From assembly GCF_001889265.1 (NCBI RefSeq), contig NZ_CP018151.1, positions 1,612,001 to 1,676,000 on the forward strand: a stretch of 64,000 nt of DNA, written 5' to 3'. Of this stretch, positions 1-64,000 are shown piece by piece. Each line of letters begins with the position of its first letter. The first letter of the stretch is position 1. Position numbers and translations under genes: made by a program. This DNA comes from Microbacterium sp. 1.5R (GTDB lineage Bacteria; Actinomycetota; Actinomycetes; Actinomycetales; Microbacteriaceae). A model generated the notes under the pieces. It was not told the origin of the DNA. It saw only the letters and a list, made by a program, of their open reading frames with translations, and did not search any database.

Positions 1-2
1 TC

Positions 3-227
3 GCGGTCATCCTCGGATTCATCGGCATCAAGCTGATCCTTCATGCGCTTCACGAGAACGAGCTGCCGTTCATCAACGGCGGTCAGCATGTCGAGTGGGT
101 TCCCGACATCGACAACATGGTGTCGCTGGGCGTCATCGTCGTGGCGATGACCGTGGCCACCGTCGCCAGCCTCATCGCCTCGTCTCGGGAGAAGCGGGCG
201 CAGCGGGTCAGCCCGACGGTCGAGTGA
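3..227 (+). CDS. TerC/Alx-family integral membrane protein, C-terminal fragment
   Basis: Only the last 74 codons are in the window; the start lies to the left. The fragment reads VILGFIGIKLILHAL, a loop containing EWVPDID, then a hydrophobic segment (SLGVIVVAMTVATVASLIA) and a short basic tail. A membrane helix, a short outside loop with conserved acidic residues and a last helix is how TerC family proteins end. These proteins have been linked to metal ion (manganese) export and tellurite resistance. Without the N-terminal part the subfamily cannot be set, so the call rests on the shape and wording of the C-terminus. Confidence 0.7.
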   Translation, partial: AVILGFIGIKLILHALHENELPFINGGQHVEWVPDIDNMVSLGVIVVAMTVATVASLIASSREKRAQRVSPTVE

Positions 228-278
228 GACGGTCGCTCTCCGCGGCGCCCGCGATTCCCGCGACGAGCAGGAGACGTG

Positions 279-872
279 TCACTCCGCCGTCCAGAGCGCC
301 TCGGCGTCGAGCGTGAGATCGATCACCTGACGCAGCAGAGCGCCCACCGTGGTGGACTGCAGCAGCGTGTACTGGTCGTATTCGCCCAGCGGCGCGATGG
401 CGGCGAGCTGCCAGGCGGCCGCGAGCGGTTCGTCGGACAGCTCGGTGTCGGCGTCCCAAGGCGAGTCGGTGCGTGCCAGCACCCGGCGCACGATCGCCTC
501 GGCTTCGGTGCGCAGGGGTGTGAGGGCGTCGTTCCAGGTCAGCTCGGGCAGCGGGGTCACCTCTGCGCGCGGGTAAGGAGCTTCGTCCAGCCACTGGTCG
601 ACGGTGAAGCGTGCCGTGCCGACCGCCAGGGTGTGCAGCACCTGGGCATCCGCCGCCACGCTCACCAGGCGCGCCATCGTGCCGAATCCACTGCGGCGGT
701 CGCCACCGCCGACCTCATGTCCGCGCTCGATGAGCACGACGCCGAACTGAGGGTCGTCCTCGTCGAGCAGCTGCCCGATCATGGTGAGGTACCGCGGCTC
801 GAACACGCGGAGCGGGAGCGGGGTGTACGGGAAGAGCACCGACCCCAGCGGGAACATCGGTATTTCTGACAT
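279..872 (-). CDS. Lon N-terminal (substrate-binding) domain protein
   Basis: A 197-residue stand-alone Lon N-domain (PF02190) protein. It begins MSEIPMFPLGSVLFPYTPLP, with LRVFEPRYLTMI shortly after, the typical opening of the LON domain. There is no AAA+ or protease domain, so it is not a Lon protease; such proteins are usually thought to bind protein substrates, but their role is unclear. An upstream in-frame start would add 67 residues unlike the family, so the MSEI start at 872 is preferred. It is divergent from the DUF427 gene, with 36 bases between the two starts. Confidence 0.85.
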   Translation of the reverse strand: MSEIPMFPLGSVLFPYTPLPLRVFEPRYLTMIGQLLDEDDPQFGVVLIERGHEVGGGDRRSGFGTMARLVSVAADAQVLHTLAVGTARFTVDQWLDEAPYPRAEVTPLPELTWNDALTPLRTEAEAIVRRVLARTDSPWDADTELSDEPLAAAWQLAAIAPLGEYDQYTLLQSTTVGALLRQVIDLTLDAEALWTAE

Positions 873-896
873 GGCCCCAGTCAACACCGTGCGACG

Positions 897-902
897 TACA
901 GT
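897..902 (+). promoter_or_regulatory. Candidate -10 box (TACAGT) of a leaderless promoter for the DUF427 gene
   Basis: TACAGT ends six bases before the ATG at 909. Transcription starting about seven bases after a -10 box would begin at the ATG itself, and no Shine-Dalgarno sequence is seen. The same geometry recurs at several other genes in the window. Confidence 0.5.
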
Positions 903-908
903 GAACAG

Positions 909-1406
909 ATGCGCAGACCCCGCCCTCTCGTGCCCTCGCCCGGTCAGGAATCCGTCTGGGACTATCCTCGACCGCCGAAGGTCGAGCCCGTGGCTGCGCG
1001 CATCACCGTTCGCCTCGGCGGCCAGCTCATCGCCGACACGCGCGACGCGGTGCGAGTCCTCGAGACGAGCCATCCTCCCGTGTACTACCTGCCGATCGCC
1101 GACTTCACGGCGGGCTCGCTCTCTGACGCGCCGGGCTCCTCGTTCTGCGAGTTCAAGGGAGCCGCACGCTACCTCGACGTGCGAGGTGGAGCGCAGACGG
1201 CGGCCGGGGCCGCCTGGAACTACCCGAATCCCTCTCGAGGTTTCGAGATGCTGGCAGACCGGGTCGCCGTCTATGCGGGTCCGATGGACGAGTGCACGGT
1301 GGGGGACGAGGTCGTCACACCGCAGCCGGGCGGGTTCTACGGCGGGTGGGTCACGTCGACGGTCGTCGGCCCCTTCAAGGGTGCACCCGGCACCCTGGGC
1401 TGGTGA
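909..1406 (+). CDS. DUF427 domain-containing protein
   Basis: A 165-residue protein of the DUF427 family (PF04248). Family wording is seen in PVYYLPIADF, then a block around FCEFKGAARYLDV, then WNYPNPSRGF and a C-terminal VTPQPGGFYGGWVTS. The biochemical role of the family is unknown; the compact beta-rich fold and conserved tryptophans and tyrosines suggest ligand binding, but that is inference. No signal peptide or membrane segment is seen. It converges with the monooxygenase gene that ends 17 bases downstream. Confidence 0.85.
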   Translation: MRRPRPLVPSPGQESVWDYPRPPKVEPVAARITVRLGGQLIADTRDAVRVLETSHPPVYYLPIADFTAGSLSDAPGSSFCEFKGAARYLDVRGGAQTAAGAAWNYPNPSRGFEMLADRVAVYAGPMDECTVGDEVVTPQPGGFYGGWVTSTVVGPFKGAPGTLGW

Positions 1407-1423
1407 CCCTGCTCGCCTACGCG

Positions 1424-2737
1424 TCAGAACGCGCGGAGGTTCGCCTGCAGCCCTCCGTCGACGTAGTCCCGGCGAAGGATGCCCCGGCGTCGAAGAACGG
1501 GCACGAGTTCATCCAGCGTCCGATGCAGCGTGACGGGGTGGAAGTCGCCCCACAGCAGGACGCCGTCGTTGCCCCACTCGCCGAGCTCTTCGATCAGATC
1601 TGCGAACTCCTCGGCAGTGCCGACGAAACCCGAGCGATCGGAGATGCGGCCCGTCCGAGCGAGCGCGGCGAGATGGGCTCGCAGAGGAGCATCGTCTCCG
1701 CGGTCGCCGATCAGGCGCTGGATGCTCCCGCGCGAGACGTGCTCGCCGAAGATCTCGAGGTCGAGTGGTCTGTCGAGATCGAGCGAGGTCAGATCCGTCT
1801 CCAGGTCGCTGGACTGCTTGCGTGCGATCTGCACGAGGGTCGCGTCGTCGGGATGCGCGGAGGAGGCGACGATTCGGTCGGCCTCCTCGGCGGATGATGT
1901 GATCACCGGCTGGATCGCGAACAGGATCTTGATGTCGTCCGGCGAGCGTCCGGCGGCGATCGCCGCATCGTGGATCTTCGCTCGATAGGCACGCACCGAG
2001 GCCTCGTCCAGCGGCGCGAGGGCGAGCTGCACATCGGAGTTGGCGCCGGCGAATCCGAGGCCGCGGCCGGAGCCGCCGGGGGAGACGATCGACGGCTCCC
2101 CGTCGGTGAACGGCACGGCGTTCAACGGGCCGTCGAAGTCGAAGTGCGTTCCGCGGTGCTGCACGGAGCGCAGCTTCGATCCGTCGGCGAACACGTCGGT
2201 CTCGCGATCGCGGACCAGCGCACCGTCGTCCCAGCTGCGCCAGAGCGAGCGGATGCCGGCGAGCCATTCTTCGGCGCGGTCGTATGCCGCATCGTGCCCG
2301 AGCTGTTCCGCGGCGGAGAAATGTCGCGCACTGCCGGTGTCGGTCACCACGTTGAGCCCGAGGCGGTGGCCACTGAGGTGCTGAAGCGTGGAGAACTGCC
2401 GAGCCGCGGTATACGGCAGGTACGCCGCCGGGTTCACGGTGGGCACGACCCCGAGATGCCGTGTCGCCTGGAAGAGGTAGGGAGCGAGCAGCAGCGGGTC
2501 GTGCTTGGGGCCGCCGAAGGCATGGCGCACGCGGAGGTCGATCGTGTCGGGAGAGCCGAGCGACGGCGCGTCCTCGATGATGAGGAGGTCGAAGCCTGCC
2601 TGCTCGAGCGTGCGAGCCGCCTCCTGGTAGATCTCCGGACGGGTCCAGTCGTAGTCCCAGTCCAGCGACGGATAGCCCCACCCCTGCGGGCCGAAGCCGC
2701 GTGCCAGGAACCACCCGAAGTGCTGGGGCCGGGTCAT
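1424..2737 (-). CDS. NtaA/SnaA/DszA-type LLM class flavin-dependent monooxygenase
   Basis: A 437-residue luciferase-like (bacterial LLM) monooxygenase of the nitrilotriacetate/pristinamycin/dibenzothiophene group. The N-terminus FGWFLARGFGPQGWGYP, the block RLGLNVVTDTGSARHF and a C-terminal FVGTAEEFADLIEELGEWG fit that subfamily, which uses FMNH2 from a partner reductase to oxidise sulphur- or nitrogen-containing small molecules. Its ATG overlaps the stop of the upstream O-acetylhomoserine sulfhydrylase gene by four bases (ATGA), so the pair is translationally coupled. Pairing with a sulphur-assimilating enzyme suggests organosulphur scavenging; the substrate itself cannot be read from sequence. 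Confidence 0.85.
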   Translation of the reverse strand: MTRPQHFGWFLARGFGPQGWGYPSLDWDYDWTRPEIYQEAARTLEQAGFDLLIIEDAPSLGSPDTIDLRVRHAFGGPKHDPLLLAPYLFQATRHLGVVPTVNPAAYLPYTAARQFSTLQHLSGHRLGLNVVTDTGSARHFSAAEQLGHDAAYDRAEEWLAGIRSLWRSWDDGALVRDRETDVFADGSKLRSVQHRGTHFDFDGPLNAVPFTDGEPSIVSPGGSGRGLGFAGANSDVQLALAPLDEASVRAYRAKIHDAAIAAGRSPDDIKILFAIQPVITSSAEEADRIVASSAHPDDATLVQIARKQSSDLETDLTSLDLDRPLDLEIFGEHVSRGSIQRLIGDRGDDAPLRAHLAALARTGRISDRSGFVGTAEEFADLIEELGEWGNDGVLLWGDFHPVTLHRTLDELVPVLRRRGILRRDYVDGGLQANLRAF

Positions 2738-4029
2738 GCGATGGCCTCCCGCGCGGGTTCCAGGACTCGGGCCAGATCGCCGAGGAGGTCGGCGACGTCT
2801 TCGACGCCGACCGACAGTCGCAGGGTTCCCGGCTGCACTCCGAGGACATCTCGCTCCTCGGGCGTGCGATGCGAGTGGCTGGTGGTCGCGGGGTGCAGCA
2901 CCAGCGAGCGCACGTCGCCGATGTGGGTCATGTGCGTGAACACGTCGACGCTCTCGACGAAGTCGCGTGCGGCGTCGAGGCCCCCGCGGAGCGTGAAGGT
3001 GAAGATCGAGCCGTACCCTCCCGAGAGGTACCTCTCGGCGAGACCGTGGTCGGGATGCGTGTCGAGGCCGACGTAGTCGACGCTCTCGACCGCTTCCTGC
3101 GCGGCGAGCCAGCGGGCGATCTCGAGGGCGTTCCGGGACTGCCGCTCGACCCGCAGACCGAGGGTCTCGGCGCCCTGTCCGATCAGGAACGCGTTGAGCG
3201 GCGACGGGGACGCGCCGAATCGCGGAGCGACGGACTCGCGCGCGTAGGCGATGCGCGCGTTGCCGCCATGACGCGAAGCCACGCTCGGGAACCCGCCGCG
3301 CCCCGGAAGAACGAGATGCGGAGCGTTGTGCCCCGCCTTCGCCGGGTCGAAGCGACCGTCGTCGAGGATCACGCCGCCGAGCACCGACCCGTGACCGGCG
3401 AGGAACTTCGAGGCGGAGTGCACCACCATGGCGGCGCCGTGCTCGAGCGGCCGGAGCAGGAACGGCGTCGCGAGGGTGTTGTCGACGATGAGCGGGATGG
3501 CGAACTCGTCGGCGACCGCGCTCACCGCGGAGATGTCGAGGATGTCGTTGCGCGCGTTCGCGATGGATTCGCCGAACAGCGCCCGGGTGGTCGGGCGGAT
3601 CGCACCCCGCCAGGCGCCGGGGTCGGCGATGTCGTCGATGAACGTCGTCTCGATGCCGAGGCGAGCGAGGTTGTCGAGCAGAAGCCCTCGCGTGCCTTCG
3701 TAGATGTGCGTCGAGGAGACGATGTGATCGCCCGCTCCGGCGACGGTCAGCAGTGCGGTGACGACCGCGGCCTGACCGCTGGCGACGAGCACGGCCTCTG
3801 CGGCGGATTCGAGTGCGGCGAGCTGGCGCTCGACGGCGTGCACCGTCGGATTCCCCGTGCGCGTGTATCCGAACCCCGCGCCGGTGCCGAAGTGGTCGGC
3901 GGCGTGGTCGAAGTCGTCGAACTCGAATCCCGCCGTCAGGTAGATCGGCGTCGCCCTCGACGATGCGGGCCCCTGATTCCGGGCCGCGTGGACCGCTCTC
4001 GTGGCGAATCCGGTGCTGTCGTCGGTCAT
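2734..4029 (-). CDS. metY: O-acetylhomoserine aminocarboxypropyltransferase (sulfhydrylase)
   Basis: A 431-residue PLP enzyme of the Cys/Met metabolism family. It makes homocysteine from O-acetylhomoserine and sulphide. Visible marks are the N-terminal FATRAVHAARNQGPASSRATP, the YTRTGNPTVHAVE block, the SGQAAV segment and the PLP lysine motif HSASKFLAGHGS. An insertion before LNAFLIGQGAETLGLRVERQ matches MetY rather than the shorter MetB/MetC enzymes. The start at 4029 follows a GAGAGG-type ribosome site; a longer reading frame upstream lacks family similarity. The gene is coupled to the downstream flavin monooxygenase and divergent from the leucine leader. Confidence 0.9.
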   Translation of the reverse strand: MTDDSTGFATRAVHAARNQGPASSRATPIYLTAGFEFDDFDHAADHFGTGAGFGYTRTGNPTVHAVERQLAALESAAEAVLVASGQAAVVTALLTVAGAGDHIVSSTHIYEGTRGLLLDNLARLGIETTFIDDIADPGAWRGAIRPTTRALFGESIANARNDILDISAVSAVADEFAIPLIVDNTLATPFLLRPLEHGAAMVVHSASKFLAGHGSVLGGVILDDGRFDPAKAGHNAPHLVLPGRGGFPSVASRHGGNARIAYARESVAPRFGASPSPLNAFLIGQGAETLGLRVERQSRNALEIARWLAAQEAVESVDYVGLDTHPDHGLAERYLSGGYGSIFTFTLRGGLDAARDFVESVDVFTHMTHIGDVRSLVLHPATTSHSHRTPEERDVLGVQPGTLRLSVGVEDVADLLGDLARVLEPAREAIA

Positions 4030-4055
4030 GCGGGTGCCTCTCGAAGGTGTGGGTG

Positions 4056-4061
4056 ACAGTA
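4056..4061 (-). promoter_or_regulatory. Candidate -10 box (TACTGT on the minus strand) for metY
   Basis: TACTGT lies 26 bases upstream of the metY ATG, leaving room for a short leader that contains a ribosome binding site. It faces the leucine-leader promoter in the same 80-base divergent region. The -35 element is not obvious. Confidence 0.35.
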
Positions 4062-4098
4062 GCGTGTCACGCGGAGACTCCGGGCGCTGAAGCGGTGG

Positions 4099-4104
4099 TA
4101 ATCT
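4099..4104 (+). promoter_or_regulatory. Candidate -10 box (TAATCT) for the leuCD leader transcript
   Basis: TAATCT ends six bases before the ATG of the leader peptide at 4111, so the transcript would start at or next to that ATG. The -35 region is weak. This spacing makes the leader peptide a leaderless message. Confidence 0.5.
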
Positions 4105-4110
4105 GACGTC

Positions 4111-4158
4111 ATGCGGATCGTGCTCCTTCTTAGCGGCCGCGACGAGACCTCGTTCTGA
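4111..4158 (+). CDS. leuL: Leucine leader peptide of the leuCD operon (15 aa)
   Basis: The peptide [15 protein letters not shown] has three leucine codons in a row (CTC CTT CTT) and sits 58 bases before leuC. Its end overlaps the left arm of a perfect 10-bp inverted repeat. A ribosome stalled on the leucine run would leave the stem region free, whereas one reaching the stop codon would cover the left arm. This is the design expected for ribosome-mediated attenuation of leucine genes, as described for other Actinobacteria. It is too short for automatic gene callers, and expression has not been shown here. Confidence 0.7.
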
Positions 4159-4175
4159 GCCCCTCCTCGTCGCGG
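4137..4175 (+). promoter_or_regulatory. Attenuator hairpin of the leuCD leader
   Basis: The arms CCGCGACGAG (4137-4146) and CTCGTCGCGG (4166-4175) are perfectly complementary with a 19-base loop that includes the leader stop codon. No T-run follows the right arm, so the switch may act on a Rho-type terminator, on an alternative structure, or on translation of leuC, rather than through a classical intrinsic terminator. Confidence 0.65.
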
Positions 4176-4216
4176 AGTCCATCGTGGGCCGAACCGCCAG
4201 CTTCAGGAGACACGCA

Positions 4217-5668
4217 ATGAACACCCCCGCAGCAGACACTGCTCCCGTCCGTCCCAGGACCCTCGCCGAGAAGGTCTGGGACGACCATCTCGTCGTCAAG
4301 GGCGAGAACGGCGAGCCGGACCTCATCTACATCGATCTGCACCTGGTGCATGAGGTGACGAGCCCGCAGGCGTTCGACGGACTGCGATCGGAGGGGCGAC
4401 CGTTGCGGCGCCTCGACCTGACGATCGCCACCGAGGACCACAACACGCCGACCTGGGACATCGACAAGCCCATCGCCGACCTCACGAGCCGCACGCAGAT
4501 CGAGACGCTGCGCCGCAACGCCGCGGAGTTCGGCGTGCGTCTGCACTCGCTCGGCGACGCCGAACAGGGCATCGTCCACGTCGTGGGGCCGCAGCTCGGT
4601 CTCACCATGCCCGGCATCACGGTGGTCTGCGGCGACTCGCACACATCGACGCACGGCGCGTTCGGCGCCATGGCCTTCGGCATCGGCACGAGCGAGGTCG
4701 AGCATGTCATGGCGACGCAGACGTTGCCGCTGAAGCCGTTCAAGACCATGGCGATCAACGTCGAGGGCACGCTGAGGCCCGGCGTCACCGCGAAGGACAT
4801 CATCCTCGCGGTGATCGCGAAGATCACCACCGGCGGCGGTCAGGGCTACGTCCTGGAGTTCCGCGGCAGCGCGATCCGGGCGTTGTCGATGGAGGGCCGG
4901 ATGACGATCTGCAACATGTCGATCGAGGCCGGCGCTCGTGCCGGCATGGTCGCGCCCGACGAGACGACCTTCGAGTACCTGAAGGGTCGCCCGCACGCAC
5001 CGAAGGGGCAGGACTGGGACGACGCCGTCGCGTACTGGCGAACGCTGCCGACGGATGAGGGGGCGACGTTCGACGCCGAGGTCTTCATCGATGCCGATGA
5101 GCTCGAGCCGTTCGTGACGTGGGGCACCAACCCCGGTCAGGGCAGCTCGCTGTCGGCGGCGGTTCCCGACCCGGCAGAGATCGCCGATGCCAATGAGCGT
5201 GCCGCAGCCGAGCGGGCCCTCGAGTACATGGATCTGACGCCTGGCACGCCTCTCAAGGAGGTGCCGGTCGACGCCGTCTTCATGGGGTCGTGCACGAACA
5301 GCCGCATCGAGGATCTCCGCGCGTTCGCGTCGATCGTCGAAGGCAAGAAGAAGGCCGACGGCGTCCGCGTCATGGTCGTTCCCGGCTCTGCCCGGGTGCG
5401 GCTGGAGGCGGAGGCCGAAGGGCTCGACAAGATCATCAAGGACTTCGGAGCCGAGTGGCGATTCGCGGGGTGCTCGATGTGCCTCGGGATGAACCCCGAT
5501 CAGCTCGCGCCGGGGGAGCGCTGCGCGTCGACCTCCAACCGCAACTTCGAGGGCCGGCAGGGCAAGGGTGGACGCACGCACCTGGTGTCGCCGCTCGTCG
5601 CCGCCGCGACCGCGATCCGCGGCACGCTGTCGAGTCCGAGCGACCTGAACGAGATGGCGGAGGTCTGA
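4217..5668 (+). CDS. leuC: 3-isopropylmalate dehydratase large subunit
   Basis: A 483-residue LeuC of normal length. With LeuD it isomerises 2-isopropylmalate to 3-isopropylmalate in leucine synthesis. The [4Fe-4S] cluster cysteines are visible in [12 protein letters not shown] and in the [10 protein letters not shown] block, and the N-terminal [11 protein letters not shown] and [20 protein letters not shown] motifs are intact. The ATG at 4217 is preceded by CAGGAGA; an earlier in-frame ATG would add 11 unlikely residues. It is separated from leuD by two bases and sits behind the leucine attenuator. Confidence 0.97.
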
Positions 5669-5670
5669 CC

Positions 5671-6270
5671 ATGGAGAAGTTCACCACCCACACCGGCATC
5701 GCCGCCCCGCTGAAGCGCTCGAACGTCGACACGGACCAGATCATCCCCGCCGTGTTCCTCAAGCGGGTCACGAAGACCGGCTTCGAGGACGCACTGTTCC
5801 ACGGCTGGCGTCAGGATCCCGAGTTCGTGCTCAACCAGCCGGCTTTCCAGGGCGCATCGGTGCTCGTCGCCGGCCCCGACTTCGGCACCGGATCCAGCCG
5901 CGAGCACGCCGTCTGGGCGCTGCGCGACTTCGGCTTCGCGGTGGTCCTGAGCCCGCGCTTCGCCGACATCTTCCGGGGCAACTCGGGCAAGCAGGGGCTC
6001 CTCGCCGCCACCATCTCCGAAGAGGATCTCGAGCGGATCTGGGCTGAGATCGACCGGAATCCCGGGGCTTCGATCACGGTCGACCTCGAGGCGCGAGTCG
6101 CATCGATCGGTGAGATCCAGGCTGACCTCGGGATCGACGATTACACTAGATGGCGGCTCCTCGAAGGGCTCGATGACATCGGGCTCACCCTGCGCAACGA
6201 AGACAAGATCGCGCAGTTCGAGGCCCGTCGCGAGTCGTGGCGGCCCCGGACCCTTCCCGTTCAGCAGTGA
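5671..6270 (+). CDS. leuD: 3-isopropylmalate dehydratase small subunit
   Basis: A 199-residue LeuD, the swivel-domain partner of LeuC. Family motifs are [16 protein letters not shown] near the start, [15 protein letters not shown] around residues 70-85 and [11 protein letters not shown]. It starts two bases after leuC ends, so the two are co-translated. A GC-rich hairpin follows the stop codon, which suggests that the leucine unit largely ends here before murA. Confidence 0.97.
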
Positions 6271-6274
6271 ACGG

Positions 6275-6307
6275 CGGGGCGGGGGAGCCGAGGGCGACCC
6301 CGCCCCG
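6275..6307 (+). terminator. GC-rich hairpin after leuD
   Basis: The arms CGGGGCGGGG (6275-6284) and CCCCGCCCCG (6298-6307) form a perfect 10-bp stem with a 13-base loop, starting five bases after the leuD stop. There is no clear T-run, so it may act as a weak or Rho-assisted terminator or as an mRNA end stabiliser. Confidence 0.5.
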
Positions 6308-6335
6308 AATTCCGTTGAATGAAGTGAGGCTCCGA

Positions 6336-7703
6336 ATGACGACACCCGTGCGCGACGCTCTTCCGGACGGAGTCCCCCCACTCACCGGAGACGTCCTCGC
6401 CATTCGCGGAGGGCGCCCGCTGCGCGGCCGCGTCGACGTCAAGGGCGCGAAGAACCTCGCGACCAAGGCGATGGTCGCGTCCCTGCTCGGAGAGACCGTC
6501 AGCGTGCTGCGCGACGTGCCGGCCATCAGCGACGTCGCGGTCGTCCGCTCGCTTCTCGAGGTCCATGGCGTGCGGGTCTCCGACGGCGATGAGCCCGGAG
6601 CTCTCGTCTTCGACCCCAGCGACGTCGAGTCGGCCCACTTCGAGGAGATCGACGCTCACGCGGGTGCCTCGCGCATCCCGATCCTTTTCTGCGGCCCGCT
6701 GCTGCACCGTCTCGGTCAGGCCTTCATCCCCGACCTGGGCGGCTGCCGCATCGGCGACCGCCCGATCGACTTCCATCTGGACGCGCTCCGCAAGTTCGGC
6801 GCCATCGTCGAGAAGCTGCCGAGCGGCATCCGCCTGTCGACGGGTGGAGCGCGCCTGCACGGTGCGAACATCCACCTCCCGTACCCGAGTGTCGGAGCGA
6901 CCGAGCAGGTGCTGCTCACGGCCGTTCGCGCCGAGGGCACCACGGAGCTTCGCAACGCCGCCATCGAGCCCGAGATCATGGATCTGATCGCGGTGCTGCA
7001 GAAGATGGGCGCGATCATCTCCTACGAGCCGAACCGCGTCATCCTCATCGAGGGTGTCGAGACGCTTCGGGGGTACGACCACCGCTCGATCTTCGACCGC
7101 AACGAAGCCGCATCCTGGGCGTCCGCCGCACTCGCCACCGACGGCGAGATCTTCGTGGGCGGCGCGAAGCAGCAGGAGATGCTCACGTTCCTCAACGTGT
7201 TCCGCAAGGCCGGCGGATGGTTCGACATCAAGGAGGACGGGATCCTGTTCCGTCGCGACGGCGAGCTCAAGCCGGTCATCGTCGAGACCGACGTGCACCC
7301 CGGATTCATGACCGACTGGCAGCAGCCTCTCGTCGTGGCGCTCACTCAGGCCAAGGGCCGCTCGGTCGTGCACGAGACGGTCTACGAGAACCGTCTGGGC
7401 TTCACCGAGGCGCTCGTCAAGATGGGCGCCGACATCGTCGTGCACCCCCGCGGACTGCAGGACGGAGCCCGTCGTGTCCCGCGCCGGGACCTCGAGCAGG
7501 CCGCCGTCATCACCGGCCCGACGCCGCTGCACGCCGCAGACATCGTCGTTCCCGACCTTCGCGGCGGATACAGCCACGTCATCGCGGCGCTGACCGCCGA
7601 AGGCGAGTCGAGGGTGTCCGGAGTGGACATCCTCAGCCGCGGCTACGAGAAGTTCCTCGCCAAGCTCGATGCCGTGGGCGCCGACTTCGACGTCATCCGG
7701 TGA
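6336..7703 (+). CDS. murA: UDP-N-acetylglucosamine 1-carboxyvinyltransferase
   Basis: A 455-residue MurA, which transfers enolpyruvate from PEP to UDP-GlcNAc in the first committed step of peptidoglycan synthesis. The active-site cysteine is present in LGGCRIGDRP (about Cys137), matching the fosfomycin-sensitive Cys form. The N-terminal KGAKN motif (residues 37-41) is also intact. The ATG at 6336 gives a protein about 30 residues longer at the N-terminus than the E. coli enzyme, which is common in Actinobacteria. Its stop overlaps the GTG of the acyltransferase gene (GTGA). Confidence 0.95.
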   Translation: MTTPVRDALPDGVPPLTGDVLAIRGGRPLRGRVDVKGAKNLATKAMVASLLGETVSVLRDVPAISDVAVVRSLLEVHGVRVSDGDEPGALVFDPSDVESAHFEEIDAHAGASRIPILFCGPLLHRLGQAFIPDLGGCRIGDRPIDFHLDALRKFGAIVEKLPSGIRLSTGGARLHGANIHLPYPSVGATEQVLLTAVRAEGTTELRNAAIEPEIMDLIAVLQKMGAIISYEPNRVILIEGVETLRGYDHRSIFDRNEAASWASAALATDGEIFVGGAKQQEMLTFLNVFRKAGGWFDIKEDGILFRRDGELKPVIVETDVHPGFMTDWQQPLVVALTQAKGRSVVHETVYENRLGFTEALVKMGADIVVHPRGLQDGARRVPRRDLEQAAVITGPTPLHAADIVVPDLRGGYSHVIAALTAEGESRVSGVDILSRGYEKFLAKLDAVGADFDVIR

Positions 7704-8464
7704 CCCCGATGGGTTCCCGCTCGACGGAGACCACGCGACCGAGTGCGTTCTGGCCGGTCGCGGCGATCGCCGTGCCGCTGATCTCGCTCGTCGCGAAGCT
7801 CCGCATCACGGGAAGCGAGAAGCTCCCGCGTGAGGGAGCGTACGTTCTCGCCCCGAACCACTACTCCGAGTTCGATCCGCTCGTGGTCGCACTCGCGGTG
7901 TGGCGCATCGGTCGAGCTCCGCGCTTCATGGCGAAGGAGAGTCTCTTCAAGGTTCCTGTGCTCGGAGCCGTGCTCCGCGCGACAGGAATGGTCCCCGTGG
8001 CACGCGCCTCGTCGGCATCCGCGGCGAAGCAGACGCTCAAGCAGTCGGCCGAGCTCGTCGAGCACGGTCGCGGTGTGATCGTCTATCCGGAGGGAACGCT
8101 GACGCGCGACCCCGACATGTGGCCGATGCGCGGAAAGTCCGGGGCTGTCCGGCTCGCGCTGACCGACGGCATCCCGCTCATCCCGATGGCCCACTGGGGC
8201 ACCCAGCGGATCATGGGGCGCTACCAGAAGGGGCTCAGCCTCTGGCCGCTGCGCAAGCCCGTGGACGTCGTCATCGGCGATCCCGTCGATCTGTCGGACC
8301 TCCGTGGTCGTGCGGGCGAGGCATCGGCGCTGAACGAAGCCACCGAACGACTGATGCAGGCCATCACGGCGTTGCTCGAGGACCTGCGTGACGAGAAGGC
8401 TCCGGCCGAGCGCTGGAACCCGTCCGCCCATGGACAGAAGGAGACGGGTCGCCTTGACTCCTAA
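7700..8464 (+). CDS. plsC: 1-acyl-sn-glycerol-3-phosphate acyltransferase (PlsC family)
   Basis: A 254-residue lysophospholipid acyltransferase. The catalytic HX4D motif is in NHYSEFDP (His54, Asp59) and the second substrate block in VYPEGTLTRD. A hydrophobic stretch at about residues 18-32 suggests membrane association. The GTG at 7700 overlaps the murA stop by four bases; an ATG three codons later is also possible. It sits between murA and gpsA, so it likely supplies phosphatidic acid next to the glycerol-3-phosphate-forming enzyme. Confidence 0.88.
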   Translation: MTPMGSRSTETTRPSAFWPVAAIAVPLISLVAKLRITGSEKLPREGAYVLAPNHYSEFDPLVVALAVWRIGRAPRFMAKESLFKVPVLGAVLRATGMVPVARASSASAAKQTLKQSAELVEHGRGVIVYPEGTLTRDPDMWPMRGKSGAVRLALTDGIPLIPMAHWGTQRIMGRYQKGLSLWPLRKPVDVVIGDPVDLSDLRGRAGEASALNEATERLMQAITALLEDLRDEKAPAERWNPSAHGQKETGRLDS

Positions 8465-9587
8465 GCGCAACGCTCCCGCAGGACCACGCGTCGCGGTGAT
8501 CGGTGCCGGAAGCTGGGGCACCACGTTCGGAAAGATCCTCGCCGACGGCGGGGCGCAGGTCACGATGTGGGCGCGCCGAGCCGAACTCGCCCACGAGATC
8601 GACGAGGCCAAGCGCAACTCCCGCTATCTGCCCGGCATCAACCTGCCGCGCACGATGTCCGCGACGCACGAGCTGGCGATCGCGCTCCGCGATGTCGACC
8701 AGGTGTACCTCTCGGTGCCGAGTCAGTCGCTGCGGGAGAATCTCAAGGCGCTTCGGCCGCTGCTCGCCGACAACGACGCCAAGATCGTCAGCCTGATGAA
8801 GGGCGTCGAGCGCACGACGGGGCTCCGGATGAGCCAGGTCATCGAGCAGGAGCTGCGCTGCGATCCCGACCGTATCGCGGTCGCCTCCGGGCCGAACCTC
8901 GCGCTCGAGATCGCTCGCGAGCAGCCCACGGCCGCCGTGATCTCCTCACGCAGTCGGGAGACCGCCGAGGAGGTCGCGCGCGCGGCACGTAACAGCTACT
9001 TCCGGACGTTCGTGAACACCGACGTGATCGGCACGGAGTTCGGGGGAGTGCTGAAGAACCTCATCGCGGTGGCCATCGGCATCGTCGACGGCGTCGGGTA
9101 CGGCGAGAACACCAAGGCGTCGATCATCACCCGCGGGCTCGTGGAGATGACCGATTTCGCCGTCGCCAACGGCGCTCACCCCGAGACCCTGCAGGGACTC
9201 GCGGGCCTGGGCGACCTCATCGCGACATGTCAGTCCCCGCTGAGCCGCAACAACACGGCCGGGCGCCTGCTCGGCCAGGGATACAGCTTCCAGGACGTCG
9301 TGAAGCAGATGCAGCAGACCGCTGAGGGCCTCGCGTCCGTGGCGCCCGTGCTGCAACTCGCCCGCGAGTCCGACGTGCACATGCCCATCGTCGAGCAGGT
9401 GAAGATGGTGCTCGACGGCAAGATGAACCCCCGTGACATCGCACCCCACCTGACGACGGACGACGACACCCCGCAGGGTGAGAGGACCAACCATGGACAA
9501 GCAGACGGTGGTGGTGCTCTTCGGAGGGCGCTCCAGCGAGCATTCGATCAGTTCCGCAACGGCGGGCGGAGTGCTGGGCGCGATTGA
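8454..9587 (+). CDS. gpsA: Glycerol-3-phosphate dehydrogenase [NAD(P)+]
   Basis: GpsA makes sn-glycerol-3-phosphate from dihydroxyacetone phosphate for lipid synthesis. The nucleotide motif VAVIGAGSWGTTFGKILA is near the N-terminus, followed by SLMKGVE, SGPNLALEIA, KNLIAVAIGIVDG and GLAGLGDL. A TTG start at 8454 is chosen because AAGGAG (8438-8443) lies at a suitable distance; an ATG at 8430 has no ribosome site. It overlaps plsC by 11 bases. The predicted 377 residues exceed the usual 330-350: the reading frame runs 95 bases into ddl, adding a low-complexity tail rich in Gly and Arg. Confidence 0.93.
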   Translation: MTPKRNAPAGPRVAVIGAGSWGTTFGKILADGGAQVTMWARRAELAHEIDEAKRNSRYLPGINLPRTMSATHELAIALRDVDQVYLSVPSQSLRENLKALRPLLADNDAKIVSLMKGVERTTGLRMSQVIEQELRCDPDRIAVASGPNLALEIAREQPTAAVISSRSRETAEEVARAARNSYFRTFVNTDVIGTEFGGVLKNLIAVAIGIVDGVGYGENTKASIITRGLVEMTDFAVANGAHPETLQGLAGLGDLIATCQSPLSRNNTAGRLLGQGYSFQDVVKQMQQTAEGLASVAPVLQLARESDVHMPIVEQVKMVLDGKMNPRDIAPHLTTDDDTPQGERTNHGQADGGGALRRALQRAFDQFRNGGRSAGRD

Positions 9588-10575
9588 TCGCGATCGGTAC
9601 GCCGTGATCCCGGTCGGGATCACCCGCGACGGCGCCTTCGTCCTCGAGGACGACGACCCGGCGAAGTTCCCGCTGGATGCCGCTCACCTGCCCGAGGTCG
9701 CCGACAACGGCACACGGGTGCTGTGGCCGGAACCCGGCGGAGACCGCAGCCTGCGCGTCGTGCGCACCGACGGCACCACCGAATCCCTCGGCGAGATCGA
9801 TATCGTGCTGCCGATCCTCCACGGCCCGCACGGCGAGGACGGCACCATCCAGGGGTACTTCGACACCCTCGAGGTCCCCTACGCCGGCGGCGGGGTGCTC
9901 GACTCCGCACTGTGCATGGACAAGCACTTCATGAAGATCGCGCTGCGGGCCGCCGGTATCGCGGTGGCGGCCGGACTGACGGTGCGCGCGCGCCAGTGGG
10001 AACAGGATGCCGTCGCGATCCGCGACTCGGCGGCGGCGCTCGGCCTGCCGCTCTTCGTGAAGCCGGCTCGCGCGGGATCCAGCGTGGGCGTCTCGAAGGT
10101 CGAGAGCGCCGACGAGCTCGATGCGGCGCTGGCGATCGCGTTCGCAGAAGACGACAAGGTCCTGATCGAGGCGGGCGTGGTCGGCCGCGAGATCGAGGTC
10201 GCCGTGCTCGAAGGTGCCGACGGCGTCCGAGCGTCGCTTCCTGGCGAGATCGTGCTGACGACTCGAGGGTTCTACGACTTCGAGGGAAAGTACCTCGGCG
10301 GCGACGGCGTCGACGTCGTGTGCCCGGCGGAGCTCGAGGATTCGGAGGTCGCGGCCATTCAGGATGCGGCAGTCCGTGCGTTCGAGGCGGTGGACGGGCG
10401 AGGTCTTGCGCGCGTCGACATGTTCCTCACTCCTACGGGAGAGCTGGTGGTCAACGAGCTGAACACGATGCCGGGATTCACTCCGATCTCGATGTTCCCG
10501 AAGTGCTGGGTGGCCTCCGGACTCAGTTACGGTGACCTGATCTCCGAGTTGATCGAGGCGGGCCTGCGCCGCTGA
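9493..10575 (+). CDS. ddl: D-alanine--D-alanine ligase
   Basis: A 360-residue ATP-grasp ligase that makes D-Ala-D-Ala for peptidoglycan. The opening VVVLFGGRSSEHSISSATAG contains the family serine/glutamate motif (SSEHSIS). ATP-grasp blocks FVKPARAGSSVGVSKV and the C-terminal metal-binding VNELNTMPGFTPISMFPK are intact. The ATG at 9493 follows GAGAGGA. It begins inside the 3' end of gpsA. The usual vancomycin-sensitive type versus D-Ala-D-Lac type cannot be settled from these motifs alone. Confidence 0.95.
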   Translation: MDKQTVVVLFGGRSSEHSISSATAGGVLGAIDRDRYAVIPVGITRDGAFVLEDDDPAKFPLDAAHLPEVADNGTRVLWPEPGGDRSLRVVRTDGTTESLGEIDIVLPILHGPHGEDGTIQGYFDTLEVPYAGGGVLDSALCMDKHFMKIALRAAGIAVAAGLTVRARQWEQDAVAIRDSAAALGLPLFVKPARAGSSVGVSKVESADELDAALAIAFAEDDKVLIEAGVVGREIEVAVLEGADGVRASLPGEIVLTTRGFYDFEGKYLGGDGVDVVCPAELEDSEVAAIQDAAVRAFEAVDGRGLARVDMFLTPTGELVVNELNTMPGFTPISMFPKCWVASGLSYGDLISELIEAGLRR

Positions 10576-10591
10576 CCCTCGACGGGTCAGC
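10571..10591. terminator. Bidirectional hairpin between ddl and the DUF3515 gene
   Basis: GCTGACCC (10571-10578) and GGGTCAGC (10584-10591) pair perfectly around a five-base loop. The stem covers the stop codons of both converging genes, so it could end transcription from both sides. No T-run is present on either strand. Confidence 0.55.
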
Positions 10592-11093
10592 CTTCGGTCG
10601 ATCCGTCGTCCGGGTTCTCGTCGGTGGGCACCCGGTTGGTGCAGCGTGCCGTGGCGGGCGCGAGGCCCGACTGGATGCTCGTGGAGAGGCTCTCGACGAC
10701 CGTACGGAAGTCGATCTCCTCGCCACGGCGGATGATCACCTCGATGGCGGGCTCGCGACCGTACGTCACGAGACGCTGCCGGTCTTCCTCCTGATCGAGA
10801 ACGAGCCAGTCGACGCTGCCGATGGTCGTGCACACCTCTGTCGACGGCGCCGGCGGTTCGACGCCGCAGCGCAGCACGACGGTCGGGTCGCCCCAGGCTC
10901 CGGTCGCCTGAGCATCGGTCCACACCCGATCGAGATCGCCGACGGCGTCGGGGAGGAGCACGGACACCTCGGCGCAGGCCGGATCGTTGGCGTCCTCAGC
11001 GGGTGCGAGGTGGATCGTCGTCGAGCAGCCGGACAGTGCGGCGAGGAGGACCAGCGAGCCCGCGACGACGGCGAGACGGCGAGAGCGGGGCAT
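10587..11093 (-). CDS. DUF3515 family lipoprotein
   Basis: A 168-residue protein of the actinobacterial DUF3515 family. The N-terminus is a lipoprotein signal: basic MPRSRR, a hydrophobic core and the lipobox LSGC with the modified cysteine at position 23. The remainder contains paired cysteines and acidic stretches. Its role is unknown; DUF3515 genes often sit beside ddl and thiL, as here, which hints at an envelope function. The start is 23 bases from the divergent thiL gene. Confidence 0.88.
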   Translation of the reverse strand: MPRSRRLAVVAGSLVLLAALSGCSTTIHLAPAEDANDPACAEVSVLLPDAVGDLDRVWTDAQATGAWGDPTVVLRCGVEPPAPSTEVCTTIGSVDWLVLDQEEDRQRLVTYGREPAIEVIIRRGEEIDFRTVVESLSTSIQSGLAPATARCTNRVPTDENPDDGSTEG

Positions 11094-11103
11094 GCATCCA
11101 GGC

Positions 11104-11109
11104 TACCTT
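11104..11109 (+). promoter_or_regulatory. Candidate -10 box (TACCTT) for thiL
   Basis: TACCTT ends seven bases before the thiL ATG and no ribosome site is seen, so the transcript is probably leaderless. Confidence 0.4.
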
Positions 11110-11116
11110 TGACTGC

Positions 11117-12112
11117 ATGTCCTCCCGACCTCGCGACGATGATCCGACCCTCGGCGAACTGTCGGAGGGGGAGATCCTCAGAGCGATCCTGGCGAGGACG
11201 GCGCGGGCCTCTCACACGCTCGTCGGACCCGGCGACGATGCGGCGGTGATAGCGGCTCCCTCGGGTTCGGTGGTCGCCACGACGGACACTCTCGTGCACG
11301 GCCCGGACTTCCGGCTCGCGTGGTCGTCGGGGTACGACCTCGGTTGGAAGGCCGCCGCCGTCAACCTCGCCGACGTGGCGGCCATGGGCGCGCGGCCGAC
11401 GGCGCTCCTGGTGGCGCTGGCCGTTCCCCGAGACCTTCGACTGTCGTTCATCGAGCGCCTCGCAGACGGCTTCCGAGAAGCCTGCGCCGCACTCGCACCG
11501 GGATGCGCGGTGGTCGGCGGCGATCTCACGGTCTCGGACGTCCTGACCGTGGCCGTCACCGCGCTCGGCGATCTCGAGGGCCGGCTGCCCGTGACCCGGT
11601 CGGGCGCACGGGTCGGTGACGCGGTCGCGGTCGCAGGCGAACTGGGGCACGCCGCTCACGGACTCTCGGTGCTCTTCGGAAGGTTCCGCGAGGGGGAGGC
11701 ACCGGTCCCCGTCGATGCGTCCCTGCTCGCCCCGGGTGAGAGCGCTGCTCTGGCGGCACAGCTCCGTCCATCGCCGCCGATCGGTCTCGGCCCCTTCGCT
11801 GCCACCGCGGGCGCGACCGCGATGATGGACATCTCGGACGGGCTCGCGCTCGACGCGCGACGGATGGCAGCGGCCTCCGAGGTCACCATCGCACTCGACA
11901 GCGCAGCCCTCGGCGACAGCCCCCAGCGAGCTCTCGCCGGTGGCGAGGATCACGCCCTGCTCGCCTGCTTCCCGCCGGGGATCGTGCCGGCGGGCTTCCG
12001 CGTCATCGGCACTGTCATGCCCCAGGGCGAGCACGAGCTGCTGGTCGACGGCGCACCCGCGGACGTCAGCGGCTGGGATCCCTATCGCGACTGGGACTCG
12101 GCCTCGGGCTGA
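11117..12112 (+). CDS. thiL: Thiamine-monophosphate kinase
   Basis: A 331-residue ThiL that phosphorylates thiamine monophosphate to the active diphosphate cofactor. It has the AIRS/ThiL fold marks: VGPGDDAAVI near the N-terminus, TDTLVHGPDFR, KAAAVNLADVAAMGA and, toward the C-terminus, MDISDGLALDARRM and GGEDHALLA. The last 31 bases overlap the converging rsmD gene. The start at 11117 is likely leaderless. An upstream in-frame start would read through the DUF3515 gene and is rejected. Confidence 0.94.
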   Translation: MSSRPRDDDPTLGELSEGEILRAILARTARASHTLVGPGDDAAVIAAPSGSVVATTDTLVHGPDFRLAWSSGYDLGWKAAAVNLADVAAMGARPTALLVALAVPRDLRLSFIERLADGFREACAALAPGCAVVGGDLTVSDVLTVAVTALGDLEGRLPVTRSGARVGDAVAVAGELGHAAHGLSVLFGRFREGEAPVPVDASLLAPGESAALAAQLRPSPPIGLGPFAATAGATAMMDISDGLALDARRMAAASEVTIALDSAALGDSPQRALAGGEDHALLACFPPGIVPAGFRVIGTVMPQGEHELLVDGAPADVSGWDPYRDWDSASG

Positions 12113-12684
12113 GACGACTCCGTCGCGGGAGCGGGCTCGGCCCACCAGAGCGCGGTGTCGCCGTAGGCCTTCTCGCGGATCAGCTCCAGTCCGGCCGCAG
12201 CGAGGTCGGGAGGGGTCGATCGCTGGGCGCGCTCGATGATCACGAGGGCGTCGGGAGCGAGAAGCGGCGCGAGCGTGACGAGGTCCGCCGTCATCGCCTC
12301 GTCGTCGAGGTCGTACGGGGGATCCGAGAACACGAGGTCGTACGGGCCGGAGGCGCGCAGCAGGAACGATCGGACGGTGCTCTGGTGCACCCTCGCGCTC
12401 GGCGCTCCGGCCTTCGCGACGGTGGCGGCGTTGCGGCGGACCACCGACGCCGCCTCTCGGCCGTGCTCGACGAGATCCGCGCTCGTCGCGCCGCGGCTGA
12501 GGGTCTCCAGTCCCAGCGCACCCGAGCCGGCATAGAGGTCGAGCACCCGCGCGCCGACGATGGCGTCCGCCGACTCCAGCGCTCCGAAGAGCGACTCCCG
12601 CACGCGGTCGCTGGTGGGTCTCGTTCCCGCGCGGGGCACGTCGAGCCGCGCGCCGCGCGCTGTTCCGGCGATGATCCTCGTCAC
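12082..12684 (-). CDS. rsmD: 16S rRNA (guanine(966)-N(2))-methyltransferase
   Basis: A 200-residue RsmD methyltransferase. It begins MTRIIAGTARGARLDVP, followed by TRPTSDRVRESLFGAL. The SAM site is LDLYAGSGALGLETLSRGA and the catalytic motif DPPY is at residues 121-124. The C-terminus carries an extra low-complexity tail (PAPATESSQPEAESQSR) that lies in the region overlapping thiL. The usual neighbours recG and coaD follow on the other strand. Confidence 0.94.
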   Translation of the reverse strand: MTRIIAGTARGARLDVPRAGTRPTSDRVRESLFGALESADAIVGARVLDLYAGSGALGLETLSRGATSADLVEHGREAASVVRRNAATVAKAGAPSARVHQSTVRSFLLRASGPYDLVFSDPPYDLDDEAMTADLVTLAPLLAPDALVIIERAQRSTPPDLAAAGLELIREKAYGDTALWWAEPAPATESSQPEAESQSR

Positions 12685-12733
12685 CCGTTCACGATACGAC
12701 AGCTGCGGCGCACGTCGTGTCCGTGCGGCCTCC

Positions 12734-12739
12734 TAGACT
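12734..12739 (+). promoter_or_regulatory. Candidate -10 box (TAGACT) for recG
   Basis: TAGACT ends six bases before the recG ATG at 12746, with no ribosome site in between, consistent with a leaderless transcript. Confidence 0.5.
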
Positions 12740-12745
12740 CGGATC

Positions 12746-14920
12746 ATGTCGCTCACGCTGGATTCGTCGCTCGAGGAGGCGCTGGGCGCCACGCCGGCGA
12801 AGTCTCTCGACAGAGCCTTCAGCATGAAGACGGTCGGCGATCTCGTGTCGCACTATCCCCGACGGTACGCGGATCCGGGCGAGCTGACCCCGATCCGTGA
12901 ACTCCCTCTGGGCGAGACGGTGACGATCGTCGCCGAGGTGCTGTCCTCCAGCGCCAGGGCGATGCGCAACCGTCGTGGTGCGATGGTCGACGTCGTGATC
13001 GGCGACGGCATCGGCAAGATGTCTCTGACGTTCTTCGCGAAGAACCTGGGCGCGGCCAAGTGGCGCTCCGAGGACCTCGCGGTCGGACGTCGAGGTGTCT
13101 TCTCGGGCAAGGTCGGCGAGTTCAACGGCATGACGCAGTTCGCGCATCCCGAGTACGAGCTGTTCGACGATGAGGATGCGGCCAGACGCCGGGCGGACGC
13201 GCGCGCTGCCGTACTGATTCCCATCTATCCCGCGACGTCGACGCTGCAGACGTGGCAGATCGCGAAGTTCATCGCGCGGGCGCTCGACGGCCTCGGCGAG
13301 GTGCCGGAGCCTCTCGCCCCCGATGTCCGCGCGCGGGAGGAACTTCTGACCGCTCGAGAGGCGCTCGAGCAGATTCACCGCCCGAAGACCCGCAATGACA
13401 TCGATCCTGCGGTCCGCACCCTGCGGATGCACGAGGCGCTCACTCTCCAGACCGCCCTCCTGCAGCAGCGGGATGCCGTGCGATCGCTGTCGGCGACCGC
13501 GCGTCCGTCGAAGCCCGGTGGGCTGCTCGAGCGCTTCGACGCCTCGCTGCCGTACGACCTCACGCCCGACCAGAAGACGGTCGGCGAGCAGGTGGCGAGC
13601 GACCTCGTCGCCGCCTGGCCGATGAATCGTCTCGTGCAGGGTGAGGTCGGGTCCGGGAAGACCCTCGTCGCGCTGCGTGCGATGCTCCAGGTGGCCGAGT
13701 CCGGCGGTCAGGCGGCGCTGATCGCCCCGACCGAGGTGCTCGCAGGGCAGCACCTGCGATCGATCGCGAAGATGCTCGGGCCGCAGATGTCACCGCTCGT
13801 GATGCCCACCCTGCTCACCGGTCAGATGCCGGCCGCCGAGCGTCGCAAGGCTGCGCTCCGCGTCGCCTCCGGACAGGCGCTGATCGTCGTGGGCACGCAC
13901 GCGCTGCTCGGCGAGAAGACGACCTTCGCTGATCTCGGCCTCGTCGTCGTCGACGAGCAGCACCGGTTCGGAGTCGAGCAACGAGAGGCGCTTCGCGCGA
14001 AGGGGTCCAGCCCGCACGCGCTGGTTCTCACCGCGACCCCGATCCCGCGCACGGTCGCGATGACGGTGTTCGGCGATCTCGACACTTCCGTGATCCGCAC
14101 GATGCCCAAGGGACGAGCCGGAATCGAGTCCTTCGTCGCTCCGCTCGCAGAGCATCCCGGCTGGTTCAATCGAGTCTGGGAGCGCGCCGCCGAGGAGATC
14201 TCTCAGGGCCGACAGGTGTTCGCGGTATGCGCGGCGATCGACACGACCAAGAAGACGGCGGAAGCGGGGGAGCAGCCCGTGATCCCGCCCGAGGGTGCGT
14301 CAGGTCCTCGCTGGGGCGTGGTGCAGCTCGATGAGGCCCTGGCGACGCACCCCCGGCTCGTTAACGTCCGACGGGCCGTGCTGCACGGTCGCATGCCGTC
14401 CGACGAGAAGGACGCCGTCATGCAGTCCTTCGCGCGCGGCGAGATCGACCTGCTGGTGGCGACGACCGTGATCGAGGTCGGCGTCGACGTCCCGAACGCC
14501 TCGACCATGATCGTTCTCGACGCCGATCGGTTCGGGGTGTCGCAGCTGCACCAGCTGAGGGGCCGTGTCGGTCGAGGAGGCGTTCCAGGGCTCTGCCTGT
14601 TGGTCACCGAAGCCGAAGAGGGGTCAGTGGCGCGCGAACGCGTGGACGCGGTGGCAGCGACTCTCGACGGATTCGCTCTCGCGGAGGTCGATCTCGAGCT
14701 CCGCGGTGAAGGTGACGTGCTCGGTGCCGCACAGGCTGGAGCTCGGTCCTCCCTGAAGCTGCTGCGGGTCGTCAAAGACTCGGGCCTGATCGTCCGAGCC
14801 CGGGAGCTCGCGGAGGGCATCCTCTCCGACGACCCGGATCTGCGGGCGAATCCCGGACTCCGCTCGGCGATCGAGCGACGCGTGAGCGACGACGACCGGG
14901 CGGCACTCGCGAAGAACTGA
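12746..14920 (+). CDS. recG: ATP-dependent DNA helicase RecG
   Basis: A 724-residue RecG branch-migration helicase that remodels stalled forks and Holliday junctions. The N-terminal wedge/OB region contains TVGDLVSHYPRRY. The helicase core has Walker A GEVGSGKT (about residues 298-305), the DEQH box in VVDEQHRFGV, LTATPIPRT (motif III) and the C-terminal block around QLRGRVGRG (motif VI). The length is normal. It forms the standard rsmD/recG/coaD neighbourhood. Confidence 0.96.
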   Translation: MSLTLDSSLEEALGATPAKSLDRAFSMKTVGDLVSHYPRRYADPGELTPIRELPLGETVTIVAEVLSSSARAMRNRRGAMVDVVIGDGIGKMSLTFFAKNLGAAKWRSEDLAVGRRGVFSGKVGEFNGMTQFAHPEYELFDDEDAARRRADARAAVLIPIYPATSTLQTWQIAKFIARALDGLGEVPEPLAPDVRAREELLTAREALEQIHRPKTRNDIDPAVRTLRMHEALTLQTALLQQRDAVRSLSATARPSKPGGLLERFDASLPYDLTPDQKTVGEQVASDLVAAWPMNRLVQGEVGSGKTLVALRAMLQVAESGGQAALIAPTEVLAGQHLRSIAKMLGPQMSPLVMPTLLTGQMPAAERRKAALRVASGQALIVVGTHALLGEKTTFADLGLVVVDEQHRFGVEQREALRAKGSSPHALVLTATPIPRTVAMTVFGDLDTSVIRTMPKGRAGIESFVAPLAEHPGWFNRVWERAAEEISQGRQVFAVCAAIDTTKKTAEAGEQPVIPPEGASGPRWGVVQLDEALATHPRLVNVRRAVLHGRMPSDEKDAVMQSFARGEIDLLVATTVIEVGVDVPNASTMIVLDADRFGVSQLHQLRGRVGRGGVPGLCLLVTEAEEGSVARERVDAVAATLDGFALAEVDLELRGEGDVLGAAQAGARSSLKLLRVVKDSGLIVRARELAEGILSDDPDLRANPGLRSAIERRVSDDDRAALAKN

Positions 14921-14938
14921 CCGCGGCATCGCGTGCTT

Positions 14939-14944
14939 TAGGCT
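14939..14944 (+). promoter_or_regulatory. Candidate -10 box (TAGGCT) for coaD
   Basis: TAGGCT ends exactly six bases before the coaD ATG at 14951. The intervening GGGGGC is not a normal ribosome site at that distance. This suggests a leaderless message separate from recG. Confidence 0.5.
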
Positions 14945-14950
14945 GGGGGC

Positions 14951-15448
14951 ATGAGCAGCCGGATCGCCGTCGTCCCTGGATCGTTCGATCCGCCGACCCT
15001 GGGTCATCTCGACGTGATCCGTCGCGCAGCCAAGCTGTACGACGAACTCCACGTGCTCGTGGTGCACAACCCCGGCAAAGAGGCGCTGCTCCCGATCGCT
15101 CAGCGGATGTCGCTGCTCGAGCAGTCGATCGCTGAGGACGGGATCGGCGACAACGTCGTCGTGGGCTCCTGGAGCATGGGGCTGCTCGTGGACTACGCCC
15201 GCGACGTCGGTGCGGGAGTTCTCGTGAAGGGCATCCGTTCGCAGATCGACGTCGCGTACGAATCCCCGATGGCGATCGTCAACCGTCACCTCGCCGACAT
15301 CGAGACGGTCTTCCTCCTGCCCGACCCCGCGCATGCCCTGGTCTCCAGCTCCCTGGTCCGCCAGGTGGCCGGCCTCGGCGGTGACGTGTCGCCGTTCGTG
15401 CCTCCGGCGGTTGCCTCCTTCCTCGACACCGGATCACGCGGGATCTGA
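14951..15448 (+). CDS. coaD: Pantetheine-phosphate adenylyltransferase
   Basis: A 165-residue PPAT that joins ATP and 4'-phosphopantetheine to make dephospho-CoA. The nucleotidyltransferase motif TLGH is at residues 16-19 within [16 protein letters not shown]. The signature [15 protein letters not shown] and the C-terminal ISSS-like block [10 protein letters not shown] are both present. The length matches the family. Confidence 0.96.
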
Positions 15449-15506
15449 TTTCCGGAGGCGCCGTCTTCACACAGCGCGGAACCAGCCTCCATCCCGCAGG
15501 AGCCGG

Positions 15507-15512
15507 TACCAT
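15507..15512 (+). promoter_or_regulatory. Candidate -10 box (TACCAT) of the DUF177-rpmF-rnc-mutM operon
   Basis: TACCAT ends six bases before the GTG at 15519, which supports that GTG as a leaderless start over the ATG four codons later. Confidence 0.45.
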
Positions 15513-15518
15513 TGCCGG

Positions 15519-16079
15519 GTGCGTTCCCGAATGAATGGTCCCTTCGTCCTGCCCGTCCGTGACATCGTCCGCAAGCCGGGCGAGATGCGCGAGCACGAGT
15601 TCTCGGTGACCCTCGGCGAAGGCTGGGGAGAGGGAATCGTCGCGTATGAAGCCGGTTCTGCGCTCGACCTGGACGTGCGTCTCGAGTCGGTTCACGAGGG
15701 CATCCTGGTGTCCGGAACCGCCGATGCTGAGTACTCCGGCGTATGCGGAAGATGCCTGATCGACATCACCCGGCCCGTCGAAGTCGAGTTCCAGGAGCTT
15801 TTCGCGTATCCTGGTGAGGAAGAAACTGACTTCGAGGTTCAAGACGACCACGTGGATCTTGAAACTCTAGTCAGGGATGCGGCCGTATTGGCGCTTCCAT
15901 TTCAGCCGGTGTGTCAGCCGGATTGCCCCGGGCTCGACCCGGAGACGGGCGAGAGGCTGACCGCGAGCACCGGGACGGAGCAGGTGGCTCCCATCGATCC
16001 TCGGTGGAGCGCGCTCCAGCAGATCACAGACCAAGACGGTGAGGCACAGAGCCGAGCCGCCGAGAAAGAAGAGAGCTAG
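15519..16079 (+). CDS. DUF177 (YceD-type) protein upstream of rpmF
   Basis: A 186-residue DUF177 protein, the family that precedes rpmF in most bacteria and is linked to 23S rRNA processing or ribosome assembly. It has the CGRCL metal-type motif, the acidic LFAYPGEEETDFEVQDD segment and the C-terminal VCQPDCPGLDPETGE block with two more cysteines. Four cysteines in all could form a zinc site. GTG at 15519 is chosen from the -10 spacing; ATG at 15531 is the alternative. It is the first gene of a four-gene operon. Confidence 0.9.
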   Translation: MRSRMNGPFVLPVRDIVRKPGEMREHEFSVTLGEGWGEGIVAYEAGSALDLDVRLESVHEGILVSGTADAEYSGVCGRCLIDITRPVEVEFQELFAYPGEEETDFEVQDDHVDLETLVRDAAVLALPFQPVCQPDCPGLDPETGERLTASTGTEQVAPIDPRWSALQQITDQDGEAQSRAAEKEES

Positions 16080-16081
16080 TC

Positions 16082-16291
16082 ATGGCTGGTAACCCCCCGA
16101 AGCGCAAGGTATCCCGTTCGAACACCCGCTCGCGCCGCGCGCAGTGGAAGGCGGCGCCCGTCGCACTCGTCAAGACCATCGAGAACGGTCAGGTCGTCTA
16201 CAGCCGTCCTCACCAGGCCAAGGTCGTCACCGACTCGCAGGGCACCGAGCTCTTCCTCGAGTACAAGGGTCGCAAGGTCGCCGACGTCTGA
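16082..16291 (+). CDS. rpmF: 50S ribosomal protein L32
   Basis: A 69-residue L32 beginning MAGNPPKRKVSRSNTRSRRA, as usual for actinobacterial L32. It lacks the CXXC zinc pair of some L32 proteins, so it is the zinc-independent form. It starts two bases after the DUF177 gene and is followed 17 bases later by rnc. Confidence 0.95.
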   Translation: MAGNPPKRKVSRSNTRSRRAQWKAAPVALVKTIENGQVVYSRPHQAKVVTDSQGTELFLEYKGRKVADV

Positions 16292-16308
16292 GTCGCGACT
16301 TCACGATT

Positions 16309-17001
16309 GTGACTGAGGTCCCTGGGGGGACGAGACCGCTCCCAGAGAAGCTCCGCGTCGATATCGACGCGGAGCTTCTGGAGTTGGCGCTCACCCATCG
16401 CTCCTATGCCTACGAGCACGGCGGCATCCCCCATAACGAACGTCTCGAGTTCCTCGGCGACTCCGTCCTCGGACAAGCCGTGACGGTGATGCTCTTCACG
16501 ACCCATCCGGGGCTGGATGAGGGGGAGTTGGCCAAGCGGCGCGCGAGCGTCGTCTCGACGGTCGCTCTCGCCGAGGTCGCGAGAGCGATCGATCTCGGCA
16601 GCCATCTGCTGCTGGGACGCGGTGAGGAACAGACGGGCGGTCGCGACAAGGACTCGATCCTCGCCGACACGATGGAAGCCGTGATCGGCGCGACGTATCT
16701 GTCAGCGGGTCCTGAGGCGGCGACCGAGCTCGTGCTCCGGCTGACCGCGCCGCTCCTCGCCGACCCCGAGCGCTACGGCGCGGCGATGGATCCGAAGACG
16801 AGCCTGCAGGAGCTGGCTGCGCGAGTCGGTGCGACTCCGCCCCAGTACTCGGTGGAGGCGAGCGGCCCCGACCACGATCGTCGATTCCTCGCAACCGTGG
16901 TCGTCGGCGATCTGGCGATGACCGGCAAGGGCAGCAGCAAGAAGACGGCAGAGATGGCCGCCGCGCTCAGCGCGTGGCGACTGCTCAACGAGCGTGCCTG
17001 A
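16309..17001 (+). CDS. rnc: Ribonuclease III
   Basis: A 230-residue RNase III that cuts double-stranded RNA in rRNA and mRNA processing. The signature HNERLEFLGDSVLG (residues 42-55) carries the catalytic acidic residues, and a dsRNA-binding domain follows at about 160-228, ending SSKKTAEMAAALSAWRLL. The GTG at 16309 is the start that fits the family length. A 34-bp perfect palindrome lies in codons 13-24. The stop overlaps the GTG of mutM by eight bases. Confidence 0.95.
   Translation: MTEVPGGTRPLPEKLRVDIDAELLELALTHRSYAYEHGGIPHNERLEFLGDSVLGQAVTVMLFTTHPGLDEGELAKRRASVVSTVALAEVARAIDLGSHLLLGRGEEQTGGRDKDSILADTMEAVIGATYLSAGPEAATELVLRLTAPLLADPERYGAAMDPKTSLQELAARVGATPPQYSVEASGPDHDRRFLATVVVGDLAMTGKGSSKKTAEMAAALSAWRLLNERA
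16346..16379 (+). repeat. 34-bp perfect palindrome inside the rnc coding region
   Basis: Two 17-base arms meet at 16362/16363 with no mismatch; the left arm begins AGAAGCTCCGCG and the right arm ends CGCGGAGCTTCT. In RNA it gives a stem of about 15 bp with a four-base loop. It falls in rnc codons 13-24, so the protein sequence is maintained while the RNA can form an RNase III substrate. This may be an autoregulatory cleavage site. Confidence 0.85.
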
Positions 17002-17857
17002 GCTTCCCGAGGTCGAGGTCGTCCGGGCGGGTCTCGCTCCCGCGGTGATCGGCTCGCTCATCACGGCCGTGAGCGTGTTCGATGAACGAGCTCTCACACG
17101 GCATGCGGCCGGGCCGTCCGACTTCGTCGCGCGCCTGGAGGGACGCAGAGTCACTGCAGCCGACCGACGGGGCAAGTTCCTCTGGCTGCCGCTGGACACC
17201 GCTGATTCCGCGTTGATCGCGCACCTCGGAATGAGCGGACAGATGCTGCTGCGCGCGCCGGACGCCGAGGCGGAACGCCACGAGCGCATCCGGATCAGCA
17301 TCGAGCATCCTCGGCATGGCGAGCTCGCGATCGTCTTCGCCGACCAGAGGACTTTCGGGTCGTTGGCGGTCGACGGTCTGGTGCCGGACGGACCGACGTG
17401 GATCCCGACTCAGGTCGTGCACATCGCCCGTGATCCGATAGACCCGCTGTTCGACGACGATCGCTTCCTGCGTGCACTCCGCACACGCGGCAGTGCGATC
17501 AAGCGAGTGCTGCTCGATCAGCAGACGATCAGCGGCGTGGGCAACATCTATGCGGATGAGGCGCTGTGGGCGGCGCGCATCCACCCGGCGACGCTCGCGA
17601 GTGCGCTGTCGACGCAAGCGAGCAGGCGACTCCTCGCCGAGATCAGAGTGGTGCTCGTGAAGGCCCTTGCCGAGGGCGGCACGAGCTTCGATTCCCAGTA
17701 CGTCAATGTGAACGGTCAGGCAGGCTACTTCGCCCACTCGCTCAACGCGTACGGTCGAGGCGGACAGCCGTGCCCGCGCTGCGGCACTCTGATCCGCCGA
17801 GAGGCGTTCATGAACCGCTCGAGTCATTACTGTCCGCGCTGCCAGCGGCGTCGCTGA
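16994..17857 (+). CDS. mutM: Formamidopyrimidine-DNA glycosylase (Fpg)
   Basis: A 287-residue Fpg that removes 8-oxoguanine and other oxidised purines and nicks the abasic site. Pro2 and Glu3 of the catalytic N-terminus are in the opening (V/M)PELPEVEVVRAGL. The H2TH block contains VLLDQQTISGVGNIYADEAL, and the C-terminal zinc finger has CPRCG and CPRC pairs. It overlaps rnc by eight bases, so the two are coupled. Confidence 0.96.
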   Translation: MPELPEVEVVRAGLAPAVIGSLITAVSVFDERALTRHAAGPSDFVARLEGRRVTAADRRGKFLWLPLDTADSALIAHLGMSGQMLLRAPDAEAERHERIRISIEHPRHGELAIVFADQRTFGSLAVDGLVPDGPTWIPTQVVHIARDPIDPLFDDDRFLRALRTRGSAIKRVLLDQQTISGVGNIYADEALWAARIHPATLASALSTQASRRLLAEIRVVLVKALAEGGTSFDSQYVNVNGQAGYFAHSLNAYGRGGQPCPRCGTLIRREAFMNRSSHYCPRCQRRR

Positions 17858-17860
17858 GAC

Positions 17861-19183
17861 TCACACCATCTCGAACGACCGGGCGAGCAGGGGCCGCGTC
17901 GCTCGAGTGCTCATCCAGACGATTCCGATCCCCACGGCCAGGACGAGCGCGATCGTGAGGAGAGACTCGGGTGCCGCGACCAGGGCGATCCCCAGCAGCG
18001 GGAAGACCAGCACGCCGGCACAGGTGGCCGAGCCGATCGCGGTCACGAGGAGTGGAGACATGATCGCCCGGCGGCGTGCGCTGTCGACGATCGCGAGCGG
18101 CACGCCCAGCCGGTGCAGACTCCGGTGGAGTTCCTGCTGATCGAGAGCGGCCGCGGCTTGATTGACCCCCACGGATGCCGCGACCATCAAGAATGAAGCG
18201 ACGAGGGTGATGACGAGGCCGGTGCGCATGTCCGCGGCGAGGGCCGCATCCGCGGACGTCGTGTCGCCGCTGCTCATCACATTCATCAGGGAGACTCCGG
18301 TTCCTGCGAACACGGCCATGAAGCTCGCCATCGCGATGCCGCTCACCTGACGCCACGCGGCTTTGGGGGAGTCCAGCACCAGACGGGCGGCGAGCAGCCG
18401 ATCTGCGTGCTCGGCCTTGCGCATATCACGGCCGGCGGCGACCTTCAGGACCCATGGTCCGATCACGTTGAGCACCGCCAGGGAGACGGCGAACAACAGG
18501 GCGAGGACGGCGATGGTCGCCGCGAGTCCTGCGACGGAAGGGAAGACCGTGACAAGGACGAACACGAGCGCAAGAACGGAGACTGCGATGATCGCGCGGA
18601 ACCAGTGCGCGGTGGAGACGGTCGTCCGCAGGCGCACGCCGAGGGGCGAGATGATCACGCGCCGGAGCCCCAGCACAGCACTCGCTGCCGCCACGAGAAG
18701 GACGCCTCCCACGACGGCGAGAACGCTGAAGGGCGAGAGCATGATCGCCTCGACGCCGAGAGCCGTGCCACGGAACGGGATGAGTCCGATGAGAGGGGTG
18801 AGGGCGAGATGGACGACGACTCCGGCGACGGCACCGGCGGCCGCGACGATCATGGATTCGATGACCGTAGCGACGCCGACGCCCAGAGGCGTCACGCCGA
18901 GAAGCCGCAGGGTCGAGAGACGCTCGTCACGACGGCGGGCTGAGAGACGGGCGGCCGCCCCGCCGAGATTCATCAGCGGGACGATGAGGAGCACGAGCGC
19001 GATCGCGGCCAACGCCTGGTACACCGGCGCGTACTCATCGGTCCAGGTCCAGAACGACTGAGCCCCGCCCACGACGGTCAGCACGAGGGCTGTGACGATG
19101 CCGAAAGCGATGAGCGGAAGCGCGAGCACCGCTTTCTCTCCCGTCCCGGCGCGAAGAAGCACAGCCAGGACGCGGGCGTTCAT
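17861..19183 (-). CDS. ABC transporter permease, FtsX/MacB-like
   Basis: A 440-residue membrane protein with hydrophobic segments at about 20-42, 57-78 and then in two clusters ending near the C-terminus; FtsX-like domains fit the spacing. The ATG at 19183 overlaps the stop of the ATPase gene by four bases. The permease probably forms a MacB-type or lantibiotic-type exporter with the adjacent ATPase. The substrate is unknown. A longer frame upstream of 19183 is the shadow of the ATPase. Confidence 0.82.
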   Translation of the reverse strand: MNARVLAVLLRAGTGEKAVLALPLIAFGIVTALVLTVVGGAQSFWTWTDEYAPVYQALAAIALVLLIVPLMNLGGAAARLSARRRDERLSTLRLLGVTPLGVGVATVIESMIVAAAGAVAGVVVHLALTPLIGLIPFRGTALGVEAIMLSPFSVLAVVGGVLLVAAASAVLGLRRVIISPLGVRLRTTVSTAHWFRAIIAVSVLALVFVLVTVFPSVAGLAATIAVLALLFAVSLAVLNVIGPWVLKVAAGRDMRKAEHADRLLAARLVLDSPKAAWRQVSGIAMASFMAVFAGTGVSLMNVMSSGDTTSADAALAADMRTGLVITLVASFLMVAASVGVNQAAAALDQQELHRSLHRLGVPLAIVDSARRRAIMSPLLVTAIGSATCAGVLVFPLLGIALVAAPESLLTIALVLAVGIGIVWMSTRATRPLLARSFEMV

Positions 19184-19875
19184 GCCGTCACCGCCGACGA
19201 GATGATCTGGCCGTCGCGCACGGAGACGATCCGCGAGCAGCGCGCCGCCACGTCTGCATCGTGTGTCACGACGAGCAGCGTGCGCCCTTGGCCCGTCGTC
19301 GACCACAGCAGCGCATTCATCACGTCTTGCGACGTGTGCGAGTCGAGGGCGCCGGTCGGCTCGTCGGCGAACACGAGTTCCGCACCCGTCGCCTGAGCCC
19401 GTGCGATCGCGACGCGCTGCGCCTGCCCGCCGGACAGCTCGCCGATTCGGCGGTCCTCCATCCCGGCCAGCCCGAGCGCGGCGAGCCAGGACGCCGCGTG
19501 AGCGGTGGCCTGCGCTCTCTTCACTCCGTTGATCATCGATGCGAGCGCCACGTTCTCGACCGCCGTGAGCTCCGGAATGAGCAGACCCTGCTGGAAGACG
19601 AACCCGAACCGCTCTCTCCGCAGCCGGGAACGAGCGGATTCTCCGAGTCCGGCGAGTTCCACCGCCTGACCGACCGAGGGCTGGAACGACACGGTGCCCG
19701 AGTCCGGACTGATGATGCCGGCGAGGACATGGAGGAGAGTGGTCTTGCCCGACCCGGAGGCACCCATGATGGCGACCGACTCGCCGCGGTGGATGGTGAG
19801 ATCCACCCCGGCGAGTGCGCGGGTCGTTCCGTAGGACTTGGTCAGAGAGCGTGCGTCGAGGACCGTCGTGTTCAT
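19180..19875 (-). CDS. ABC transporter ATP-binding protein
   Basis: A 231-residue ATPase of the LolD/MacB type. Walker A is GASGSGKTT, the Q-loop is FVFQQGLLIPELTAVEN, the signature is LSGGQAQRVAIARA and Walker B is LVFADEPTGALD, with the H-loop in VTHDADVA. It pairs with the permease downstream through an ATGA overlap. An 89-base gap separates it from the GNAT gene upstream. GAGGCT lies six bases before its ATG and no ribosome site is clear, so it may have its own leaderless start. Confidence 0.93.
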   Translation of the reverse strand: MNTTVLDARSLTKSYGTTRALAGVDLTIHRGESVAIMGASGSGKTTLLHVLAGIISPDSGTVSFQPSVGQAVELAGLGESARSRLRRERFGFVFQQGLLIPELTAVENVALASMINGVKRAQATAHAASWLAALGLAGMEDRRIGELSGGQAQRVAIARAQATGAELVFADEPTGALDSHTSQDVMNALLWSTTGQGRTLLVVTHDADVAARCSRIVSVRDGQIISSAVTA

Positions 19876-19964
19876 GCATCCAGCCTCGCGGCCATACGGA
19901 GACCGCTGCGTCGGCCGGGCGGATGATCCGTGGCCGGCCGTGTACACCGCTCGGATGATCTCGA

Positions 19965-21044
19965 TCAGATCCGCTTCTGCCACGCTCCCGCATAGGAGAC
20001 AGGCGCGAAACCGATCGCCTCGTTGATGCTCAACATGGGACGGTTCTCCTCTGCGTTGAACGTCGAGACCGTCGGGGTGAGCGGCATGAGCTCTCTCCAA
20101 CGGAGGAGATTCGCGCACTTGACGATCGTGCCGAGACGGTGCCCGCGGTGCTCGCGAGACACCAGAGTGCCGAGCTGGTGGGTCACTCCTGCGCGGTCCG
20201 CCCCGACGAGCAGCTCGTTGTAGGCCACCATGTCTCCGCTGGGCACATGCTGCACCGCGACGATCGACAGAGCCTGACCGGCCCCCGTGAGCCGTCGCTC
20301 ACGTCGCACGACACGTTCCGCATCCCACTCCTCGGCGACGAAGTCCATGTCGCCGCTCGGGGCGTCGGTAGACAGGCGAGCGAGGATCGCCGCGTACCCG
20401 TCGCGGAACTCAGGCGGTGTCGGCGCCATCCACTGGAGCACCCGGTAGTCGTCGCCGGCGGCGGTCTTCGCCGATTCCAGAGCGGCGAGCAGCGGGGCGG
20501 GGTCGGAGCGCAGATCGAGCTCGCTGTTGCGTTCGACCTGTTCGAACTCGTATCCGCGGGCGACGAGAGCGTCCGACAGCGGAATCGCCGGAATGCGACC
20601 CCACCCTGTTCGCGGTGTGATCATCCGGTCCGACTCCATGGGCCTGTGCAGCGTCCAGGTCTGCACCAGGGATCGGCCGTGTGCGCGCGCCTCCGACTCG
20701 GCGAGCGACAGGAGAGCGTCTTCGACACCGCGTCCCCAGTGCTTCTCCGGCACGAGGAGGTCCGCCTCTGCGGCGTTCGCGTCCGCCTCCTGAGCGTAGG
20801 AGAGAGTGATCATGCCGACGATCTCGGTTCCGAGCCTGGCGACGAACCCGGTCTGCAGGGTATCGCTGGGATCCTGCCACGATGCGAGCATCTGCGCGGC
20901 ATCGGGGGCGATGTCGGGCAGACCGACCATCTCCTCGCAGATCTGCCTGTTGAGCTCTCCGTATGCGCGGAAGTCCGCGGCATCCTCGGCGTCCAGCGCG
21001 CGGGGGACGGCCAGAGGTGTGATCGTCAGTGTGCTTGTGTTCAT
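19965..21044 (-). CDS. Two-domain GNAT family N-acetyltransferase, copy 1
   Basis: A 359-residue protein with two GNAT-like halves. The C-terminal half has the acetyl-CoA block EHRGHRLGTIVKCANLL and the ending AENRPMLSINEAIGFAPVSY. The N-terminal half has only a loose version, KHWGRGVEDALL. It is clearly a paralogue of the next gene upstream: both share the DYRVLQWM.PTPPE block and the WDAER region. Its ATG overlaps the stop of copy 2 by four bases. Substrate unknown; similar two-domain GNATs acetylate small amines or antibiotics. Confidence 0.85.
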   Translation of the reverse strand: MNTSTLTITPLAVPRALDAEDAADFRAYGELNRQICEEMVGLPDIAPDAAQMLASWQDPSDTLQTGFVARLGTEIVGMITLSYAQEADANAAEADLLVPEKHWGRGVEDALLSLAESEARAHGRSLVQTWTLHRPMESDRMITPRTGWGRIPAIPLSDALVARGYEFEQVERNSELDLRSDPAPLLAALESAKTAAGDDYRVLQWMAPTPPEFRDGYAAILARLSTDAPSGDMDFVAEEWDAERVVRRERRLTGAGQALSIVAVQHVPSGDMVAYNELLVGADRAGVTHQLGTLVSREHRGHRLGTIVKCANLLRWRELMPLTPTVSTFNAEENRPMLSINEAIGFAPVSYAGAWQKRI

Positions 21045-22129
21045 GACAGCTCCTTCTTCCACGCGCCTTCGTAGGCGATGGCCGTGAATCCCATCGCCTC
21101 GTTGATGGCGAGCATCGGCCGGTTCTCCTCGGCGTTGTAAGTGATCACGTCGCGTGACGCGGGAGCGATGCCTGTCCACGACAGGAACGCTTCGCACTTC
21201 ACGAGCTGCCCCAGACGATGGCCGCGGTGCTCGGTGAGTACCAGAGTGTCGTGCTGGTGTGTGGTGGCGGTGGGATCCGGACCGATTCCGAGTTCGGTGA
21301 ATGCGGTGAGCTCGCCTGTCGGGATGTGCTGCGCGACAGTGACCTGCATGATCTGGCCCATCTCCGCGACCCTCTTCTCCGTGGCGACCAGACGCTCTGC
21401 GTCCCAGGCCTCCTCGTCGGTCTCGAGATCGGCCGAGGGGGCGTCGGTCGACATGCGCGACTTGAGCCATGCGTAGCCGTCGACGTGCTCCGGTGGCGTC
21501 GGAAGCATCCACTGGAGCACGCGATAGTCCTGTGAGAGCGCTCGCGCGTCCTCCCGCAGCTCCTCGGCACGCTGAACCGTCTCCTGGGTGACCGCGAGGC
21601 GGCTCACCCGATAGACCTGCTCGAGGGTGAATCCATGGCGGATGAGGAATCGTGCGACGTGATCGTCCGGAACGCTGCCGAAGCCCGTCTTCGCCTGCAG
21701 CCTGGGTCCGTCGCTGGCCGGCTGCTCCGACCAGTTCTGAATGACCTCGCGGCCGTGGAGACGGGCGAAGGCCTCGACGTGCGGCAGGATCGCGGTTCCG
21801 ATCCCCTGACCCCAGACACGGGGGTGGATCTCGATCGCGGCGATCGCCACACGCGACCCCTCCTCATGAGGAATGTCGATGACTGTGCGCCCGACGATCT
21901 CGCCTCCGACGCGCACCGCCCACACGGCAGTCGTGCGCTCTTTGCGAGAGCGCAGGATCGGAAGCAGCGCCTCTGGCGTCAGATCCTGCTCGGTGCGTCC
22001 GGTGAGTTCTCGGTAGACGGCGTTGCGAACACGGGCGAGCTCACGGAATTCGGCGGCGTCAGCCGCATCCGCTCGTGCCGGCAGCACGAGCGGATGCAGC
22101 GATGCATCAGGGGTGAGCGGAATGCTCAT
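21041..22129 (-). CDS. Two-domain GNAT family N-acetyltransferase, copy 2
   Basis: A 362-residue paralogue of copy 1. Here both GNAT halves carry plausible acetyl-CoA loops: RVWGQGIGTAILPHV in the N-half and EHRGHRLGQLVKCEAFLSW in the C-half, which makes it the better-preserved copy. The ATG at 22129 is preceded by GGAGAT. It follows a small gene by 13 bases and leads into copy 1 by a four-base overlap, so the three genes form an operon. Confidence 0.85.
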   Translation of the reverse strand: MSIPLTPDASLHPLVLPARADAADAAEFRELARVRNAVYRELTGRTEQDLTPEALLPILRSRKERTTAVWAVRVGGEIVGRTVIDIPHEEGSRVAIAAIEIHPRVWGQGIGTAILPHVEAFARLHGREVIQNWSEQPASDGPRLQAKTGFGSVPDDHVARFLIRHGFTLEQVYRVSRLAVTQETVQRAEELREDARALSQDYRVLQWMLPTPPEHVDGYAWLKSRMSTDAPSADLETDEEAWDAERLVATEKRVAEMGQIMQVTVAQHIPTGELTAFTELGIGPDPTATTHQHDTLVLTEHRGHRLGQLVKCEAFLSWTGIAPASRDVITYNAEENRPMLAINEAMGFTAIAYEGAWKKELS

Positions 22130-22142
22130 GGTGATCTCCAGG

Positions 22143-22421
22143 TCAGCGCAGCTGACGCTGCAGGTCGTAGGTGAGCAGGGCGTAGGTCTCGCCCGGCGTG
22201 CGATCACGTCGATCGAGACGCAGCGCATCCGCTTCGGCGGCGGCGATACGACGTACCGGGCGAGGGCGCTGTGCCCTCTGGAGCAGCCAGAGGCCGATCC
22301 GGAGAGAGAGACGATCTGCCAGCGCGAGGCGCCGCAGCTCATCGGGTGCGGGGATGTGGAGGACCTGCTGGTCCTCGGTATCCGGAGGGTGGGGGATGCT
22401 GCGGTACAGCGTGGTGTTCAC
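22143..22421 (-). CDS. Small uncharacterised basic protein (92 aa) at the head of the GNAT operon
   Basis: The family is not recognised. The protein starts with GTG at 22421 after GAAGGAAT, a good ribosome site. The sequence has a central amphipathic stretch (LRRLALADRLSLRIGLWLLQ) followed by an arginine-rich block, with no signal peptide. It ends 13 bases before GNAT copy 2, which suggests joint expression. Confidence 0.65.
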   Translation of the reverse strand: MNTTLYRSIPHPPDTEDQQVLHIPAPDELRRLALADRLSLRIGLWLLQRAQRPRPVRRIAAAEADALRLDRRDRTPGETYALLTYDLQRQLR

Positions 22422-22468
22422 GATGATTCCTTCGAGATGAATGGTGGTGATGGGTGCGGCGAACGCGG

Positions 22469-22496
22469 CCGCCGGGCCTTCGGTGAAGGGCGGCGG
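22469..22496 (-). promoter_or_regulatory. Hairpin in the leader of the GNAT operon
   Basis: CCGCC..CCTTC and GAAGG.CGGCGG arms (22469-22481 and 22485-22496) pair with one small mismatch around a three-base loop. It lies 48 bases before the 92-aa gene and after the 34-aa leader ORF. No T-run follows. It could be an attenuator stem linked to translation of the leader. Confidence 0.4.
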
Positions 22497-22667
22497 TGCG
22501 CGGTGAGAGTCGAGAGCCCGGTGCGCCCGAAGGCGAGCGCCGGGATCGGCGGAGAGCCGTGATCCGGAGAGGATCAGAGGGCGGAGCGCGGAGTAGAGCG
22601 GGCGAGAAGCCCCGTCACAGGTCGGAGACCGGTGGATGGTTCGGGGCAGAGTTCTCGGGCTGCGGTT

Positions 22668-22772
22668 CTACGAGAGAGCGCTTCGACGGACGCCGGCGGT
22701 TACCGAGTGCGCAGAGCGCGGCGCGAATGGCGCGGCGAGGCCAGTGGCCTGAGCAGTGAGCTGAGTGATCAT
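22668..22772 (-). CDS. Putative 34-aa leader peptide of the GNAT/ABC cassette
   Basis: The ORF begins MITQLTAQATGLAAPFAPRS and ends VRRSALS, with a near-perfect ribosome site (AAAGGAGG) seven bases before the ATG. It lies 27 bases after the predicted transcription start and 246 bases before the next gene. A short, well-initiated ORF followed by a long structured leader is typical of translation-sensing attenuators, such as those that control antibiotic-resistance genes. It is not a known peptide; expression is inferred only from the ribosome site and promoter. Confidence 0.5.
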   Translation of the reverse strand: MITQLTAQATGLAAPFAPRSAHSVTAGVRRSALS

Positions 22773-22774
22773 CG

Positions 22775-22808
22775 GTAACCTCCTTTCGTGTGGCGATCCG
22801 GAGGTTAC
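22775..22808. promoter_or_regulatory. Inverted repeat across the cassette promoter
   Basis: GTAACCTCC (22775-22783) and GGAGGTTAC (22800-22808) are perfect mirror arms separated by 16 bases. One arm covers the ribosome site of the leader ORF and the other overlaps the -10 box and start of transcription. It may be a repressor operator, or, if transcription begins further upstream, an RNA stem that hides the ribosome site. Confidence 0.55.
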
Positions 22809-22836
22809 GGTAGCGAAACCCGGGCGTGTCCGTCAA
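22807..22836 (-). promoter_or_regulatory. Promoter of the leader-GNAT-ABC cassette
   Basis: On the minus strand TTGACG (22831-22836) and TACCGT (22807-22812) are separated by 18 bases. This is the clearest -35/-10 pair in the window. Transcription would start near 22799-22800. Confidence 0.6.
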
Positions 22837-22923
22837 GCATGACCGGCGTGGATCGGCGTGTCGCGCGGAATTCCGGTTCACTGCGAACCCGCGCGGGATG
22901 CCCGTTCTGAGCCGTCATTCCGG

Positions 22924-22929
22924 TAGCGT
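22924..22929 (+). promoter_or_regulatory. Candidate -10 box (TAGCGT) for smc
   Basis: TAGCGT lies about 35 bases before the smc ATG. It matches the box seen at other genes here, but a leader of roughly 30 bases would remain. No strong ribosome site is visible. Confidence 0.35.
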
Positions 22930-22964
22930 ATGGGCGTGATTCACCCCCGAGACGCGGTACGCGC

Positions 22965-25900
22965 ATGCATCTGAAGAGCCTGACCCTCAAGGGGTTCAAG
23001 TCCTTCGCGCAGCCGACCAGCTTCGTCTTCGAGCCGGGTGTCACCTGCATCGTCGGACCCAACGGGTCAGGCAAGTCCAACGTGGTGGACGCCCTCGCCT
23101 GGGTCATGGGCGAACAAGGGGCCAAGACGCTGCGCGGCGGCAAGATGGAAGACGTCATCTTCGCAGGCACCTCGACCCGGGGGCCGCTGGGCCGCGCCGA
23201 GGTGCAGCTGACGATCGACAACAGCGACGGCGCACTGCCGATCGAGTTCGCCGAGGTCACGATCAGCCGGACTCTGTTCCGCAACGGATCGAGCGAATAC
23301 GCGATCAACGGAGAGAACTGCCGTCTGCTCGATCTGCAGGAGCTCCTCAGCGACTCGGGGCTGGGACGCGAGATGCACGTCATCGTCGGACAGGGCCGGC
23401 TGGACACGGTGCTCCAGGCATCGCCGGAAGACCGTCGTGGCTTCATCGAAGAGGCCGCCGGCATCCTCAAGCATCGGCGGCGCAAGGAGAAGACCCTTCG
23501 CAAGCTCGATGCGATGGAGACCAACCTCACGCGATTGAGCGACCTCGCGGGTGAGATCCGCCGTCAACTGAAGCCGCTGGGACGCCAGGCCGAGATCGCG
23601 CGAGAGGCGCAGACGATCGCCGCGGTCGTCCGCGATGCCAAGGCCCGGATCTTCGCCGACGACGTCGTGGCGCTGCGCACCGCCCTGGCCGATCACACGC
23701 GCACGGAGAACGAGAGACATACCGAACGACTGGTGCTGTCCGATCAGGCGGAGGCGGTGCGGGCGAACATCGCACGGCTCGAGCAGGATCAGAACTCGGC
23801 CGCGGTGGATCAGGCGAGAAGCGTAGCCTTCGGTCTCGAGCAGGTGCAGGAGCGGATGCGCGGGCTTTACACTCTGGCCAATCAGCGGCTCGCGCTGCTC
23901 GGCTCGGACGACGATGACGCGGCCGTGACCGCCGTCACGGTCACGCAGAGCACGATCGACGAGGCGAAGGATGAGATCACCGTGATCTCCGCTGGCCTCG
24001 GTGATGCCCAGGAAGCGGCGACCGTGGCGAGCCGCGAGGTGATGCTCGCGCGCGCCGAACTCGACACTCTCGACGTCGACATCGCCGAACAGAGCGCGCT
24101 GGTGTCGGCGTACGACATGCGCATCAGTTCGCTGCGTGGCACAGCCGATGCGGCCGCGTCCGCTCTCGCTGCCGTGCGGGGCGCGGTTCTTCGACAGGAG
24201 AACGCTCTCGAGGCGGCGAACGCGCGCCGTCGTGACGCAGCGGAAGCCCTCGAGGCGATCGCCGATGCAGAGGCGCCTGAGGGCACGGCAGCCGAGCATT
24301 CCGCAACGTACGAGAGCGCGCAGCGGGCTGTGACCGCGGCCGAAGCCGAGCGGGAGACACTCCGAGAGCGGCTGCACGCGGCGGAACGCGAGGTCGACGC
24401 GCTCACCGCGAAGTCGGCGGCGCTCGGGAGCGCGCTCGCGATCTCCGGAGGAGCCGCGGAGATCGTGAAGACCGGCGGTCCGGGGATACGCGGACTCGTG
24501 GGCGACTCGGTGCAGGTCAGGAGCGGATTCGAAGCTGCCGTCGCGGCGGTGCTGGGTCCCCTCACTGAAGGCGTCCTCGTCGACGGCGCGGACGATGCGT
24601 TCGACCTCGCCGGCGACGCGTCGGAGCAGCGACGGGGAGTGGTCGATTTCGTGATCGCCGACTCCGCGCGTCCGTCGATCGAGCTGCCCGCCATCGATGG
24701 GGTGACCCGCGCGGTCGACACGGTCACGGCGCCGGACGGCGTCCTCGGGATCCTGTCGCACGTGGTCATCGCAGACAGCCTCGACGCAGCGCGTGCCGCG
24801 CGAGTGTCACTCGATCTCGCCGGCGACACCACCACCACGATCGTGACCACCGCCGGCGACGTCGTCACCGCTCAGACTCTGCGCACGGGTTCCGGCGGCG
24901 AACGCTCGCGCCTCGAGCTCGCCGCCGAACGAGACGCGGCGAACGACCGCCTGGCCGAAGTGCAGGTCATCGTCGACTCGCTGCGGGAGGCGCGTGAGGA
25001 CGCGAACGAGTCCGTCGAGACATCCCGTCGTCTGGCGAAGGACGCGCTCCGGGCGCTCCGCGAGCACGATGCCGCGCTGGCGACGCACGCCGAGCAGGTC
25101 AACCGCATCACGGTCACCCACGAGTCGGCGGTCGCCGAGTGCGAGCGACTCGAGAACGGGCTCGCGCAGGCGCAGAGCGCGGTGCAGGAGGCCGAGGCAG
25201 CGTCGGAGGCAGCAAAGGCCGAGTGGGACGCCGCTGTCGCGGCGCCGCGGCCCGTGCTCGACGCCTCAGCGCGTGACGGACTGCTCGAAGCGCTCGAGAT
25301 CGCACGCGAGGGCGAGGTCAGGGCTCGACTGGAGATCGAGACGCTGCGTGAGCGCGTGCGCGCTGCCCAGTCCCGGGTCGTCGGTCTCGAGCGGCAGCGC
25401 GAGCAGGAGCGGGACGCGGCTGCCGAGGCAGCGCGCCGGGCCGTCATCCGCCGTGCGCAGCGCGAGGCGGCATCCGGCGTCGCGCTAGAGCTCCCGCGCA
25501 TCCTCGATTCGATCGATCGGTCCGTCACCGAGGCACGCGTCGCGCTGGCCGAGGCGGAGTCGGCGCGATCGGCGCAGAACCAGGAGTTGACGGCTCTGCG
25601 CGCGCAGGAGACCTCGCTCCGGGAGAGGTTGGCCGGCCTCACCGAGAGCGTCCACGGTCTCGAGCTGCAGATCCATGAGAAGAAGCTGCACCTCAACAGC
25701 CTCCTGGAGCGGGTGGCGTCGGAGCTCGCGCTCGACGAAGATATTCTCGTTGCGGAATATGGTCCCGACCAGCTCGTTCTGCGGGACCCCGCTGCGGAGC
25801 CCGCCGATGACGAGCAGCTCGACACGGCGATCCCGTTCGATCGACGGATTCAGCAGCGTCGACTGGCTGATGCGGAGCGCAAGCTCGCTCAACTCGGACG

Positions 25901-26504
25901 CGTGAACCCGCTCGCGCTGGAGGAGTTCGCGGCACTCGAGCAGCGCCATGCATTCCTCACCGAACAGCTCGCCGACCTGACCCAGACCCGTCAGGATCTG
26001 CTCACGATCATCGCCGATCTCGACGAGCGGATGCAGACGATCTTCGCGAGCGCGTTCGAAGACACGAGGGTCGCGTTCGGAGAGGTCTTCCCGCTGCTGT
26101 TCCCCGGCGGATCCGGAAGCATCTCGCTCACAGATCCCGAGAACATGCTCACCACGGGCATCGAGGTGTCGGTGCGTCCGGTCGGCAAGAAGATCGAGCG
26201 GCTCTCCCTGCTCTCGGGAGGTGAACGCTCCCTCGCCGCGGTCGCGCTGCTCGTCGCCATCTTCAAGGCGCGCCCGAGCCCCTTCTACATCCTCGACGAG
26301 GTCGAGGCGGCGCTCGACGACGCCAATCTCGGCCGCCTGCTCACCGTGTTCGAGCAGCTTCGCGAGAGCTCGCAGCTGCTCGTCATCACCCACCAGAAGC
26401 GAACCATGGAGATCGCGGACGCTCTCTACGGTGTGTCGATGCGTCAGGACGGCGTCTCTGCGGTCGTCGGGCAGCGCGTGGGCGACCGCGCGGCCGCCGT
26501 CTGA
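22965..26504 (+). CDS. smc: Chromosome segregation protein SMC
   Basis: An 1179-residue SMC ATPase that forms the condensin core with ScpA and ScpB. Walker A GPNGSGKSNVVDALAW is at about residue 29. Two long coiled coils flank a hinge at about 500-640 (GGPGIRGLVGDSVQV onward). The C-terminal head has LLSGGERSLAAVALLVAI near residue 1082 and the Walker B FYILDEVEAALDDANL. The length is usual. It is followed 24 bases later by ftsY, the common actinobacterial order. Confidence 0.97.
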   Translation: MHLKSLTLKGFKSFAQPTSFVFEPGVTCIVGPNGSGKSNVVDALAWVMGEQGAKTLRGGKMEDVIFAGTSTRGPLGRAEVQLTIDNSDGALPIEFAEVTISRTLFRNGSSEYAINGENCRLLDLQELLSDSGLGREMHVIVGQGRLDTVLQASPEDRRGFIEEAAGILKHRRRKEKTLRKLDAMETNLTRLSDLAGEIRRQLKPLGRQAEIAREAQTIAAVVRDAKARIFADDVVALRTALADHTRTENERHTERLVLSDQAEAVRANIARLEQDQNSAAVDQARSVAFGLEQVQERMRGLYTLANQRLALLGSDDDDAAVTAVTVTQSTIDEAKDEITVISAGLGDAQEAATVASREVMLARAELDTLDVDIAEQSALVSAYDMRISSLRGTADAAASALAAVRGAVLRQENALEAANARRRDAAEALEAIADAEAPEGTAAEHSATYESAQRAVTAAEAERETLRERLHAAEREVDALTAKSAALGSALAISGGAAEIVKTGGPGIRGLVGDSVQVRSGFEAAVAAVLGPLTEGVLVDGADDAFDLAGDASEQRRGVVDFVIADSARPSIELPAIDGVTRAVDTVTAPDGVLGILSHVVIADSLDAARAARVSLDLAGDTTTTIVTTAGDVVTAQTLRTGSGGERSRLELAAERDAANDRLAEVQVIVDSLREAREDANESVETSRRLAKDALRALREHDAALATHAEQVNRITVTHESAVAECERLENGLAQAQSAVQEAEAASEAAKAEWDAAVAAPRPVLDASARDGLLEALEIAREGEVRARLEIETLRERVRAAQSRVVGLERQREQERDAAAEAARRAVIRRAQREAASGVALELPRILDSIDRSVTEARVALAEAESARSAQNQELTALRAQETSLRERLAGLTESVHGLELQIHEKKLHLNSLLERVASELALDEDILVAEYGPDQLVLRDPAAEPADDEQLDTAIPFDRRIQQRRLADAERKLAQLGRVNPLALEEFAALEQRHAFLTEQLADLTQTRQDLLTIIADLDERMQTIFASAFEDTRVAFGEVFPLLFPGGSGSISLTDPENMLTTGIEVSVRPVGKKIERLSLLSGGERSLAAVALLVAIFKARPSPFYILDEVEAALDDANLGRLLTVFEQLRESSQLLVITHQKRTMEIADALYGVSMRQDGVSAVVGQRVGDRAAAV

Positions 26505-26516
26505 CGGCGCTACCCG

Positions 26517-26522
26517 TAGGCT
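26517..26522 (+). promoter_or_regulatory. Candidate -10 box (TAGGCT) for ftsY
   Basis: TAGGCT ends exactly six bases before the ftsY ATG at 26529, so ftsY can be made from a leaderless message as well as by read-through from smc. Confidence 0.5.
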
Positions 26523-26528
26523 GGAGTC

Positions 26529-27401
26529 ATGGCGGAGAAGTCGTGGTCCCTCACTCGCGCGCTGCGCGGGATGTTCGTCAAGCCCACTATCGACGAGACG
26601 ACGTGGGAGGACCTTGAGACCGCCCTCATCACGGCTGACTTCGGTCCCGACATCAGCGAGAGGGTCGTCGAGGAGCTTCGAGAGAAGGTCGAGCGCTACC
26701 GCACGACCGATCCGCAGGATCTCCAGCGGATGCTGCGCGAGACGCTCGAGGAGCACTTCGCCAAGTTCGACACCACCCTGAAGCTCACCGAGCGACCGGC
26801 GGTCGTGCTCGTCGTGGGCGTCAACGGCGTCGGCAAGACCACGACGATCGGCAAGTTCACCAAGTTCCTCCGCGGGTTCCAGCGCAGCGTGGTGGTCGGC
26901 GCAGCCGACACGTTCCGTGCGGCGGCCGTCGATCAGCTCGCCACCTGGGCGCAGCGCGGGGGAGCGGCGATCGTCCGTCCCCAGCAGGAGGGCCAGGATC
27001 CGGCATCCGTCGCCTACCAGACGATCGAGTTCGCCCAGCGTGAGGGCATCGAGATCGCGATCATCGACACGGCCGGTCGTCTGCACACCAAGGGCGGGCT
27101 GATGGATGAGCTGGGAAAGATCCGTCGCGTGATCGAGAAGCAGGCGCCGATCAGCGAGGTCCTTCTCGTGCTCGACGCCACGACCGGGCAGAACGGAGTG
27201 ATGCAGGCCGAGGCCTTCCTCCAGCATGCCGGCGTCACCGGTCTCGTCCTGACCAAGCTCGACGGATCGGCGAAGGGCGGTTTCGTCCTCGCCGTGCAGG
27301 AGCGCACCGGCATCCCCGTCAAGCTCCTCGGGCAGGGCGAGGGCATCGATGATCTGACCGGATTCACCCCCCATGTCTTCGTCAAGTCGCTCGTCGGCTG
27401 A
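26529..27401 (+). CDS. ftsY: Signal recognition particle receptor FtsY
   Basis: A 290-residue FtsY, the membrane-side GTPase of co-translational targeting. It is almost only the NG domain: the acidic A domain and any N-terminal membrane helix are missing, and the protein opens MAEKSWSLTRALRGMF. GTPase motifs are GVNGVGKTTTIGK, DTFRAAAVDQL, DTAGRLHTKG and TKLDGSAKGG. Its partner ffh is 3 kb downstream. Membrane contact would have to use the short N-terminal amphipathic stretch. Confidence 0.95.
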   Translation: MAEKSWSLTRALRGMFVKPTIDETTWEDLETALITADFGPDISERVVEELREKVERYRTTDPQDLQRMLRETLEEHFAKFDTTLKLTERPAVVLVVGVNGVGKTTTIGKFTKFLRGFQRSVVVGAADTFRAAAVDQLATWAQRGGAAIVRPQQEGQDPASVAYQTIEFAQREGIEIAIIDTAGRLHTKGGLMDELGKIRRVIEKQAPISEVLLVLDATTGQNGVMQAEAFLQHAGVTGLVLTKLDGSAKGGFVLAVQERTGIPVKLLGQGEGIDDLTGFTPHVFVKSLVG

Positions 27402-27445
27402 CGACGGGACTACCGCCGCGAGCACGAGGCTGGTTTCATAGCGTT

Positions 27446-27946
27446 ATGGCGATCGAACACGACTACTTCGGACTCCTGTCCTCAGGGCCCGACGGCTCGA
27501 TCTTCTGGTCCGAGACGGTGGAGCTCGGTGACCAGAGCGTCACCGTCGACCTCACGGCTCCCGACCAGGACGATGTCTCTGCCGACGCGCTCGACATCGC
27601 CGCTTCGCTCATCGCGGGGATCGAGAACGTCGACGCGGTCTCGCGGCGGGGCATGCTCGCGGAGGTCGACGATCGCACGAGCGAGGTCACCGAGTACATC
27701 CTTCAGCAGCAGGAGGCGTATGGTGACGAGCTCGAAGACGTCCTCGTCGACGTGAGCGGTGACGCCGCCGTCGACATCATCCGATCGCTCCGGCTCATGA
27801 GCATGACGATCCTCGCCGACGAGCACGGTGGGTCCGAGCCCTTCGCCGTGTTGGAGTACGCGCTCGACGCCACCACCACCGACGACGTCCTGCTCGTGAA
27901 CCTCGGCTCCGACGGCAGCGTGCAATCCGTGATGAGCGCGGACTGA
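27446..27946 (+). CDS. DUF2004 domain-containing protein
   Basis: A 166-residue soluble acidic protein that matches the DUF2004 family in layout: an N-terminal HDYFGLL, a middle DIAASLIAGIENVD and a C-terminal ILADEHGGSEPFAVLEYALD. The function is unknown. It starts 44 bases after ftsY and converges with lipA. No signal peptide or membrane segment. Confidence 0.7.
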   Translation: MAIEHDYFGLLSSGPDGSIFWSETVELGDQSVTVDLTAPDQDDVSADALDIAASLIAGIENVDAVSRRGMLAEVDDRTSEVTEYILQQQEAYGDELEDVLVDVSGDAAVDIIRSLRLMSMTILADEHGGSEPFAVLEYALDATTTDDVLLVNLGSDGSVQSVMSAD

Positions 27947-27962
27947 CCGTTCCCGCCTCAGT

Positions 27963-28952
27963 TCAGACGGCTTGGGCGAAGCCGAGGTCTGCACTCTCGG
28001 CGATGTGCGCCAGGTGCGGCGGGATCTCGCGTCCTTTCGACACCATCGACTGCGCCCACAGCCGGCCGGCGCGGTAGGACGAGCGCACGAGGGGGCCTGC
28101 GAGCACGCCGAGGAAGCCGATCCGCTCGGCCTCCTCCTTGAACTCCACGAACTCCGTCGGCTTGACCCAGCGTGCGACAGGCAGGTGACGAGGAGACGGC
28201 CGCAGATACTGAGTGATGGTGATGATGTCGCAGCCGGCGTCGTGCAGGTCGTTCAGCGCCTGGACGACCTCCTCCGGTTCCTCGCCCATTCCGAGGATGA
28301 GGTTGGACTTGGTGATCAGTCCCGCGTTGCGTGCCTGGGTGATCACATCGAGCGAGCGCTCGTACCGGAATGCAGGGCGGATGCGCTTGAAGATGCGCGG
28401 CACGGTCTCGACGTTGTGGGCGAAGACCTCGGGGCGTGCGTCGAAGATCTGGCCGAGGAAGGCCGGATCGGCGTTGTGCTCGTTGGCGAGCAGCTCTACT
28501 CCGGTGTTCGGGTTGAGCTCGTGGATCTTCCGGACGGTCTCGGCATTCAGCCAGGCTCCGGTGTCCGGGAGGTCGTCGCGGGCGACGCTGGTGACCGTCG
28601 CATAGCGGAGGTTCATCCGCACGACGCTCTCGGCGACCCGGCGCGGCTCATCCGTGTCGTAGGCGTCGGGCTTGCCGGTGTCGATCTGGCAGAAGTCGCA
28701 CCGACGGGTGCACTGCGACCCGCCGATGAGGAAGGTCGCCTCTCGATCCTCCCAGCATTCGAAGATGTTCGGACACCCCGCCTCCTGGCACACGGTGTGG
28801 AGGTCCTCGCTTTTCACCAGCGAGTGGAGCGCGGTGTACTCGGGCCCCATCTTCGCCTTCGTCTTGATCCATTCCGGCTTGCGCTCGATGGGCGTCTCGG
28901 CGTTGCGGATCTCGAGGCGGAGGAGCTTGCGTCCCTCGGGTGCGGCGGTCAT
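27963..28952 (-). CDS. lipA: Lipoyl synthase
   Basis: A 329-residue radical-SAM enzyme that inserts two sulphur atoms into protein-bound octanoate. Both iron-sulphur sites are visible: [12 protein letters not shown] for the auxiliary cluster and CTRRCDFC for the radical-SAM cluster. GMGEEPEEV and the C-terminal RSSYRAGRL block also match. The ATG overlaps the lipB stop by four bases. Confidence 0.97.
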
Positions 28953-29602
28953 CTGGAGGCTCCTACACGGTCGGCGGTCGAGTAATCGGCGAGGAAGGCG
29001 GCGGACACGGAGGCGCTGATGTCGGCGGGGGAGACGTCAGCACCGACGACCTCGCTCACCGTCGTCACGCCCGCGTCGATGATCCCGCACGGGATGATGC
29101 CGCCGAAGCCCGCGAGAGTGTTGTCGCAGTTGATCGCGAAGCCGTGCATCGTGACGCCCTGCTGCACACGCACCCCGATCGCCGCGACCTTGTCCTCCGA
29201 GAGCGGGCGGCGGACCCATACGCCGCTGCGTCCCTCGACCTGGTACCCGTCGACGCCGAGCGGACGGAGCACGTCGATCAGGATGCGCTCGAGGCGGCGG
29301 ACGTGAGCGACGACGTCCATCGGCTCGGGCAGTCGGACGATCGGGTATCCCACGAGCTGGCCGGGGCCATGCCAGGTGATCTTCCCGCCGCGGTCGACGT
29401 CGATCACCGGAGTGCCGTCGTGGGGGCGCTCCTGCGGCTCGGTCCGCTTGCCGGCGGTGTACACGGCCTCATGCTCGAGGAGGATGAGCGTGTCCGGACG
29501 GGTGCCGGACACGACGTCGGCATGGATGCTGCGCTGCAGATCCCAGCCCACGGTGTAGGGGACGTACGTCGGGGCGAGACCCGCCGTCAGTATCTCGAGC
29601 AT
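28949..29602 (-). CDS. lipB: Octanoyl-[acyl-carrier-protein]:protein octanoyltransferase
   Basis: A 217-residue LipB that transfers octanoate from ACP to lipoyl domains before LipA acts. The motif [17 protein letters not shown] and the active-site region [20 protein letters not shown] (catalytic Cys in IPCG) are present. ATG at 29602 is preferred; upstream in-frame starts would read into the tetR gene. The upstream 90 bases are AT-rich for this genome and likely hold its promoter. Confidence 0.95.
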
Positions 29603-29683
29603 GGAGACCACTCTCGTCAATAAATGGATTGCGTCTAAGAATACTCCTCCACACTGACGGCGGCGCGCCGCAGCGACGCGCGG

Positions 29684-29689
29684 TAGCGT
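29684..29689 (+). promoter_or_regulatory. Candidate -10 box (TAGCGT) for the TetR gene
   Basis: TAGCGT ends six bases before the ATG at 29696 with no ribosome site, indicating a leaderless message. Confidence 0.5.
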
Positions 29690-29695
29690 GTTGAC

Positions 29696-30316
29696 ATGAG
29701 CAGCACGAGCCGAGCAGGGCGGCCGAAGGCGTCTTCGCGGGAGACTCTCGCCGAGGCTGCCTGCGAGCTGTTCCTGGAGCAGGGGTACGACGCCACCTCG
29801 GTCGCCGACATCACCCAGCGAGCCGGAGTGAGCCGCTCGAGCTTCTTCAACTACTTCTCGTCGAAGAGCGACGTGCTCTGGTCCGGTCTCGACGACCGCA
29901 TCGGTCGTGCGGTCGAAGATCTGGTCGCGGTGCACGAAGATCGCGACGGCGCGCACGTCAGACGCATCCTCTCGGCTCTCGTCGACGACTTCGCACCCGA
30001 CAGCCTCGCACTCGCGATCAACAACTCGTCCGCGATGGGGCTCGACGACGAACTCGAGCAGGACGCCGCACGGCGACAGGCGCGCCTGGCTGCGACCCTC
30101 GCCGATCTCGCCCGGCGCTCCGGCGTCCCCGCGCTCACCGCCGACATCGCGGCAGCGACGTGGGCCGCCGCGGTTCTCGCTGCGGTGCGAGCCTGGGCCG
30201 AGAGCGGCGCAGGTCGCGGTTCGGTCAGCGATCGATTCGCCGACGCTGTGCGCGCGATCGCGCGGTTGCCGTGGACCGCGGCAGCGAGCGCGGAGAACGG
30301 GTCAGGATTCGCGTAA
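29696..30316 (+). CDS. TetR family transcriptional regulator
   Basis: A 206-residue TetR regulator. The DNA-binding helix-turn-helix is at about residues 16-60 with TSVADITQRAGVSRSSFFNYFSSK in two parts. The C-terminal ligand domain is divergent and its ligand cannot be inferred. It is divergent from lipB (93 bases apart), so it might regulate lipBA, itself, or a distant target. Its stop codon TAA forms part of the likely -10 box of ffh. Confidence 0.88.
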   Translation: MSSTSRAGRPKASSRETLAEAACELFLEQGYDATSVADITQRAGVSRSSFFNYFSSKSDVLWSGLDDRIGRAVEDLVAVHEDRDGAHVRRILSALVDDFAPDSLALAINNSSAMGLDDELEQDAARRQARLAATLADLARRSGVPALTADIAAATWAAAVLAAVRAWAESGAGRGSVSDRFADAVRAIARLPWTAAASAENGSGFA

Positions 30317-30319
30317 ACT
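30314..30319 (+). promoter_or_regulatory. Candidate -10 box (TAAACT) for ffh
   Basis: TAAACT begins at the tetR stop codon and ends 10 bases before the ffh ATG, so the leader would be three or four bases at most. Confidence 0.4.
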
Positions 30320-30329
30320 CGGTGTCACC

Positions 30330-31883
30330 ATGGCTACCTTTGGCACGCTCTCCGATCGGCTCACCGAGACCTTCCGCAACCTTCGCACGAAGGGAAAGCT
30401 CACTGCGGCCGACGTCGACGGCACAGTGCGCGAGATCCGGCGTGCGCTGCTCGACGCCGACGTCGCGCTCACGGTCGTCAAGGACTTCACCGCGAAGGTG
30501 CGCGAACGTGCCCTCGGCGACGAGGTCAACAAGGCACTGAACCCGGCCCAGCAGGTCGTGCAGATCGTCAACGAGGAGCTCGTGCAGATCCTCGGAGGCG
30601 AGCAGCGTCGTCTCCAGTTCGCCAAGACCGCGCCGACGGTCATCATGCTCGCAGGACTCCAGGGTTCGGGTAAGACGACGTTCGCGGGCAAGCTCGCGAA
30701 GCAGCTCGAGGGGGAGGGACACACTCCTCTGCTCGTCGCGGCGGACCTCCAGCGCCCGAACGCCGTGAACCAGCTCCAGGTGGTCGCCGAGCAGGCCGGT
30801 GCCACCGTATACGCACCCGAGCCGGGCAACGGCGTGGGCGACCCGGTCAAGGTCTCGCGCGACGGTGTCGAGCATGCGCGACGTCACCAGCACGACGTGG
30901 TCATCATCGACACCGCCGGACGCCTGGGCGTGGATGCCGAGCTCATGAAGCAGGCATCCGACATCCGCAAGGCCACCGACCCCGACGAGGTTCTCTTCGT
31001 CATCGACGCCATGATCGGCCAGGATGCGGTGAACACCGCTCGTGCGTTCCAGGAGGGTGTCGACTTCACCGGCGTCGTGCTGTCGAAGCTCGACGGAGAT
31101 GCCCGCGGTGGTGCGGCGCTGTCCGTCGCCTCCGTGACCGGACGACCGATCATCTTCGCATCGACCGGTGAGCGCCTCGAAGACCTCGAGCCGTTCCACC
31201 CCGATCGCATGGCCAGCCGGATCCTGGATCTCGGCGACATCCTCACCCTCATCGAGCAGGCCCAGCAGGCCTTCGATGAGGAAGAGGCGGTCAAGATGGC
31301 CGAGAAGCTCGCGACCGAGCAGTTCACACTCGAAGACTTCCTCGACCAGCTTCAGCAGATGAAGAAGATGGGATCGATGAAGAAGATGCTGGGAATGCTT
31401 CCCGGCATGGGGCAGATGAAGCAGCAGCTCGAGGACTTCGACGAGCGCGAGATCGATCGCACCGAGGCGATCATCCGCTCCATGACTCCTGGTGAGCGCC
31501 GCAATCCGAAGGTCCTCAACGGCTCGCGTCGCCTGCGTATCGCCCGCGGTTCGGGAATGACGGTCACGGATGTCAACCAGCTCGTCCAGCGCTTCGATCA
31601 GGCCGCGAAGATGATGAAGACCGTCGCGCGCGGCGGCACCCCGAACATCCCGGGCATGGGGTCGATGCCCGGCATGGGCAAGCCCGGCGCGTCGTCGAAG
31701 CGCGGCAAGAAGGGCAAGTCCTCCGGCGGTTCGCGTTCCGGCAACCCCGCCAAGCGCGCCGCCGAGAACGCCGGCCTCGCTCCGACGTCGACTCCGACGG
31801 GTTCGGGTTTCGGTCTCGGGGGCGCGAAGGCGCCGAGCGAAGCCGACCTCGCGGAGATCCAGAAGCTCTTCGGCAAGAGCTGA
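30330..31883 (+). CDS. ffh: Signal recognition particle protein Ffh (SRP54)
   Basis: A 517-residue SRP GTPase. The G domain has GLQGSGKTTFAGKLAK, DLQRPNAVNQL, DTAGRLGVDAE and SKLDGDARGG. The M domain, which binds 4.5S RNA and signal sequences, is methionine-rich (QQMKKMGSMKKMLGMLPGMG) and has SGMTVTDVNQLVQRF. A long low-complexity Gly/Lys/Ser tail follows, ending EIQKLFGKS. The length is slightly above that of the E. coli protein because of this tail. Confidence 0.97.
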   Translation: MATFGTLSDRLTETFRNLRTKGKLTAADVDGTVREIRRALLDADVALTVVKDFTAKVRERALGDEVNKALNPAQQVVQIVNEELVQILGGEQRRLQFAKTAPTVIMLAGLQGSGKTTFAGKLAKQLEGEGHTPLLVAADLQRPNAVNQLQVVAEQAGATVYAPEPGNGVGDPVKVSRDGVEHARRHQHDVVIIDTAGRLGVDAELMKQASDIRKATDPDEVLFVIDAMIGQDAVNTARAFQEGVDFTGVVLSKLDGDARGGAALSVASVTGRPIIFASTGERLEDLEPFHPDRMASRILDLGDILTLIEQAQQAFDEEEAVKMAEKLATEQFTLEDFLDQLQQMKKMGSMKKMLGMLPGMGQMKQQLEDFDEREIDRTEAIIRSMTPGERRNPKVLNGSRRLRIARGSGMTVTDVNQLVQRFDQAAKMMKTVARGGTPNIPGMGSMPGMGKPGASSKRGKKGKSSGGSRSGNPAKRAAENAGLAPTSTPTGSGFGLGGAKAPSEADLAEIQKLFGKS

Positions 31884-31892
31884 GGGGTCCCT

Positions 31893-32801
31893 TCAGAGTC
31901 GGCGCGCGGGCAGCGCCGGTTCCGGAACACGTGACGACCGGCGGGGTCGCCGGAGCGCGGTCAGCTGTCCTCCGACGAGGGCGACCAGGACGAGAACGAC
32001 ACCGACGACCTTAGCCGTCGTGAACCTCTCGCCGGCGACGAGTGCGCCCAGCAGAGTCGCCACGACGGGGGAGAGCAGAGCGAGCAGCCCGGGTGCGATC
32101 ACCGGCAGCTGCTGGATGCCTCGAAACCACAGTATGTAGGCGAGCAGGCCTCCCACCGATCCGAGCCAGACGTACCCGAGCGCTGCTCCGCCGTCGACGG
32201 TCGGGGGAGTGCCTTCGAACAACAGGGCGAGGGGCAGCAGGACCAGCCCGCCCGCAGTCAGCTGCCACCCCGCGTAGGCGACGGCCCCCACGCCTGCCGG
32301 GCGCCCCCAGCGCTTGGTGAGGATCATGCCCACCGAGGTCGCAGTCACCCCGCCGAGTGCCGCCAGGATGCCGAGGGCATCGAGCTGGGCTGCTGGTCCG
32401 AGCACGACGAGAGCGACGCCTCCGGCACCCACGGCGGCAGCGATTGCCGTGACAGGGCGGATGCGGTCTCCGAGCAGCAGAGCACTCAGTCCGAGGATGG
32501 TCAGCGGTTGGACACCCGCGACGGCGGCGGCGACTCCGCCGGGCAGTCTTTCCGCGGCGATGAACAGGAGCGGGAAGAATGCGCCGATGTTGAGGGTTCC
32601 GAGTGCGAGAGATCTCAGCCACCAGGCTCCGCGCGGCAGAGCGCGACCGATCGCCATGGCGACGAGTCCCGCAGGAAGCGCGCGGAGGAGTCCTGCGAAG
32701 AGGGGATGACCGGTCGGGAGCAACTCCGTCGTCACGAGGTACGTGGTGCCCCACGACAGAGGGGCCAGCGCGGTGAGCAGCAGCAGGGCGAGGCGGTTCA
32801 T
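31893..32801 (-). CDS. EamA/DMT family permease
   Basis: A 302-residue drug/metabolite transporter with about ten hydrophobic helices in two EamA repeats. The opening is LALLLLTALAPLSWGTTYLV and a mid-protein repeat restarts at GILAALGGVTATSVGMILTK. It ends in a basic tail. Start choice is uncertain between ATG at 32801 and ATG at 32822; neither has a clear ribosome site. It is divergent from a LysR gene that probably controls it. The substrate is unknown. Confidence 0.85.
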   Translation of the reverse strand: MNRLALLLLTALAPLSWGTTYLVTTELLPTGHPLFAGLLRALPAGLVAMAIGRALPRGAWWLRSLALGTLNIGAFFPLLFIAAERLPGGVAAAVAGVQPLTILGLSALLLGDRIRPVTAIAAAVGAGGVALVVLGPAAQLDALGILAALGGVTATSVGMILTKRWGRPAGVGAVAYAGWQLTAGGLVLLPLALLFEGTPPTVDGGAALGYVWLGSVGGLLAYILWFRGIQQLPVIAPGLLALLSPVVATLLGALVAGERFTTAKVVGVVLVLVALVGGQLTALRRPRRSSRVPEPALPARRL

Positions 32802-32825
32802 TCCTTCAGCCTGAATGCCCATTAG

Positions 32826-32844
32826 CCATGAGTCCAACGCATGG
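32826..32844. promoter_or_regulatory. Candidate LysR operator between the DMT and LysR genes
   Basis: CCATG and CATGG arms are separated by nine bases and contain a T-N11-A core, the usual LysR-type recognition pattern. It lies midway in the 78-base divergent region. Confidence 0.45.
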
Positions 32845-32879
32845 TTCTCACCTGACACATGAACTGCGATCATGAATGC

Positions 32880-33815
32880 ATGGATCTGCAGCAGCTGAGA
32901 TACGTCGTCGAAGTCGCTTCGTCCGCCAGCTTTACGCGCGCCGCCGAGCGCTGCTTCGTGACGCAGTCGGCGCTGAGCCACCAGATAGCTGCTCTTGAGC
33001 GGGAACTCGGGCAGCGGCTGTTCGTCCGATCGAGCCGCAGCGTACGCACCACCGAGGCGGGTGAGGCGTTCCTCGTCCATGCGAATCGGGCGGTCAGAGC
33101 AGCGGACGATGCGCGCGAGGCTGCGGCTGCCACGGCCGGCCGCGTCGTGGGCACCCTTCATCTCGGCGTCATCCCCACGGTCAGCGCCGTCTCTGTCCCT
33201 GAAGCGATCGCACGGTTCCGCGCCGGTCATCCGGATGCCGCGGTCGAGCTCACGGTCGGCAACAGCGACACGCTGGTGGAGGCCGTTCGGCGCGGCGACA
33301 TCGATGTCGCTCTGCTGGGACTGCGAGAGGGCGCCGAGCCTCGGAGCGTGGCCTTTCGCGCACTCGCCCGCGAACGCCTTGTCGTCGCGGCATCCCCTGC
33401 TCACCGCATCTCCGGGCATGTCGGCGTCAGCCTCGCCGACCTCGCGGATGAGGTCTTCGCGGACTTTCCCGCGGGCACATCTGGCCGCGCCCAGGCGGAC
33501 GCTGCCTTCGCGGCAGCCGGCATCACACGTGACGTGCCCTTCCAAGCGGACTCGTCTGAGCTGATATTGGGTCTCGTCTCCCAGGGGCTCGCGATCTCAC
33601 TGCTGGCACCGGGGGTGATCGCTACGTCGTCCTTCGACGTCGCGGCGGTCGATCTCGTCGATGGTCCCGTACGGGTTCAGTACGTCGCCTGGGACGATCG
33701 CGCCCCGCGCAACGTCACGTCCGCCTTCCTCCGCGTCGTCGAGTCGATGACGTCGCGCCGGAATGATGAAGCGGGCCCGGAGGAATCCTCCGGGCCCGCC
33801 CACTCAGGTATCTGA
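32880..33815 (+). CDS. LysR family transcriptional regulator
   Basis: A 311-residue LysR regulator. The helix-turn-helix is in the first 60 residues (MDLQQLRYVVEVASSASFTR, then QSALSHQIAALERELGQRLF). The substrate domain starts near GTLHLGVIPTVSAV. ATG at 32880 is preferred over one 21 bases upstream because it gives the family N-terminus. It faces the DMT exporter. Its last codons are built over a 29-base palindrome that works as a terminator between this gene and glpK. Confidence 0.92.
   Translation: MDLQQLRYVVEVASSASFTRAAERCFVTQSALSHQIAALERELGQRLFVRSSRSVRTTEAGEAFLVHANRAVRAADDAREAAAATAGRVVGTLHLGVIPTVSAVSVPEAIARFRAGHPDAAVELTVGNSDTLVEAVRRGDIDVALLGLREGAEPRSVAFRALARERLVVAASPAHRISGHVGVSLADLADEVFADFPAGTSGRAQADAAFAAAGITRDVPFQADSSELILGLVSQGLAISLLAPGVIATSSFDVAAVDLVDGPVRVQYVAWDDRAPRNVTSAFLRVVESMTSRRNDEAGPEESSGPAHSGI
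33771..33799. terminator. Bidirectional terminator hairpin overlapping the LysR 3' end
   Basis: The arms GCGGGCCCGGAGGA and TCCTCCGGGCCCGC are perfect 14-base complements around one base. The stem lies inside the last 15 codons of the LysR gene and 19 bases beyond the glpK stop. A second small stem, CTCAG/CTGAG at 33803-33816, follows. T-runs are absent. Confidence 0.7.
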
Positions 33816-33817
33816 GG

Positions 33818-35332
33818 TCACTTCACGTCTTCGTCGACCCAGTCCATCGACTTGCTGACGGCCTTGCGCCACAGACGCAGCTGGCGATCGCGCTCTCCGT
33901 CTTCCATGGAGGGCTCCCAACGGCGGTCCTCCTGCCAGTTGGCGGAGAGATCGTCGAGTCCGTTCCAGAATCCGACGGCGAGACCGGCCGCGTAAGCGGC
34001 GCCGAGCGCCGTCGTCTCCGCCACGACGGGGCGAACGACCGGCACACCGAGCACATCGGCCTGGAACTGCATGAGCGCGTCGTTCGCGACCATCCCGCCG
34101 TCGACCTTGAGTTCCGTGAGGTCGACTCCGGCATCCGCGTTGACGGCGTCGAGCACGTCGCGGGTCTGGAATGCGACCGCCTCGAGCGCTGCGCGAGCGA
34201 TGTGATTCTTGTTCGCGTAGCGGGTGAGGCCCACGATGGCGCCGCGGGCGTCCGGACGCCAGTAGGGCGCGAACAGACCGGAGAACGCCGGGACGATGTA
34301 CACGCCGCCGTTGTCGTCGACCTGCTTCGCGAGTTCTTCGACCTCGGGAGCGGAGCCGATGATGCCGAGCTGGTCGCGCAGCCACTGGATCAGGGATCCG
34401 GTGACGGCGATCGAGCCCTCGAGCGCGTAGTGCGTCGGTCCGTCGCCGAGCTTGTAGCCGACAGTGGTGAGCAGGCCGTTCTTCGAGTGGACGATCTCCT
34501 CACCCGTGTTGAAGATCAGGAAGCACCCGGTGCCGTAGGTGTTCTTGCTCTCGCCCGTGTTGAATGCGGCCTGGCCGAAGGTCGCGGCCTGCTGGTCGCC
34601 GAGGATGCCGGCGATCGGCGTCTCGCGCAGCAGTGACGAGTCCTCGGCTGCGCCGTAGACCTCGGACGAGGAGCGGATCTCGGGCATCATCGAGCGGGGA
34701 ACGCCGAACGCCTCGAGGATGTCGTCGCGCCACTCGAGCGTCTCGAGATCCATGAACATCGTGCGCGAGGCGTTGGTGACGTCCGTCACGTGAACGCCGC
34801 CGTCGACACCGCCGGTGAGGTTCCAGAGCACCCAGCTGTCCGTCGTGCCGAAGACGAGGTCGCCGGCATCCGCCTTCTCGCGAGCGCCCTCGACGTTCTC
34901 GAGGATCCAGGCGATCTTGGTGCCGGAGAAGTAGGTGGCGAGGGGGAGGCCCACGATGGGCTTGAACCGCTCGACCCCGCCGTCGGCCGCGAGGCGGTCG
35001 ACGATCTCCTGCGTACGGGTGTCCTGCCAGACGATTGCGTTGTAGACGGCCTTGCCGGTGGTCTTGTCCCAGACGACAGCGGTCTCGCGCTGGTTCGTGA
35101 TTCCGACCGCGGCGATGTCGTGGCGCGTCAGGTCGGCGCGACTCAGTGCGAGTCCGATGACCTCCTGCACGTTGCGCCAGATCTCAGCGGGGTCGTGCTC
35201 GACCCAGCCTGCCTTGGGCAGGATCTGCTCGTGCTCCTTCTGACCGGTCGCGACGATGCTGCCCTTCTTGTCGAAGATGATCGCGCGGCTGGAGGTGGTG
35301 CCCTGATCGATGGCGATGATGTAGTCGGCCAT
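33818..35332 (-). CDS. glpK: Glycerol kinase
   Basis: A 504-residue FGGY kinase that phosphorylates glycerol to glycerol-3-phosphate. It begins [24 protein letters not shown] blocks include [17 protein letters not shown], the active-site [30 protein letters not shown] and [17 protein letters not shown]. The start at 35332 follows AAGGAGAAC. It is the last gene of glpD-glpF-glpK, 29 bases after glpF. Confidence 0.97.
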
Positions 35333-35361
35333 TGTGTTCTCCTTTGAAGTCAGGTTCGGGT

Positions 35362-36114
35362 TCAGGCGAGGTTGAGCAGTACCGGCGCAGCGACGGCGGC
35401 GAGGACACCACCGATGAGCGGACCGACGACCGGGACCCACGAGTAGGACCAGTCGCTGGAACCCTTGCCCTTGATCGGGAGGATGGCGTGGGCGATGCGG
35501 GGGCCGAGGTCACGTGCCGGGTTGATCGCGTATCCGGTCGGTCCACCGAGCGATGCACCGATGGCGACCACGACGAGTGCGACGGGAAGGGCGCTGAGCG
35601 GGCCGAGGCCTCCGGGGACGCCGATCTCGATGTCGCCGTAGTCAGCGAACGCGAAGACCGCGAACACGAGGACGAACGTGCCGATGACCTCGGTGACGAG
35701 GTTCCAGCCGTACGAGCGGATCGCGGGACCGGTCGAGAAGACGCCGAGCTTGTTGGCGGGGTCGGGCTCCTCGTCGAAGTGCTGCTTGTAGGCCAGCCAG
35801 GTGAGGATCGCACCGACGATCGCGCCGAGCAGCTCAGCACCGGTCGCGACCGCGAACTGAGAGAAGTCGATCTTGCCTGCGACGAGAAGGCCGATGCCGA
35901 CAGCAGGGTTCAGGATGGCGCCGGAGTAGGCGGAGGCGAGGACACCCACGAAGACCGCGAGACCCCATCCCCAGTTGACCATCAGGAAACCGCCGCCGAA
36001 GCCCTTGTTCTTGGCTAGCGCGACGTTGGCGACCACACCACATCCGAGGAGGATCAGCAGCGCTGTGCCGACGAACTCCGAGAGGAAGTAGAGACCGAGA
36101 TTCACTTCAGTCAT
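35362..36114 (-). CDS. glpF: Glycerol uptake facilitator (aquaglyceroporin)
   Basis: A 250-residue MIP channel with six hydrophobic helices and the two pore loops NPAVGIG and NPARDLGPR. The aspartate after the second NPA box is typical of glycerol facilitators rather than water-only channels. It lies between glpD and glpK in the same direction, so glycerol is taken up and then phosphorylated by GlpK. Confidence 0.95.
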
Positions 36115-36135
36115 GTCTTCATTGACCTTTCTTGA

Positions 36136-36161
36136 GTGCCAGGGCCCCTTAGCCCTGGCAC
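36136..36161 (-). terminator. Stem-loop between glpD and glpF
   Basis: GTGCCAGGGC and GCCCTGGCAC pair perfectly around a six-base loop. A second hairpin with seven-base arms (36174-36180 and 36188-36194) lies closer to the glpD stop. The two stems may partly end the glpD message or protect processed ends, which would set different levels of glpD and glpFK. Confidence 0.5.
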
Positions 36162-36206
36162 TTGTTGGGAATTACACCGCGTGGAGGGCGGTGTTCGGAT
36201 GTCTCG

Positions 36207-37916
36207 TCAGCCGCGTGCGCGTGACGAGATCTGGAGTCCATGGCGTTCGTTCAGCAGCGCCCGCGTCTGCTCGAGTTCGGCATCGTGCCGTGCGCGATCC
36301 CAGTCGAGCAGAGGAGACAGCGCGTCTGCAAGCTCTTCGAGCACATCCGCATCGGCATTGCCGGTGAAAGCGATGCTCGTGCGGCGCAGAACGACGTCCT
36401 GCAGTCGCGCGACCATCTCGTTCTCGACCATCCATGCCAGCTCGCGCGTCGAGAGGTCGCCGCCGACCAGAGGCGCGTCGTCTCCCTGCTCGATGAACTC
36501 CCAGACCTGCGCGGCGCGGGTTCCGTATCGGGCGAGAAGACGCTCGGCGCGATCGCCGGCTCCGGGCAGGTTCTCCTGGATCCAGATGCGACGTGCCTTC
36601 TCGGTGCGCGGGAAGTCACGGCCTCCGCCGATGGCGCGTCCGGCGGTGGACACGGTGCGGGTGCGACCGATCAGACCGAGCACCACGTCGGAGAGCGATT
36701 CGCCGAGGGCTCGGAAGGTGGTCCACTTGCCTCCGACGAGGCTCACGAGAGGGGCGGCACCCTTCTCGTCGACTTCGATGCGATAGTCGCGAGAGACGAA
36801 TCCCGGTGCGGTGTCCTCGTGCCGGGGGAGCGGACGGATCCCCGAGAAGTTGAAGACGATCTGCTCTCGGGTCACGTCGATCGTCGGGAAGACGTGGTGG
36901 ATGAGGTCGAAGAAGTAGTCGATCTCCTCCTCGGTGCACACCGGGACCTCGCGGGGGTCTGCATCGATGTCGGTCGTCCCCACGAGAACGCGACCCTTGA
37001 GCGGGTAGATCAGGACGATGCGACCGTCGGAGTGCTCGAAGAAGATCTCGCGTCCGCGCGTCGCCTCGAGGAGCTCGGGGTGGTCGAGGACGATGTGGGA
37101 TCCCTTGGTGCCGCCCATGAAACGCGTGTCGTTGCCCAGCGCGTCGTTGGTGAGATCGGTCCACGGACCGGATGCGTTCACGACGACATCGGCGGTGACG
37201 GTGAACTCGGTCCCGCTCTCACGATCGCGGAGGACGACCTTCTCGCCGTCCCGCGCGATCGCCTCGACGTAGTTCAGTGCGACGGCGCCGGGGTGTGCGG
37301 CGCGTCCGTCCTGCAGGACGTCGAGCGCGAGGCGCTCCGGGTCGTGCATAGACGCGTCGTAGTAGGTGGCCGTGTACTTGATGTTCGGGTCGAGCGAGGG
37401 GAGCTCGGCGAGCGAGCGCTTGCGGCCCAGGAACCGGTGACGGGGCACCATGCCGCCGTCGCGGGAGAACGTGTCGTAGATCGTCAGTCCGACCTTGATC
37501 AGGAACGCTCCACGCTCCTGGGGCTTGCCGCTCTTGTGCGTGAGGAAGCGCAGGGGAGCGGACAGGATGCCGGAGAAGGTCGAGTAGATGGGGATCGTCG
37601 TCTCGAGCGGCTTGACGTAGTGCGGGGCGATCTTCAGCAGACCGTTGCGCTCTTCGACCGATTCGCGCACGAGTCGGAACTCGCCGTTCTCGAGATAGCG
37701 GATGCCGCCGTGGATCATGTGGCTCGACGCCGCCGACGCGCCGGAGGCGAAGTCGCCTCGCTCGACGAGCAGTACGTCGACGCCCTGCAGCGCCAGATCA
37801 CGGAACGCGGAGATCCCGTTGATCCCGGCTCCGATGACAAGGACGCTCGTGCGTCCGGACTCACGGACGGCGCGGACTGCCGCGCGTTCCGGTGATGAGT
37901 GTGTCGACTCGATCAT
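36207..37916 (-). CDS. glpD: Glycerol-3-phosphate dehydrogenase (aerobic, FAD)
   Basis: A 569-residue flavoprotein that oxidises glycerol-3-phosphate to dihydroxyacetone phosphate and passes electrons to quinone. The FAD site is VLVIGAGINGISAFRDLA near residue 24, followed by SSHMIHGGIRYLE. IYPLKGRVLVGTTDID and GGKWTTFRALGE are also typical. The ATG at 37916 is chosen because further upstream the frame runs into the divergent regulator region. A palindromic operator lies 63 bases upstream. Confidence 0.95.
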   Translation of the reverse strand: MIESTHSSPERAAVRAVRESGRTSVLVIGAGINGISAFRDLALQGVDVLLVERGDFASGASAASSHMIHGGIRYLENGEFRLVRESVEERNGLLKIAPHYVKPLETTIPIYSTFSGILSAPLRFLTHKSGKPQERGAFLIKVGLTIYDTFSRDGGMVPRHRFLGRKRSLAELPSLDPNIKYTATYYDASMHDPERLALDVLQDGRAAHPGAVALNYVEAIARDGEKVVLRDRESGTEFTVTADVVVNASGPWTDLTNDALGNDTRFMGGTKGSHIVLDHPELLEATRGREIFFEHSDGRIVLIYPLKGRVLVGTTDIDADPREVPVCTEEEIDYFFDLIHHVFPTIDVTREQIVFNFSGIRPLPRHEDTAPGFVSRDYRIEVDEKGAAPLVSLVGGKWTTFRALGESLSDVVLGLIGRTRTVSTAGRAIGGGRDFPRTEKARRIWIQENLPGAGDRAERLLARYGTRAAQVWEFIEQGDDAPLVGGDLSTRELAWMVENEMVARLQDVVLRRTSIAFTGNADADVLEELADALSPLLDWDRARHDAELEQTRALLNERHGLQISSRARG

Positions 37917-37978
37917 CTTCGACCCTTCTCTGTGCGTGCTCCCAGCTTCGACCTGATCGCCCACCACGCGCAAGCCCG

Positions 37979-37994
37979 TTGCACATATGTGCAA
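37979..37994. promoter_or_regulatory. 16-bp palindromic operator in the glp divergent region
   Basis: TTGCACATATGTGCAA is a perfect palindrome between glpD and the SorC-type gene. It ends 22 bases before the regulator ATG and stands upstream of glpD. Its place and symmetry fit an operator for the regulator encoded next to it. Confidence 0.7.
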
Positions 37995-38016
37995 AGATCG
38001 ACTCGAGGAGGTCGTC

Positions 38017-38988
38017 ATGCGCCAGTCTGACGCGGGATCGCGCGATTCCAAGCTGATCGCCGCGCTCACCGCGGCACAGCTCTACTACATGCAGGACAAG
38101 ACCATGGAGGTGATCGCGCAGGAGCTGAAGACCTCGCGATCATCGGTGTCGCGCCTGCTCAGCTTCGCCCGCGAGAGCGGACTCGTGGACATCCGCATCA
38201 ATTCCCCTCTCGAGCGACTCGGCATGCTGGAGCAGCGCATCCGGGACAGACATCGCCTCGTGGCCCACGTCGTACCGATCCCCGAGATCGTCAGCGAGGT
38301 CGAGAGGCTCGAGCGGGTGGCTCTGACCGCAGGGCGGCTGCTGTCGCAGTTCGTCGACTCGAACATGATCGTGGGTGTCGCGTGGGGATCCACGATCAGC
38401 GCGGTCAGCCGTGGTCTCACCCAGAAGGAGACGCACAACACGACGTTCGTGCAGTTGAACGGTGCCGGGAACACGCAGACCAGCGGGGTCGAGTACTCGA
38501 GCGACATCCTCCAGCGCTTCGGCAGCGCGTTCGGTGCGCAGGTGCAGCAGTTCCCCGTGCCCGCGTTCTTCGACGATCCCTCGACGCGCGAGGCGATGTG
38601 GCGAGAGCGGAGCACTCTGCGGGTGCTCGACCTGCAGTCGAAGATGGACATCGCCGTGTTCAGTCTCGGCTCTCCGGCCGCGGAAGTCCCCAGTCGCGTG
38701 TACGTCGGCGGCTATCTCGGTCGCGACGACTACCGGAGCCTCCGGGAGGACCATGCGATCGGCGACGTGGCCACGGTCTTCTTCCGCGCGGACGGGTCCT
38801 GGAGGGACATCCGTGTCAACGCACGGGCGACGGGTCCGGGTCTCGACCGGCTGCGGCGGGTGCCCCGACGCGTGTGCGTGGTGTCCGGTGTTCCGAAGCT
38901 CGCCAGCCTCCGCGCCGCCATCGCCGCCGACCTCATCACGGACGTGGTGCTCGATGAAGGACTCGCGCGCAGGCTCGTCGAGGACTGA
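38017..38988 (+). CDS. SorC/DeoR-type sugar-binding transcriptional regulator
   Basis: A 323-residue SorC-family regulator. The N-terminal helix-turn-helix is DKTMEVIAQELKTSRSSVSR (about residues 35-54), and the large effector domain with the phosphosugar fold has VGVAWGSTISAV and a GRDDYRSLREDHAIGDV block. The ATG at 38017 follows GAGGAGG; an earlier start lies inside the operator palindrome. It is divergent from glpD, so it is likely to control glycerol genes with a phosphorylated three-carbon effector, taking the place of the usual GlpR. Confidence 0.88.
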   Translation: MRQSDAGSRDSKLIAALTAAQLYYMQDKTMEVIAQELKTSRSSVSRLLSFARESGLVDIRINSPLERLGMLEQRIRDRHRLVAHVVPIPEIVSEVERLERVALTAGRLLSQFVDSNMIVGVAWGSTISAVSRGLTQKETHNTTFVQLNGAGNTQTSGVEYSSDILQRFGSAFGAQVQQFPVPAFFDDPSTREAMWRERSTLRVLDLQSKMDIAVFSLGSPAAEVPSRVYVGGYLGRDDYRSLREDHAIGDVATVFFRADGSWRDIRVNARATGPGLDRLRRVPRRVCVVSGVPKLASLRAAIAADLITDVVLDEGLARRLVED

Positions 38989-38990
38989 CC

Positions 38991-40148
38991 CTACGGCTCG
39001 TCGGTCGAGGATTCCGGGCCGGAGCGGAACTCTCGGATCAGATGCTGGACGACTGCACCGAGGTCGCCGCCCGTCGCGTTCGCGATCGTCAGCTGACGCT
39101 CGTAGCTCGCGCCGTCCGTGAGGATCGTCTCGATGCTGCCGAACTCACGCACGCAGCCGAGTTCGACCGCGACCGGGGCGAGCTCCTCGAGCACCTCCGA
39201 AAGATGCTCCCGCACGGGACGCTGGGTTCCGGCGGCGTCGACGATCACCCGCGCGTCCAAGCCGTAGCGCGCGGCGCGCCACTTGTTCTCCCGGTGGTAC
39301 CAGGCGGGCATCTGCGCGAGGGGGAGTCCCTCGTCCATCTGACGCGAGAGGTGCTCGACCAGGACCTGCACGAGCGCGGCCACCGCGGCGAGCTCCGGCA
39401 GCGTGGAGAGCCCGTCGCATGCCCGCACCTCGATCGTCCCCCACCGCGGTGCGGGCCGGATGTCCCAGCGCACTTCGGTGGCGTCCGCCATCACACCGGT
39501 GCGCACCATGTCGTCGAGGTAGGCCTCGTACTCCGACCAGTCCTGCAGCGGCCACGGGAGCCCCGCAGTGGGCAGCTGCTGGAACACCAGAGCACGGTTC
39601 GAGGCGTATCCGGTGCGCTCACCGGCCCAGAACGGACTCGAGGCGGAGAGAGCCTGCAGATGCGGGAGATAAGCGGCGAGGGCGTTGATGATCGGGATGA
39701 CCTTGCGCTGATCCTCCACGCCGATGTGGACGTGGATCCCCCAGATCATCATGTTCCGACCCCACCACTGGGTGCGCTCGATCAGGGTGTGGTAGCGCGT
39801 CTTGTCGGTCACTTCCTGGTGGTACCACTGCGCGAACGGGTGACTGCCGGCCGAGAGCAGCTCGATGCCGGCCGGATCCGTCGCCGCACGAACAGCGGTG
39901 ATCGCGTTGGCGATGTCGTCTACGGCATGGGCCACGGAATCGCCGATGCCGCTGGTGACCTCGATCGTGTTGGTGAGCAGTTCGCCCGTCACGGTGTGCC
40001 GTTCTTCTGCACTCTCATCCTCGAGTGCGGACAGCAGCTCGGGGGCGCGGCCGACGAGATCACCACTCACCGGATCGGCGAGCATGATCTCCCACTCGAG
40101 ACCGACGGTGGACCGGGCCGATGGCGCGAAATCGAGCTTCACGAGCAC
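38991..40148 (-). CDS. YbdK-type carboxylate-amine ligase (glutamate-cysteine ligase family 2)
   Basis: A 385-residue GCS2-family protein. It has STVGLEWEIMLADP at the N-terminus, then GSHPFAQWYHQEVTDKTRY, the MMIWGIHVHIGVED block and the C-terminal WRAARYGLDARV with KWRAAR. YbdK in E. coli shows weak gamma-glutamyl-cysteine ligase activity, but the natural role is unclear, and Actinobacteria use mycothiol rather than glutathione. GTG at 40148 is the longest start; GTG two codons later also fits. Confidence 0.85.
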   Translation of the reverse strand: MLVKLDFAPSARSTVGLEWEIMLADPVSGDLVGRAPELLSALEDESAEERHTVTGELLTNTIEVTSGIGDSVAHAVDDIANAITAVRAATDPAGIELLSAGSHPFAQWYHQEVTDKTRYHTLIERTQWWGRNMMIWGIHVHIGVEDQRKVIPIINALAAYLPHLQALSASSPFWAGERTGYASNRALVFQQLPTAGLPWPLQDWSEYEAYLDDMVRTGVMADATEVRWDIRPAPRWGTIEVRACDGLSTLPELAAVAALVQVLVEHLSRQMDEGLPLAQMPAWYHRENKWRAARYGLDARVIVDAAGTQRPVREHLSEVLEELAPVAVELGCVREFGSIETILTDGASYERQLTIANATGGDLGAVVQHLIREFRSGPESSTDEP

Positions 40149-40220
40149 AGTCTGACACGCGCTGTCGGCGACACGGCAACCGTCGTGTCGCCGCGTTTCG
40201 CTCCTGGGCCGCGGATCTGG

Positions 40221-40226
40221 CAGAAT
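40221..40226 (+). promoter_or_regulatory. Possible -10 (CAGAAT) in the rpsP upstream region
   Basis: The 203-base gap between the YbdK-type gene and rpsP holds the sequence GGCAGAATAGA. The rplS promoter region contains the similar GGCAGAATGAG. A leader of about 120 bases would follow here. The -35 element is not clear. Confidence 0.35.
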
Positions 40227-40351
40227 AGAAGGTCGGACGACGTGCTCGACCCTCTATCCAGCACTCGTCCTCCCTATTTGAGCTTCCGCCGGGTGTGCAC
40301 CCCACTCTCCAGGCGATCGGTTCGTTACCTTCCACACAATTCAGGAGAATC

Positions 40352-40786
40352 GTGGCTGTCAAGATTCGTCTCAAGCGCCTGGGCAAGATCCGTGCGCCGT
40401 ACTACCGCATCGTCGTCGCCGACTCGAAGACCAAGCGCGATGGTCGCGTGATCGAGGAGATCGGCAAGTACCACCCCACCGAGGAGCCCTCGTTCATCGA
40501 GATCGACTCCGACCGTGCGCAGTACTGGCTCTCCGTCGGCGCTCAGCCGACCGAGCAGGTCGCTGCTCTGCTCAAGATCACGGGCGACTGGGGCAAGTTC
40601 AAGGGCGACAAGGACGCGAAGTCCACGCTGAAGGTCAAGGAGCCCAAGGTTCCGTTCGAGATCGACGCGTCCAAGAAGTCCGTCGTCAAGCCCAAGGCCG
40701 AGAAGAAGGTGGAGGCCCCCGCTGAGGAGGCTCCCGCCAAGGCCGACGCGGAGGCCGCAGAGGCTCCCGCCGCCGACGCAGAGTAA
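40352..40786 (+). CDS. rpsP: 30S ribosomal protein S16
   Basis: A 144-residue S16. The core ([20 protein letters not shown] to about residue 90) is standard. A long Ala/Glu/Lys/Pro-rich tail is added at the C-terminus, a common actinobacterial extension. The GTG at 40352 is preceded by CAGGAGA. It opens the rpsP-khpA-rimM-trmD run, six bases before khpA. Confidence 0.96.
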
Positions 40787-40792
40787 TTCGTC

Positions 40793-41023
40793 GTGCTCGC
40801 CGCCGCGCTCGAACACATCGTCAAGGGGATCGTCGATCACCCTGAAGATGTCCGCATCAACGCTTCCACGACGCCGAGAGGCGACCTGCTCGAGGTGCGT
40901 GTGCACCCCGACGACCGTGGTCGAGTGATCGGGCGCGGCGGCCGCACCGCAAAAGCACTGCGCACGCTCATCGCCGCTCTCGCGGATGGGCGGCGTGTCC
41001 GGGTCGACGTCGCGGATGACTGA
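40793..41023 (+). CDS. khpA: KH domain RNA-binding protein KhpA
   Basis: A 76-residue single KH domain protein. The GXXG loop is GRGG inside RVIGRGGRTAKALRTLI. KhpA proteins bind RNA and act with KhpB in cell-size and division control in some Gram-positive bacteria. GTG start at 40793. Its stop overlaps the rimM start by eight bases. Confidence 0.92.
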   Translation: MLAAALEHIVKGIVDHPEDVRINASTTPRGDLLEVRVHPDDRGRVIGRGGRTAKALRTLIAALADGRRVRVDVADD

Positions 41024-41627
41024 CGTGGTGTCCAAGGACCGCAACCAGGGCAAGAACCAGCTGCGGGTGGGGCGCCTCGTCAAGGCCCACGGCCTCAAGG
41101 GCGCTCTCAAGCTCGAGCTGTACACCGACAACCCGGAACGCCGATTCACTCCGGGAGCAGAGTTCACGTTGCAGGTGCCTGAGGCATCTCCGTGGCACGG
41201 CAAGACCGTCGTCGTTCGCGAATACCGCGTGATGAACGGCAACCCCGTCGTCTTCCTCAAGGATGTCGACGATCGCGAGGGCGCAGAGACTCTCGTCCGA
41301 GCCATCCTCTGGATCGATCAGGACAACGACGAGGTCGAGGACAACGCGTGGTTCGACCATCAGCTCGTGGGTCTCGACGTCGTCCGTGACGGCGTCGTCG
41401 TGGGCAAAGTGGCTCGCGTCGAGCATTTCCCTGCGCAGGATCTGCTCATCGTCAGGTCCGGCGAGCAGGACATCATGGTGCCGTTCGTCCAGGCGATCGT
41501 TCCCACGGTCGACATCAGCGCCGGGCGCGTCATCGTCACGCCGCCTGCGGGCCTCTTCGAAGAGCTCCCTGACGCGTCCGATGCGACGGAGGCGGGGGAG
41601 TCCTCCGACTCCGACGCCACTGACTGA
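41016..41627 (+). CDS. rimM: Ribosome maturation factor RimM
   Basis: A 203-residue RimM, a 30S maturation factor that binds S19. It has [20 protein letters not shown] at the N-terminus and the PRC-barrel block [12 protein letters not shown] and [13 protein letters not shown]. It ends in a short acidic/serine tail. The ATG overlaps the khpA stop, so translation is coupled. Confidence 0.95.
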
Positions 41628-41646
41628 TCCCTCGTTCGGCCCGCCA

Positions 41647-42357
41647 GTGCGCATCGACGTCCTCTCGATCTTCCCGTCGTACTTCGACGGTCTGACGCTC
41701 TCCCTGCTCGGGAAGGCGCAGAGTACCGGCATCCTCGACCTGCGTGTCCGAGACCTCCGCGAGTGGACGTCTGATCGTCACCGCACCGTGGACGACACCC
41801 CCTACGGGGGCGGGGCGGGGATGGTGATGAAGCCGGAGCCCTGGGGGCTCGCGCTCGACGAGCTGGCATCATCTGCTCCGTCCGAAGAGGGCAGTCGGCC
41901 CACGATCATCTTCCCCTCGCCCGCAGGCGAGGTCTTCACGCAGGCCACCGCACGCGATCTCAGCACTCGCGACCACCTCATCTTCGGATGCGGTCGATAC
42001 GAGGGGATCGACGAGCGGGTGTTCGAATACGCCTCATCGCTCGGCGAGGTGCGGCTCATCAGTCTCGGCGATTACGTCCTCAACGGCGGGGAAGTGGCGA
42101 CGATGGCGATGATCGAGGCCATCGGTCGCCTGATCCCCGGTGTCGTGGGAAATCCGGCGAGCCTCGTCGAGGAGTCTCACGAGGACGGACTCCTCGAGTA
42201 CCCGTCTTACACGAAGCCGTCGGTGTGGCGAGAGCGACCGGTGCCGGACGTGCTGCTGAGCGGCAATCACGGCGCGATCGCTTCCTGGCGGCGGGATCAG
42301 CAGATCGAACGGACGCGACGTCGGCGCCCGGATCTGCTGCCGGACGACGACCGCTAG
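41647..42357 (+). CDS. trmD: tRNA (guanine(37)-N(1))-methyltransferase
   Basis: A 236-residue SPOUT methyltransferase. The opening is [15 protein letters not shown]. The SAM-binding knot contains [15 protein letters not shown] and [30 protein letters not shown] is also conserved. The GTG at 41647 is the family start. The last four bases overlap the converging phosphatase gene. Confidence 0.96.
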
Positions 42358-42947
42358 ACGATCCGTTCGATCCCCGAGTCGATCTCGAACACCACGCCCT
42401 GCGGGTGCCGCAGTGAGAGCGCGGATGCGGGGTCCAGGCCCCGGAGCTCCGCACGCAGCAGCCGACCGATCATCTCGTGACTCACCAGCAGCGGGATCCC
42501 GGACGAAGCCCACCCGCACACCGACAGCGCCCGGCGGGCACGTCCCTTCGCCTGGGCGTAGCTCTCACCTCCGGGAAATGCCCAACCATATCGGTTCTCA
42601 GCCCGGTCCTCGCGGGCGGTGGGGAATCGTTCATCGATCTCGGACCAGGTCAGCCCGGCCATCTCACCGTGATGGAGCTCGGCGAGCTCCGGTACCTCCA
42701 CGAGATCTGCGCCGATCCGATCGGCGACGACGACCGCGGTCCGGAGCGCGCGGCCGAGCGGGCTGGAGCACACGGTGGTGATGCCTCGGTCGACGAGGCG
42801 CGCGGCGACGCTCTGCGCCTGAAGGATGCCGTCCTCGGTCAGAGGCGAGTCGAGTTGTCCGTGCAGCCGATGATCGAGGTTCCAGCGGGTCTGCCCGTGC
42901 CGCACCAGGAACAGGTGTTCTGGCACATGGCGATCCTCCGGAATCAT
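42354..42947 (-). CDS. Histidine phosphatase family protein
   Basis: A 197-residue phosphoglycerate-mutase-like phosphatase. The catalytic motif is [10 protein letters not shown] close to the N-terminus. Other family features are [29 protein letters not shown] and the second histidine in [12 protein letters not shown]. The substrate is unknown: relatives act on phosphosugars, alpha-ribazole phosphate or nucleotides. ATG at 42947 is chosen; a start 69 bases upstream would overlap the divergent methyltransferase gene. Confidence 0.9.
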
Positions 42948-43002
42948 GGACTCAGGATGGCATAGCCGCGTCGCCTCCGTACCCGGCGGAATCGGCGGCT
43001 GA

Positions 43003-43008
43003 TAGCGT
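43003..43008 (+). promoter_or_regulatory. Candidate -10 box (TAGCGT) for the SAM methyltransferase gene
   Basis: TAGCGT ends six bases before the ATG at 43015; no ribosome site intervenes. Confidence 0.5.
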
Positions 43009-43014
43009 CGCACC

Positions 43015-43752
43015 ATGGTCGATGAGGTGCTGGCGAAGTCGTTCGAGACGATCGGGGCGGATTACGACCGCTACCGTCCCGGATTCCCCGTGGAGGCGGT
43101 CGAGCTCATCGCACCACAGCGCATCGGGACTGCGCTGGACCTCGGCGCGGGCACCGGGAAATTCACGGAACTGCTGTCGGCCAGAGCGGAACGCGTGATC
43201 GCTGTCGAGCCTTCCGAGCAGATGCTGTCGGTTCTGCGAGCCAAGCTTCCGGATGTGGAAGGCCTCATCGGCAGTGCCGAGCGGATTCCGTTGCCGGACG
43301 GCACGGCGGATGTCGTCGCCGTCGCGCAGGCGTTCCATTGGTTCGATCGGGAGTCGGCCTGTGCGGAGATCTCGCGCATCCTCACGCCGGGCGGAACTCT
43401 CGGGCTGGTCTGGAACCACTCGGATCCGTCGAGTTCGTGGGATCGAGCAGCGCACCGTATCGCGCACCCCGCGGTCGCTGACACGGACGGAACGACCAGC
43501 ACCGCCGCGGCGGAGCTCCCCGGATTCACGTTCGTGACGAGCGAATCGATCCACTGGACGGAGCAGATCAGCCGCGAGGCGTACCTCCGTCGCTGGTCGA
43601 CGGTGAGCACCTTCCTCGTGGCCGACGACGATGCGCGTTCGGTGATGACGACCGCCATCGAAGCGGTGCTCGACGGGGACCCGGACACACGCGGGCGCGA
43701 ACAGCTCGAGTTGCCGATCATCACTGACGTGTTCGTCTATCGGCGCGCATGA
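43015..43752 (+). CDS. Class I SAM-dependent methyltransferase
   Basis: A 245-residue methyltransferase (methyltransf_11 type). The SAM motif is ALDLGAGTGKFTELL, then VIAVEPSEQML as the acidic loop, and the VAQAFHWFDRESA block typical of this group. The substrate is not evident. Its stop overlaps the ATG of the pyrimidine-dimer glycosylase gene by four bases, so the two are coupled. Confidence 0.88.
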   Translation: MVDEVLAKSFETIGADYDRYRPGFPVEAVELIAPQRIGTALDLGAGTGKFTELLSARAERVIAVEPSEQMLSVLRAKLPDVEGLIGSAERIPLPDGTADVVAVAQAFHWFDRESACAEISRILTPGGTLGLVWNHSDPSSSWDRAAHRIAHPAVADTDGTTSTAAAELPGFTFVTSESIHWTEQISREAYLRRWSTVSTFLVADDDARSVMTTAIEAVLDGDPDTRGREQLELPIITDVFVYRRA

Positions 43753-44225
43753 GGATCTGGTCACTGCACCCGCAGTACCTCGATCGCCAGGGTCTGGTGG
43801 CCTGCTGGCGGGAGGCGCTGCTCGCTCAAGCGGTGCTCGCCGGGCGAACCCGTGGCTACACCGGTCACCCCCAACTGGAGCGGTTCCGTGCCTATCCCGA
43901 TCCGCTCGATGCGATCGGCGCGTACCTTCGGGGCGTCGCCGTCGAGGCGGACGTGCGCAGCTATACCTTCGACCGATCGCGAATCGATCGACCGGATGCG
44001 AGAGGTGAGTCGATCCTGTCCGTGACCACCGGCCAGCTCGCGCTGGAATGGTCGCATCTCAGCGCGAAGCTCGCGGAGCGCAATCCCGACGTGCTCGGAC
44101 TCTGGTCCGCGGTCTCGGTGCCCGAACCGCATCCTGCGTTCCACGTCCTCGAGGGTCCGGTCGCCGCGTGGGAACGCGCGCTGCCGCCGGCTGAGCCCCG
44201 CGGGTCAGCGAACGCCGAGGAATGA
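43749..44225 (+). CDS. Pyrimidine dimer DNA glycosylase (Pyr_excise, T4 endonuclease V-like)
   Basis: A 158-residue protein that fits the PF03013 family: it begins MRIWSLHPQYLDRQGLVACW, continues with REALLAQAVLAGRTRGYTGH and has HPQLERFRAY. Phage T4 endonuclease V of this family cuts at UV-induced cyclobutane dimers. The chromosomal members are less studied, so the activity is inferred. The last 21 bases overlap the converging map gene. Confidence 0.82.
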   Translation: MRIWSLHPQYLDRQGLVACWREALLAQAVLAGRTRGYTGHPQLERFRAYPDPLDAIGAYLRGVAVEADVRSYTFDRSRIDRPDARGESILSVTTGQLALEWSHLSAKLAERNPDVLGLWSAVSVPEPHPAFHVLEGPVAAWERALPPAEPRGSANAEE

Positions 44226-44987
44226 CCTGTCGGTGAGGACGATCGGGCCATCGGCCGTCACGGCCACGGTGTGCTCCGAATGCGCGCCCCTGGAACCGTC
44301 CACACTCCGCAGGGTCCATCCGTCGGGATCGGTCACGAGTTCGTCCGTGGTCTCGAGCAGCCACGGTTCCAGCGCGAACACGAGGCCCTCGCGCAACGGG
44401 AATCCACGTCCGGCGCGACCGTCGTTGGGGACGTGGGGGTCGCCGTGCATGATGCGTCCGACACCGTGACCGCCGAAGTCGGTGTTGATCGAATACCCCT
44501 CGCCGTGTGAGATCGCGGCGATGGCGGCTGAGATGTCACCGATCCGGTTGCCGACCACGGCAGCGTCGATGGCCGCAGCGAGAGCGCGCTCTGTCGTCTC
44601 GATGATGCGGAGGTCCTCGTCGCGGGGAGTGCCGACGACGAAGGACACCGCGGAGTCGGCCACCCATCCGTCGACGGAGACGGCGAAGTCGAGCGACACC
44701 AGGTCGCCGTCTCGCAGCGTGTAGTCGTGGGGGAGGCCGTGCAGTACAGCGTCGTTGATCGAGGTGCAGATCACCTTGCCGAAGGGACTGGCGCCGAAGG
44801 ACGGGTGGTAGTCGATGTAGCAGGACTCCGCTCCGGCCTTACGGATCATGTCGTGCGCTCGGCGATCGATCGACAGCAGGTTCGTGCCGACCTTCGTCTC
44901 GTCGCGCAGGGTTGCCAGGGTCTCGGCCACGAAGCGACCGGCGGCGCGCATCTCGTCGATCTCGGCAGGGGTGCGCAGTTCGATCAT
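44205..44987 (-). CDS. map: Methionine aminopeptidase, type I
   Basis: A 260-residue MetAP that removes the initiator methionine. All five metal ligands are visible: Asp in SLDFAVSVDG, Asp in VADSAVSF, His in GGHGVGRIMH, Glu in FALEPW and Glu in SEHTVAV. It opens MIELRTPAEIDEMRAAGRFV. ATG at 44987 follows GAGGACA. Upstream in-frame codons lack similarity. Confidence 0.95.
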   Translation of the reverse strand: MIELRTPAEIDEMRAAGRFVAETLATLRDETKVGTNLLSIDRRAHDMIRKAGAESCYIDYHPSFGASPFGKVICTSINDAVLHGLPHDYTLRDGDLVSLDFAVSVDGWVADSAVSFVVGTPRDEDLRIIETTERALAAAIDAAVVGNRIGDISAAIAAISHGEGYSINTDFGGHGVGRIMHGDPHVPNDGRAGRGFPLREGLVFALEPWLLETTDELVTDPDGWTLRSVDGSRGAHSEHTVAVTADGPIVLTDRSFLGVR

Positions 44988-45095
44988 CGGGTGTCCTCTC
45001 GTCCTCTCCATTCTCCCCGATCTCCGGGTGACGGGCGTCCGCCTCGAGGCCGCGTGCTCAGAGCGAACACCTGGATCATCGGCCGCACGCCGTCG

Positions 45096-45101
45096 TACGA
45101 T
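45096..45101 (+). promoter_or_regulatory. Candidate -10 box (TACGAT) for the small membrane protein gene
   Basis: TACGAT ends seven bases before the ATG at 45109; no ribosome site is visible. Confidence 0.4.
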
Positions 45102-45108
45102 TTGTGAC

Positions 45109-45597
45109 ATGTGGTTGCGTCAGGCGTTCTTCCGGTGGCTCATTCCGGCAGCGTTCCTCCTGCCGCTCTGGTTGCTCGTGGGGTGGGGCGTATTCCAAGG
45201 CGGTTGGGCCATCCTCTGGGTCCTCTTCATCGCGGTCCCCTCCGTGTTCGTCGGCCAGCTTCTTCTCACGCTCCTGACTCGGTCTCGCCCGTCGGTGCGG
45301 GTCGAGAGGGCCGTCTCGTGGTGGGATGTCGGCGGTTTCACGCTCTGGCACGGGCTGACCATCGCTGTCGGATGCTTCATCGACGGCGCGTTCGGCTGGC
45401 TTCTCGCCGCCGCCGTCGTCGTCGGCATCGGTCTGGTCTGGCTGCAGCTCTGGCAGCTGTGGAACGAGGCGAAGGGAAGCGGAGCACGGATCCGCGAGAC
45501 CATCTCGTGGTCCACCGTTCCCGGCGTCGACGAGCCCGCGCCGGAGACCCGCGTGCGAGAGGTCTTCGTCATCCGGGAGAAGGACTCGCCGGAGTGA
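45109..45597 (+). CDS. Uncharacterised small membrane protein (162 aa)
   Basis: The family is not recognised with certainty. There are about four hydrophobic segments: residues 8-28, 34-57, 78-93 and 97-113, with many tryptophans, followed by a soluble C-terminal tail that has ETISWSTVPGVDEPAPE. No transporter motif is visible. It lies between map (divergent) and rplS, about 180 bases before the latter. Confidence 0.75.
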   Translation: MWLRQAFFRWLIPAAFLLPLWLLVGWGVFQGGWAILWVLFIAVPSVFVGQLLLTLLTRSRPSVRVERAVSWWDVGGFTLWHGLTIAVGCFIDGAFGWLLAAAVVVGIGLVWLQLWQLWNEAKGSGARIRETISWSTVPGVDEPAPETRVREVFVIREKDSPE

Positions 45598-45616
45598 CGG
45601 AAACGCACGCGACGTT

Positions 45617-45645
45617 TTGGCCGTGTGCGGCATCCATGGCAGAAT
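45617..45645 (+). promoter_or_regulatory. Candidate rplS promoter
   Basis: TTGGCC (45617-45622) and CAGAAT (45640-45645) are 17 bases apart. The resulting leader of about 125 bases before rplS has room for an L19-type control element, but no known leader fold was recognised. Confidence 0.4.
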
Positions 45646-45776
45646 GAGTGTTTGTGCCGTGACCGGTTCTGCCTCAGGGGAGCCCACGGACGCTTCGGCG
45701 CCGTTCAGCACACACTTCTTCTTATTCCTACTTACAGCATGCAACCGACCTGAGGCGAGTGCAGAGAGAGACGATC

Positions 45777-46124
45777 ATGCAGATCCTCGACGCCGTCGAC
45801 GCAGCATCCCTGCGTTCAGACGTTCCCGTCTTCCACCCCGGTGACACGGTCAACGTGCACGTGAACATCACCGAGGGCACCCGCTCGCGTATCCAGGTCT
45901 TCAAGGGCGTCGTCATCGGCCGCCAGGGCGACGGCGTGCGCGAGACCTTCACCGTTCGCAAGATCAGCTTCCAGGTGGGCGTCGAGCGTACGTTCCCGGT
46001 GCACTCCCCGGTGATCGACCACATCGAGGTCGTCACCCGCGGTGACGTGCGTCGCGCGAAGCTCTACTACCTCCGTCAGCTGCGGGGCAAGAAGGCCAAG
46101 ATCAAGGAGAAGCGCGACAACTGA
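45777..46124 (+). CDS. rplS: 50S ribosomal protein L19
   Basis: A 115-residue L19: [20 protein letters not shown], then [20 protein letters not shown] and the C-terminal [23 protein letters not shown] at 45777 gives the family length; an earlier in-frame GTG would add six residues. A strong hairpin follows the gene. Confidence 0.96.
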
Positions 46125-46137
46125 CGCGCAGGCTCTC

Positions 46138-46174
46138 CACAGCACCCCGGGACACGATGTCCCGGGGTGCTGTG
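46138..46174 (+). terminator. Terminator after rplS
   Basis: The 17-base arms CACAGCACCCCGGGACA and TGTCCCGGGGTGCTGTG pair perfectly around a three-base loop, followed by TTCT. It begins 13 bases after the rplS stop and separates it from lepB. Confidence 0.85.
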
Positions 46175-46241
46175 TTCTCCCGGGGTGTGCGACCCTTGAT
46201 ACTGCCGTCTCCGTGCGGTGCGAGACTGTGAAGGAAACCCC

Positions 46242-46976
46242 ATGACGACTGACTCCGCCGCCGCGTCCGCTCGACCGACGAAGCGGCGTCGTGGGTTCCT
46301 CGTGTTCCTGCGCGACGTCCTCGTGATCGTCGTCATCGCGGCGCTCGTCTCCTTCGTCGTCAAGACCTTCATCGTCCGCTCCTTCTACATCCCGTCCGCG
46401 TCGATGGAACGAACTCTCCTGGTCAACGATCGGATCCTCGTGGACGAGCTGACGCCGCGGTGGACCGCCTACGAACGCGGCGACGTCGTGGTCTTCAAGG
46501 ACCCGGGCGGGTGGCTCGACGGCCAGCCGCAGACTCCTGCGCAGCCGCCTCTCGTCGAGGCTTTCGACTGGATGCTCAACGTCGTCGGGATCTCGGCCAC
46601 GGATTCGCAGGATCACCTCGTCAAGCGTGTGATCGGTCTCCCGGGTGACCACGTCGTCTGCTGCAACGCGCTCGGACAGATCACGGTCAACGGAGCGCCC
46701 ATCGACGAGCTCAGCTACCTCAACCTGCCAGACGGAGACACTGCAGCGTCGAACGATCCGTTCGACGTGGTCGTGCCGGATGGGTCGCTGTGGCTCCTCG
46801 GAGACAACCGCGATCGCTCGCGCGACTCGCGGGCGCATCAGGATCTTCCGAGCGGCGGCTTCGTCCCGATCGAGAACGTCGTGGGCAAGGCGTTCTTCAC
46901 CACGTGGCCCTTCGACCGTCTGGGCACGATCGACGGCCACCATGACAGCTTCAACGGCGTCCCGGATCCGGAATGA
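46242..46976 (+). CDS. lepB: Signal peptidase I
   Basis: A 244-residue type I signal peptidase. It has a single N-terminal membrane segment (about residues 19-44) and the catalytic dyad Ser54 in IPSASMERTL and Lys128 in LVKRVIGLPGD. The box GDNRDRSRDSR is also present. A non-standard insert containing a cysteine pair (VVCCNALGQ) is seen after the lysine box, as in actinobacterial enzymes. ATG at 46242 follows GAAGGAAA. It is coupled to rnhB by ATGA overlap. Confidence 0.95.
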   Translation: MTTDSAAASARPTKRRRGFLVFLRDVLVIVVIAALVSFVVKTFIVRSFYIPSASMERTLLVNDRILVDELTPRWTAYERGDVVVFKDPGGWLDGQPQTPAQPPLVEAFDWMLNVVGISATDSQDHLVKRVIGLPGDHVVCCNALGQITVNGAPIDELSYLNLPDGDTAASNDPFDVVVPDGSLWLLGDNRDRSRDSRAHQDLPSGGFVPIENVVGKAFFTTWPFDRLGTIDGHHDSFNGVPDPE

Positions 46977-47632
46977 CCGTCGTCGCTCCGAAGCTCACTC
47001 TGGAGCGCAGGCTGCTGAGCGAGTGCGATCTGATCATCTCCCTCGATGAGGTCGGACGCGGTGCGCTTGCCGGGCCGGTGGCGGTCGGAGCTGCCGTGAT
47101 GGATGCGGCAGGGGCGCGCCGCCGCGTTCCCGAAGGGCTTCGGGATTCGAAGCTGGTCACCGAGAGGCGTCGGCCCGATGTCGCTGCGCGAGCCGCGGCA
47201 TGGGTGCAGGCTTCTGGAGTCGGTTGGGCCAGCGCGGCCGAGGTCGACGAGGTGGGCATCATGCGAGCGCTCGGTCTTGCGGCGTCGCGCGCCGTGCAGA
47301 GCGTCGTCGATTCGGGAGTTCGCCTCGACGGGGCTCTGGTGCTCCTCGACGGCAACCACGACTATGTCTCGCGGGTGCATCCGGTGCCTCTACGGGTGCG
47401 ACCGGTCGTCAAGGGCGACCGCGACTGCGCATCGGTCTCGGCGGCATCGGTGATCGCGAAAGTGGCGAGGGACACCTACATGGCGGAGCTCCACGAGGGT
47501 CACCCCGCGTACCAGTGGGACCGGAACAAGGGATACGCGAGCCTCGAGCATCGCGATGCGATCCGCAGCCTCGGGCTCTCTCCACACCACCGATCATCCT
47601 GGGCGATCGCGGATGTCCCGACTCTGTTCTGA
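46973..47632 (+). CDS. rnhB: Ribonuclease HII
   Basis: A 219-residue RNase HII that nicks RNA-DNA hybrids and misinserted ribonucleotides. Catalytic Asp25 and Glu26 lie in LDEVGRGALAGPV, and the later acidic blocks LLDGNHDY and KGDRDCASVSAASVIAKV are intact. The ATG overlaps the lepB stop by four bases. Confidence 0.95.
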   Translation: MTVVAPKLTLERRLLSECDLIISLDEVGRGALAGPVAVGAAVMDAAGARRRVPEGLRDSKLVTERRRPDVAARAAAWVQASGVGWASAAEVDEVGIMRALGLAASRAVQSVVDSGVRLDGALVLLDGNHDYVSRVHPVPLRVRPVVKGDRDCASVSAASVIAKVARDTYMAELHEGHPAYQWDRNKGYASLEHRDAIRSLGLSPHHRSSWAIADVPTLF

Positions 47633-47679
47633 GCCTGCGTGCGGCATCGACGCGTCGCCGACTCTAGGATGGAGTGATC

Positions 47680-48006
47680 ATGGATGAGGAAGCCTTCGAC
47701 GACTACGACCGCGAGCTCGAGCTGGCGCTGTTCCGCGAATACCGCGATGTCGTCGCGCAGTTCCAGTACGTTGTCGAGACGGAACGCCGGTTCTACCTCG
47801 CCAACGAGGTGAACGTCGTGCGTCGTGACACCGAGCACGACTTCTACTTCGAGATCTCGATGAGTGACGTCTGGGTGTGGGACATCTATCGTGCCGACCG
47901 CTTCGTGAAGGCTGTGCGCGTGCTGACGTTCAAGGACGTCAACGTCGAAGAGCTTCAGCGCCGCGAGTTCGAGCTGCCCCAGGAGCTGTCGCTCGACGGG
48001 GAGTGA
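47680..48006 (+). CDS. DUF2469 family protein
   Basis: A 108-residue protein of a family conserved through Actinobacteria next to rnhB. The text EYRDVVAQFQYVVETERRFY and SMSDVWVWDIYRADRFVK matches the family. Function unknown. A TAGGAT box at 47665-47670 lies just upstream. A GTG two codons earlier is a possible alternative start. Confidence 0.9.
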   Translation: MDEEAFDDYDRELELALFREYRDVVAQFQYVVETERRFYLANEVNVVRRDTEHDFYFEISMSDVWVWDIYRADRFVKAVRVLTFKDVNVEELQRREFELPQELSLDGE

Positions 48007-48107
48007 CCACTTCTGCACAGTCCGGCTTTCTGATGGGCTGTCCCCGCACTCCGCAACGTCCCCACTCCTGAAGCGCGGTCGTCGATCCCGATCGACAGGC
48101 TGTCTTC

Positions 48108-48470
48108 ATGGCAGCGAAAGATGAGCTCGGTAGATCCGGCGAAGAACATGCGGTTCGGTATCTGACCGGCATCGGATATGTGGTCCTCGACCGCAACTGG
48201 CGATGTGCGCAGGGCGAGATCGACATCGTCGCCTGTCGCGGTCACCACCTCGCCATCGTCGAGGTCAAGACACGACGGACGATCTCCCACGGACACCCGT
48301 TCGAGGCCGTGGATTCCCGCAAGATCCGACGACTGTGGCAATTGGCTCATGCGTGGGCGGCCGACCATCCCGAAAAGGCGGTCGGCCTCGTGATCCGGAT
48401 CGAGGCGATCGGGATCATCGGAGCCGACCCGCAGCACAGCACTCTCGAACATCTCGTGGACGTGTCGTGA
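48108..48470 (+). CDS. yraN: YraN family (UPF0102) putative endonuclease
   Basis: A 120-residue protein with the restriction-endonuclease-like fold: GRSGEEHAVRYL, then RNWRCAQGEIDIVACRG and LAIVEVKTRR, giving the E...D...EVK active-site pattern. It sits before comM and dprA, its usual neighbours. Its stop overlaps the comM GTG by three bases. Confidence 0.92.
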   Translation: MAAKDELGRSGEEHAVRYLTGIGYVVLDRNWRCAQGEIDIVACRGHHLAIVEVKTRRTISHGHPFEAVDSRKIRRLWQLAHAWAADHPEKAVGLVIRIEAIGIIGADPQHSTLEHLVDVS

Positions 48471-49996
48471 AGACGGCCCGCACGTGGGCGGTCGCGCTCA
48501 CCGGGGTCGACGGGCACATGGTCGAGGTCGAAGCCGACATCTCGAACCAGACCCCCGACTTCAAGATCATCGGCCTGCCGGACAAAGCACTCGGCGAGGC
48601 GGTTCAGCGGGTTCACAACGCCTGCAAGAACACGCAACTCGATCTTCCGCGCCGGCGCCTCACGGTCAACCTCTCGCCCGCCAGCCTCCCCAAGCAGGGA
48701 GCCGGTTTCGACCTGAGCATCGCGGTCGCCGCTCTCGCGGCAGGGGGAGCGCTGTCGACGCGGTCCATCGCGGGAACGGTGCATCTCGGCGAACTCGGAC
48801 TCGATGGCCGGCTCCGTCCCGTGCCCGGGGTGCTCCCGTCCGTCTTCGCCGCTGCGCGTGCGGGGTTCGACACCGTGATCGTGCCGTGGGGCAACGAGGC
48901 GGAGGCGAGGCTGGTGCCCGGAATCGAGGTTCGCGCAGCAGCGAGTCTTTCGCAGGTCGCCGTCTGGCACGGCGCAGAGATCGACGTGCTCGATGCCGAT
49001 CCGGTCGCCTCGGCGACACTCGCGCCGGAGCACCGCGAGAGGCTGGACCTCGCGGACGTCGTCGGCCAGGACGAGGCGGTCGAGGCTCTGATCGTCGCGG
49101 CAGCAGGAGGCCATCACATGCTGCTCAGCGGCCCGCCAGGCGCAGGTAAGACCATGCTCGCGCGTCGACTCCCCGGCATACTTCCGAGTCTCTCCGACGA
49201 CGAGGCTCTCGAAGTGGCCTCGATCCGCTCACTCACCGGCGACGCTGTGCGAGCTCTCGACGCCACGCCGCCGATGGAGTCGCCTCACCACAGCGCCTCG
49301 GTTGCGGCGCTCGTCGGAGGCGGCACGAGGTCTGTTCGTCCTGGCGCCATCTCTCGCGCGCACAGAGGTGTGCTCTTCCTCGACGAAGCAGCGGAATTCT
49401 CGAGAGTCGCGCTCGACGCACTGCGGCAGCCGCTCGAGTCCGGCGTCATCGAGGTGAGTCGATCGGGCGTCACCGCACAGTTCCCCGCACGCTTCCAACT
49501 GGTCATGGCGCTCAATCCGTGCCCGTGCGGCAATTACGGGGTGCGCGGTGCGGAATGCACATGTCCGTCGTTGGCGATCCGGAGATACTCGACCCGACTC
49601 TCCGGTCCGCTTCGCGACCGGGTCGATATCGAGCTGCATGTCTCGCGCGTGTCTGCTGCTCGGGCCATGATCGGCGACCGTACGGAGGTGACGAGCGAGC
49701 GAGCTCGAGCGAGAGTCATGCAGGCGCGTGAACGGGCGGTCTCGCGGTGGCGGGGGACACCGTGGGGCCGCAACAGCGAAGTTCCGGGCGCCCGATTGAG
49801 GCAACTCGATCTGCGGATCGCCGCAGAGGCAAGGGCGCCACTGGATAGGGCTCTCGAGCGGGGAGCTCTCACTCTTCGCGGCTATGACAGGGTTCTGCGG
49901 CTGGCTTGGACCATGGCGGACCTCGCCGAGGTCGACAGTCCAGGTCGGGAAGAAATAGGACGGGCACTGTTCTTGAAGAGGGGATACCTATCGTGA
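48467..49996 (+). CDS. comM: ComM/YifB family Mg-chelatase-like ATPase
   Basis: A 509-residue AAA+ protein. The N-terminal ChlI-like domain has IIGLPDKALGEAVQRV, and the AAA+ core has Walker A GPPGAGKTMLAR (about residues 222-229) and Walker B GVLFLDEAAEF. Two CXC blocks (NPCPCGNYG and ECTCP) are seen. In Haemophilus and Vibrio ComM is a branch-migration helicase for natural transformation. GTG start at 48467; it is coupled to dprA by a GTGA overlap. Confidence 0.94.
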   Translation: MKTARTWAVALTGVDGHMVEVEADISNQTPDFKIIGLPDKALGEAVQRVHNACKNTQLDLPRRRLTVNLSPASLPKQGAGFDLSIAVAALAAGGALSTRSIAGTVHLGELGLDGRLRPVPGVLPSVFAAARAGFDTVIVPWGNEAEARLVPGIEVRAAASLSQVAVWHGAEIDVLDADPVASATLAPEHRERLDLADVVGQDEAVEALIVAAAGGHHMLLSGPPGAGKTMLARRLPGILPSLSDDEALEVASIRSLTGDAVRALDATPPMESPHHSASVAALVGGGTRSVRPGAISRAHRGVLFLDEAAEFSRVALDALRQPLESGVIEVSRSGVTAQFPARFQLVMALNPCPCGNYGVRGAECTCPSLAIRRYSTRLSGPLRDRVDIELHVSRVSAARAMIGDRTEVTSERARARVMQARERAVSRWRGTPWGRNSEVPGARLRQLDLRIAAEARAPLDRALERGALTLRGYDRVLRLAWTMADLAEVDSPGREEIGRALFLKRGYLS

Positions 49997-50706
49997 TCGA
50001 GTCTCTCAGAGGCGATGCGGCGGCGCGGCGATCGCTGCGACAGGTGCGACCGGTCGATGACCTGGACGAGGCGCTGGCACGAGTGTCGTGGTCAGTCCTC
50101 ACCGAGCCGGGGGACGGAGTCGCCGGCGCGCTCATCGCGGAGCGGGGCGCAGTGACATCACTGGGGCTGGCGATCGGCGGAGGGGCCGCGGCGAGTTCGG
50201 ATGTCAGCGAACGGGCTCTCGCCGAGGGACGAGCCAGGTGGATGGTCCGCGCGGATGCGCGCAGCGTTCTCGATGCGATCCGTGCAGCAGCCGAGGTCGG
50301 CGCTCGGCTGCTTCTGCCGGGGGACGACCTCTGGCCGAGATCTCTCGACGACCTCGGGGTGCATGCGCCGACAGTGCTCTGGGTTCGCGGAGACCCGGCG
50401 CTGCTCACGGCTCCGAGCCGAGTCGCGATCGTGGGCGCGAGGGCGGCCAGCGGTTATGGAGAGATGCTCGCCGGTGACTTCGCCGGCGAGCTCGCAGCCG
50501 CCGGCACGGTCGTCGTATCCGGCGGAGCGTACGGCATCGACGGGGCAGCCCATCGGGCCGCCCTCGGCGTGAGCGGCAAGACCGTAGCCTTCCTCGCCGG
50601 GGGAGTCGATCGCGCGTATCCCCAAGGCCATCAGCAGCTGCTGCGGAGAATCGTGGAGACCGGAGCCGTGGTGAGCGAAGTGCCCTGCGGCACCGCGCCG
50701 ACGAAG

Positions 50707-50727
50707 TGGCGATTCCTCTCACGGAAG
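50707..50727. other. Likely attachment-site junction (attL) within dprA
   Basis: The last native dprA stretch is the GGCGATTCCTCTCACGGAA region encoding FLSR and the next residue. After it the sequence no longer fits the family. A second copy of part of this core should lie at the far phage end, beyond the window, joined to the missing dprA tail. The exact core cannot be set from one end. Confidence 0.55.
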
Positions 50728-50750
50728 CTCAGACGTGTCAAAAAGGTGTG

Positions 50751-50785
50751 GCCTACCCCGCCTCGGAAAACGAAGCGGGGTAGGC
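50751..50785 (-). terminator. Terminator at the end of the phage late operon
   Basis: GCCTACCCCGC (50751-50761) and GCGGGGTAGGC (50775-50785) form an 11-bp stem. On the minus strand it is followed six bases later by five Ts (50740-50744), which makes it the best intrinsic terminator in the window. It stops phage transcription just before dprA. Confidence 0.85.
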
Positions 50786-50791
50786 TGGGTG

Positions 50792-50893
50792 CTAGTTGAA
50801 AAGAATCCAGAAGGTGACGATGTAGGTGATCGGCTGTTCCAGCAGCCGGTTCACCTCGTACAGAATCTGGCTCGTAGCGGTTTTCTCAGGCAT
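50792..50893 (-). CDS. Phage small protein (33 aa) with a hydrophobic C-terminus
   Basis: The protein starts MPEKTATSQILYEVNRLLEQ and ends PITYIVTFWILFN. The ATG has a good ribosome site (GGAGG, spaced by four bases). The C-terminal 13 residues are strongly hydrophobic, so it may insert in the membrane. It is the last gene of the phage late operon. A role in lysis is possible but cannot be shown. An in-frame GTG at 50980 would give a longer form without a ribosome site. Confidence 0.6.
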   Translation of the reverse strand: MPEKTATSQILYEVNRLLEQPITYIVTFWILFN

Positions 50894-50994
50894 GGTGCCT
50901 CCAGTGTTTAGTTGTCCGTAGCCGTTTGCTGCGGTACTTACACCATGCCTGGGAGAATCCGTGGATTGCGAACTCGACACGCCATGAGTTCGTT

Positions 50995-51012
50995 ACCGGT
51001 TGGTTAACCGGT
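50995..51012. repeat. Small inverted repeat after the FnIII tail gene
   Basis: ACCGGTT and AACCGGT pair around GGTT. It follows the stop at 51017 in the direction of transcription. There is no T-run, so it is at most a weak terminator. The 100 bases between it and the 33-aa gene hold no convincing ORF. Confidence 0.4.
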
Positions 51013-51016
51013 CGTG

Positions 51017-51808
51017 TTACGTCGCGGGCACCCAGGCCCCGTTGCGGTAGACCAGGACCTCGGCGGATACCCACTTGCCGGAGCGGTAGACCAGGACCTC
51101 CACCGGCTTCCAGGTGGAGCCACGACGCACGTACGCGCCGCTCAGCGTCTTGAAACCGGTGTCCGTGCTCTTCGGGGCGTACCCCTGCGAGTTGTGCGCG
51201 TAGACGGTTGCGTAGTACTGCGTGCCGGGGGTGAGGCCGGTGATGGTGTGCGAGAGCGTGGAGGGTCCCAGCGGGTAGTCCGTGTAGCCGGACCCATCGG
51301 CGGGCGTCTTCTTGTTGATGCGCAGGAGGTACTGGTCAATGGCCGCGCCGTTGTTGTTCGTGTTCGCGGGCCAGGTGAGCTTCACGCTGGTGGGCGTGAG
51401 GGCGGACGCCACGGGCGCGCCGTTGGCCACGGGCGGCTTCGGGATGCGGGGGAGGTTCACCGATGCGGAGACCGTCACGTTGTCCGCAATGTCGCTGGCT
51501 CCGTCTGCGCCCTTGAATCCGGACACGCTGATGGTCGCGTAGCCGTTGCCGTCGTGACCTACCCAGGTGGAGCCGGACGCGATGAGCACGGCGCTGGTGC
51601 CTCGGAAGTCGAACGCGAACGCGCCGGAGTACCCGTTGCCCGCGATGTTCACGGACCACGGGACATTGGCGGTCAGGTTCCGGGAGACGCCGTTGTAGCA
51701 GTACAGGTACAGCGACCAGTCAACGCGCGAGGAGTTGCCGGACACGGCTCCCAGGTCCACGTTGAGCTGGAGCGTGCCCGCTCCGGCTCCGGTGTTGAAG
51801 GCAACCAC
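51017..51808 (-). CDS. Phage tail tip protein with fibronectin type III domain
   Basis: A 263-residue protein. The first 115 residues are beta-rich and phage-like (ANVPWSVNIAGNGYSGAFAF). Residues about 125-215 form a fibronectin III domain with PTSVKLTWPANTNNNG, ITGLTPGTQYYATVYAHN and GYAPKS. The C-terminus has short repeats of the form VLVYRSGKWV and VLVYRNGAWV. Such modules bind sugars or extend adhesins at the tail tip. GTG start at 51808. It follows a 65-aa protein by three bases. Confidence 0.78.
   Translation of the reverse strand: MVAFNTGAGAGTLQLNVDLGAVSGNSSRVDWSLYLYCYNGVSRNLTANVPWSVNIAGNGYSGAFAFDFRGTSAVLIASGSTWVGHDGNGYATISVSGFKGADGASDIADNVTVSASVNLPRIPKPPVANGAPVASALTPTSVKLTWPANTNNNGAAIDQYLLRINKKTPADGSGYTDYPLGPSTLSHTITGLTPGTQYYATVYAHNSQGYAPKSTDTGFKTLSGAYVRRGSTWKPVEVLVYRSGKWVSAEVLVYRNGAWVPAT
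51044..51100 (-). repeat. 39-bp tandem repeat in the tail tip gene
   Basis: GCGGTAGACCAGGACCTC occurs at 51044-51061 and again at 51083-51100, 39 bases (13 codons) apart. It encodes the repeated EVLVYR(S/N)G.W motif at the protein C-terminus. Repeats of this kind in adhesin tips can change in number by recombination. Confidence 0.75.
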
Positions 51809-51811
51809 GGG

Positions 51812-52009
51812 TCACCCCTTCAGCCACACGTCGCCCTCCTGCGGGGACGTAGGGGCGGTGGGTGATGCGGTGGACTTGCGTGGGTGGTTCTTCATGAGAC
51901 GCCCGATGAAGTCGCGGGTCTCATTGATGAGGGTTTCAAGCGTGTTGGCGGGCGCGGTACCGGGTACCAGGGGTAGTCCGGCTGCTGCTGCTTCGTCTCC
52001 TGTAGCCAT
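51812..52009 (-). CDS. Small phage protein (65 aa) between tail genes
   Basis: No family is recognised. The sequence runs from MATGDEAAAAGLPLVPGTAP to a middle amphipathic segment (LETLINETRDFIGRLMKNH) and a Pro/Ser/Thr-rich end with GDVWLKG. The GDVWLKG ending resembles linker or collar segments in phage tail proteins. It is nine bases after the large tail gene. Confidence 0.6.
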   Translation of the reverse strand: MATGDEAAAAGLPLVPGTAPANTLETLINETRDFIGRLMKNHPRKSTASPTAPTSPQEGDVWLKG

Positions 52010-52018
52010 GGTGTTTCC

Positions 52019-54802
52019 TTAGAGTGAGTCGATGGACCCGGTGAGTCCGTCGATGGTGGTGTTGAGTAGGTCGATTGCGCCCACGGGTGTCTCACGCAGA
52101 CCGGCAGAGCCGATGGACATAAGCCCGTTGGTGAGTTCCCACTGGACGCGGTTGATGGTTCCGAGTTGCGGCGAGGTTCCGGGAAGGTCGATCTGGACCT
52201 CCTGCCCGGGACGTACGGCGTAGTCGGTCTCCACGGTCACGTCCTGGACGCGGCCTAGACCCTGGGTCTTCTTCAGGTGGGCGGCGGCAACGCCGGGACC
52301 GGGATACTCGCGGTCGAACTCCAGGAGCTTGACCTTGCCTGCGACTCCAGCGGCGTCCACCTTCTCCCGGCTCACGCCGTTCACGTCGGTCCAGGTGAAG
52401 CGAGCGACCACGCCGGTCACGCCGTTGTCCTCGTCGTCGGCGTCCATGGTGTCGGTGCCCTCCACGGCGTTGTCAGCGCGAGCGGAGAAGCGTCCGGGTA
52501 CGGACCAGTCGATGGGGTTGATGAGCCACCAGCGGCGCTGCTCATCGCAGAAGAGGCGAAGGCCGGTACCACCAGCGGATGCCACCAGCGGCTTCAGGAA
52601 GTCCCAGGCGGTCTGTCCGGCCTTCCATGTGAAGAGTTCCGGGCGGCGCTCCTGGATTGCCGTGCGCTCGCTGGTCGAGACGTGCGCCTGGTCGTTCCAG
52701 GTGTAGGTGTACAGGTCCGGGCGGACGACGGTTCCGCCGTCGAAGTAGGAGTGATCCAGCGTGCCCTCTGTGACCATGACTCCGGTTACGTCCACGGTGT
52801 TGCCAGCCGCGTAGGACGTGGTGGGAAGGAACGGGAAGACACCCATACGCACTGCGCCGGGGTATGCCTGGAAGACGTAGGACACACGGGTCCAGGTGTT
52901 CGCGGTGGTGGTGAAGTTGGGTCCGTGGAGGTTGCGTCCAGCGGTCGCGTTCGCAGAGTTGCGCTGGGTGACGATGAGTCGCGCGGTCTTCGCGACCGAT
53001 GTACGGATGTACATGGATACGCGATAGAGCTGCTTCTCACGGATCGCCACGTTGAGCGACCCACCCAGGACTGTGCCGTCATCGCCACCGTTGAAGTACG
53101 GGCCTCGGTCTGCGCCCGCGTTCATCGTGGCGCGGACGGCGGAGGCTAGGGACGTGTTAGCCGGGAAGGTTCCCGTGGTCAGGCGCGAGATTGTGCCCTG
53201 CGTGTTCGACCAGCCGGAGAGGTCCAGACCAGCGGTCGGGTTGGTCATGAGGTTGGTCGCGTCCCAGGACGCCGGGATAGCGGCGTTGGTGGTTCCGGGC
53301 TGGAGGGCAGCGCCAGGGATCGCCTTATTCAGGACGTAGTTGATGAGGTTGCGCAGGTTCTCTTCGTGCGTACGCGGCGTCGAGTCATCCGCGATAGGTG
53401 CCCAGCGCTCCAGCATCCACTCATCGGACGCCAGGCTCAGGGTGATCTTCTTGGAGTCGTGCGAGACCTTGCGCGAGCGAAGCGCGAGGTCCGCCGTGAT
53501 GCCGGGTGCGGGCACCCAGTCCACGCGCTCCAGGGTGCGAGTCTCCAGGACACTCGTGGAGGCGTCGGCGGTACCCAGCCAGCGGGTCTGCGTGAACTCG
53601 TCGTTAGACGTAGCGCCGTCGTAGTAGTCGCGGGCAGCGTCAGCCGCTTCGAACATGGTTCCGGTGAGGTCGAAGAAGTCACCTACCTGTGCGGAGGCGC
53701 GTCCGTACTGGATGGTGGCATATGCCGCGTTGGCGGGTGCCACGTCCGTGAAGCTCATCCGCTCGAAGGCGCTACCCAGAGTGATGTTGGGTGATGCGGC
53801 CTCGTAGATGAGGCTTCCCCCGGAGGTACGCCACTGGATGAAGAGGCGGACGGCGACACCAGCGGGCGCGCCACGCATCCACCCGGAGAGGGTGTACGGC
53901 TGACCGGGCACTACGGCGGCAGTCGTGGCGGCAGCACGGAACCAGGTTCCGGTGGTCGTGTACGTGATGCGTGCGTACCCCGGGGTCACGGCCTCGAAGT
54001 CTGGGATAGCTCCAGCCGGGAGCGTGGCGGCGCGGGTGATGGTCGCTGCTGCGCCGCCTCCAGCCGCTGCGGTCCAGGTGTTCGTGTTCGTGCGGAACGT
54101 CGGGTTCGCGATGAGGTTGCGGCGCTGCTCGACCCAGGGCGTGTACACCTTGACGTGTTCGCCTTCGGAGGTCGCGGCGAGCGTGACGCGCTGTCCGGGC
54201 TTGATGGAATCCAGGAGACCTTCAGACGTAAAGGGGACCTCGACGGACGCCTCGGCGTACGGGTAGCGCGAGGAGTCCAGCGTCAGGTCACCCTCCGAGA
54301 GCTGTAGGTCTGCGGTGGTGCTGACGATTGCGGGAGACGTGAGAGTGAAGTCATCGAACTGGACGAACCAGTCCCAGGTCTGTCCGGGGTCGAACGTGGG
54401 AGCGTCCACCTTCATGACCACTTCAAAGCTGGAGCTGGTCGGCGTGAAGGTGTTCGTGAGCTGGACCCAGGAGGTTGTCCCCATGGTCCGCGAGGACGTG
54501 TTGAGCCAGACGGTTGTGTCGGCGTCATTGCTCCACAGCCACACAGACGCCGTGTAGGTGCGTCCGGGGGTGAGCTGGGTGAAGGTGCGCTTCAGCGTGC
54601 CCTCTGCGCGTCCGTCCGCGTAGAAGCCGTAGACGCCAGAGCGGTAGGCCCACTCGACCGCTCCGGAGTATCCATCCGTGGCGGCTGTCCAGGTTGGGTC
54701 CGGGGTTTCCCAGCCGTAGCTGTACGAGTACGCGGGCGCGATGACTACAGGCTCCGTCACGGTGACGGTAGCCGTTGCGTTGGGGTTGTTCTCGAAGGCC
54801 AT
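52019..54802 (-). CDS. Large minor tail protein with three repeated jelly-roll-like modules
   Basis: A 927-residue protein, the largest visible phage gene. Three similar modules are seen at about 27-165, 225-400 and 525-690. The second and third open with NLIANPTFRTNTNTW and NLMTNPTAGLDLSGW and close with YYDGATSND and YFDGGTVVRPD. These look like carbohydrate-binding jelly rolls. The C-terminal part (from WDFLKPLVASAGGTGLRLF) looks like a tail-baseplate domain with DREYPGPGVAAAHL. It is likely the host receptor-binding or baseplate hub protein. Confidence 0.8.
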   Translation of the reverse strand: MAFENNPNATATVTVTEPVVIAPAYSYSYGWETPDPTWTAATDGYSGAVEWAYRSGVYGFYADGRAEGTLKRTFTQLTPGRTYTASVWLWSNDADTTVWLNTSSRTMGTTSWVQLTNTFTPTSSSFEVVMKVDAPTFDPGQTWDWFVQFDDFTLTSPAIVSTTADLQLSEGDLTLDSSRYPYAEASVEVPFTSEGLLDSIKPGQRVTLAATSEGEHVKVYTPWVEQRRNLIANPTFRTNTNTWTAAAGGGAAATITRAATLPAGAIPDFEAVTPGYARITYTTTGTWFRAAATTAAVVPGQPYTLSGWMRGAPAGVAVRLFIQWRTSGGSLIYEAASPNITLGSAFERMSFTDVAPANAAYATIQYGRASAQVGDFFDLTGTMFEAADAARDYYDGATSNDEFTQTRWLGTADASTSVLETRTLERVDWVPAPGITADLALRSRKVSHDSKKITLSLASDEWMLERWAPIADDSTPRTHEENLRNLINYVLNKAIPGAALQPGTTNAAIPASWDATNLMTNPTAGLDLSGWSNTQGTISRLTTGTFPANTSLASAVRATMNAGADRGPYFNGGDDGTVLGGSLNVAIREKQLYRVSMYIRTSVAKTARLIVTQRNSANATAGRNLHGPNFTTTANTWTRVSYVFQAYPGAVRMGVFPFLPTTSYAAGNTVDVTGVMVTEGTLDHSYFDGGTVVRPDLYTYTWNDQAHVSTSERTAIQERRPELFTWKAGQTAWDFLKPLVASAGGTGLRLFCDEQRRWWLINPIDWSVPGRFSARADNAVEGTDTMDADDEDNGVTGVVARFTWTDVNGVSREKVDAAGVAGKVKLLEFDREYPGPGVAAAHLKKTQGLGRVQDVTVETDYAVRPGQEVQIDLPGTSPQLGTINRVQWELTNGLMSIGSAGLRETPVGAIDLLNTTIDGLTGSIDSL

Positions 54803-54804
54803 GC

Positions 54805-55170
54805 TCAGACCTCCTGGTATCCGACGCGGACGTACCAGACGGTCTGCTCTTCATCGATCGCTTCCGCCTCGATGTCCAGGGAGCCGTCCAGGACAAAGGT
54901 CATACCCAGCTCGGTCACGTCGCCGGACGTGTAGGTGAAGCTGGTCTCCTCGGCGTACAGGGCGTACGCAGCGAAGGCCTCGGCGCGGTCGGTGTAGACG
55001 GTCACCAGGTCCCCAGAGCGCGGACGGGGCGCGATGAAGGACACGCCGATAGAGCCGTCCAGAAGGTCGTGGATGACGTTCCGGGACTGACGGCTGGCGT
55101 CATATCCGGCCACGGCGAGCGGGCTGGTGGAGCCTGCGCCGTTCGATGCGGTGATGCTGTGATTAGACAA
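54805..55170 (-). CDS. Phage tail protein (121 aa), probably distal tail
   Basis: A 121-residue beta-rich protein with SFIAPRPRSGDLVTVYTDRA. Position between the tape measure and the large tail protein is where distal tail proteins lie. Its start overlaps the tape measure stop by eight bases. The family was not recognised directly. Confidence 0.6.
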   Translation of the reverse strand: MSNHSITASNGAGSTSPLAVAGYDASRQSRNVIHDLLDGSIGVSFIAPRPRSGDLVTVYTDRAEAFAAYALYAEETSFTYTSGDVTELGMTFVLDGSLDIEAEAIDEEQTVWYVRVGYQEV

Positions 55171-56842
55171 GCTGATCGCCTCCGTTTCGCTTGTAGACGG
55201 TGATGTAGAGAGGGCGGGATTCCTGGTTGCGGCGCATGGTGTTGATTGCGGAGTCAGCGCGGGATACGTCGGCGCGGACGTTGATGGTGGCGTGGCGGTC
55301 CCGCGCGAGCGCGTCCAGGTCGTTCTTGGCGTCGGCCTTGCCGGAGGTCTTGACCTTGATCTCGGCGGTACGGTCGCGGCTCACGTCCTTCAGGTCCGCC
55401 TCAGCGGCTCCTGTCTCGGCCTGAATCTCGACCTCGGCGGACGGGTTGAAGTTCTCGTCAAAGCCGACGGTGGCGTCAGCTCCAGCGGTGGAGCCTCCGT
55501 CCGAGAGGGCAACGCGGATACGCTCCTTACCCTCTTCACCGGCTGACTGGTAGGACGCGGCGATGGAGTTGCGGGCCTCTTCGGGGAGCGCCAGGAAGTT
55601 CTCCCACTCAGCGGGGGTGAGCTTCATCCCCTCCAGGTTCGACTTGTACTGGTCTGCGAGCGCGCGGGTCTCCTCGACGTAGGTAAGCCAGGTGTCCACG
55701 TTGAACGCGGCATCGTCGGCGGTGGCCTTGTCGTAGGCGGCGCTGCGCATCGAGTCGTATGCGGAGAGTGCAGACGCCTCTACGGCCTCCTGCGCGCCCT
55801 CGATCCGGGCGGCGGCTTCCTCTTCGGCGTCGGCGCGCTCTAGGGCGGCGTCTACGCCCGCTGCGGACTGACGCTGCGCGGACTCGGTGGTGGCGTCACG
55901 AAGCTTCAGCTCCTCGTCCAGCGCCTCCAGGACATCCTTGGAACCGGCAAGCTGCTCCTGTAGCGCCTCGTAGCGTGCGCGGTCGGCGTCGGTAGCTTCA
56001 CCGGACGCAGCGGTGCGCTCCGTGATCGCGTCCATCTCGTCCAGGATTGAGCGGCGCGAGTCCTCGATTGCGTCTCGGTAGTCCTCGACCGCGCCCGTGG
56101 AGGACTTCAGTACGTCGCCTACCTCCTCGGCAGAGCGGCCCATCTTGTCCAGACCGTCTGTCCAGTCTTCGAGCTTGGACGGGTCCTCATCCCAGAAGGC
56201 GCGGAAGTCACTGGACTTGGCCTCTTCGAGTTCGCGGATGCGTTCGACCAGAACGCCCGCGCTGGTGATCCAGCGGTCAGTGGAGACGCCCGCCTCAACG
56301 GCGTCAGCGGCGTACTCCACAGCCTTCATGCGCAGCTCTTCAGCAGCCTCAGCCGCCTTCTGGAACTCGCCTACCGCGATACCGATTCCGGCAGCGATAG
56401 CGAGACCCGCGAGCAGACCGGCAGGACCGAAGCCCGCAAACGCGTTAGCCGCGACCTCCTGGAAGGCGTCGATGATGGACTCGGCGGAGCCGTCGAAGGA
56501 TGCGGCGGACTCCTTGGCGGTGCTCTTGGCCTCGTCCCCAAACTCCTCGATGCCGTCCTCAGCGCCCTTCATGCCGCGCTTAGCATCGTCTCCGGCGTCC
56601 TTCGCTGCGAAGCCCAGCTTCTTCAGGTCCTTCCGGGCCTCGTCCAGCTCGTCGCCCAGCTCCTCGGTAGCCTTGCTCGCCTTCTCCAGGTCGCGCTTCA
56701 GGTCCGTACCGGCGTCGGTATCACCCAGCTTCTTTAGCGCCTTCTCGGCGTCCTCGATGGGTTCAACCAGGCCGTTGTTGATTTCGCGCTGAATACCGCT
56801 GGTGTCAACACCAACGGGAATCTTGATTTCACCGCGTGCCAT
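55163..56842 (-). CDS. Tape measure protein (short)
   Basis: A 559-residue protein with long Ala/Glu/Asp/Lys-rich coiled-coil stretches on both sides of a hydrophobic segment (about 132-158, AGLLAGLAIAAGIGIAVG). This is the layout of siphovirus tape measure proteins, which set tail length. The size is small for the family, so the tail should be short. No separate overlapping pair of tail-assembly chaperone genes is found upstream. The ATG overlaps the upstream stop. Confidence 0.82.
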   Translation of the reverse strand: MARGEIKIPVGVDTSGIQREINNGLVEPIEDAEKALKKLGDTDAGTDLKRDLEKASKATEELGDELDEARKDLKKLGFAAKDAGDDAKRGMKGAEDGIEEFGDEAKSTAKESAASFDGSAESIIDAFQEVAANAFAGFGPAGLLAGLAIAAGIGIAVGEFQKAAEAAEELRMKAVEYAADAVEAGVSTDRWITSAGVLVERIRELEEAKSSDFRAFWDEDPSKLEDWTDGLDKMGRSAEEVGDVLKSSTGAVEDYRDAIEDSRRSILDEMDAITERTAASGEATDADRARYEALQEQLAGSKDVLEALDEELKLRDATTESAQRQSAAGVDAALERADAEEEAAARIEGAQEAVEASALSAYDSMRSAAYDKATADDAAFNVDTWLTYVEETRALADQYKSNLEGMKLTPAEWENFLALPEEARNSIAASYQSAGEEGKERIRVALSDGGSTAGADATVGFDENFNPSAEVEIQAETGAAEADLKDVSRDRTAEIKVKTSGKADAKNDLDALARDRHATINVRADVSRADSAINTMRRNQESRPLYITVYKRNGGDQLV

Positions 56843-57348
56843 TAGCTGACCTCCTCGATTGCTTCATGGATGGATCGGCGGGCGGTGCTCACCCAGAGCG
56901 ATGCCAGCCGGGGAATGGACTCCCGCGCTGCGGGGTAGACGACGTTTCCGCCTCGGCGGTTGGGACCGAACGTGTTACCCGCCGTGCGGGTGTACGCCTT
57001 GCCCTTCTTCGACTTGGAGGCGATGGGCTTGGACGCGTTCATGCCGAACTCGGCAGAGCGCGCCAGACGGTCCACAGGGGTGCCACTGGAGAGCCGCCCC
57101 TTGCCACCGGACTTCAGGGTGACGTTGCGGGCGGTCACAGAGACATCGGCAGAGTTGACCAGGACCCGCTGCTGGACGCGCGTAGCTGCGCGACCACGGG
57201 TCTCTTCAAACCAAATGGGCTTAGCTTCAGCCTTGGTCTGCTGACCGATCTGCTTCTTGATGTCTGCTGGTACCGCCCGCATCGCCAGCGCTAGGTCACG
57301 TAGCGGACTGTCGATGAGGAGCGAGATAGACCCGGCTCCTCGTGCCAC
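56842..57348 (-). CDS. HK97 gp10-like tail/neck protein
   Basis: A 168-residue basic protein with LRDLALAMRAVPADIKKQIG and a C-terminal helix (SLWVSTARRSIHEAIEEV). This is the shape of HK97 gp10-type tail-completion proteins. Its position after the tail tube gene and before the tape measure is unusual, since gp10 usually comes before the tail tube. It is therefore a tentative call. Confidence 0.55.
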   Translation of the reverse strand: MARGAGSISLLIDSPLRDLALAMRAVPADIKKQIGQQTKAEAKPIWFEETRGRAATRVQQRVLVNSADVSVTARNVTLKSGGKGRLSSGTPVDRLARSAEFGMNASKPIASKSKKGKAYTRTAGNTFGPNRRGGNVVYPAARESIPRLASLWVSTARRSIHEAIEEVS

Positions 57349-57350
57349 GG

Positions 57351-57749
57351 TCAGACCGAAACGGTAGGAACGGGCTTGCCGGATGCAACGGGCAGCACAA
57401 CCGTGCTGACACCTACGGCCTTGGTAGCTCCACCGATCTTCGGTGCAACCAGGGTGACGGTCTGCGTCCAGGTCGTGGGTCCGTCAACGATCTTCAGGAC
57501 AACGTTGGTGCCCTCTTCGTTGAACATCTTTCGAGCAAGTCCGGTAGCGCCGAAGTCCTGGAAGACGTTGAGCGTGACGCTCCAACCGGACTGACCAGCC
57601 AGGCGCGTGACCTTGCCGGATACGTCGGTGACCTCAGCCGTTACGGGCGTGGGGTCAATCGAGTAGTCCTGAATGTGAGCGGTGTACTCATCGGTACCGA
57701 TAGAGATGGATGCTGTGATTAGCCGAATGTTGGCGGTGATTGCGGGCAT
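57351..57749 (-). CDS. Major tail (tube) protein
   Basis: A 132-residue beta-rich protein: ISIGTDEYTAHIQDYSIDP, then VTDVSGKVTRLAGQSGWSV and VLKIVDGPTTWTQTVTL. The small all-beta sequence and its place just after the tail terminator suggest a tail tube protein. It is shorter than many, in line with the compact phage. Confidence 0.65.
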   Translation of the reverse strand: MPAITANIRLITASISIGTDEYTAHIQDYSIDPTPVTAEVTDVSGKVTRLAGQSGWSVTLNVFQDFGATGLARKMFNEEGTNVVLKIVDGPTTWTQTVTLVAPKIGGATKAVGVSTVVLPVASGKPVPTVSV

Positions 57750-57752
57750 GGG

Positions 57753-58193
57753 TTACTCCTCCTCGGGAGCGTCCGGCTCGGGGTCCGGCTCAGGTGTGGG
57801 TGGTGTGTTAGTTGCCAGGAAGGCAATGGGGATGCTGTAGCCGGACTCGCCAGCTTCGAAGCGGAGGCGGGTAGCGTCGGGACCCCACTTCAGGTCCGGT
57901 GACGCATCGAGAATCAGAAGCAGCGTGGATAGCTCCTCAGTCGCGTGGCGCAGACCCTTCACGGCGTCCGTCTCCGGGGTGGAGAGGATGAGCATGAACG
58001 CGACCCAGACCCAGCCCTCAGGGAGTTCCTGGTCATCGGTCTTGGCTGACACGTCCATTTGCTCGTAGCTCAGGACCACGCCGGAGGTCTTGGACCCCAG
58101 CGTCTCGACGTTGGCCACGCGCCAGTTAGACGGACACTCCGCCTTCAGGAACGCCTCCACGTCGGCGGAAACGGTGGCTAGCTCAGAAGACAT
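57753..58193 (-). CDS. Tail terminator protein
   Basis: A 146-residue protein with SADVEAFLKAECPSNWRVAN at the start and ATEELSTLLLILDASPDLKW in the middle, ending in a Pro/Glu-rich tail. The layout matches HK97 gp9/lambda gpU-like tail terminators. It overlaps the connector gene upstream by 11 bases. Confidence 0.6.
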   Translation of the reverse strand: MSSELATVSADVEAFLKAECPSNWRVANVETLGSKTSGVVLSYEQMDVSAKTDDQELPEGWVWVAFMLILSTPETDAVKGLRHATEELSTLLLILDASPDLKWGPDATRLRFEAGESGYSIPIAFLATNTPPTPEPDPEPDAPEEE

Positions 58194-58560
58194 TCGCCAC
58201 CCCCGACGTAGGACGGATGATGCTGCGAATGGTCTTGTCCAGCGGGCGTGGGGTGAAGGAATATCCCTCAGACCCCACGCTGCTGTCCTGCTGTGCGCGT
58301 CCGGCGTTCCAGAGGTTTGTGGCCTGCTGAAGCTGCGCGTAGACGAACCGTGGCGCGGGGTCTAGGTCCCATGCCGCCATGTGCTCCCAGCGCTCGCTGG
58401 AGTCCAGCCCGGGGTAGGGCGGTGCGAACTCCAGGACCTGCTCACGCGCGATGTCGAGAAGGAAGCCGCAAAGCTCCTGGTTCTCGGTGGGCGCGTCAGG
58501 CCACGCCGCGAGCAGACGGTCTGCCTGCTCGGGCGTGGTGGCTGAGTACCAGGTGGTCAC
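58183..58560 (-). CDS. Head-tail connector protein
   Basis: A 125-residue helical protein with ATTPEQADRLLAAWPDAP and QLCGFLLDIAREQVLEFAPP-like text, then LQQATNLWNAGRAQ. These fit the head-completion (gp6-type) connectors of actinophages. GTG start at 58560, 11 bases after the capsid gene stop. Confidence 0.65.
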   Translation of the reverse strand: MTTWYSATTPEQADRLLAAWPDAPTENQELCGFLLDIAREQVLEFAPPYPGLDSSERWEHMAAWDLDPAPRFVYAQLQQATNLWNAGRAQQDSSVGSEGYSFTPRPLDKTIRSIIRPTSGVANVF

Positions 58561-58571
58561 GGGTGCGGTCC

Positions 58572-60290
58572 TTACGGCTTGGTACCGATGAGGGCCAGCG
58601 ACTCGGGACGAACCACGAAGGTCTCCAGGAACGCGACCAGCGCACGGTCAACACCGAACTTCGCGACCTCTAGGGCGTTGATGTCGGCGTGTACCTCGCG
58701 GAACTCGACGGCGTTCTTCGCGCCAACGATCATCTGAGGAGCGGTGGCTACCGTTCCGGTGAAGTAGGACTGATCGGCCTTGACCACGCGGACCTTGCCG
58801 GTGGATGCCTCTCCCGTGCCGACGCCAACGGCGAACTCGACGAACTCGGGAACCTTGTCCTTCGGCGTGAAGAGGAGCTGGTTCCACGCAACGGGGTTCA
58901 CGATTGCGAAGGACGCATCGTCTCCGTTGTCCGAAACCAGGTCGATGCCCTGGATGAGCTGGCCCATTGCAGCGGGGTACTCAGCGGGGTACGTGCCGGG
59001 TGCAACCAGGCGCGAGAGTGCAGCGCCGCTACCGCGCGATGCAACGGTGAAGAGGTCCTTCAGTGCGGCCTCGTCAAGCTGCTTCGCTCCGGAGTCAACT
59101 ACGCCCTCCCAGAACGCAGCGAGGATATCCGCGCCACCCTCCAGGTACTGCCACTCCAGTGCAACGTCAGCGGCGAAACCGAACTTGCGGAGGGTAGAGG
59201 TGTAGGTGGAAGTCGAAGCGGAACCGGTGGGAAGCTCAACCTTCTGAGCCTGGTTCGTGACCTCGGCAACCAGAGCGGTGCCCTGGTCGATCTTCCAGCC
59301 CTTGCGGCCACCCAGAGCGATGCCGCCCTGAATGTGGTTAGCCAGGCTGATGTAGCGCTGCTGGTAGCGCTTGCCCTGCCAGAGCTTGCCCGCGAACGTG
59401 GGCGGGATAGCGCCGGACGTGACGTGGGCGGGCGTGGTGATGTCAGCCAGCGCAGCCAGGAAGGACTCCTGGTCAGCCGTCTGGGTAGACGTGCTGGACT
59501 TGATCTGGGACATTGCGGAGTAGACCGCGTTGAGGTCTACGTCCTTGGCTGCGGGCGAGCTAGCCAGCAGCGTTGCCGGGACTGCCCCGGCCTCATTGGT
59601 GTCAGACACTGTGAACTCCTTACGTTCGTCTGTGTTGTCCTCAGCCGGGGTGGCTGTAGGCGTGGGTTCCGGGGCGTCGGCCTCGGAAAGCTGGTTGTTG
59701 ATGAGTTCCTGAGCGGCGGCTAGATGCGCCTGGACCTCATCCAGGAAGGCGTTGTATCCGTCCGGGTCCACGTCGGGGTCCGGCACGTCTTCGCCCTCAG
59801 CGAGCGAGAAGAGACCGGCAGACGCGAACGCGCCCTCCTTGACCACGGCGGCTCCAGTGAGGCGAGCGAATGCGGCCTTGGTCTTGTCGGCGGCGTTGCG
59901 GACGATGCCCGCAACCTCGGCGCTGAGCTTGCGAACGGGGTTCGCCAGGTAGGCGTCACCCTCGTCCGTGTCGGCAATCGCGAACTCGGCTTCCACGCCG
60001 CGCTCTGTGACCTGGAGCGAGACCGCGCGTCCGATGGGGTTGAAGCGGTCGTGCTCGACGTTGAGCGTGATGACGGAGTGATCGCGGGGGAGCTTGATGG
60101 ACTCGGCGGAGAACTCGATTGCCTCATTGCCGGATGCGTTCTTGCGGCTCAGCTCACCGAACGGAAGGAGAAGGCCGCGAATGTTGCGGGTGTTCTCGAC
60201 GCGCTCGAAGAGTCCGGCTTCCTGTGTATCTAGCTCGGAAGCCACAAGGCTAAATTCAGCCGACACGTCGGCCTGGGTCTGGTCAGTCAT
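58572..60290 (-). CDS. Fused prohead protease and major capsid protein
   Basis: A 572-residue protein. Residues 30-160 form an HK97-type (S78) prohead protease with the catalytic His80 in LNVEHDRFNPIG and Ser123 in VRKLSAEVAG. A helix and an acidic Pro/Thr linker (180-235) resemble a scaffold or delta segment. From about 240 to the end the protein is a HK97-fold major capsid protein, with GGRKGWKIDQGTALVAEV and the C-terminal EFREVHADINALEVAKFG. Most phages keep these as two genes; here they are one continuous frame without any internal stop. Confidence 0.85.
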   Translation of the reverse strand: MTDQTQADVSAEFSLVASELDTQEAGLFERVENTRNIRGLLLPFGELSRKNASGNEAIEFSAESIKLPRDHSVITLNVEHDRFNPIGRAVSLQVTERGVEAEFAIADTDEGDAYLANPVRKLSAEVAGIVRNAADKTKAAFARLTGAAVVKEGAFASAGLFSLAEGEDVPDPDVDPDGYNAFLDEVQAHLAAAQELINNQLSEADAPEPTPTATPAEDNTDERKEFTVSDTNEAGAVPATLLASSPAAKDVDLNAVYSAMSQIKSSTSTQTADQESFLAALADITTPAHVTSGAIPPTFAGKLWQGKRYQQRYISLANHIQGGIALGGRKGWKIDQGTALVAEVTNQAQKVELPTGSASTSTYTSTLRKFGFAADVALEWQYLEGGADILAAFWEGVVDSGAKQLDEAALKDLFTVASRGSGAALSRLVAPGTYPAEYPAAMGQLIQGIDLVSDNGDDASFAIVNPVAWNQLLFTPKDKVPEFVEFAVGVGTGEASTGKVRVVKADQSYFTGTVATAPQMIVGAKNAVEFREVHADINALEVAKFGVDRALVAFLETFVVRPESLALIGTKP

Positions 60291-60295
60291 AGGGG

Positions 60296-61396
60296 TTATT
60301 CCTCGGTTGCGGGAGGCTCAGGCGCTTCGGCGGTTACGGGTGACTCAGCAGAGAGCTGGTCAGGGGTTGGGACCATGAAGTCCGAGAGGTCGGCGCGGAC
60401 CTCGGCGTTGGGTCCCACAACGTCATCCAGCGAGAGGCGCGCAAGGATCGCGTACGCGAAGCGCGAGGACCCGAAGACCCACAGCTCGGACGCCTTGCCG
60501 TTCTCGTTGGTGTAGCTCATCTGCCCGGAGCTACCGCCCTCCTTGCCCGCCTCCAGGAAGGACGCAGGGAGTCCGGCGTGCTGCGCCAGCTCTAGACGCA
60601 GGGAGTTTTTCGCGTTCTCGAAGAGGTCCACGGTCTGCCCGTTGTGATCGATGACCTGCATATAGCTCGGGGTCACGGCAACGGCATGCTTGTTGCGGTT
60701 GGCGGCGTAGGACTTCGCGAGAGCTTCACGCTCTTCGCTAGTCATCTCGTCGTACTTCACATCGGTGATGTGTAGCTCGGTCGCGGCGGGCGGAGTGTCG
60801 ATGCGCTTCTGGCGTGCCAGCTCCAGCTTGCGGGCCTGACGCACGGAGTCGATGCCGTCAACCAGGAGGCCGTTGGACCCCAGTGGAATGTAAATAGCGT
60901 GCTGGCGGTAGATAGCGGGGATGACATCGGAAATGACCACGCGGCCTGTCTCGCGGTCAATCTCCCAGTGCTCGGCGGGTACGTGGATGAAGTCGCGGAC
61001 GGTGGAGCCGAAGCTGTCCAGCTCTGCGCCTAGGACGGCAGCGCCGTGCAGGAAGAGGTCCTTCACCGTGCCGGTCCAGCAGATGTAACGGGGGATACCG
61101 GAGTCAGTATTAGAGACCCAGTAGGGCTGCTCGGCTGCTTCTTCGCCGTCAACGTAGACGGACATCTTCAGCGGAGCTACCAGCGCCTGGTGTGCCTGGA
61201 GTGCGCGGTTGACCTCGGGAACGCGAAGGGCAATCTCAGGAGTGACCAGCTCAACGGGGAAGTCCCACAGCTCGCCCACGATTGCGGGCATGAGGTTATT
61301 GGGTTCAGCCCAAGGAGAGGCGAGCTGCGTCGGCAGCGCCTGCACCTTTAGCGGCGTGCCCCATAGGGCATGTCCGATGGTATTGAAGAAACCCAA
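60296..61396 (-). CDS. Portal protein
   Basis: A 366-residue portal (HK97/SPP1 type). The N-terminus has MGFFNTIGHALWGTPLKVQA; the middle has EHWEIDRETGRVVISDVIPA and a helical crown region with FLEAGKEGGSSGQMSYTNEN, which is typical of actinophage portals. It ends in an acidic Pro/Glu tail. It follows the terminase gene after a 138-base gap. Confidence 0.85.
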   Translation of the reverse strand: MGFFNTIGHALWGTPLKVQALPTQLASPWAEPNNLMPAIVGELWDFPVELVTPEIALRVPEVNRALQAHQALVAPLKMSVYVDGEEAAEQPYWVSNTDSGIPRYICWTGTVKDLFLHGAAVLGAELDSFGSTVRDFIHVPAEHWEIDRETGRVVISDVIPAIYRQHAIYIPLGSNGLLVDGIDSVRQARKLELARQKRIDTPPAATELHITDVKYDEMTSEEREALAKSYAANRNKHAVAVTPSYMQVIDHNGQTVDLFENAKNSLRLELAQHAGLPASFLEAGKEGGSSGQMSYTNENGKASELWVFGSSRFAYAILARLSLDDVVGPNAEVRADLSDFMVPTPDQLSAESPVTAEAPEPPATEE

Positions 61397-61415
61397 GTTG
61401 ATATTCCTTTTGTGC

Positions 61416-61463
61416 CCCGCCCCGGAGCTAGGAAGGAACGTGTAAAACTTGCTCCGGGGCGGG
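61416..61463 (-). promoter_or_regulatory. Stem-loop and AT-rich leader before the portal gene
   Basis: CCCGCCCCGGAGC (61416-61428) and GCTCCGGGGCGGG (61451-61463) pair perfectly (13 bp) around a 22-base loop. The rest of the 138-base gap (61397-61534) is AT-rich, with TAGACT and GATAAT boxes on the minus strand that could start the head and tail operon. The stem lies just ahead of the portal start, so it could end terminase transcription or control the late genes. Confidence 0.6.
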
Positions 61464-61534
61464 TAGTCTATTTAATGCTTTCCCAGTAACTATTATCCCA
61501 GATATGTCATAGGGGGTGTTTTTGGCGCTATGTA

Positions 61535-63061
61535 CTATGCGGCGTCGAAGAAGTCAATGCGCACAGGTGCGGCTGCACGCTCGTCTTCCAGCGCATAAGC
61601 CGCGAGAGCTGCGGCCTCAATGGGCGTGATATCCGTGGAATCAGGCGCGCCCTTTGGACGCCCGAAGGCCCACGAATTCGTATTACCCATCTGGCGCTTT
61701 ACGGCAATCTCGACCGCAGAGTCAAGCGGGGCTTGCGAATAGTGACGCAGCTTGTCTTCTCGCAGGAGCGTCATGAAGTGCACAGAGGCGCGCTTGACGT
61801 CTGCAAAAAGCATGGGACGCTCACTCACGCGGGGGGACGCCGTGCGCAGCTCCTTCATGACGTTCTCGGTGGCGGGGCTGTACGAGTCGTACGTCACCGC
61901 GCGGCCCAGCTTGCGGGCGGTCTGAATGACCTGCTTAGCGAAGCCCTTCACGCTGTCCTGGTGGTGGAGGACGGCGACGTGAGTACGCCCGTCCTTGTCC
62001 TTCCACGCCTGCACCATAGAGGCCCAGTCCGCGTCAGGGTGCACGAAGATGCAGAGGGCAGAGACCTTGGGAGCCTCGGTCCAGTCCGGCAGCGCAGAGG
62101 CCAGCCAGAGCGGCTGCGGGATGAGCGCAGTATTAGAGCCTTCTGCGCCGAAGAGGTTGAAGTACTCGCGGGTGTACTTCTTCACGCCCAGGCGTTCGTA
62201 GCTGTTCTCGATGCGGTCCAGGGTGGTGAGGGTCCCGATACCGGGGTGCATCGCCAGCGTCAGCTCACGGGCACGGGCGCGCGGGTGGTCGGCGTCGGGT
62301 ACCCACGCCTCCAGCTCCTCAGGGTCGGTGTCGTCCGCGAGCATGTACGCCACGCGTCCGGCGCGCTCATCGTGCAGCGTCTTCCAGAACTCGGAGCCGT
62401 CACGGTAGTCACCGGCTGTACCGGCAAGGATGAGCTGGCCCTCAGGGCGCGTGTCGAAGGCGGGGATGACCGCCCCAATGATGTCCTCCCAGCGCTCAGG
62501 GCTGGACTCTCCCGCCTCGTCCAGGAGGAGGGTGTCATACGCGCCGGAGCGCACGGCGTCACCGTCCGGCGAGAGCACGGAGAGGACCGAACCGTTGGGG
62601 AACTCCACGCGCTCGGAGCCGTTGGAGCGGATGAGCTTGACGGGGCGCGCGTCATCCTCGGGCCAGCGGCGCGCAATGGGTCCATACACGTCCAGGCGGT
62701 AGCGCTCTGAGGACTTCTTCTGGGTAGTGAGGAGCGTGAACGCGGCGAAGTGGACGGGACGCAGGTAGCAGCGACCCAGCAGAATGCAGAATAGGGTGGT
62801 GGTCTTTGCGCTTCGACGCGGCATAATGACCGCATTCATGAGCGCGCCACCATTGAGCATGTCCGCAATTCGCAGCATCTGCGGGTGCACGGTCGCGAGA
62901 ATCCCCAGCAGCCACGCGCCTACCAGGAACTCGTCCCGGCTCTGCTGCGTGGTCGTCAGCTCGGACTGGTACAGCGGTGCAATTCCTGAGTCGCGCTTGG
63001 CTAGCCACTCAGACTCCTCGCGGAGCGGGTGATTGGTTACCTCATCCGGTAGGGCTGTCAT
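61535..63061 (-). CDS. Terminase large subunit
   Basis: A 508-residue packaging motor. It has a Walker A-type segment MPRRSAKTTTLFCILLG (degenerate GKT to AKT), Walker B DTLLLDEAGES and a C-terminal nuclease domain with acidic residues (ALCIFVHPDADWASMVQ). ATG at 63061 is preferred over one at 63100 because the latter lies deep in the 50-aa gene upstream. The two genes overlap by 20 bases. No small terminase gene is recognised. Confidence 0.88.
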   Translation of the reverse strand: MTALPDEVTNHPLREESEWLAKRDSGIAPLYQSELTTTQQSRDEFLVGAWLLGILATVHPQMLRIADMLNGGALMNAVIMPRRSAKTTTLFCILLGRCYLRPVHFAAFTLLTTQKKSSERYRLDVYGPIARRWPEDDARPVKLIRSNGSERVEFPNGSVLSVLSPDGDAVRSGAYDTLLLDEAGESSPERWEDIIGAVIPAFDTRPEGQLILAGTAGDYRDGSEFWKTLHDERAGRVAYMLADDTDPEELEAWVPDADHPRARARELTLAMHPGIGTLTTLDRIENSYERLGVKKYTREYFNLFGAEGSNTALIPQPLWLASALPDWTEAPKVSALCIFVHPDADWASMVQAWKDKDGRTHVAVLHHQDSVKGFAKQVIQTARKLGRAVTYDSYSPATENVMKELRTASPRVSERPMLFADVKRASVHFMTLLREDKLRHYSQAPLDSAVEIAVKRQMGNTNSWAFGRPKGAPDSTDITPIEAAALAAYALEDERAAAPVRIDFFDAA

Positions 63062-63194
63062 CGTCCATCCGTTCCAGAAGGTTTGCGGACTGAAGTTCAA
63101 TCGCCCGCGCGATGCGGTCCTCTGCGATTCCGGAGGGCGCGTACAGACGTACCTGTGCGGTTGCGCAGAGAGTTGCGAGGTCGGACACGTTCAT
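63042..63194 (-). CDS. Small phage protein (50 aa) upstream of terminase
   Basis: An ORF that runs MNVSDLATLCATAQVRLYAP, SGIAEDRIARAIELQSANLL and ends RMDDDSPTG. It is helical and acidic at the end. An in-frame ATG five codons earlier is an alternative. Its end overlaps the terminase start, which suggests coupling. It may be a remnant or very small packaging partner; no family is recognised. Confidence 0.55.
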   Translation of the reverse strand: MNVSDLATLCATAQVRLYAPSGIAEDRIARAIELQSANLLERMDDDSPTG

Positions 63195-63281
63195 GTGATT
63201 TCCATTCATGTGAATACGGGGAGAGAGACGCCTGTTAGAGCCGAAGGCGGGGATTGCTCTGCCGTGTCTTAAAAAACTCGG

Positions 63282-63404
63282 TCAGCGTGCGAATATCTCG
63301 GTGAAGTGTGCGAGGATCGCGTCACGGTCTAGCTGCTTGGCATCTACGTATCGCTGCTGCTCAGCCAGCTTCATGAAGAGGTCGGTTGCTTCATCGGGTG
63401 TCAT
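63282..63404 (-). CDS. Small phage protein (40 aa)
   Basis: The ORF runs MTPDEATDLFMKLAEQQRYV to LDRDAILAHFTEIFAR. Its ATG overlaps the stop of the 71-aa gene by four bases, a strong sign of real translation. It is helical. A stretch of six Ts (63271-63276 on the opposite strand sense) follows the stop, with no clear stem before it. Confidence 0.6.
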   Translation of the reverse strand: MTPDEATDLFMKLAEQQRYVDAKQLDRDAILAHFTEIFAR

Positions 63405-63616
63405 GCCTTGTCCTTCGGTGCGTAGTCCATGACCTGCGCCCACGCCTCTCGCATCGCACGGCTTAGCTGCTCACGGAAGGCCAGCTCACGGTCCATCCAG
63501 CGCTGCGCCCACGCCACAACCTCGGCGTCTGCTGCGCCTCGCAGCCGGTCAGGTCCGTGCTCGGCAGCGATGTGACGGGCAAGGTCTACCTGTTCGGTGA
63601 AGTAGTCGCGGCTCAC
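63401..63616 (-). CDS. Small phage protein (71 aa)
   Basis: A 71-residue protein, GTG start at 63616: SRDYFTEQVDLARHIAAEHG, then AEVVAWAQRWMDRELAFREQ. It is helical, with no signal peptide and no known family. It overlaps the next upstream gene by four bases, so it is part of a coupled run of small genes before terminase. Confidence 0.65.
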   Translation of the reverse strand: MSRDYFTEQVDLARHIAAEHGPDRLRGAADAEVVAWAQRWMDRELAFREQLSRAMREAWAQVMDYAPKDKA

Positions 63617-63819
63617 TCCTCTACCTCCTCGGGCAGGGCAGCAGCCAGCTCCTCGCGCTCTGTCTCCAGTGCGTCAAGCTGTGCAGCCGATGCGTCTAGC
63701 TGGGTCTGTAGGTTGGTGAGCTGTGACTCATAGCTGGTGAGTACCTGCGTCTCCTGCTCGATGCGTACATCTAGCTCGGTGATGCGTGCCTCAATGGCTG
63801 CGCGTACGGCGGCGTTCAT
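63613..63819 (-). CDS. Small coiled-coil phage protein (68 aa)
   Basis: The sequence is nearly all coiled coil, with IEARITELDVRIEQETQVLT and TNLQTQLDASAAQLDALETE, ending EEVEE. The heptad pattern suggests a self-associating or partner-binding protein. Its GTG/ATG start overlaps the upstream gene by four bases. Confidence 0.65.
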   Translation of the reverse strand: MNAAVRAAIEARITELDVRIEQETQVLTSYESQLTNLQTQLDASAAQLDALETEREELAAALPEEVEE

Positions 63820-64000
63820 GCCTGTGCCTCCACGTCTCCGACGCGCTGATACAGCACGTCACCTACCTGCACGTCTTCCCATACGCCCAGGCCCACGCCA
63901 GCCTCTAGTCCCTGCTCTGCCTCGGTGAGGTCGTCGGCGTACCGGCGAAGGCTCGCAACCTCCAGGTCGGAAGCCAGGTAGTCGTCTCCTCGTGTGAGGA
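63816..64000 (-). CDS. Phage protein, C-terminal part (runs off the window)
   Basis: The last 60 codons of a minus-strand gene are visible; the start is beyond 64000. It reads TRGDDYLASDLEVASLRRYA, then EAGVGLGVWEDVQVGDVLYQ and ends EAQA. The VGDVLYQR text resembles a short beta-rich DNA- or ligand-binding domain, but no family is assigned. Confidence 0.55.
   Translation of the reverse strand, partial: LTRGDDYLASDLEVASLRRYADDLTEAEQGLEAGVGLGVWEDVQVGDVLYQRVGDVEAQA

Follow-up and report, generated by a model that had tools for sequence, protein, structure and literature searches.

The window, the whole stretch of 64,000 nucleotides that was analysed, corresponds to C1:1612001-1676000 of a complete, single-contig Microbacterium chromosome (3,620,317 bases; 3.62 Mb). 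It contains a full-length comM gene, followed directly by a dprA frame that starts at 49993 and ends at 50799 (Table 1). The frame is normal through W-R-F-L and runs thereafter through foreign DNA, where it encodes basic residues and crosses a strong, terminator-like hairpin; a simple terminator scan did not list this hairpin. A profile search located the missing 3′ part of dprA outside the window, at C1:1680702-1681130, collinear with the 5′ part and followed by a XerC/D-type gene (assigned by Pfam only; termed xerC). The two halves of the gene thus flank the element, as expected for an insertion by a large serine recombinase (LSR) into a competence gene, and the distance from crossover to crossover is 17,998 bp.

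Table 1. Features of the comM-dprA locus and of the inserted element (window positions unless marked C1 or L002).
Feature	Position	Strand	Basis or remark
comM, full length, directly upstream of dprA	48203..49996	+	Pfam ChlI, Mg_chelatase and Mg_chelatase_C over the protein
5′ part of dprA	49993..50718	+	ends after W-R-F-L; last host base 50718
Inferred crossover dinucleotide TC of attL	50719..50720	+	comparison of nine LSR insertions at the codon
Prophage portion inside the window	50719..64000	.	part of the 17,998-bp element, which runs on to L002:4716
Element DNA forming the chimeric tail of the DprA frame, to the stop codon	50721..50799	+	frame reading
Strong hairpin, terminator-like	50751..50785	-	-33.6 kcal/mol, z -6.4; 3′ of the element's tail operon
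Minor tail protein gene	51017..51808	-	phrog_6977; PensacolaC28 minor tail, 36%
927-aa tail protein gene	52019..54802	-	phrog_14138; PensacolaC28 gene 10
Tape measure protein gene	55163..56842	-	PensacolaC28 tape measure, 54% over 563 aligned positions
Major tail, tail terminator and head-tail adaptor genes	57351..58560	-	PensacolaC28 relatives; phrog_4574 major tail protein
Major capsid and protease fusion gene	58572..60290	-	phrog_2263; PensacolaC28
Portal gene	60296..61396	-	PensacolaC28 portal, 34%; no PHROG match
Terminase large subunit gene	61535..63100	-	phrog_9; PensacolaC28 terminase, 37%
3′ part of dprA	C1:1680719-1681172 (L002:4719-5172)	same as 5′ part	outside the window

The element resembles tiny actinobacterial siphophages such as Microbacterium phage PensacolaC28 (PP978844.1, 16.7 kb). 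In particular, the head and tail genes of the two follow one another in the same sequence (terminase, portal, capsid-protease, adaptor, terminator, major tail, tape measure, minor tail) at 30-67% amino acid identity, and a comparison of the element's capsid protein with 50,697 phage records gave 13 matches, each to a Gordonia, Arthrobacter or Microbacterium phage of 14.6-17.1 kb. In contrast, the PensacolaC28 annotation lists tyrosine integrase genes and an endolysin, whereas the window's element carries an LSR and a primase, together with an HNH-like gene. The LSR has an open reading frame of 455 aa that combines Resolvase N-terminal and Recombinase domains (PF00239, 1.7e-20; PF07508, 1.5e-08) within one long protein, as LSRs do, and its gene starts about 15 bp from attR. 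The PensacolaC28 endolysin, expected after the tail genes, had no match in the element at an E value of 0.01; the element may therefore be defective, or it may use an unrecognised or unrelated lysis gene. Separately, the tape measure region (55166-56842) is 77% identical to PensacolaC28 at the DNA level over about 436 bp, and the rest gave no megablast match.

Attachment site and integration model

The sequence-only reading had proposed that a prophage interrupts dprA and removes its conserved C-terminus, that the normal frame changes to a basic tail passing through a phage terminator, and that comM is intact just upstream. These proposals hold: the 3′ part of dprA lies 17,998 bp downstream, next to the LSR gene; the Pfam DNA_processg_A match of the 5′ part covers only profile positions 5-148 of 212; host sequence gives way to element DNA that crosses the hairpin; and comM is full length by its Pfam domains. 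It had also suggested looking beyond the 64 kb for the rest of dprA, joined to a core repeat, GATTCCTCTCACG. The gene part is there (C1:1680702-1681172), but the joined repeat is absent, and the junctions share instead an LSR-type dinucleotide TC together with GATTC. A long direct repeat at the element's ends was rejected, as GATTCCTCTCACGNAA has a single match in the genome with up to one mismatch allowed, and within 121 kb it is not covered by any further copy of at least 11 bp. The sequence common to both junctions is GATTC plus the inferred TC, whose attR partner is at L002:4717-4718; a short shared core of this kind, rather than a long repeat, is what an LSR leaves.

For nine LSR insertions at the same codon, both host flanks and both element ends were joined in silico. 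All nine host joins are in frame and give [KR][WF]RFL[SQA]RNR[LI]; in the window's genome the halves join into an intact WRFLSRNR, the restored frame that active lysogeny calls for. The core is TC, CA or GC, varying with the host codon, and its position was deduced from the agreement of attL and attR. The inverted repeat in the attP arms has a p value of 0.01 or less in five of the nine elements, judged against shuffles that preserve base composition only, and the window's attP has such inverted-repeat arms (18/36, p about 0.001).

The best explanation, and a highly probable one, is LSR-mediated prophage integration into an attachment site within dprA. An 18-kb prophage of the tiny-siphophage type would have integrated through its own LSR, crossing over in the codon that follows W-R-F-L, where the conserved [SQA]-R-N-R motif begins. 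For such elements the landing site, shared across the family, would most likely be a deeply conserved motif within a competence gene that is itself dispensable, and the loss of DprA would at least be tolerated, perhaps even to the element's advantage. What can be read directly in the sequences is the split gene with its two junctions, the recombinase gene beside it, the empty site after joining and the same-codon recurrence in many species. The window's LSR probably recognises the motif with TC as its crossover, and excision would restore dprA. Against this model, the attP inverted repeat is not significant in four of the nine elements, and one LSR nested in the clade of these recombinases (L020) is located elsewhere. 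An assembly error, or a short DprA typical of the species, is extremely improbable and found no supporting point: the halves are collinear on one contig, the same architecture recurs in many genomes, and relatives whose 5′ part is 96-98% identical have a whole DprA of 393 aa, which rules out the short form. For example, P0124 (393 aa) is 98% identical over 91% of the query, and P0125 (Microbacterium sp. 4-7) and P0126 are whole at 96% identity.

Insertions in dprA and comM across the family

A full-length DprA was searched in 366 genomes of the genus, with matches in 362 and none in four; genomes with weak or multiple matches (21 and 80) were searched again, and selected stretches were read. 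At least 17 of the 366 genomes have a dprA broken at one of three sites; the inserts are LSR elements, a tyrosine-recombinase island or recombinase-bearing transposons. The count is a lower bound because it leaves out weak matches in low-completeness or fragmented genomes (G070, G154, G238, G247, G254, G265, G270, G272, G284, G294, G299 and G329), the four genomes with no match, and single-match genomes with a second piece below threshold. Also left out were genomes with dprA broken and no large insert (G111, G225, G286, G364, G203, G300 and G228), and G230, where the 3′ part begins at residue 277-278 and a 5′ part was not found.

Site A (WRFL|RNR) is split in ten genomes: the window's own (G000), G080, G084, G103, G132, G214, G216, G249, G259 and G311. 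The recombinase is an LSR in nine of them; the tenth, G103, carries a tyrosine recombinase with a Fic-domain protein at the same codon, so the site is not LSR-specific. G071 has a decayed site-A insertion: dprA stops at site A, its 3′ part is missing, and only the C-terminal part of an LSR, 43-44% identical to the window's, lies between dprA and xerC. In the G071 stretch that was read (L252, G071:C5:2142500-2162499, at 16900-19550), comM is recognisable only as its last 31 residues. Site B (residue 150, before VAIVGARA) is split in five genomes (G057, G151, G156, G275 and G302), with G156 represented by a 3′ junction alone on its contig. One tyrosine recombinase family (TnA) occurs in all five loci; the four with readable inserts have a ~850-aa partner (TnB) as well. 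Two of these four carry metal-type cargo: a multicopper oxidase in G057 and, on visual inspection, genes of ArsR-like and MFS type in G275. Elements pairing a tyrosine recombinase with an ~850-aa partner were seen at loci L146, L147, L148, L245 and L249. Site C (NTAG|HAA, residue ~277) is split in G052, whose halves lie about 119 kb apart.

Among the 120 listed homologues of the window's DprA fragment, P0131, P0212 and P0214 end at site A, while P0123 (97% identical to the fragment), P0129, P0132 and P0218 end at site C; P0158 is a partial record. Beyond site C, the different DprAs P0123 and P0218 continue into the same foreign tail, which would fit a single element type having hit two species. 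Many genomes of the genus also encode a second DprA-like protein on other contigs or at other positions (e.g. G084:C2:145057-145956), which matches about residues 25-330 of the query at 45-55% identity, without the C-terminal part; the solved DprA-like antitoxin ShosA matches DprA as well.

From a search of the genus for LSRs, 90 loci were examined (30 best and 60 further; L127 repeats the L034 gene), 25 of which adjoin dprA or comM and 65 of which do not, in a set that was drawn with the dprA-targeting LSR and is hence skewed (22 of the 30 best adjoin these genes versus 3 of the 60 others). The 25 loci comprise nine at dprA site A, one at dprA site C, nine near comM residue 563, three near comM residue 392 (Walker B) and three near comM residue 170, where the comM cases stem from the LSR-centred searches and a few fetched loci. 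In G132, one LSR abuts comM and another splits dprA. G346, suspected of a dprA insertion, was found instead to have an insert of about 8 kb that splits comM at Walker B.

In a tree of 87 LSRs (three fragments were set aside), the nine site-A LSRs fall in one clade (support 100/99) together with L020 (G178). The comM-563 LSRs form one side of a branch (86/94) and the comM-392 LSRs another (100/100), the comM-170 LSRs require two changes, and the LSR at dprA site C stands separate; several end branches are long, and the midpoint root serves for drawing only. At least six LSR site choices, in addition to two tyrosine-recombinase types, are thus aimed at one operon.

Across the family, the LSR profile A1 matched 59 of 398 family genomes at an E value of 1e-40, and 30 loci were taken, 27 of them from other genera. 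Six of these 27 lie in dprA site A (in six genera), three in comM and 18 beside neither gene. On viral contigs, some of which copy genomes of the genus, the 3′ part of dprA stands beside an LSR in 4 of 34 loci and comM in one. Among 29 listed relatives in the genome collection, dprA stands beside an LSR only in four Microbacterium records: Microbacterium sp. SMR1 (G132), cf332 (G311), Au-Mic1 (G249) and M. kunmingense (G084). A 16,991-bp viral contig (L189), perhaps a free phage genome, carries an internal LSR closest to the comM-563 type with no piece of comM or dprA adjoining it.

Overall, the same codon is used in ten of the 366 genus genomes, in one decayed case and in six other genera, and such recurrence in independent genomes is what LSR insertion into a competence gene would produce. 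The sequence-only reading had suggested dprA as an attachment site and a search of related strains for other insertions; related strains do carry them, at three sites, and dprA as a true, recurrent attachment site is well supported by these sequence comparisons.

The cargo of the site-A elements varies. The window's type of head and tail module is present in six of the nine LSR elements (G000, G214, G249, G084, G080 and G259), while G311 and G132 have another small-phage module, which in G132 shows fewer structural matches and is accompanied by a TIR-domain gene. The G216 element has GmrSD-type and HEPN-domain genes and, in the five proteins scanned by Pfam, no phage structural family. The same site-A LSR accompanied by differing cargo indicates that attachment specificity travels between element types. 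The GmrSD-type, HEPN, Fic and TIR genes in dprA elements look like defence or toxin-type cargo (L144 of G216, 3636-5862; L145 of G103; L136 of G132, 1654-2640).

Consequences for DprA and explanations of the pattern

The insertion removes from DprA the RNR motif, 64 of the 212 Rossmann-domain profile positions and the winged-helix domain, and the break falls within the region aligned to the solved DprA structures 3maj, 3uqz and 5mll. With its Rossmann fold incomplete and no winged-helix domain, the 5′ fragment is probably inactive. It is doubtful, judging from the genome, whether this loss matters in the window's strain. All that is found of its comEC (G000:C1:2096973-2097533 and flanks; L244) is a frame of 506-538 aa in which about 225 aa close to the N-terminus are missing and the reading frame shifts, whereas the nearest homologue, P0003 (763 aa), which is 99% identical where the two overlap, is whole. 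With comEC broken, a restored dprA is not expected to bring back DNA uptake in this strain.

This bears on a reversible switch, whereby the prophage would excise under some condition and restore dprA without killing the cell. The in-frame joining of the host halves in all nine insertions, in silico, and the open LSR frame speak for such a switch. However, active lysogeny requires the restored gene to act in a working pathway, which for DNA uptake is not expected here given the broken comEC; no excision factor was identified in the element; and G071, which has lost the 3′ part of dprA and most of its LSR, indicates that such an insertion can become permanent. A switch is therefore unlikely.

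Why elements accumulate in comM-dprA has two competing explanations. They may be selected to land there, as a broken transformation system would shield them from removal by recombination with imported DNA. This sabotage, which we consider a serious possibility though short of an even chance, is consistent with the three sites in dprA and three in comM, the number of LSR site choices and tyrosine-recombinase types that the tree and site survey imply, and the LSR elements in both genes of G132; it also agrees with the enrichment of LSR targets in competence genes reported in the main text of PMC10083194 and with the curing argument in PMC12637031. However, the LSR set came from a dprA-targeting query and, since the two genes of the operon are conserved and can probably be dispensed with, site conservation alone could suffice to explain the pattern. 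The conserved codons of a dispensable gene would then be a neutral landing pad, a good and widely shared attachment site, and we give this explanation a chance close to even. Site A encodes one of the best conserved motifs of DprA, one comM site is Walker B, and the site-A LSR serves different types of cargo, all of which fit neutrality; the concentration of unrelated recombinases on one operon argues against it, as does the enrichment for competence genes as a class in the main text of PMC10083194.

We tentatively propose that comM-dprA in Microbacteriaceae may be a convergent conflict site, where recombinases for different conserved motifs (three in dprA and three in comM) were gained separately by phages, by defence islands and by cargo transposons because broken transformation protects these integrated elements from curing, which would make dprA, and not only comM, a standing target. 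If the pattern reflects selection, one family provides a natural, many-fold repeated test of transformation sabotage by mobile elements. If it is neutral, it accounts for the recurring short DprA annotations in the family and still yields LSRs with a defined protein-coding attachment motif.

Comparison with known systems

The sequence-only reading likened this insertion to phage insertions in comK. The comK prophage of Listeria reportedly excises reversibly (active lysogeny), and it too is a prophage in a DNA-uptake gene with a serine integrase; for the window's insertion, reversible excision is hypothetical, and the strain's comEC is broken. The comparison is valid as a concept only. The site-B TnA/TnB elements, for their part, may resemble Tn554.

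The general phenomenon is of a published kind. Durrant et al. 2022 (PMC10083194) state in their main text that LSR elements target competence genes, comM above all, and there, too, the site at which an LSR element splits the conserved competence gene is fixed; dprA was not found in that main text, in contrast to the present case, though the supplement may list it. Insertions in comYC, ssbB, pilQ and comM, and the argument that broken transformation prevents curing, are presented in PMC12637031 and PMC11472951. In the literature searched, whose scope excluded supplements, no report of a prophage in dprA was found, and dprA as a recurrent, multi-site target was not found in print. The TnsF elements (Tn6022 and Tsy), which insert at the Walker B motif of comM according to PMC10293859, belong to another recombinase class and do not involve dprA, but they parallel the present insertions: in comM, the gene next to dprA, elements of unrelated kinds have converged on one conserved motif, the same motif where three of our LSRs are located.
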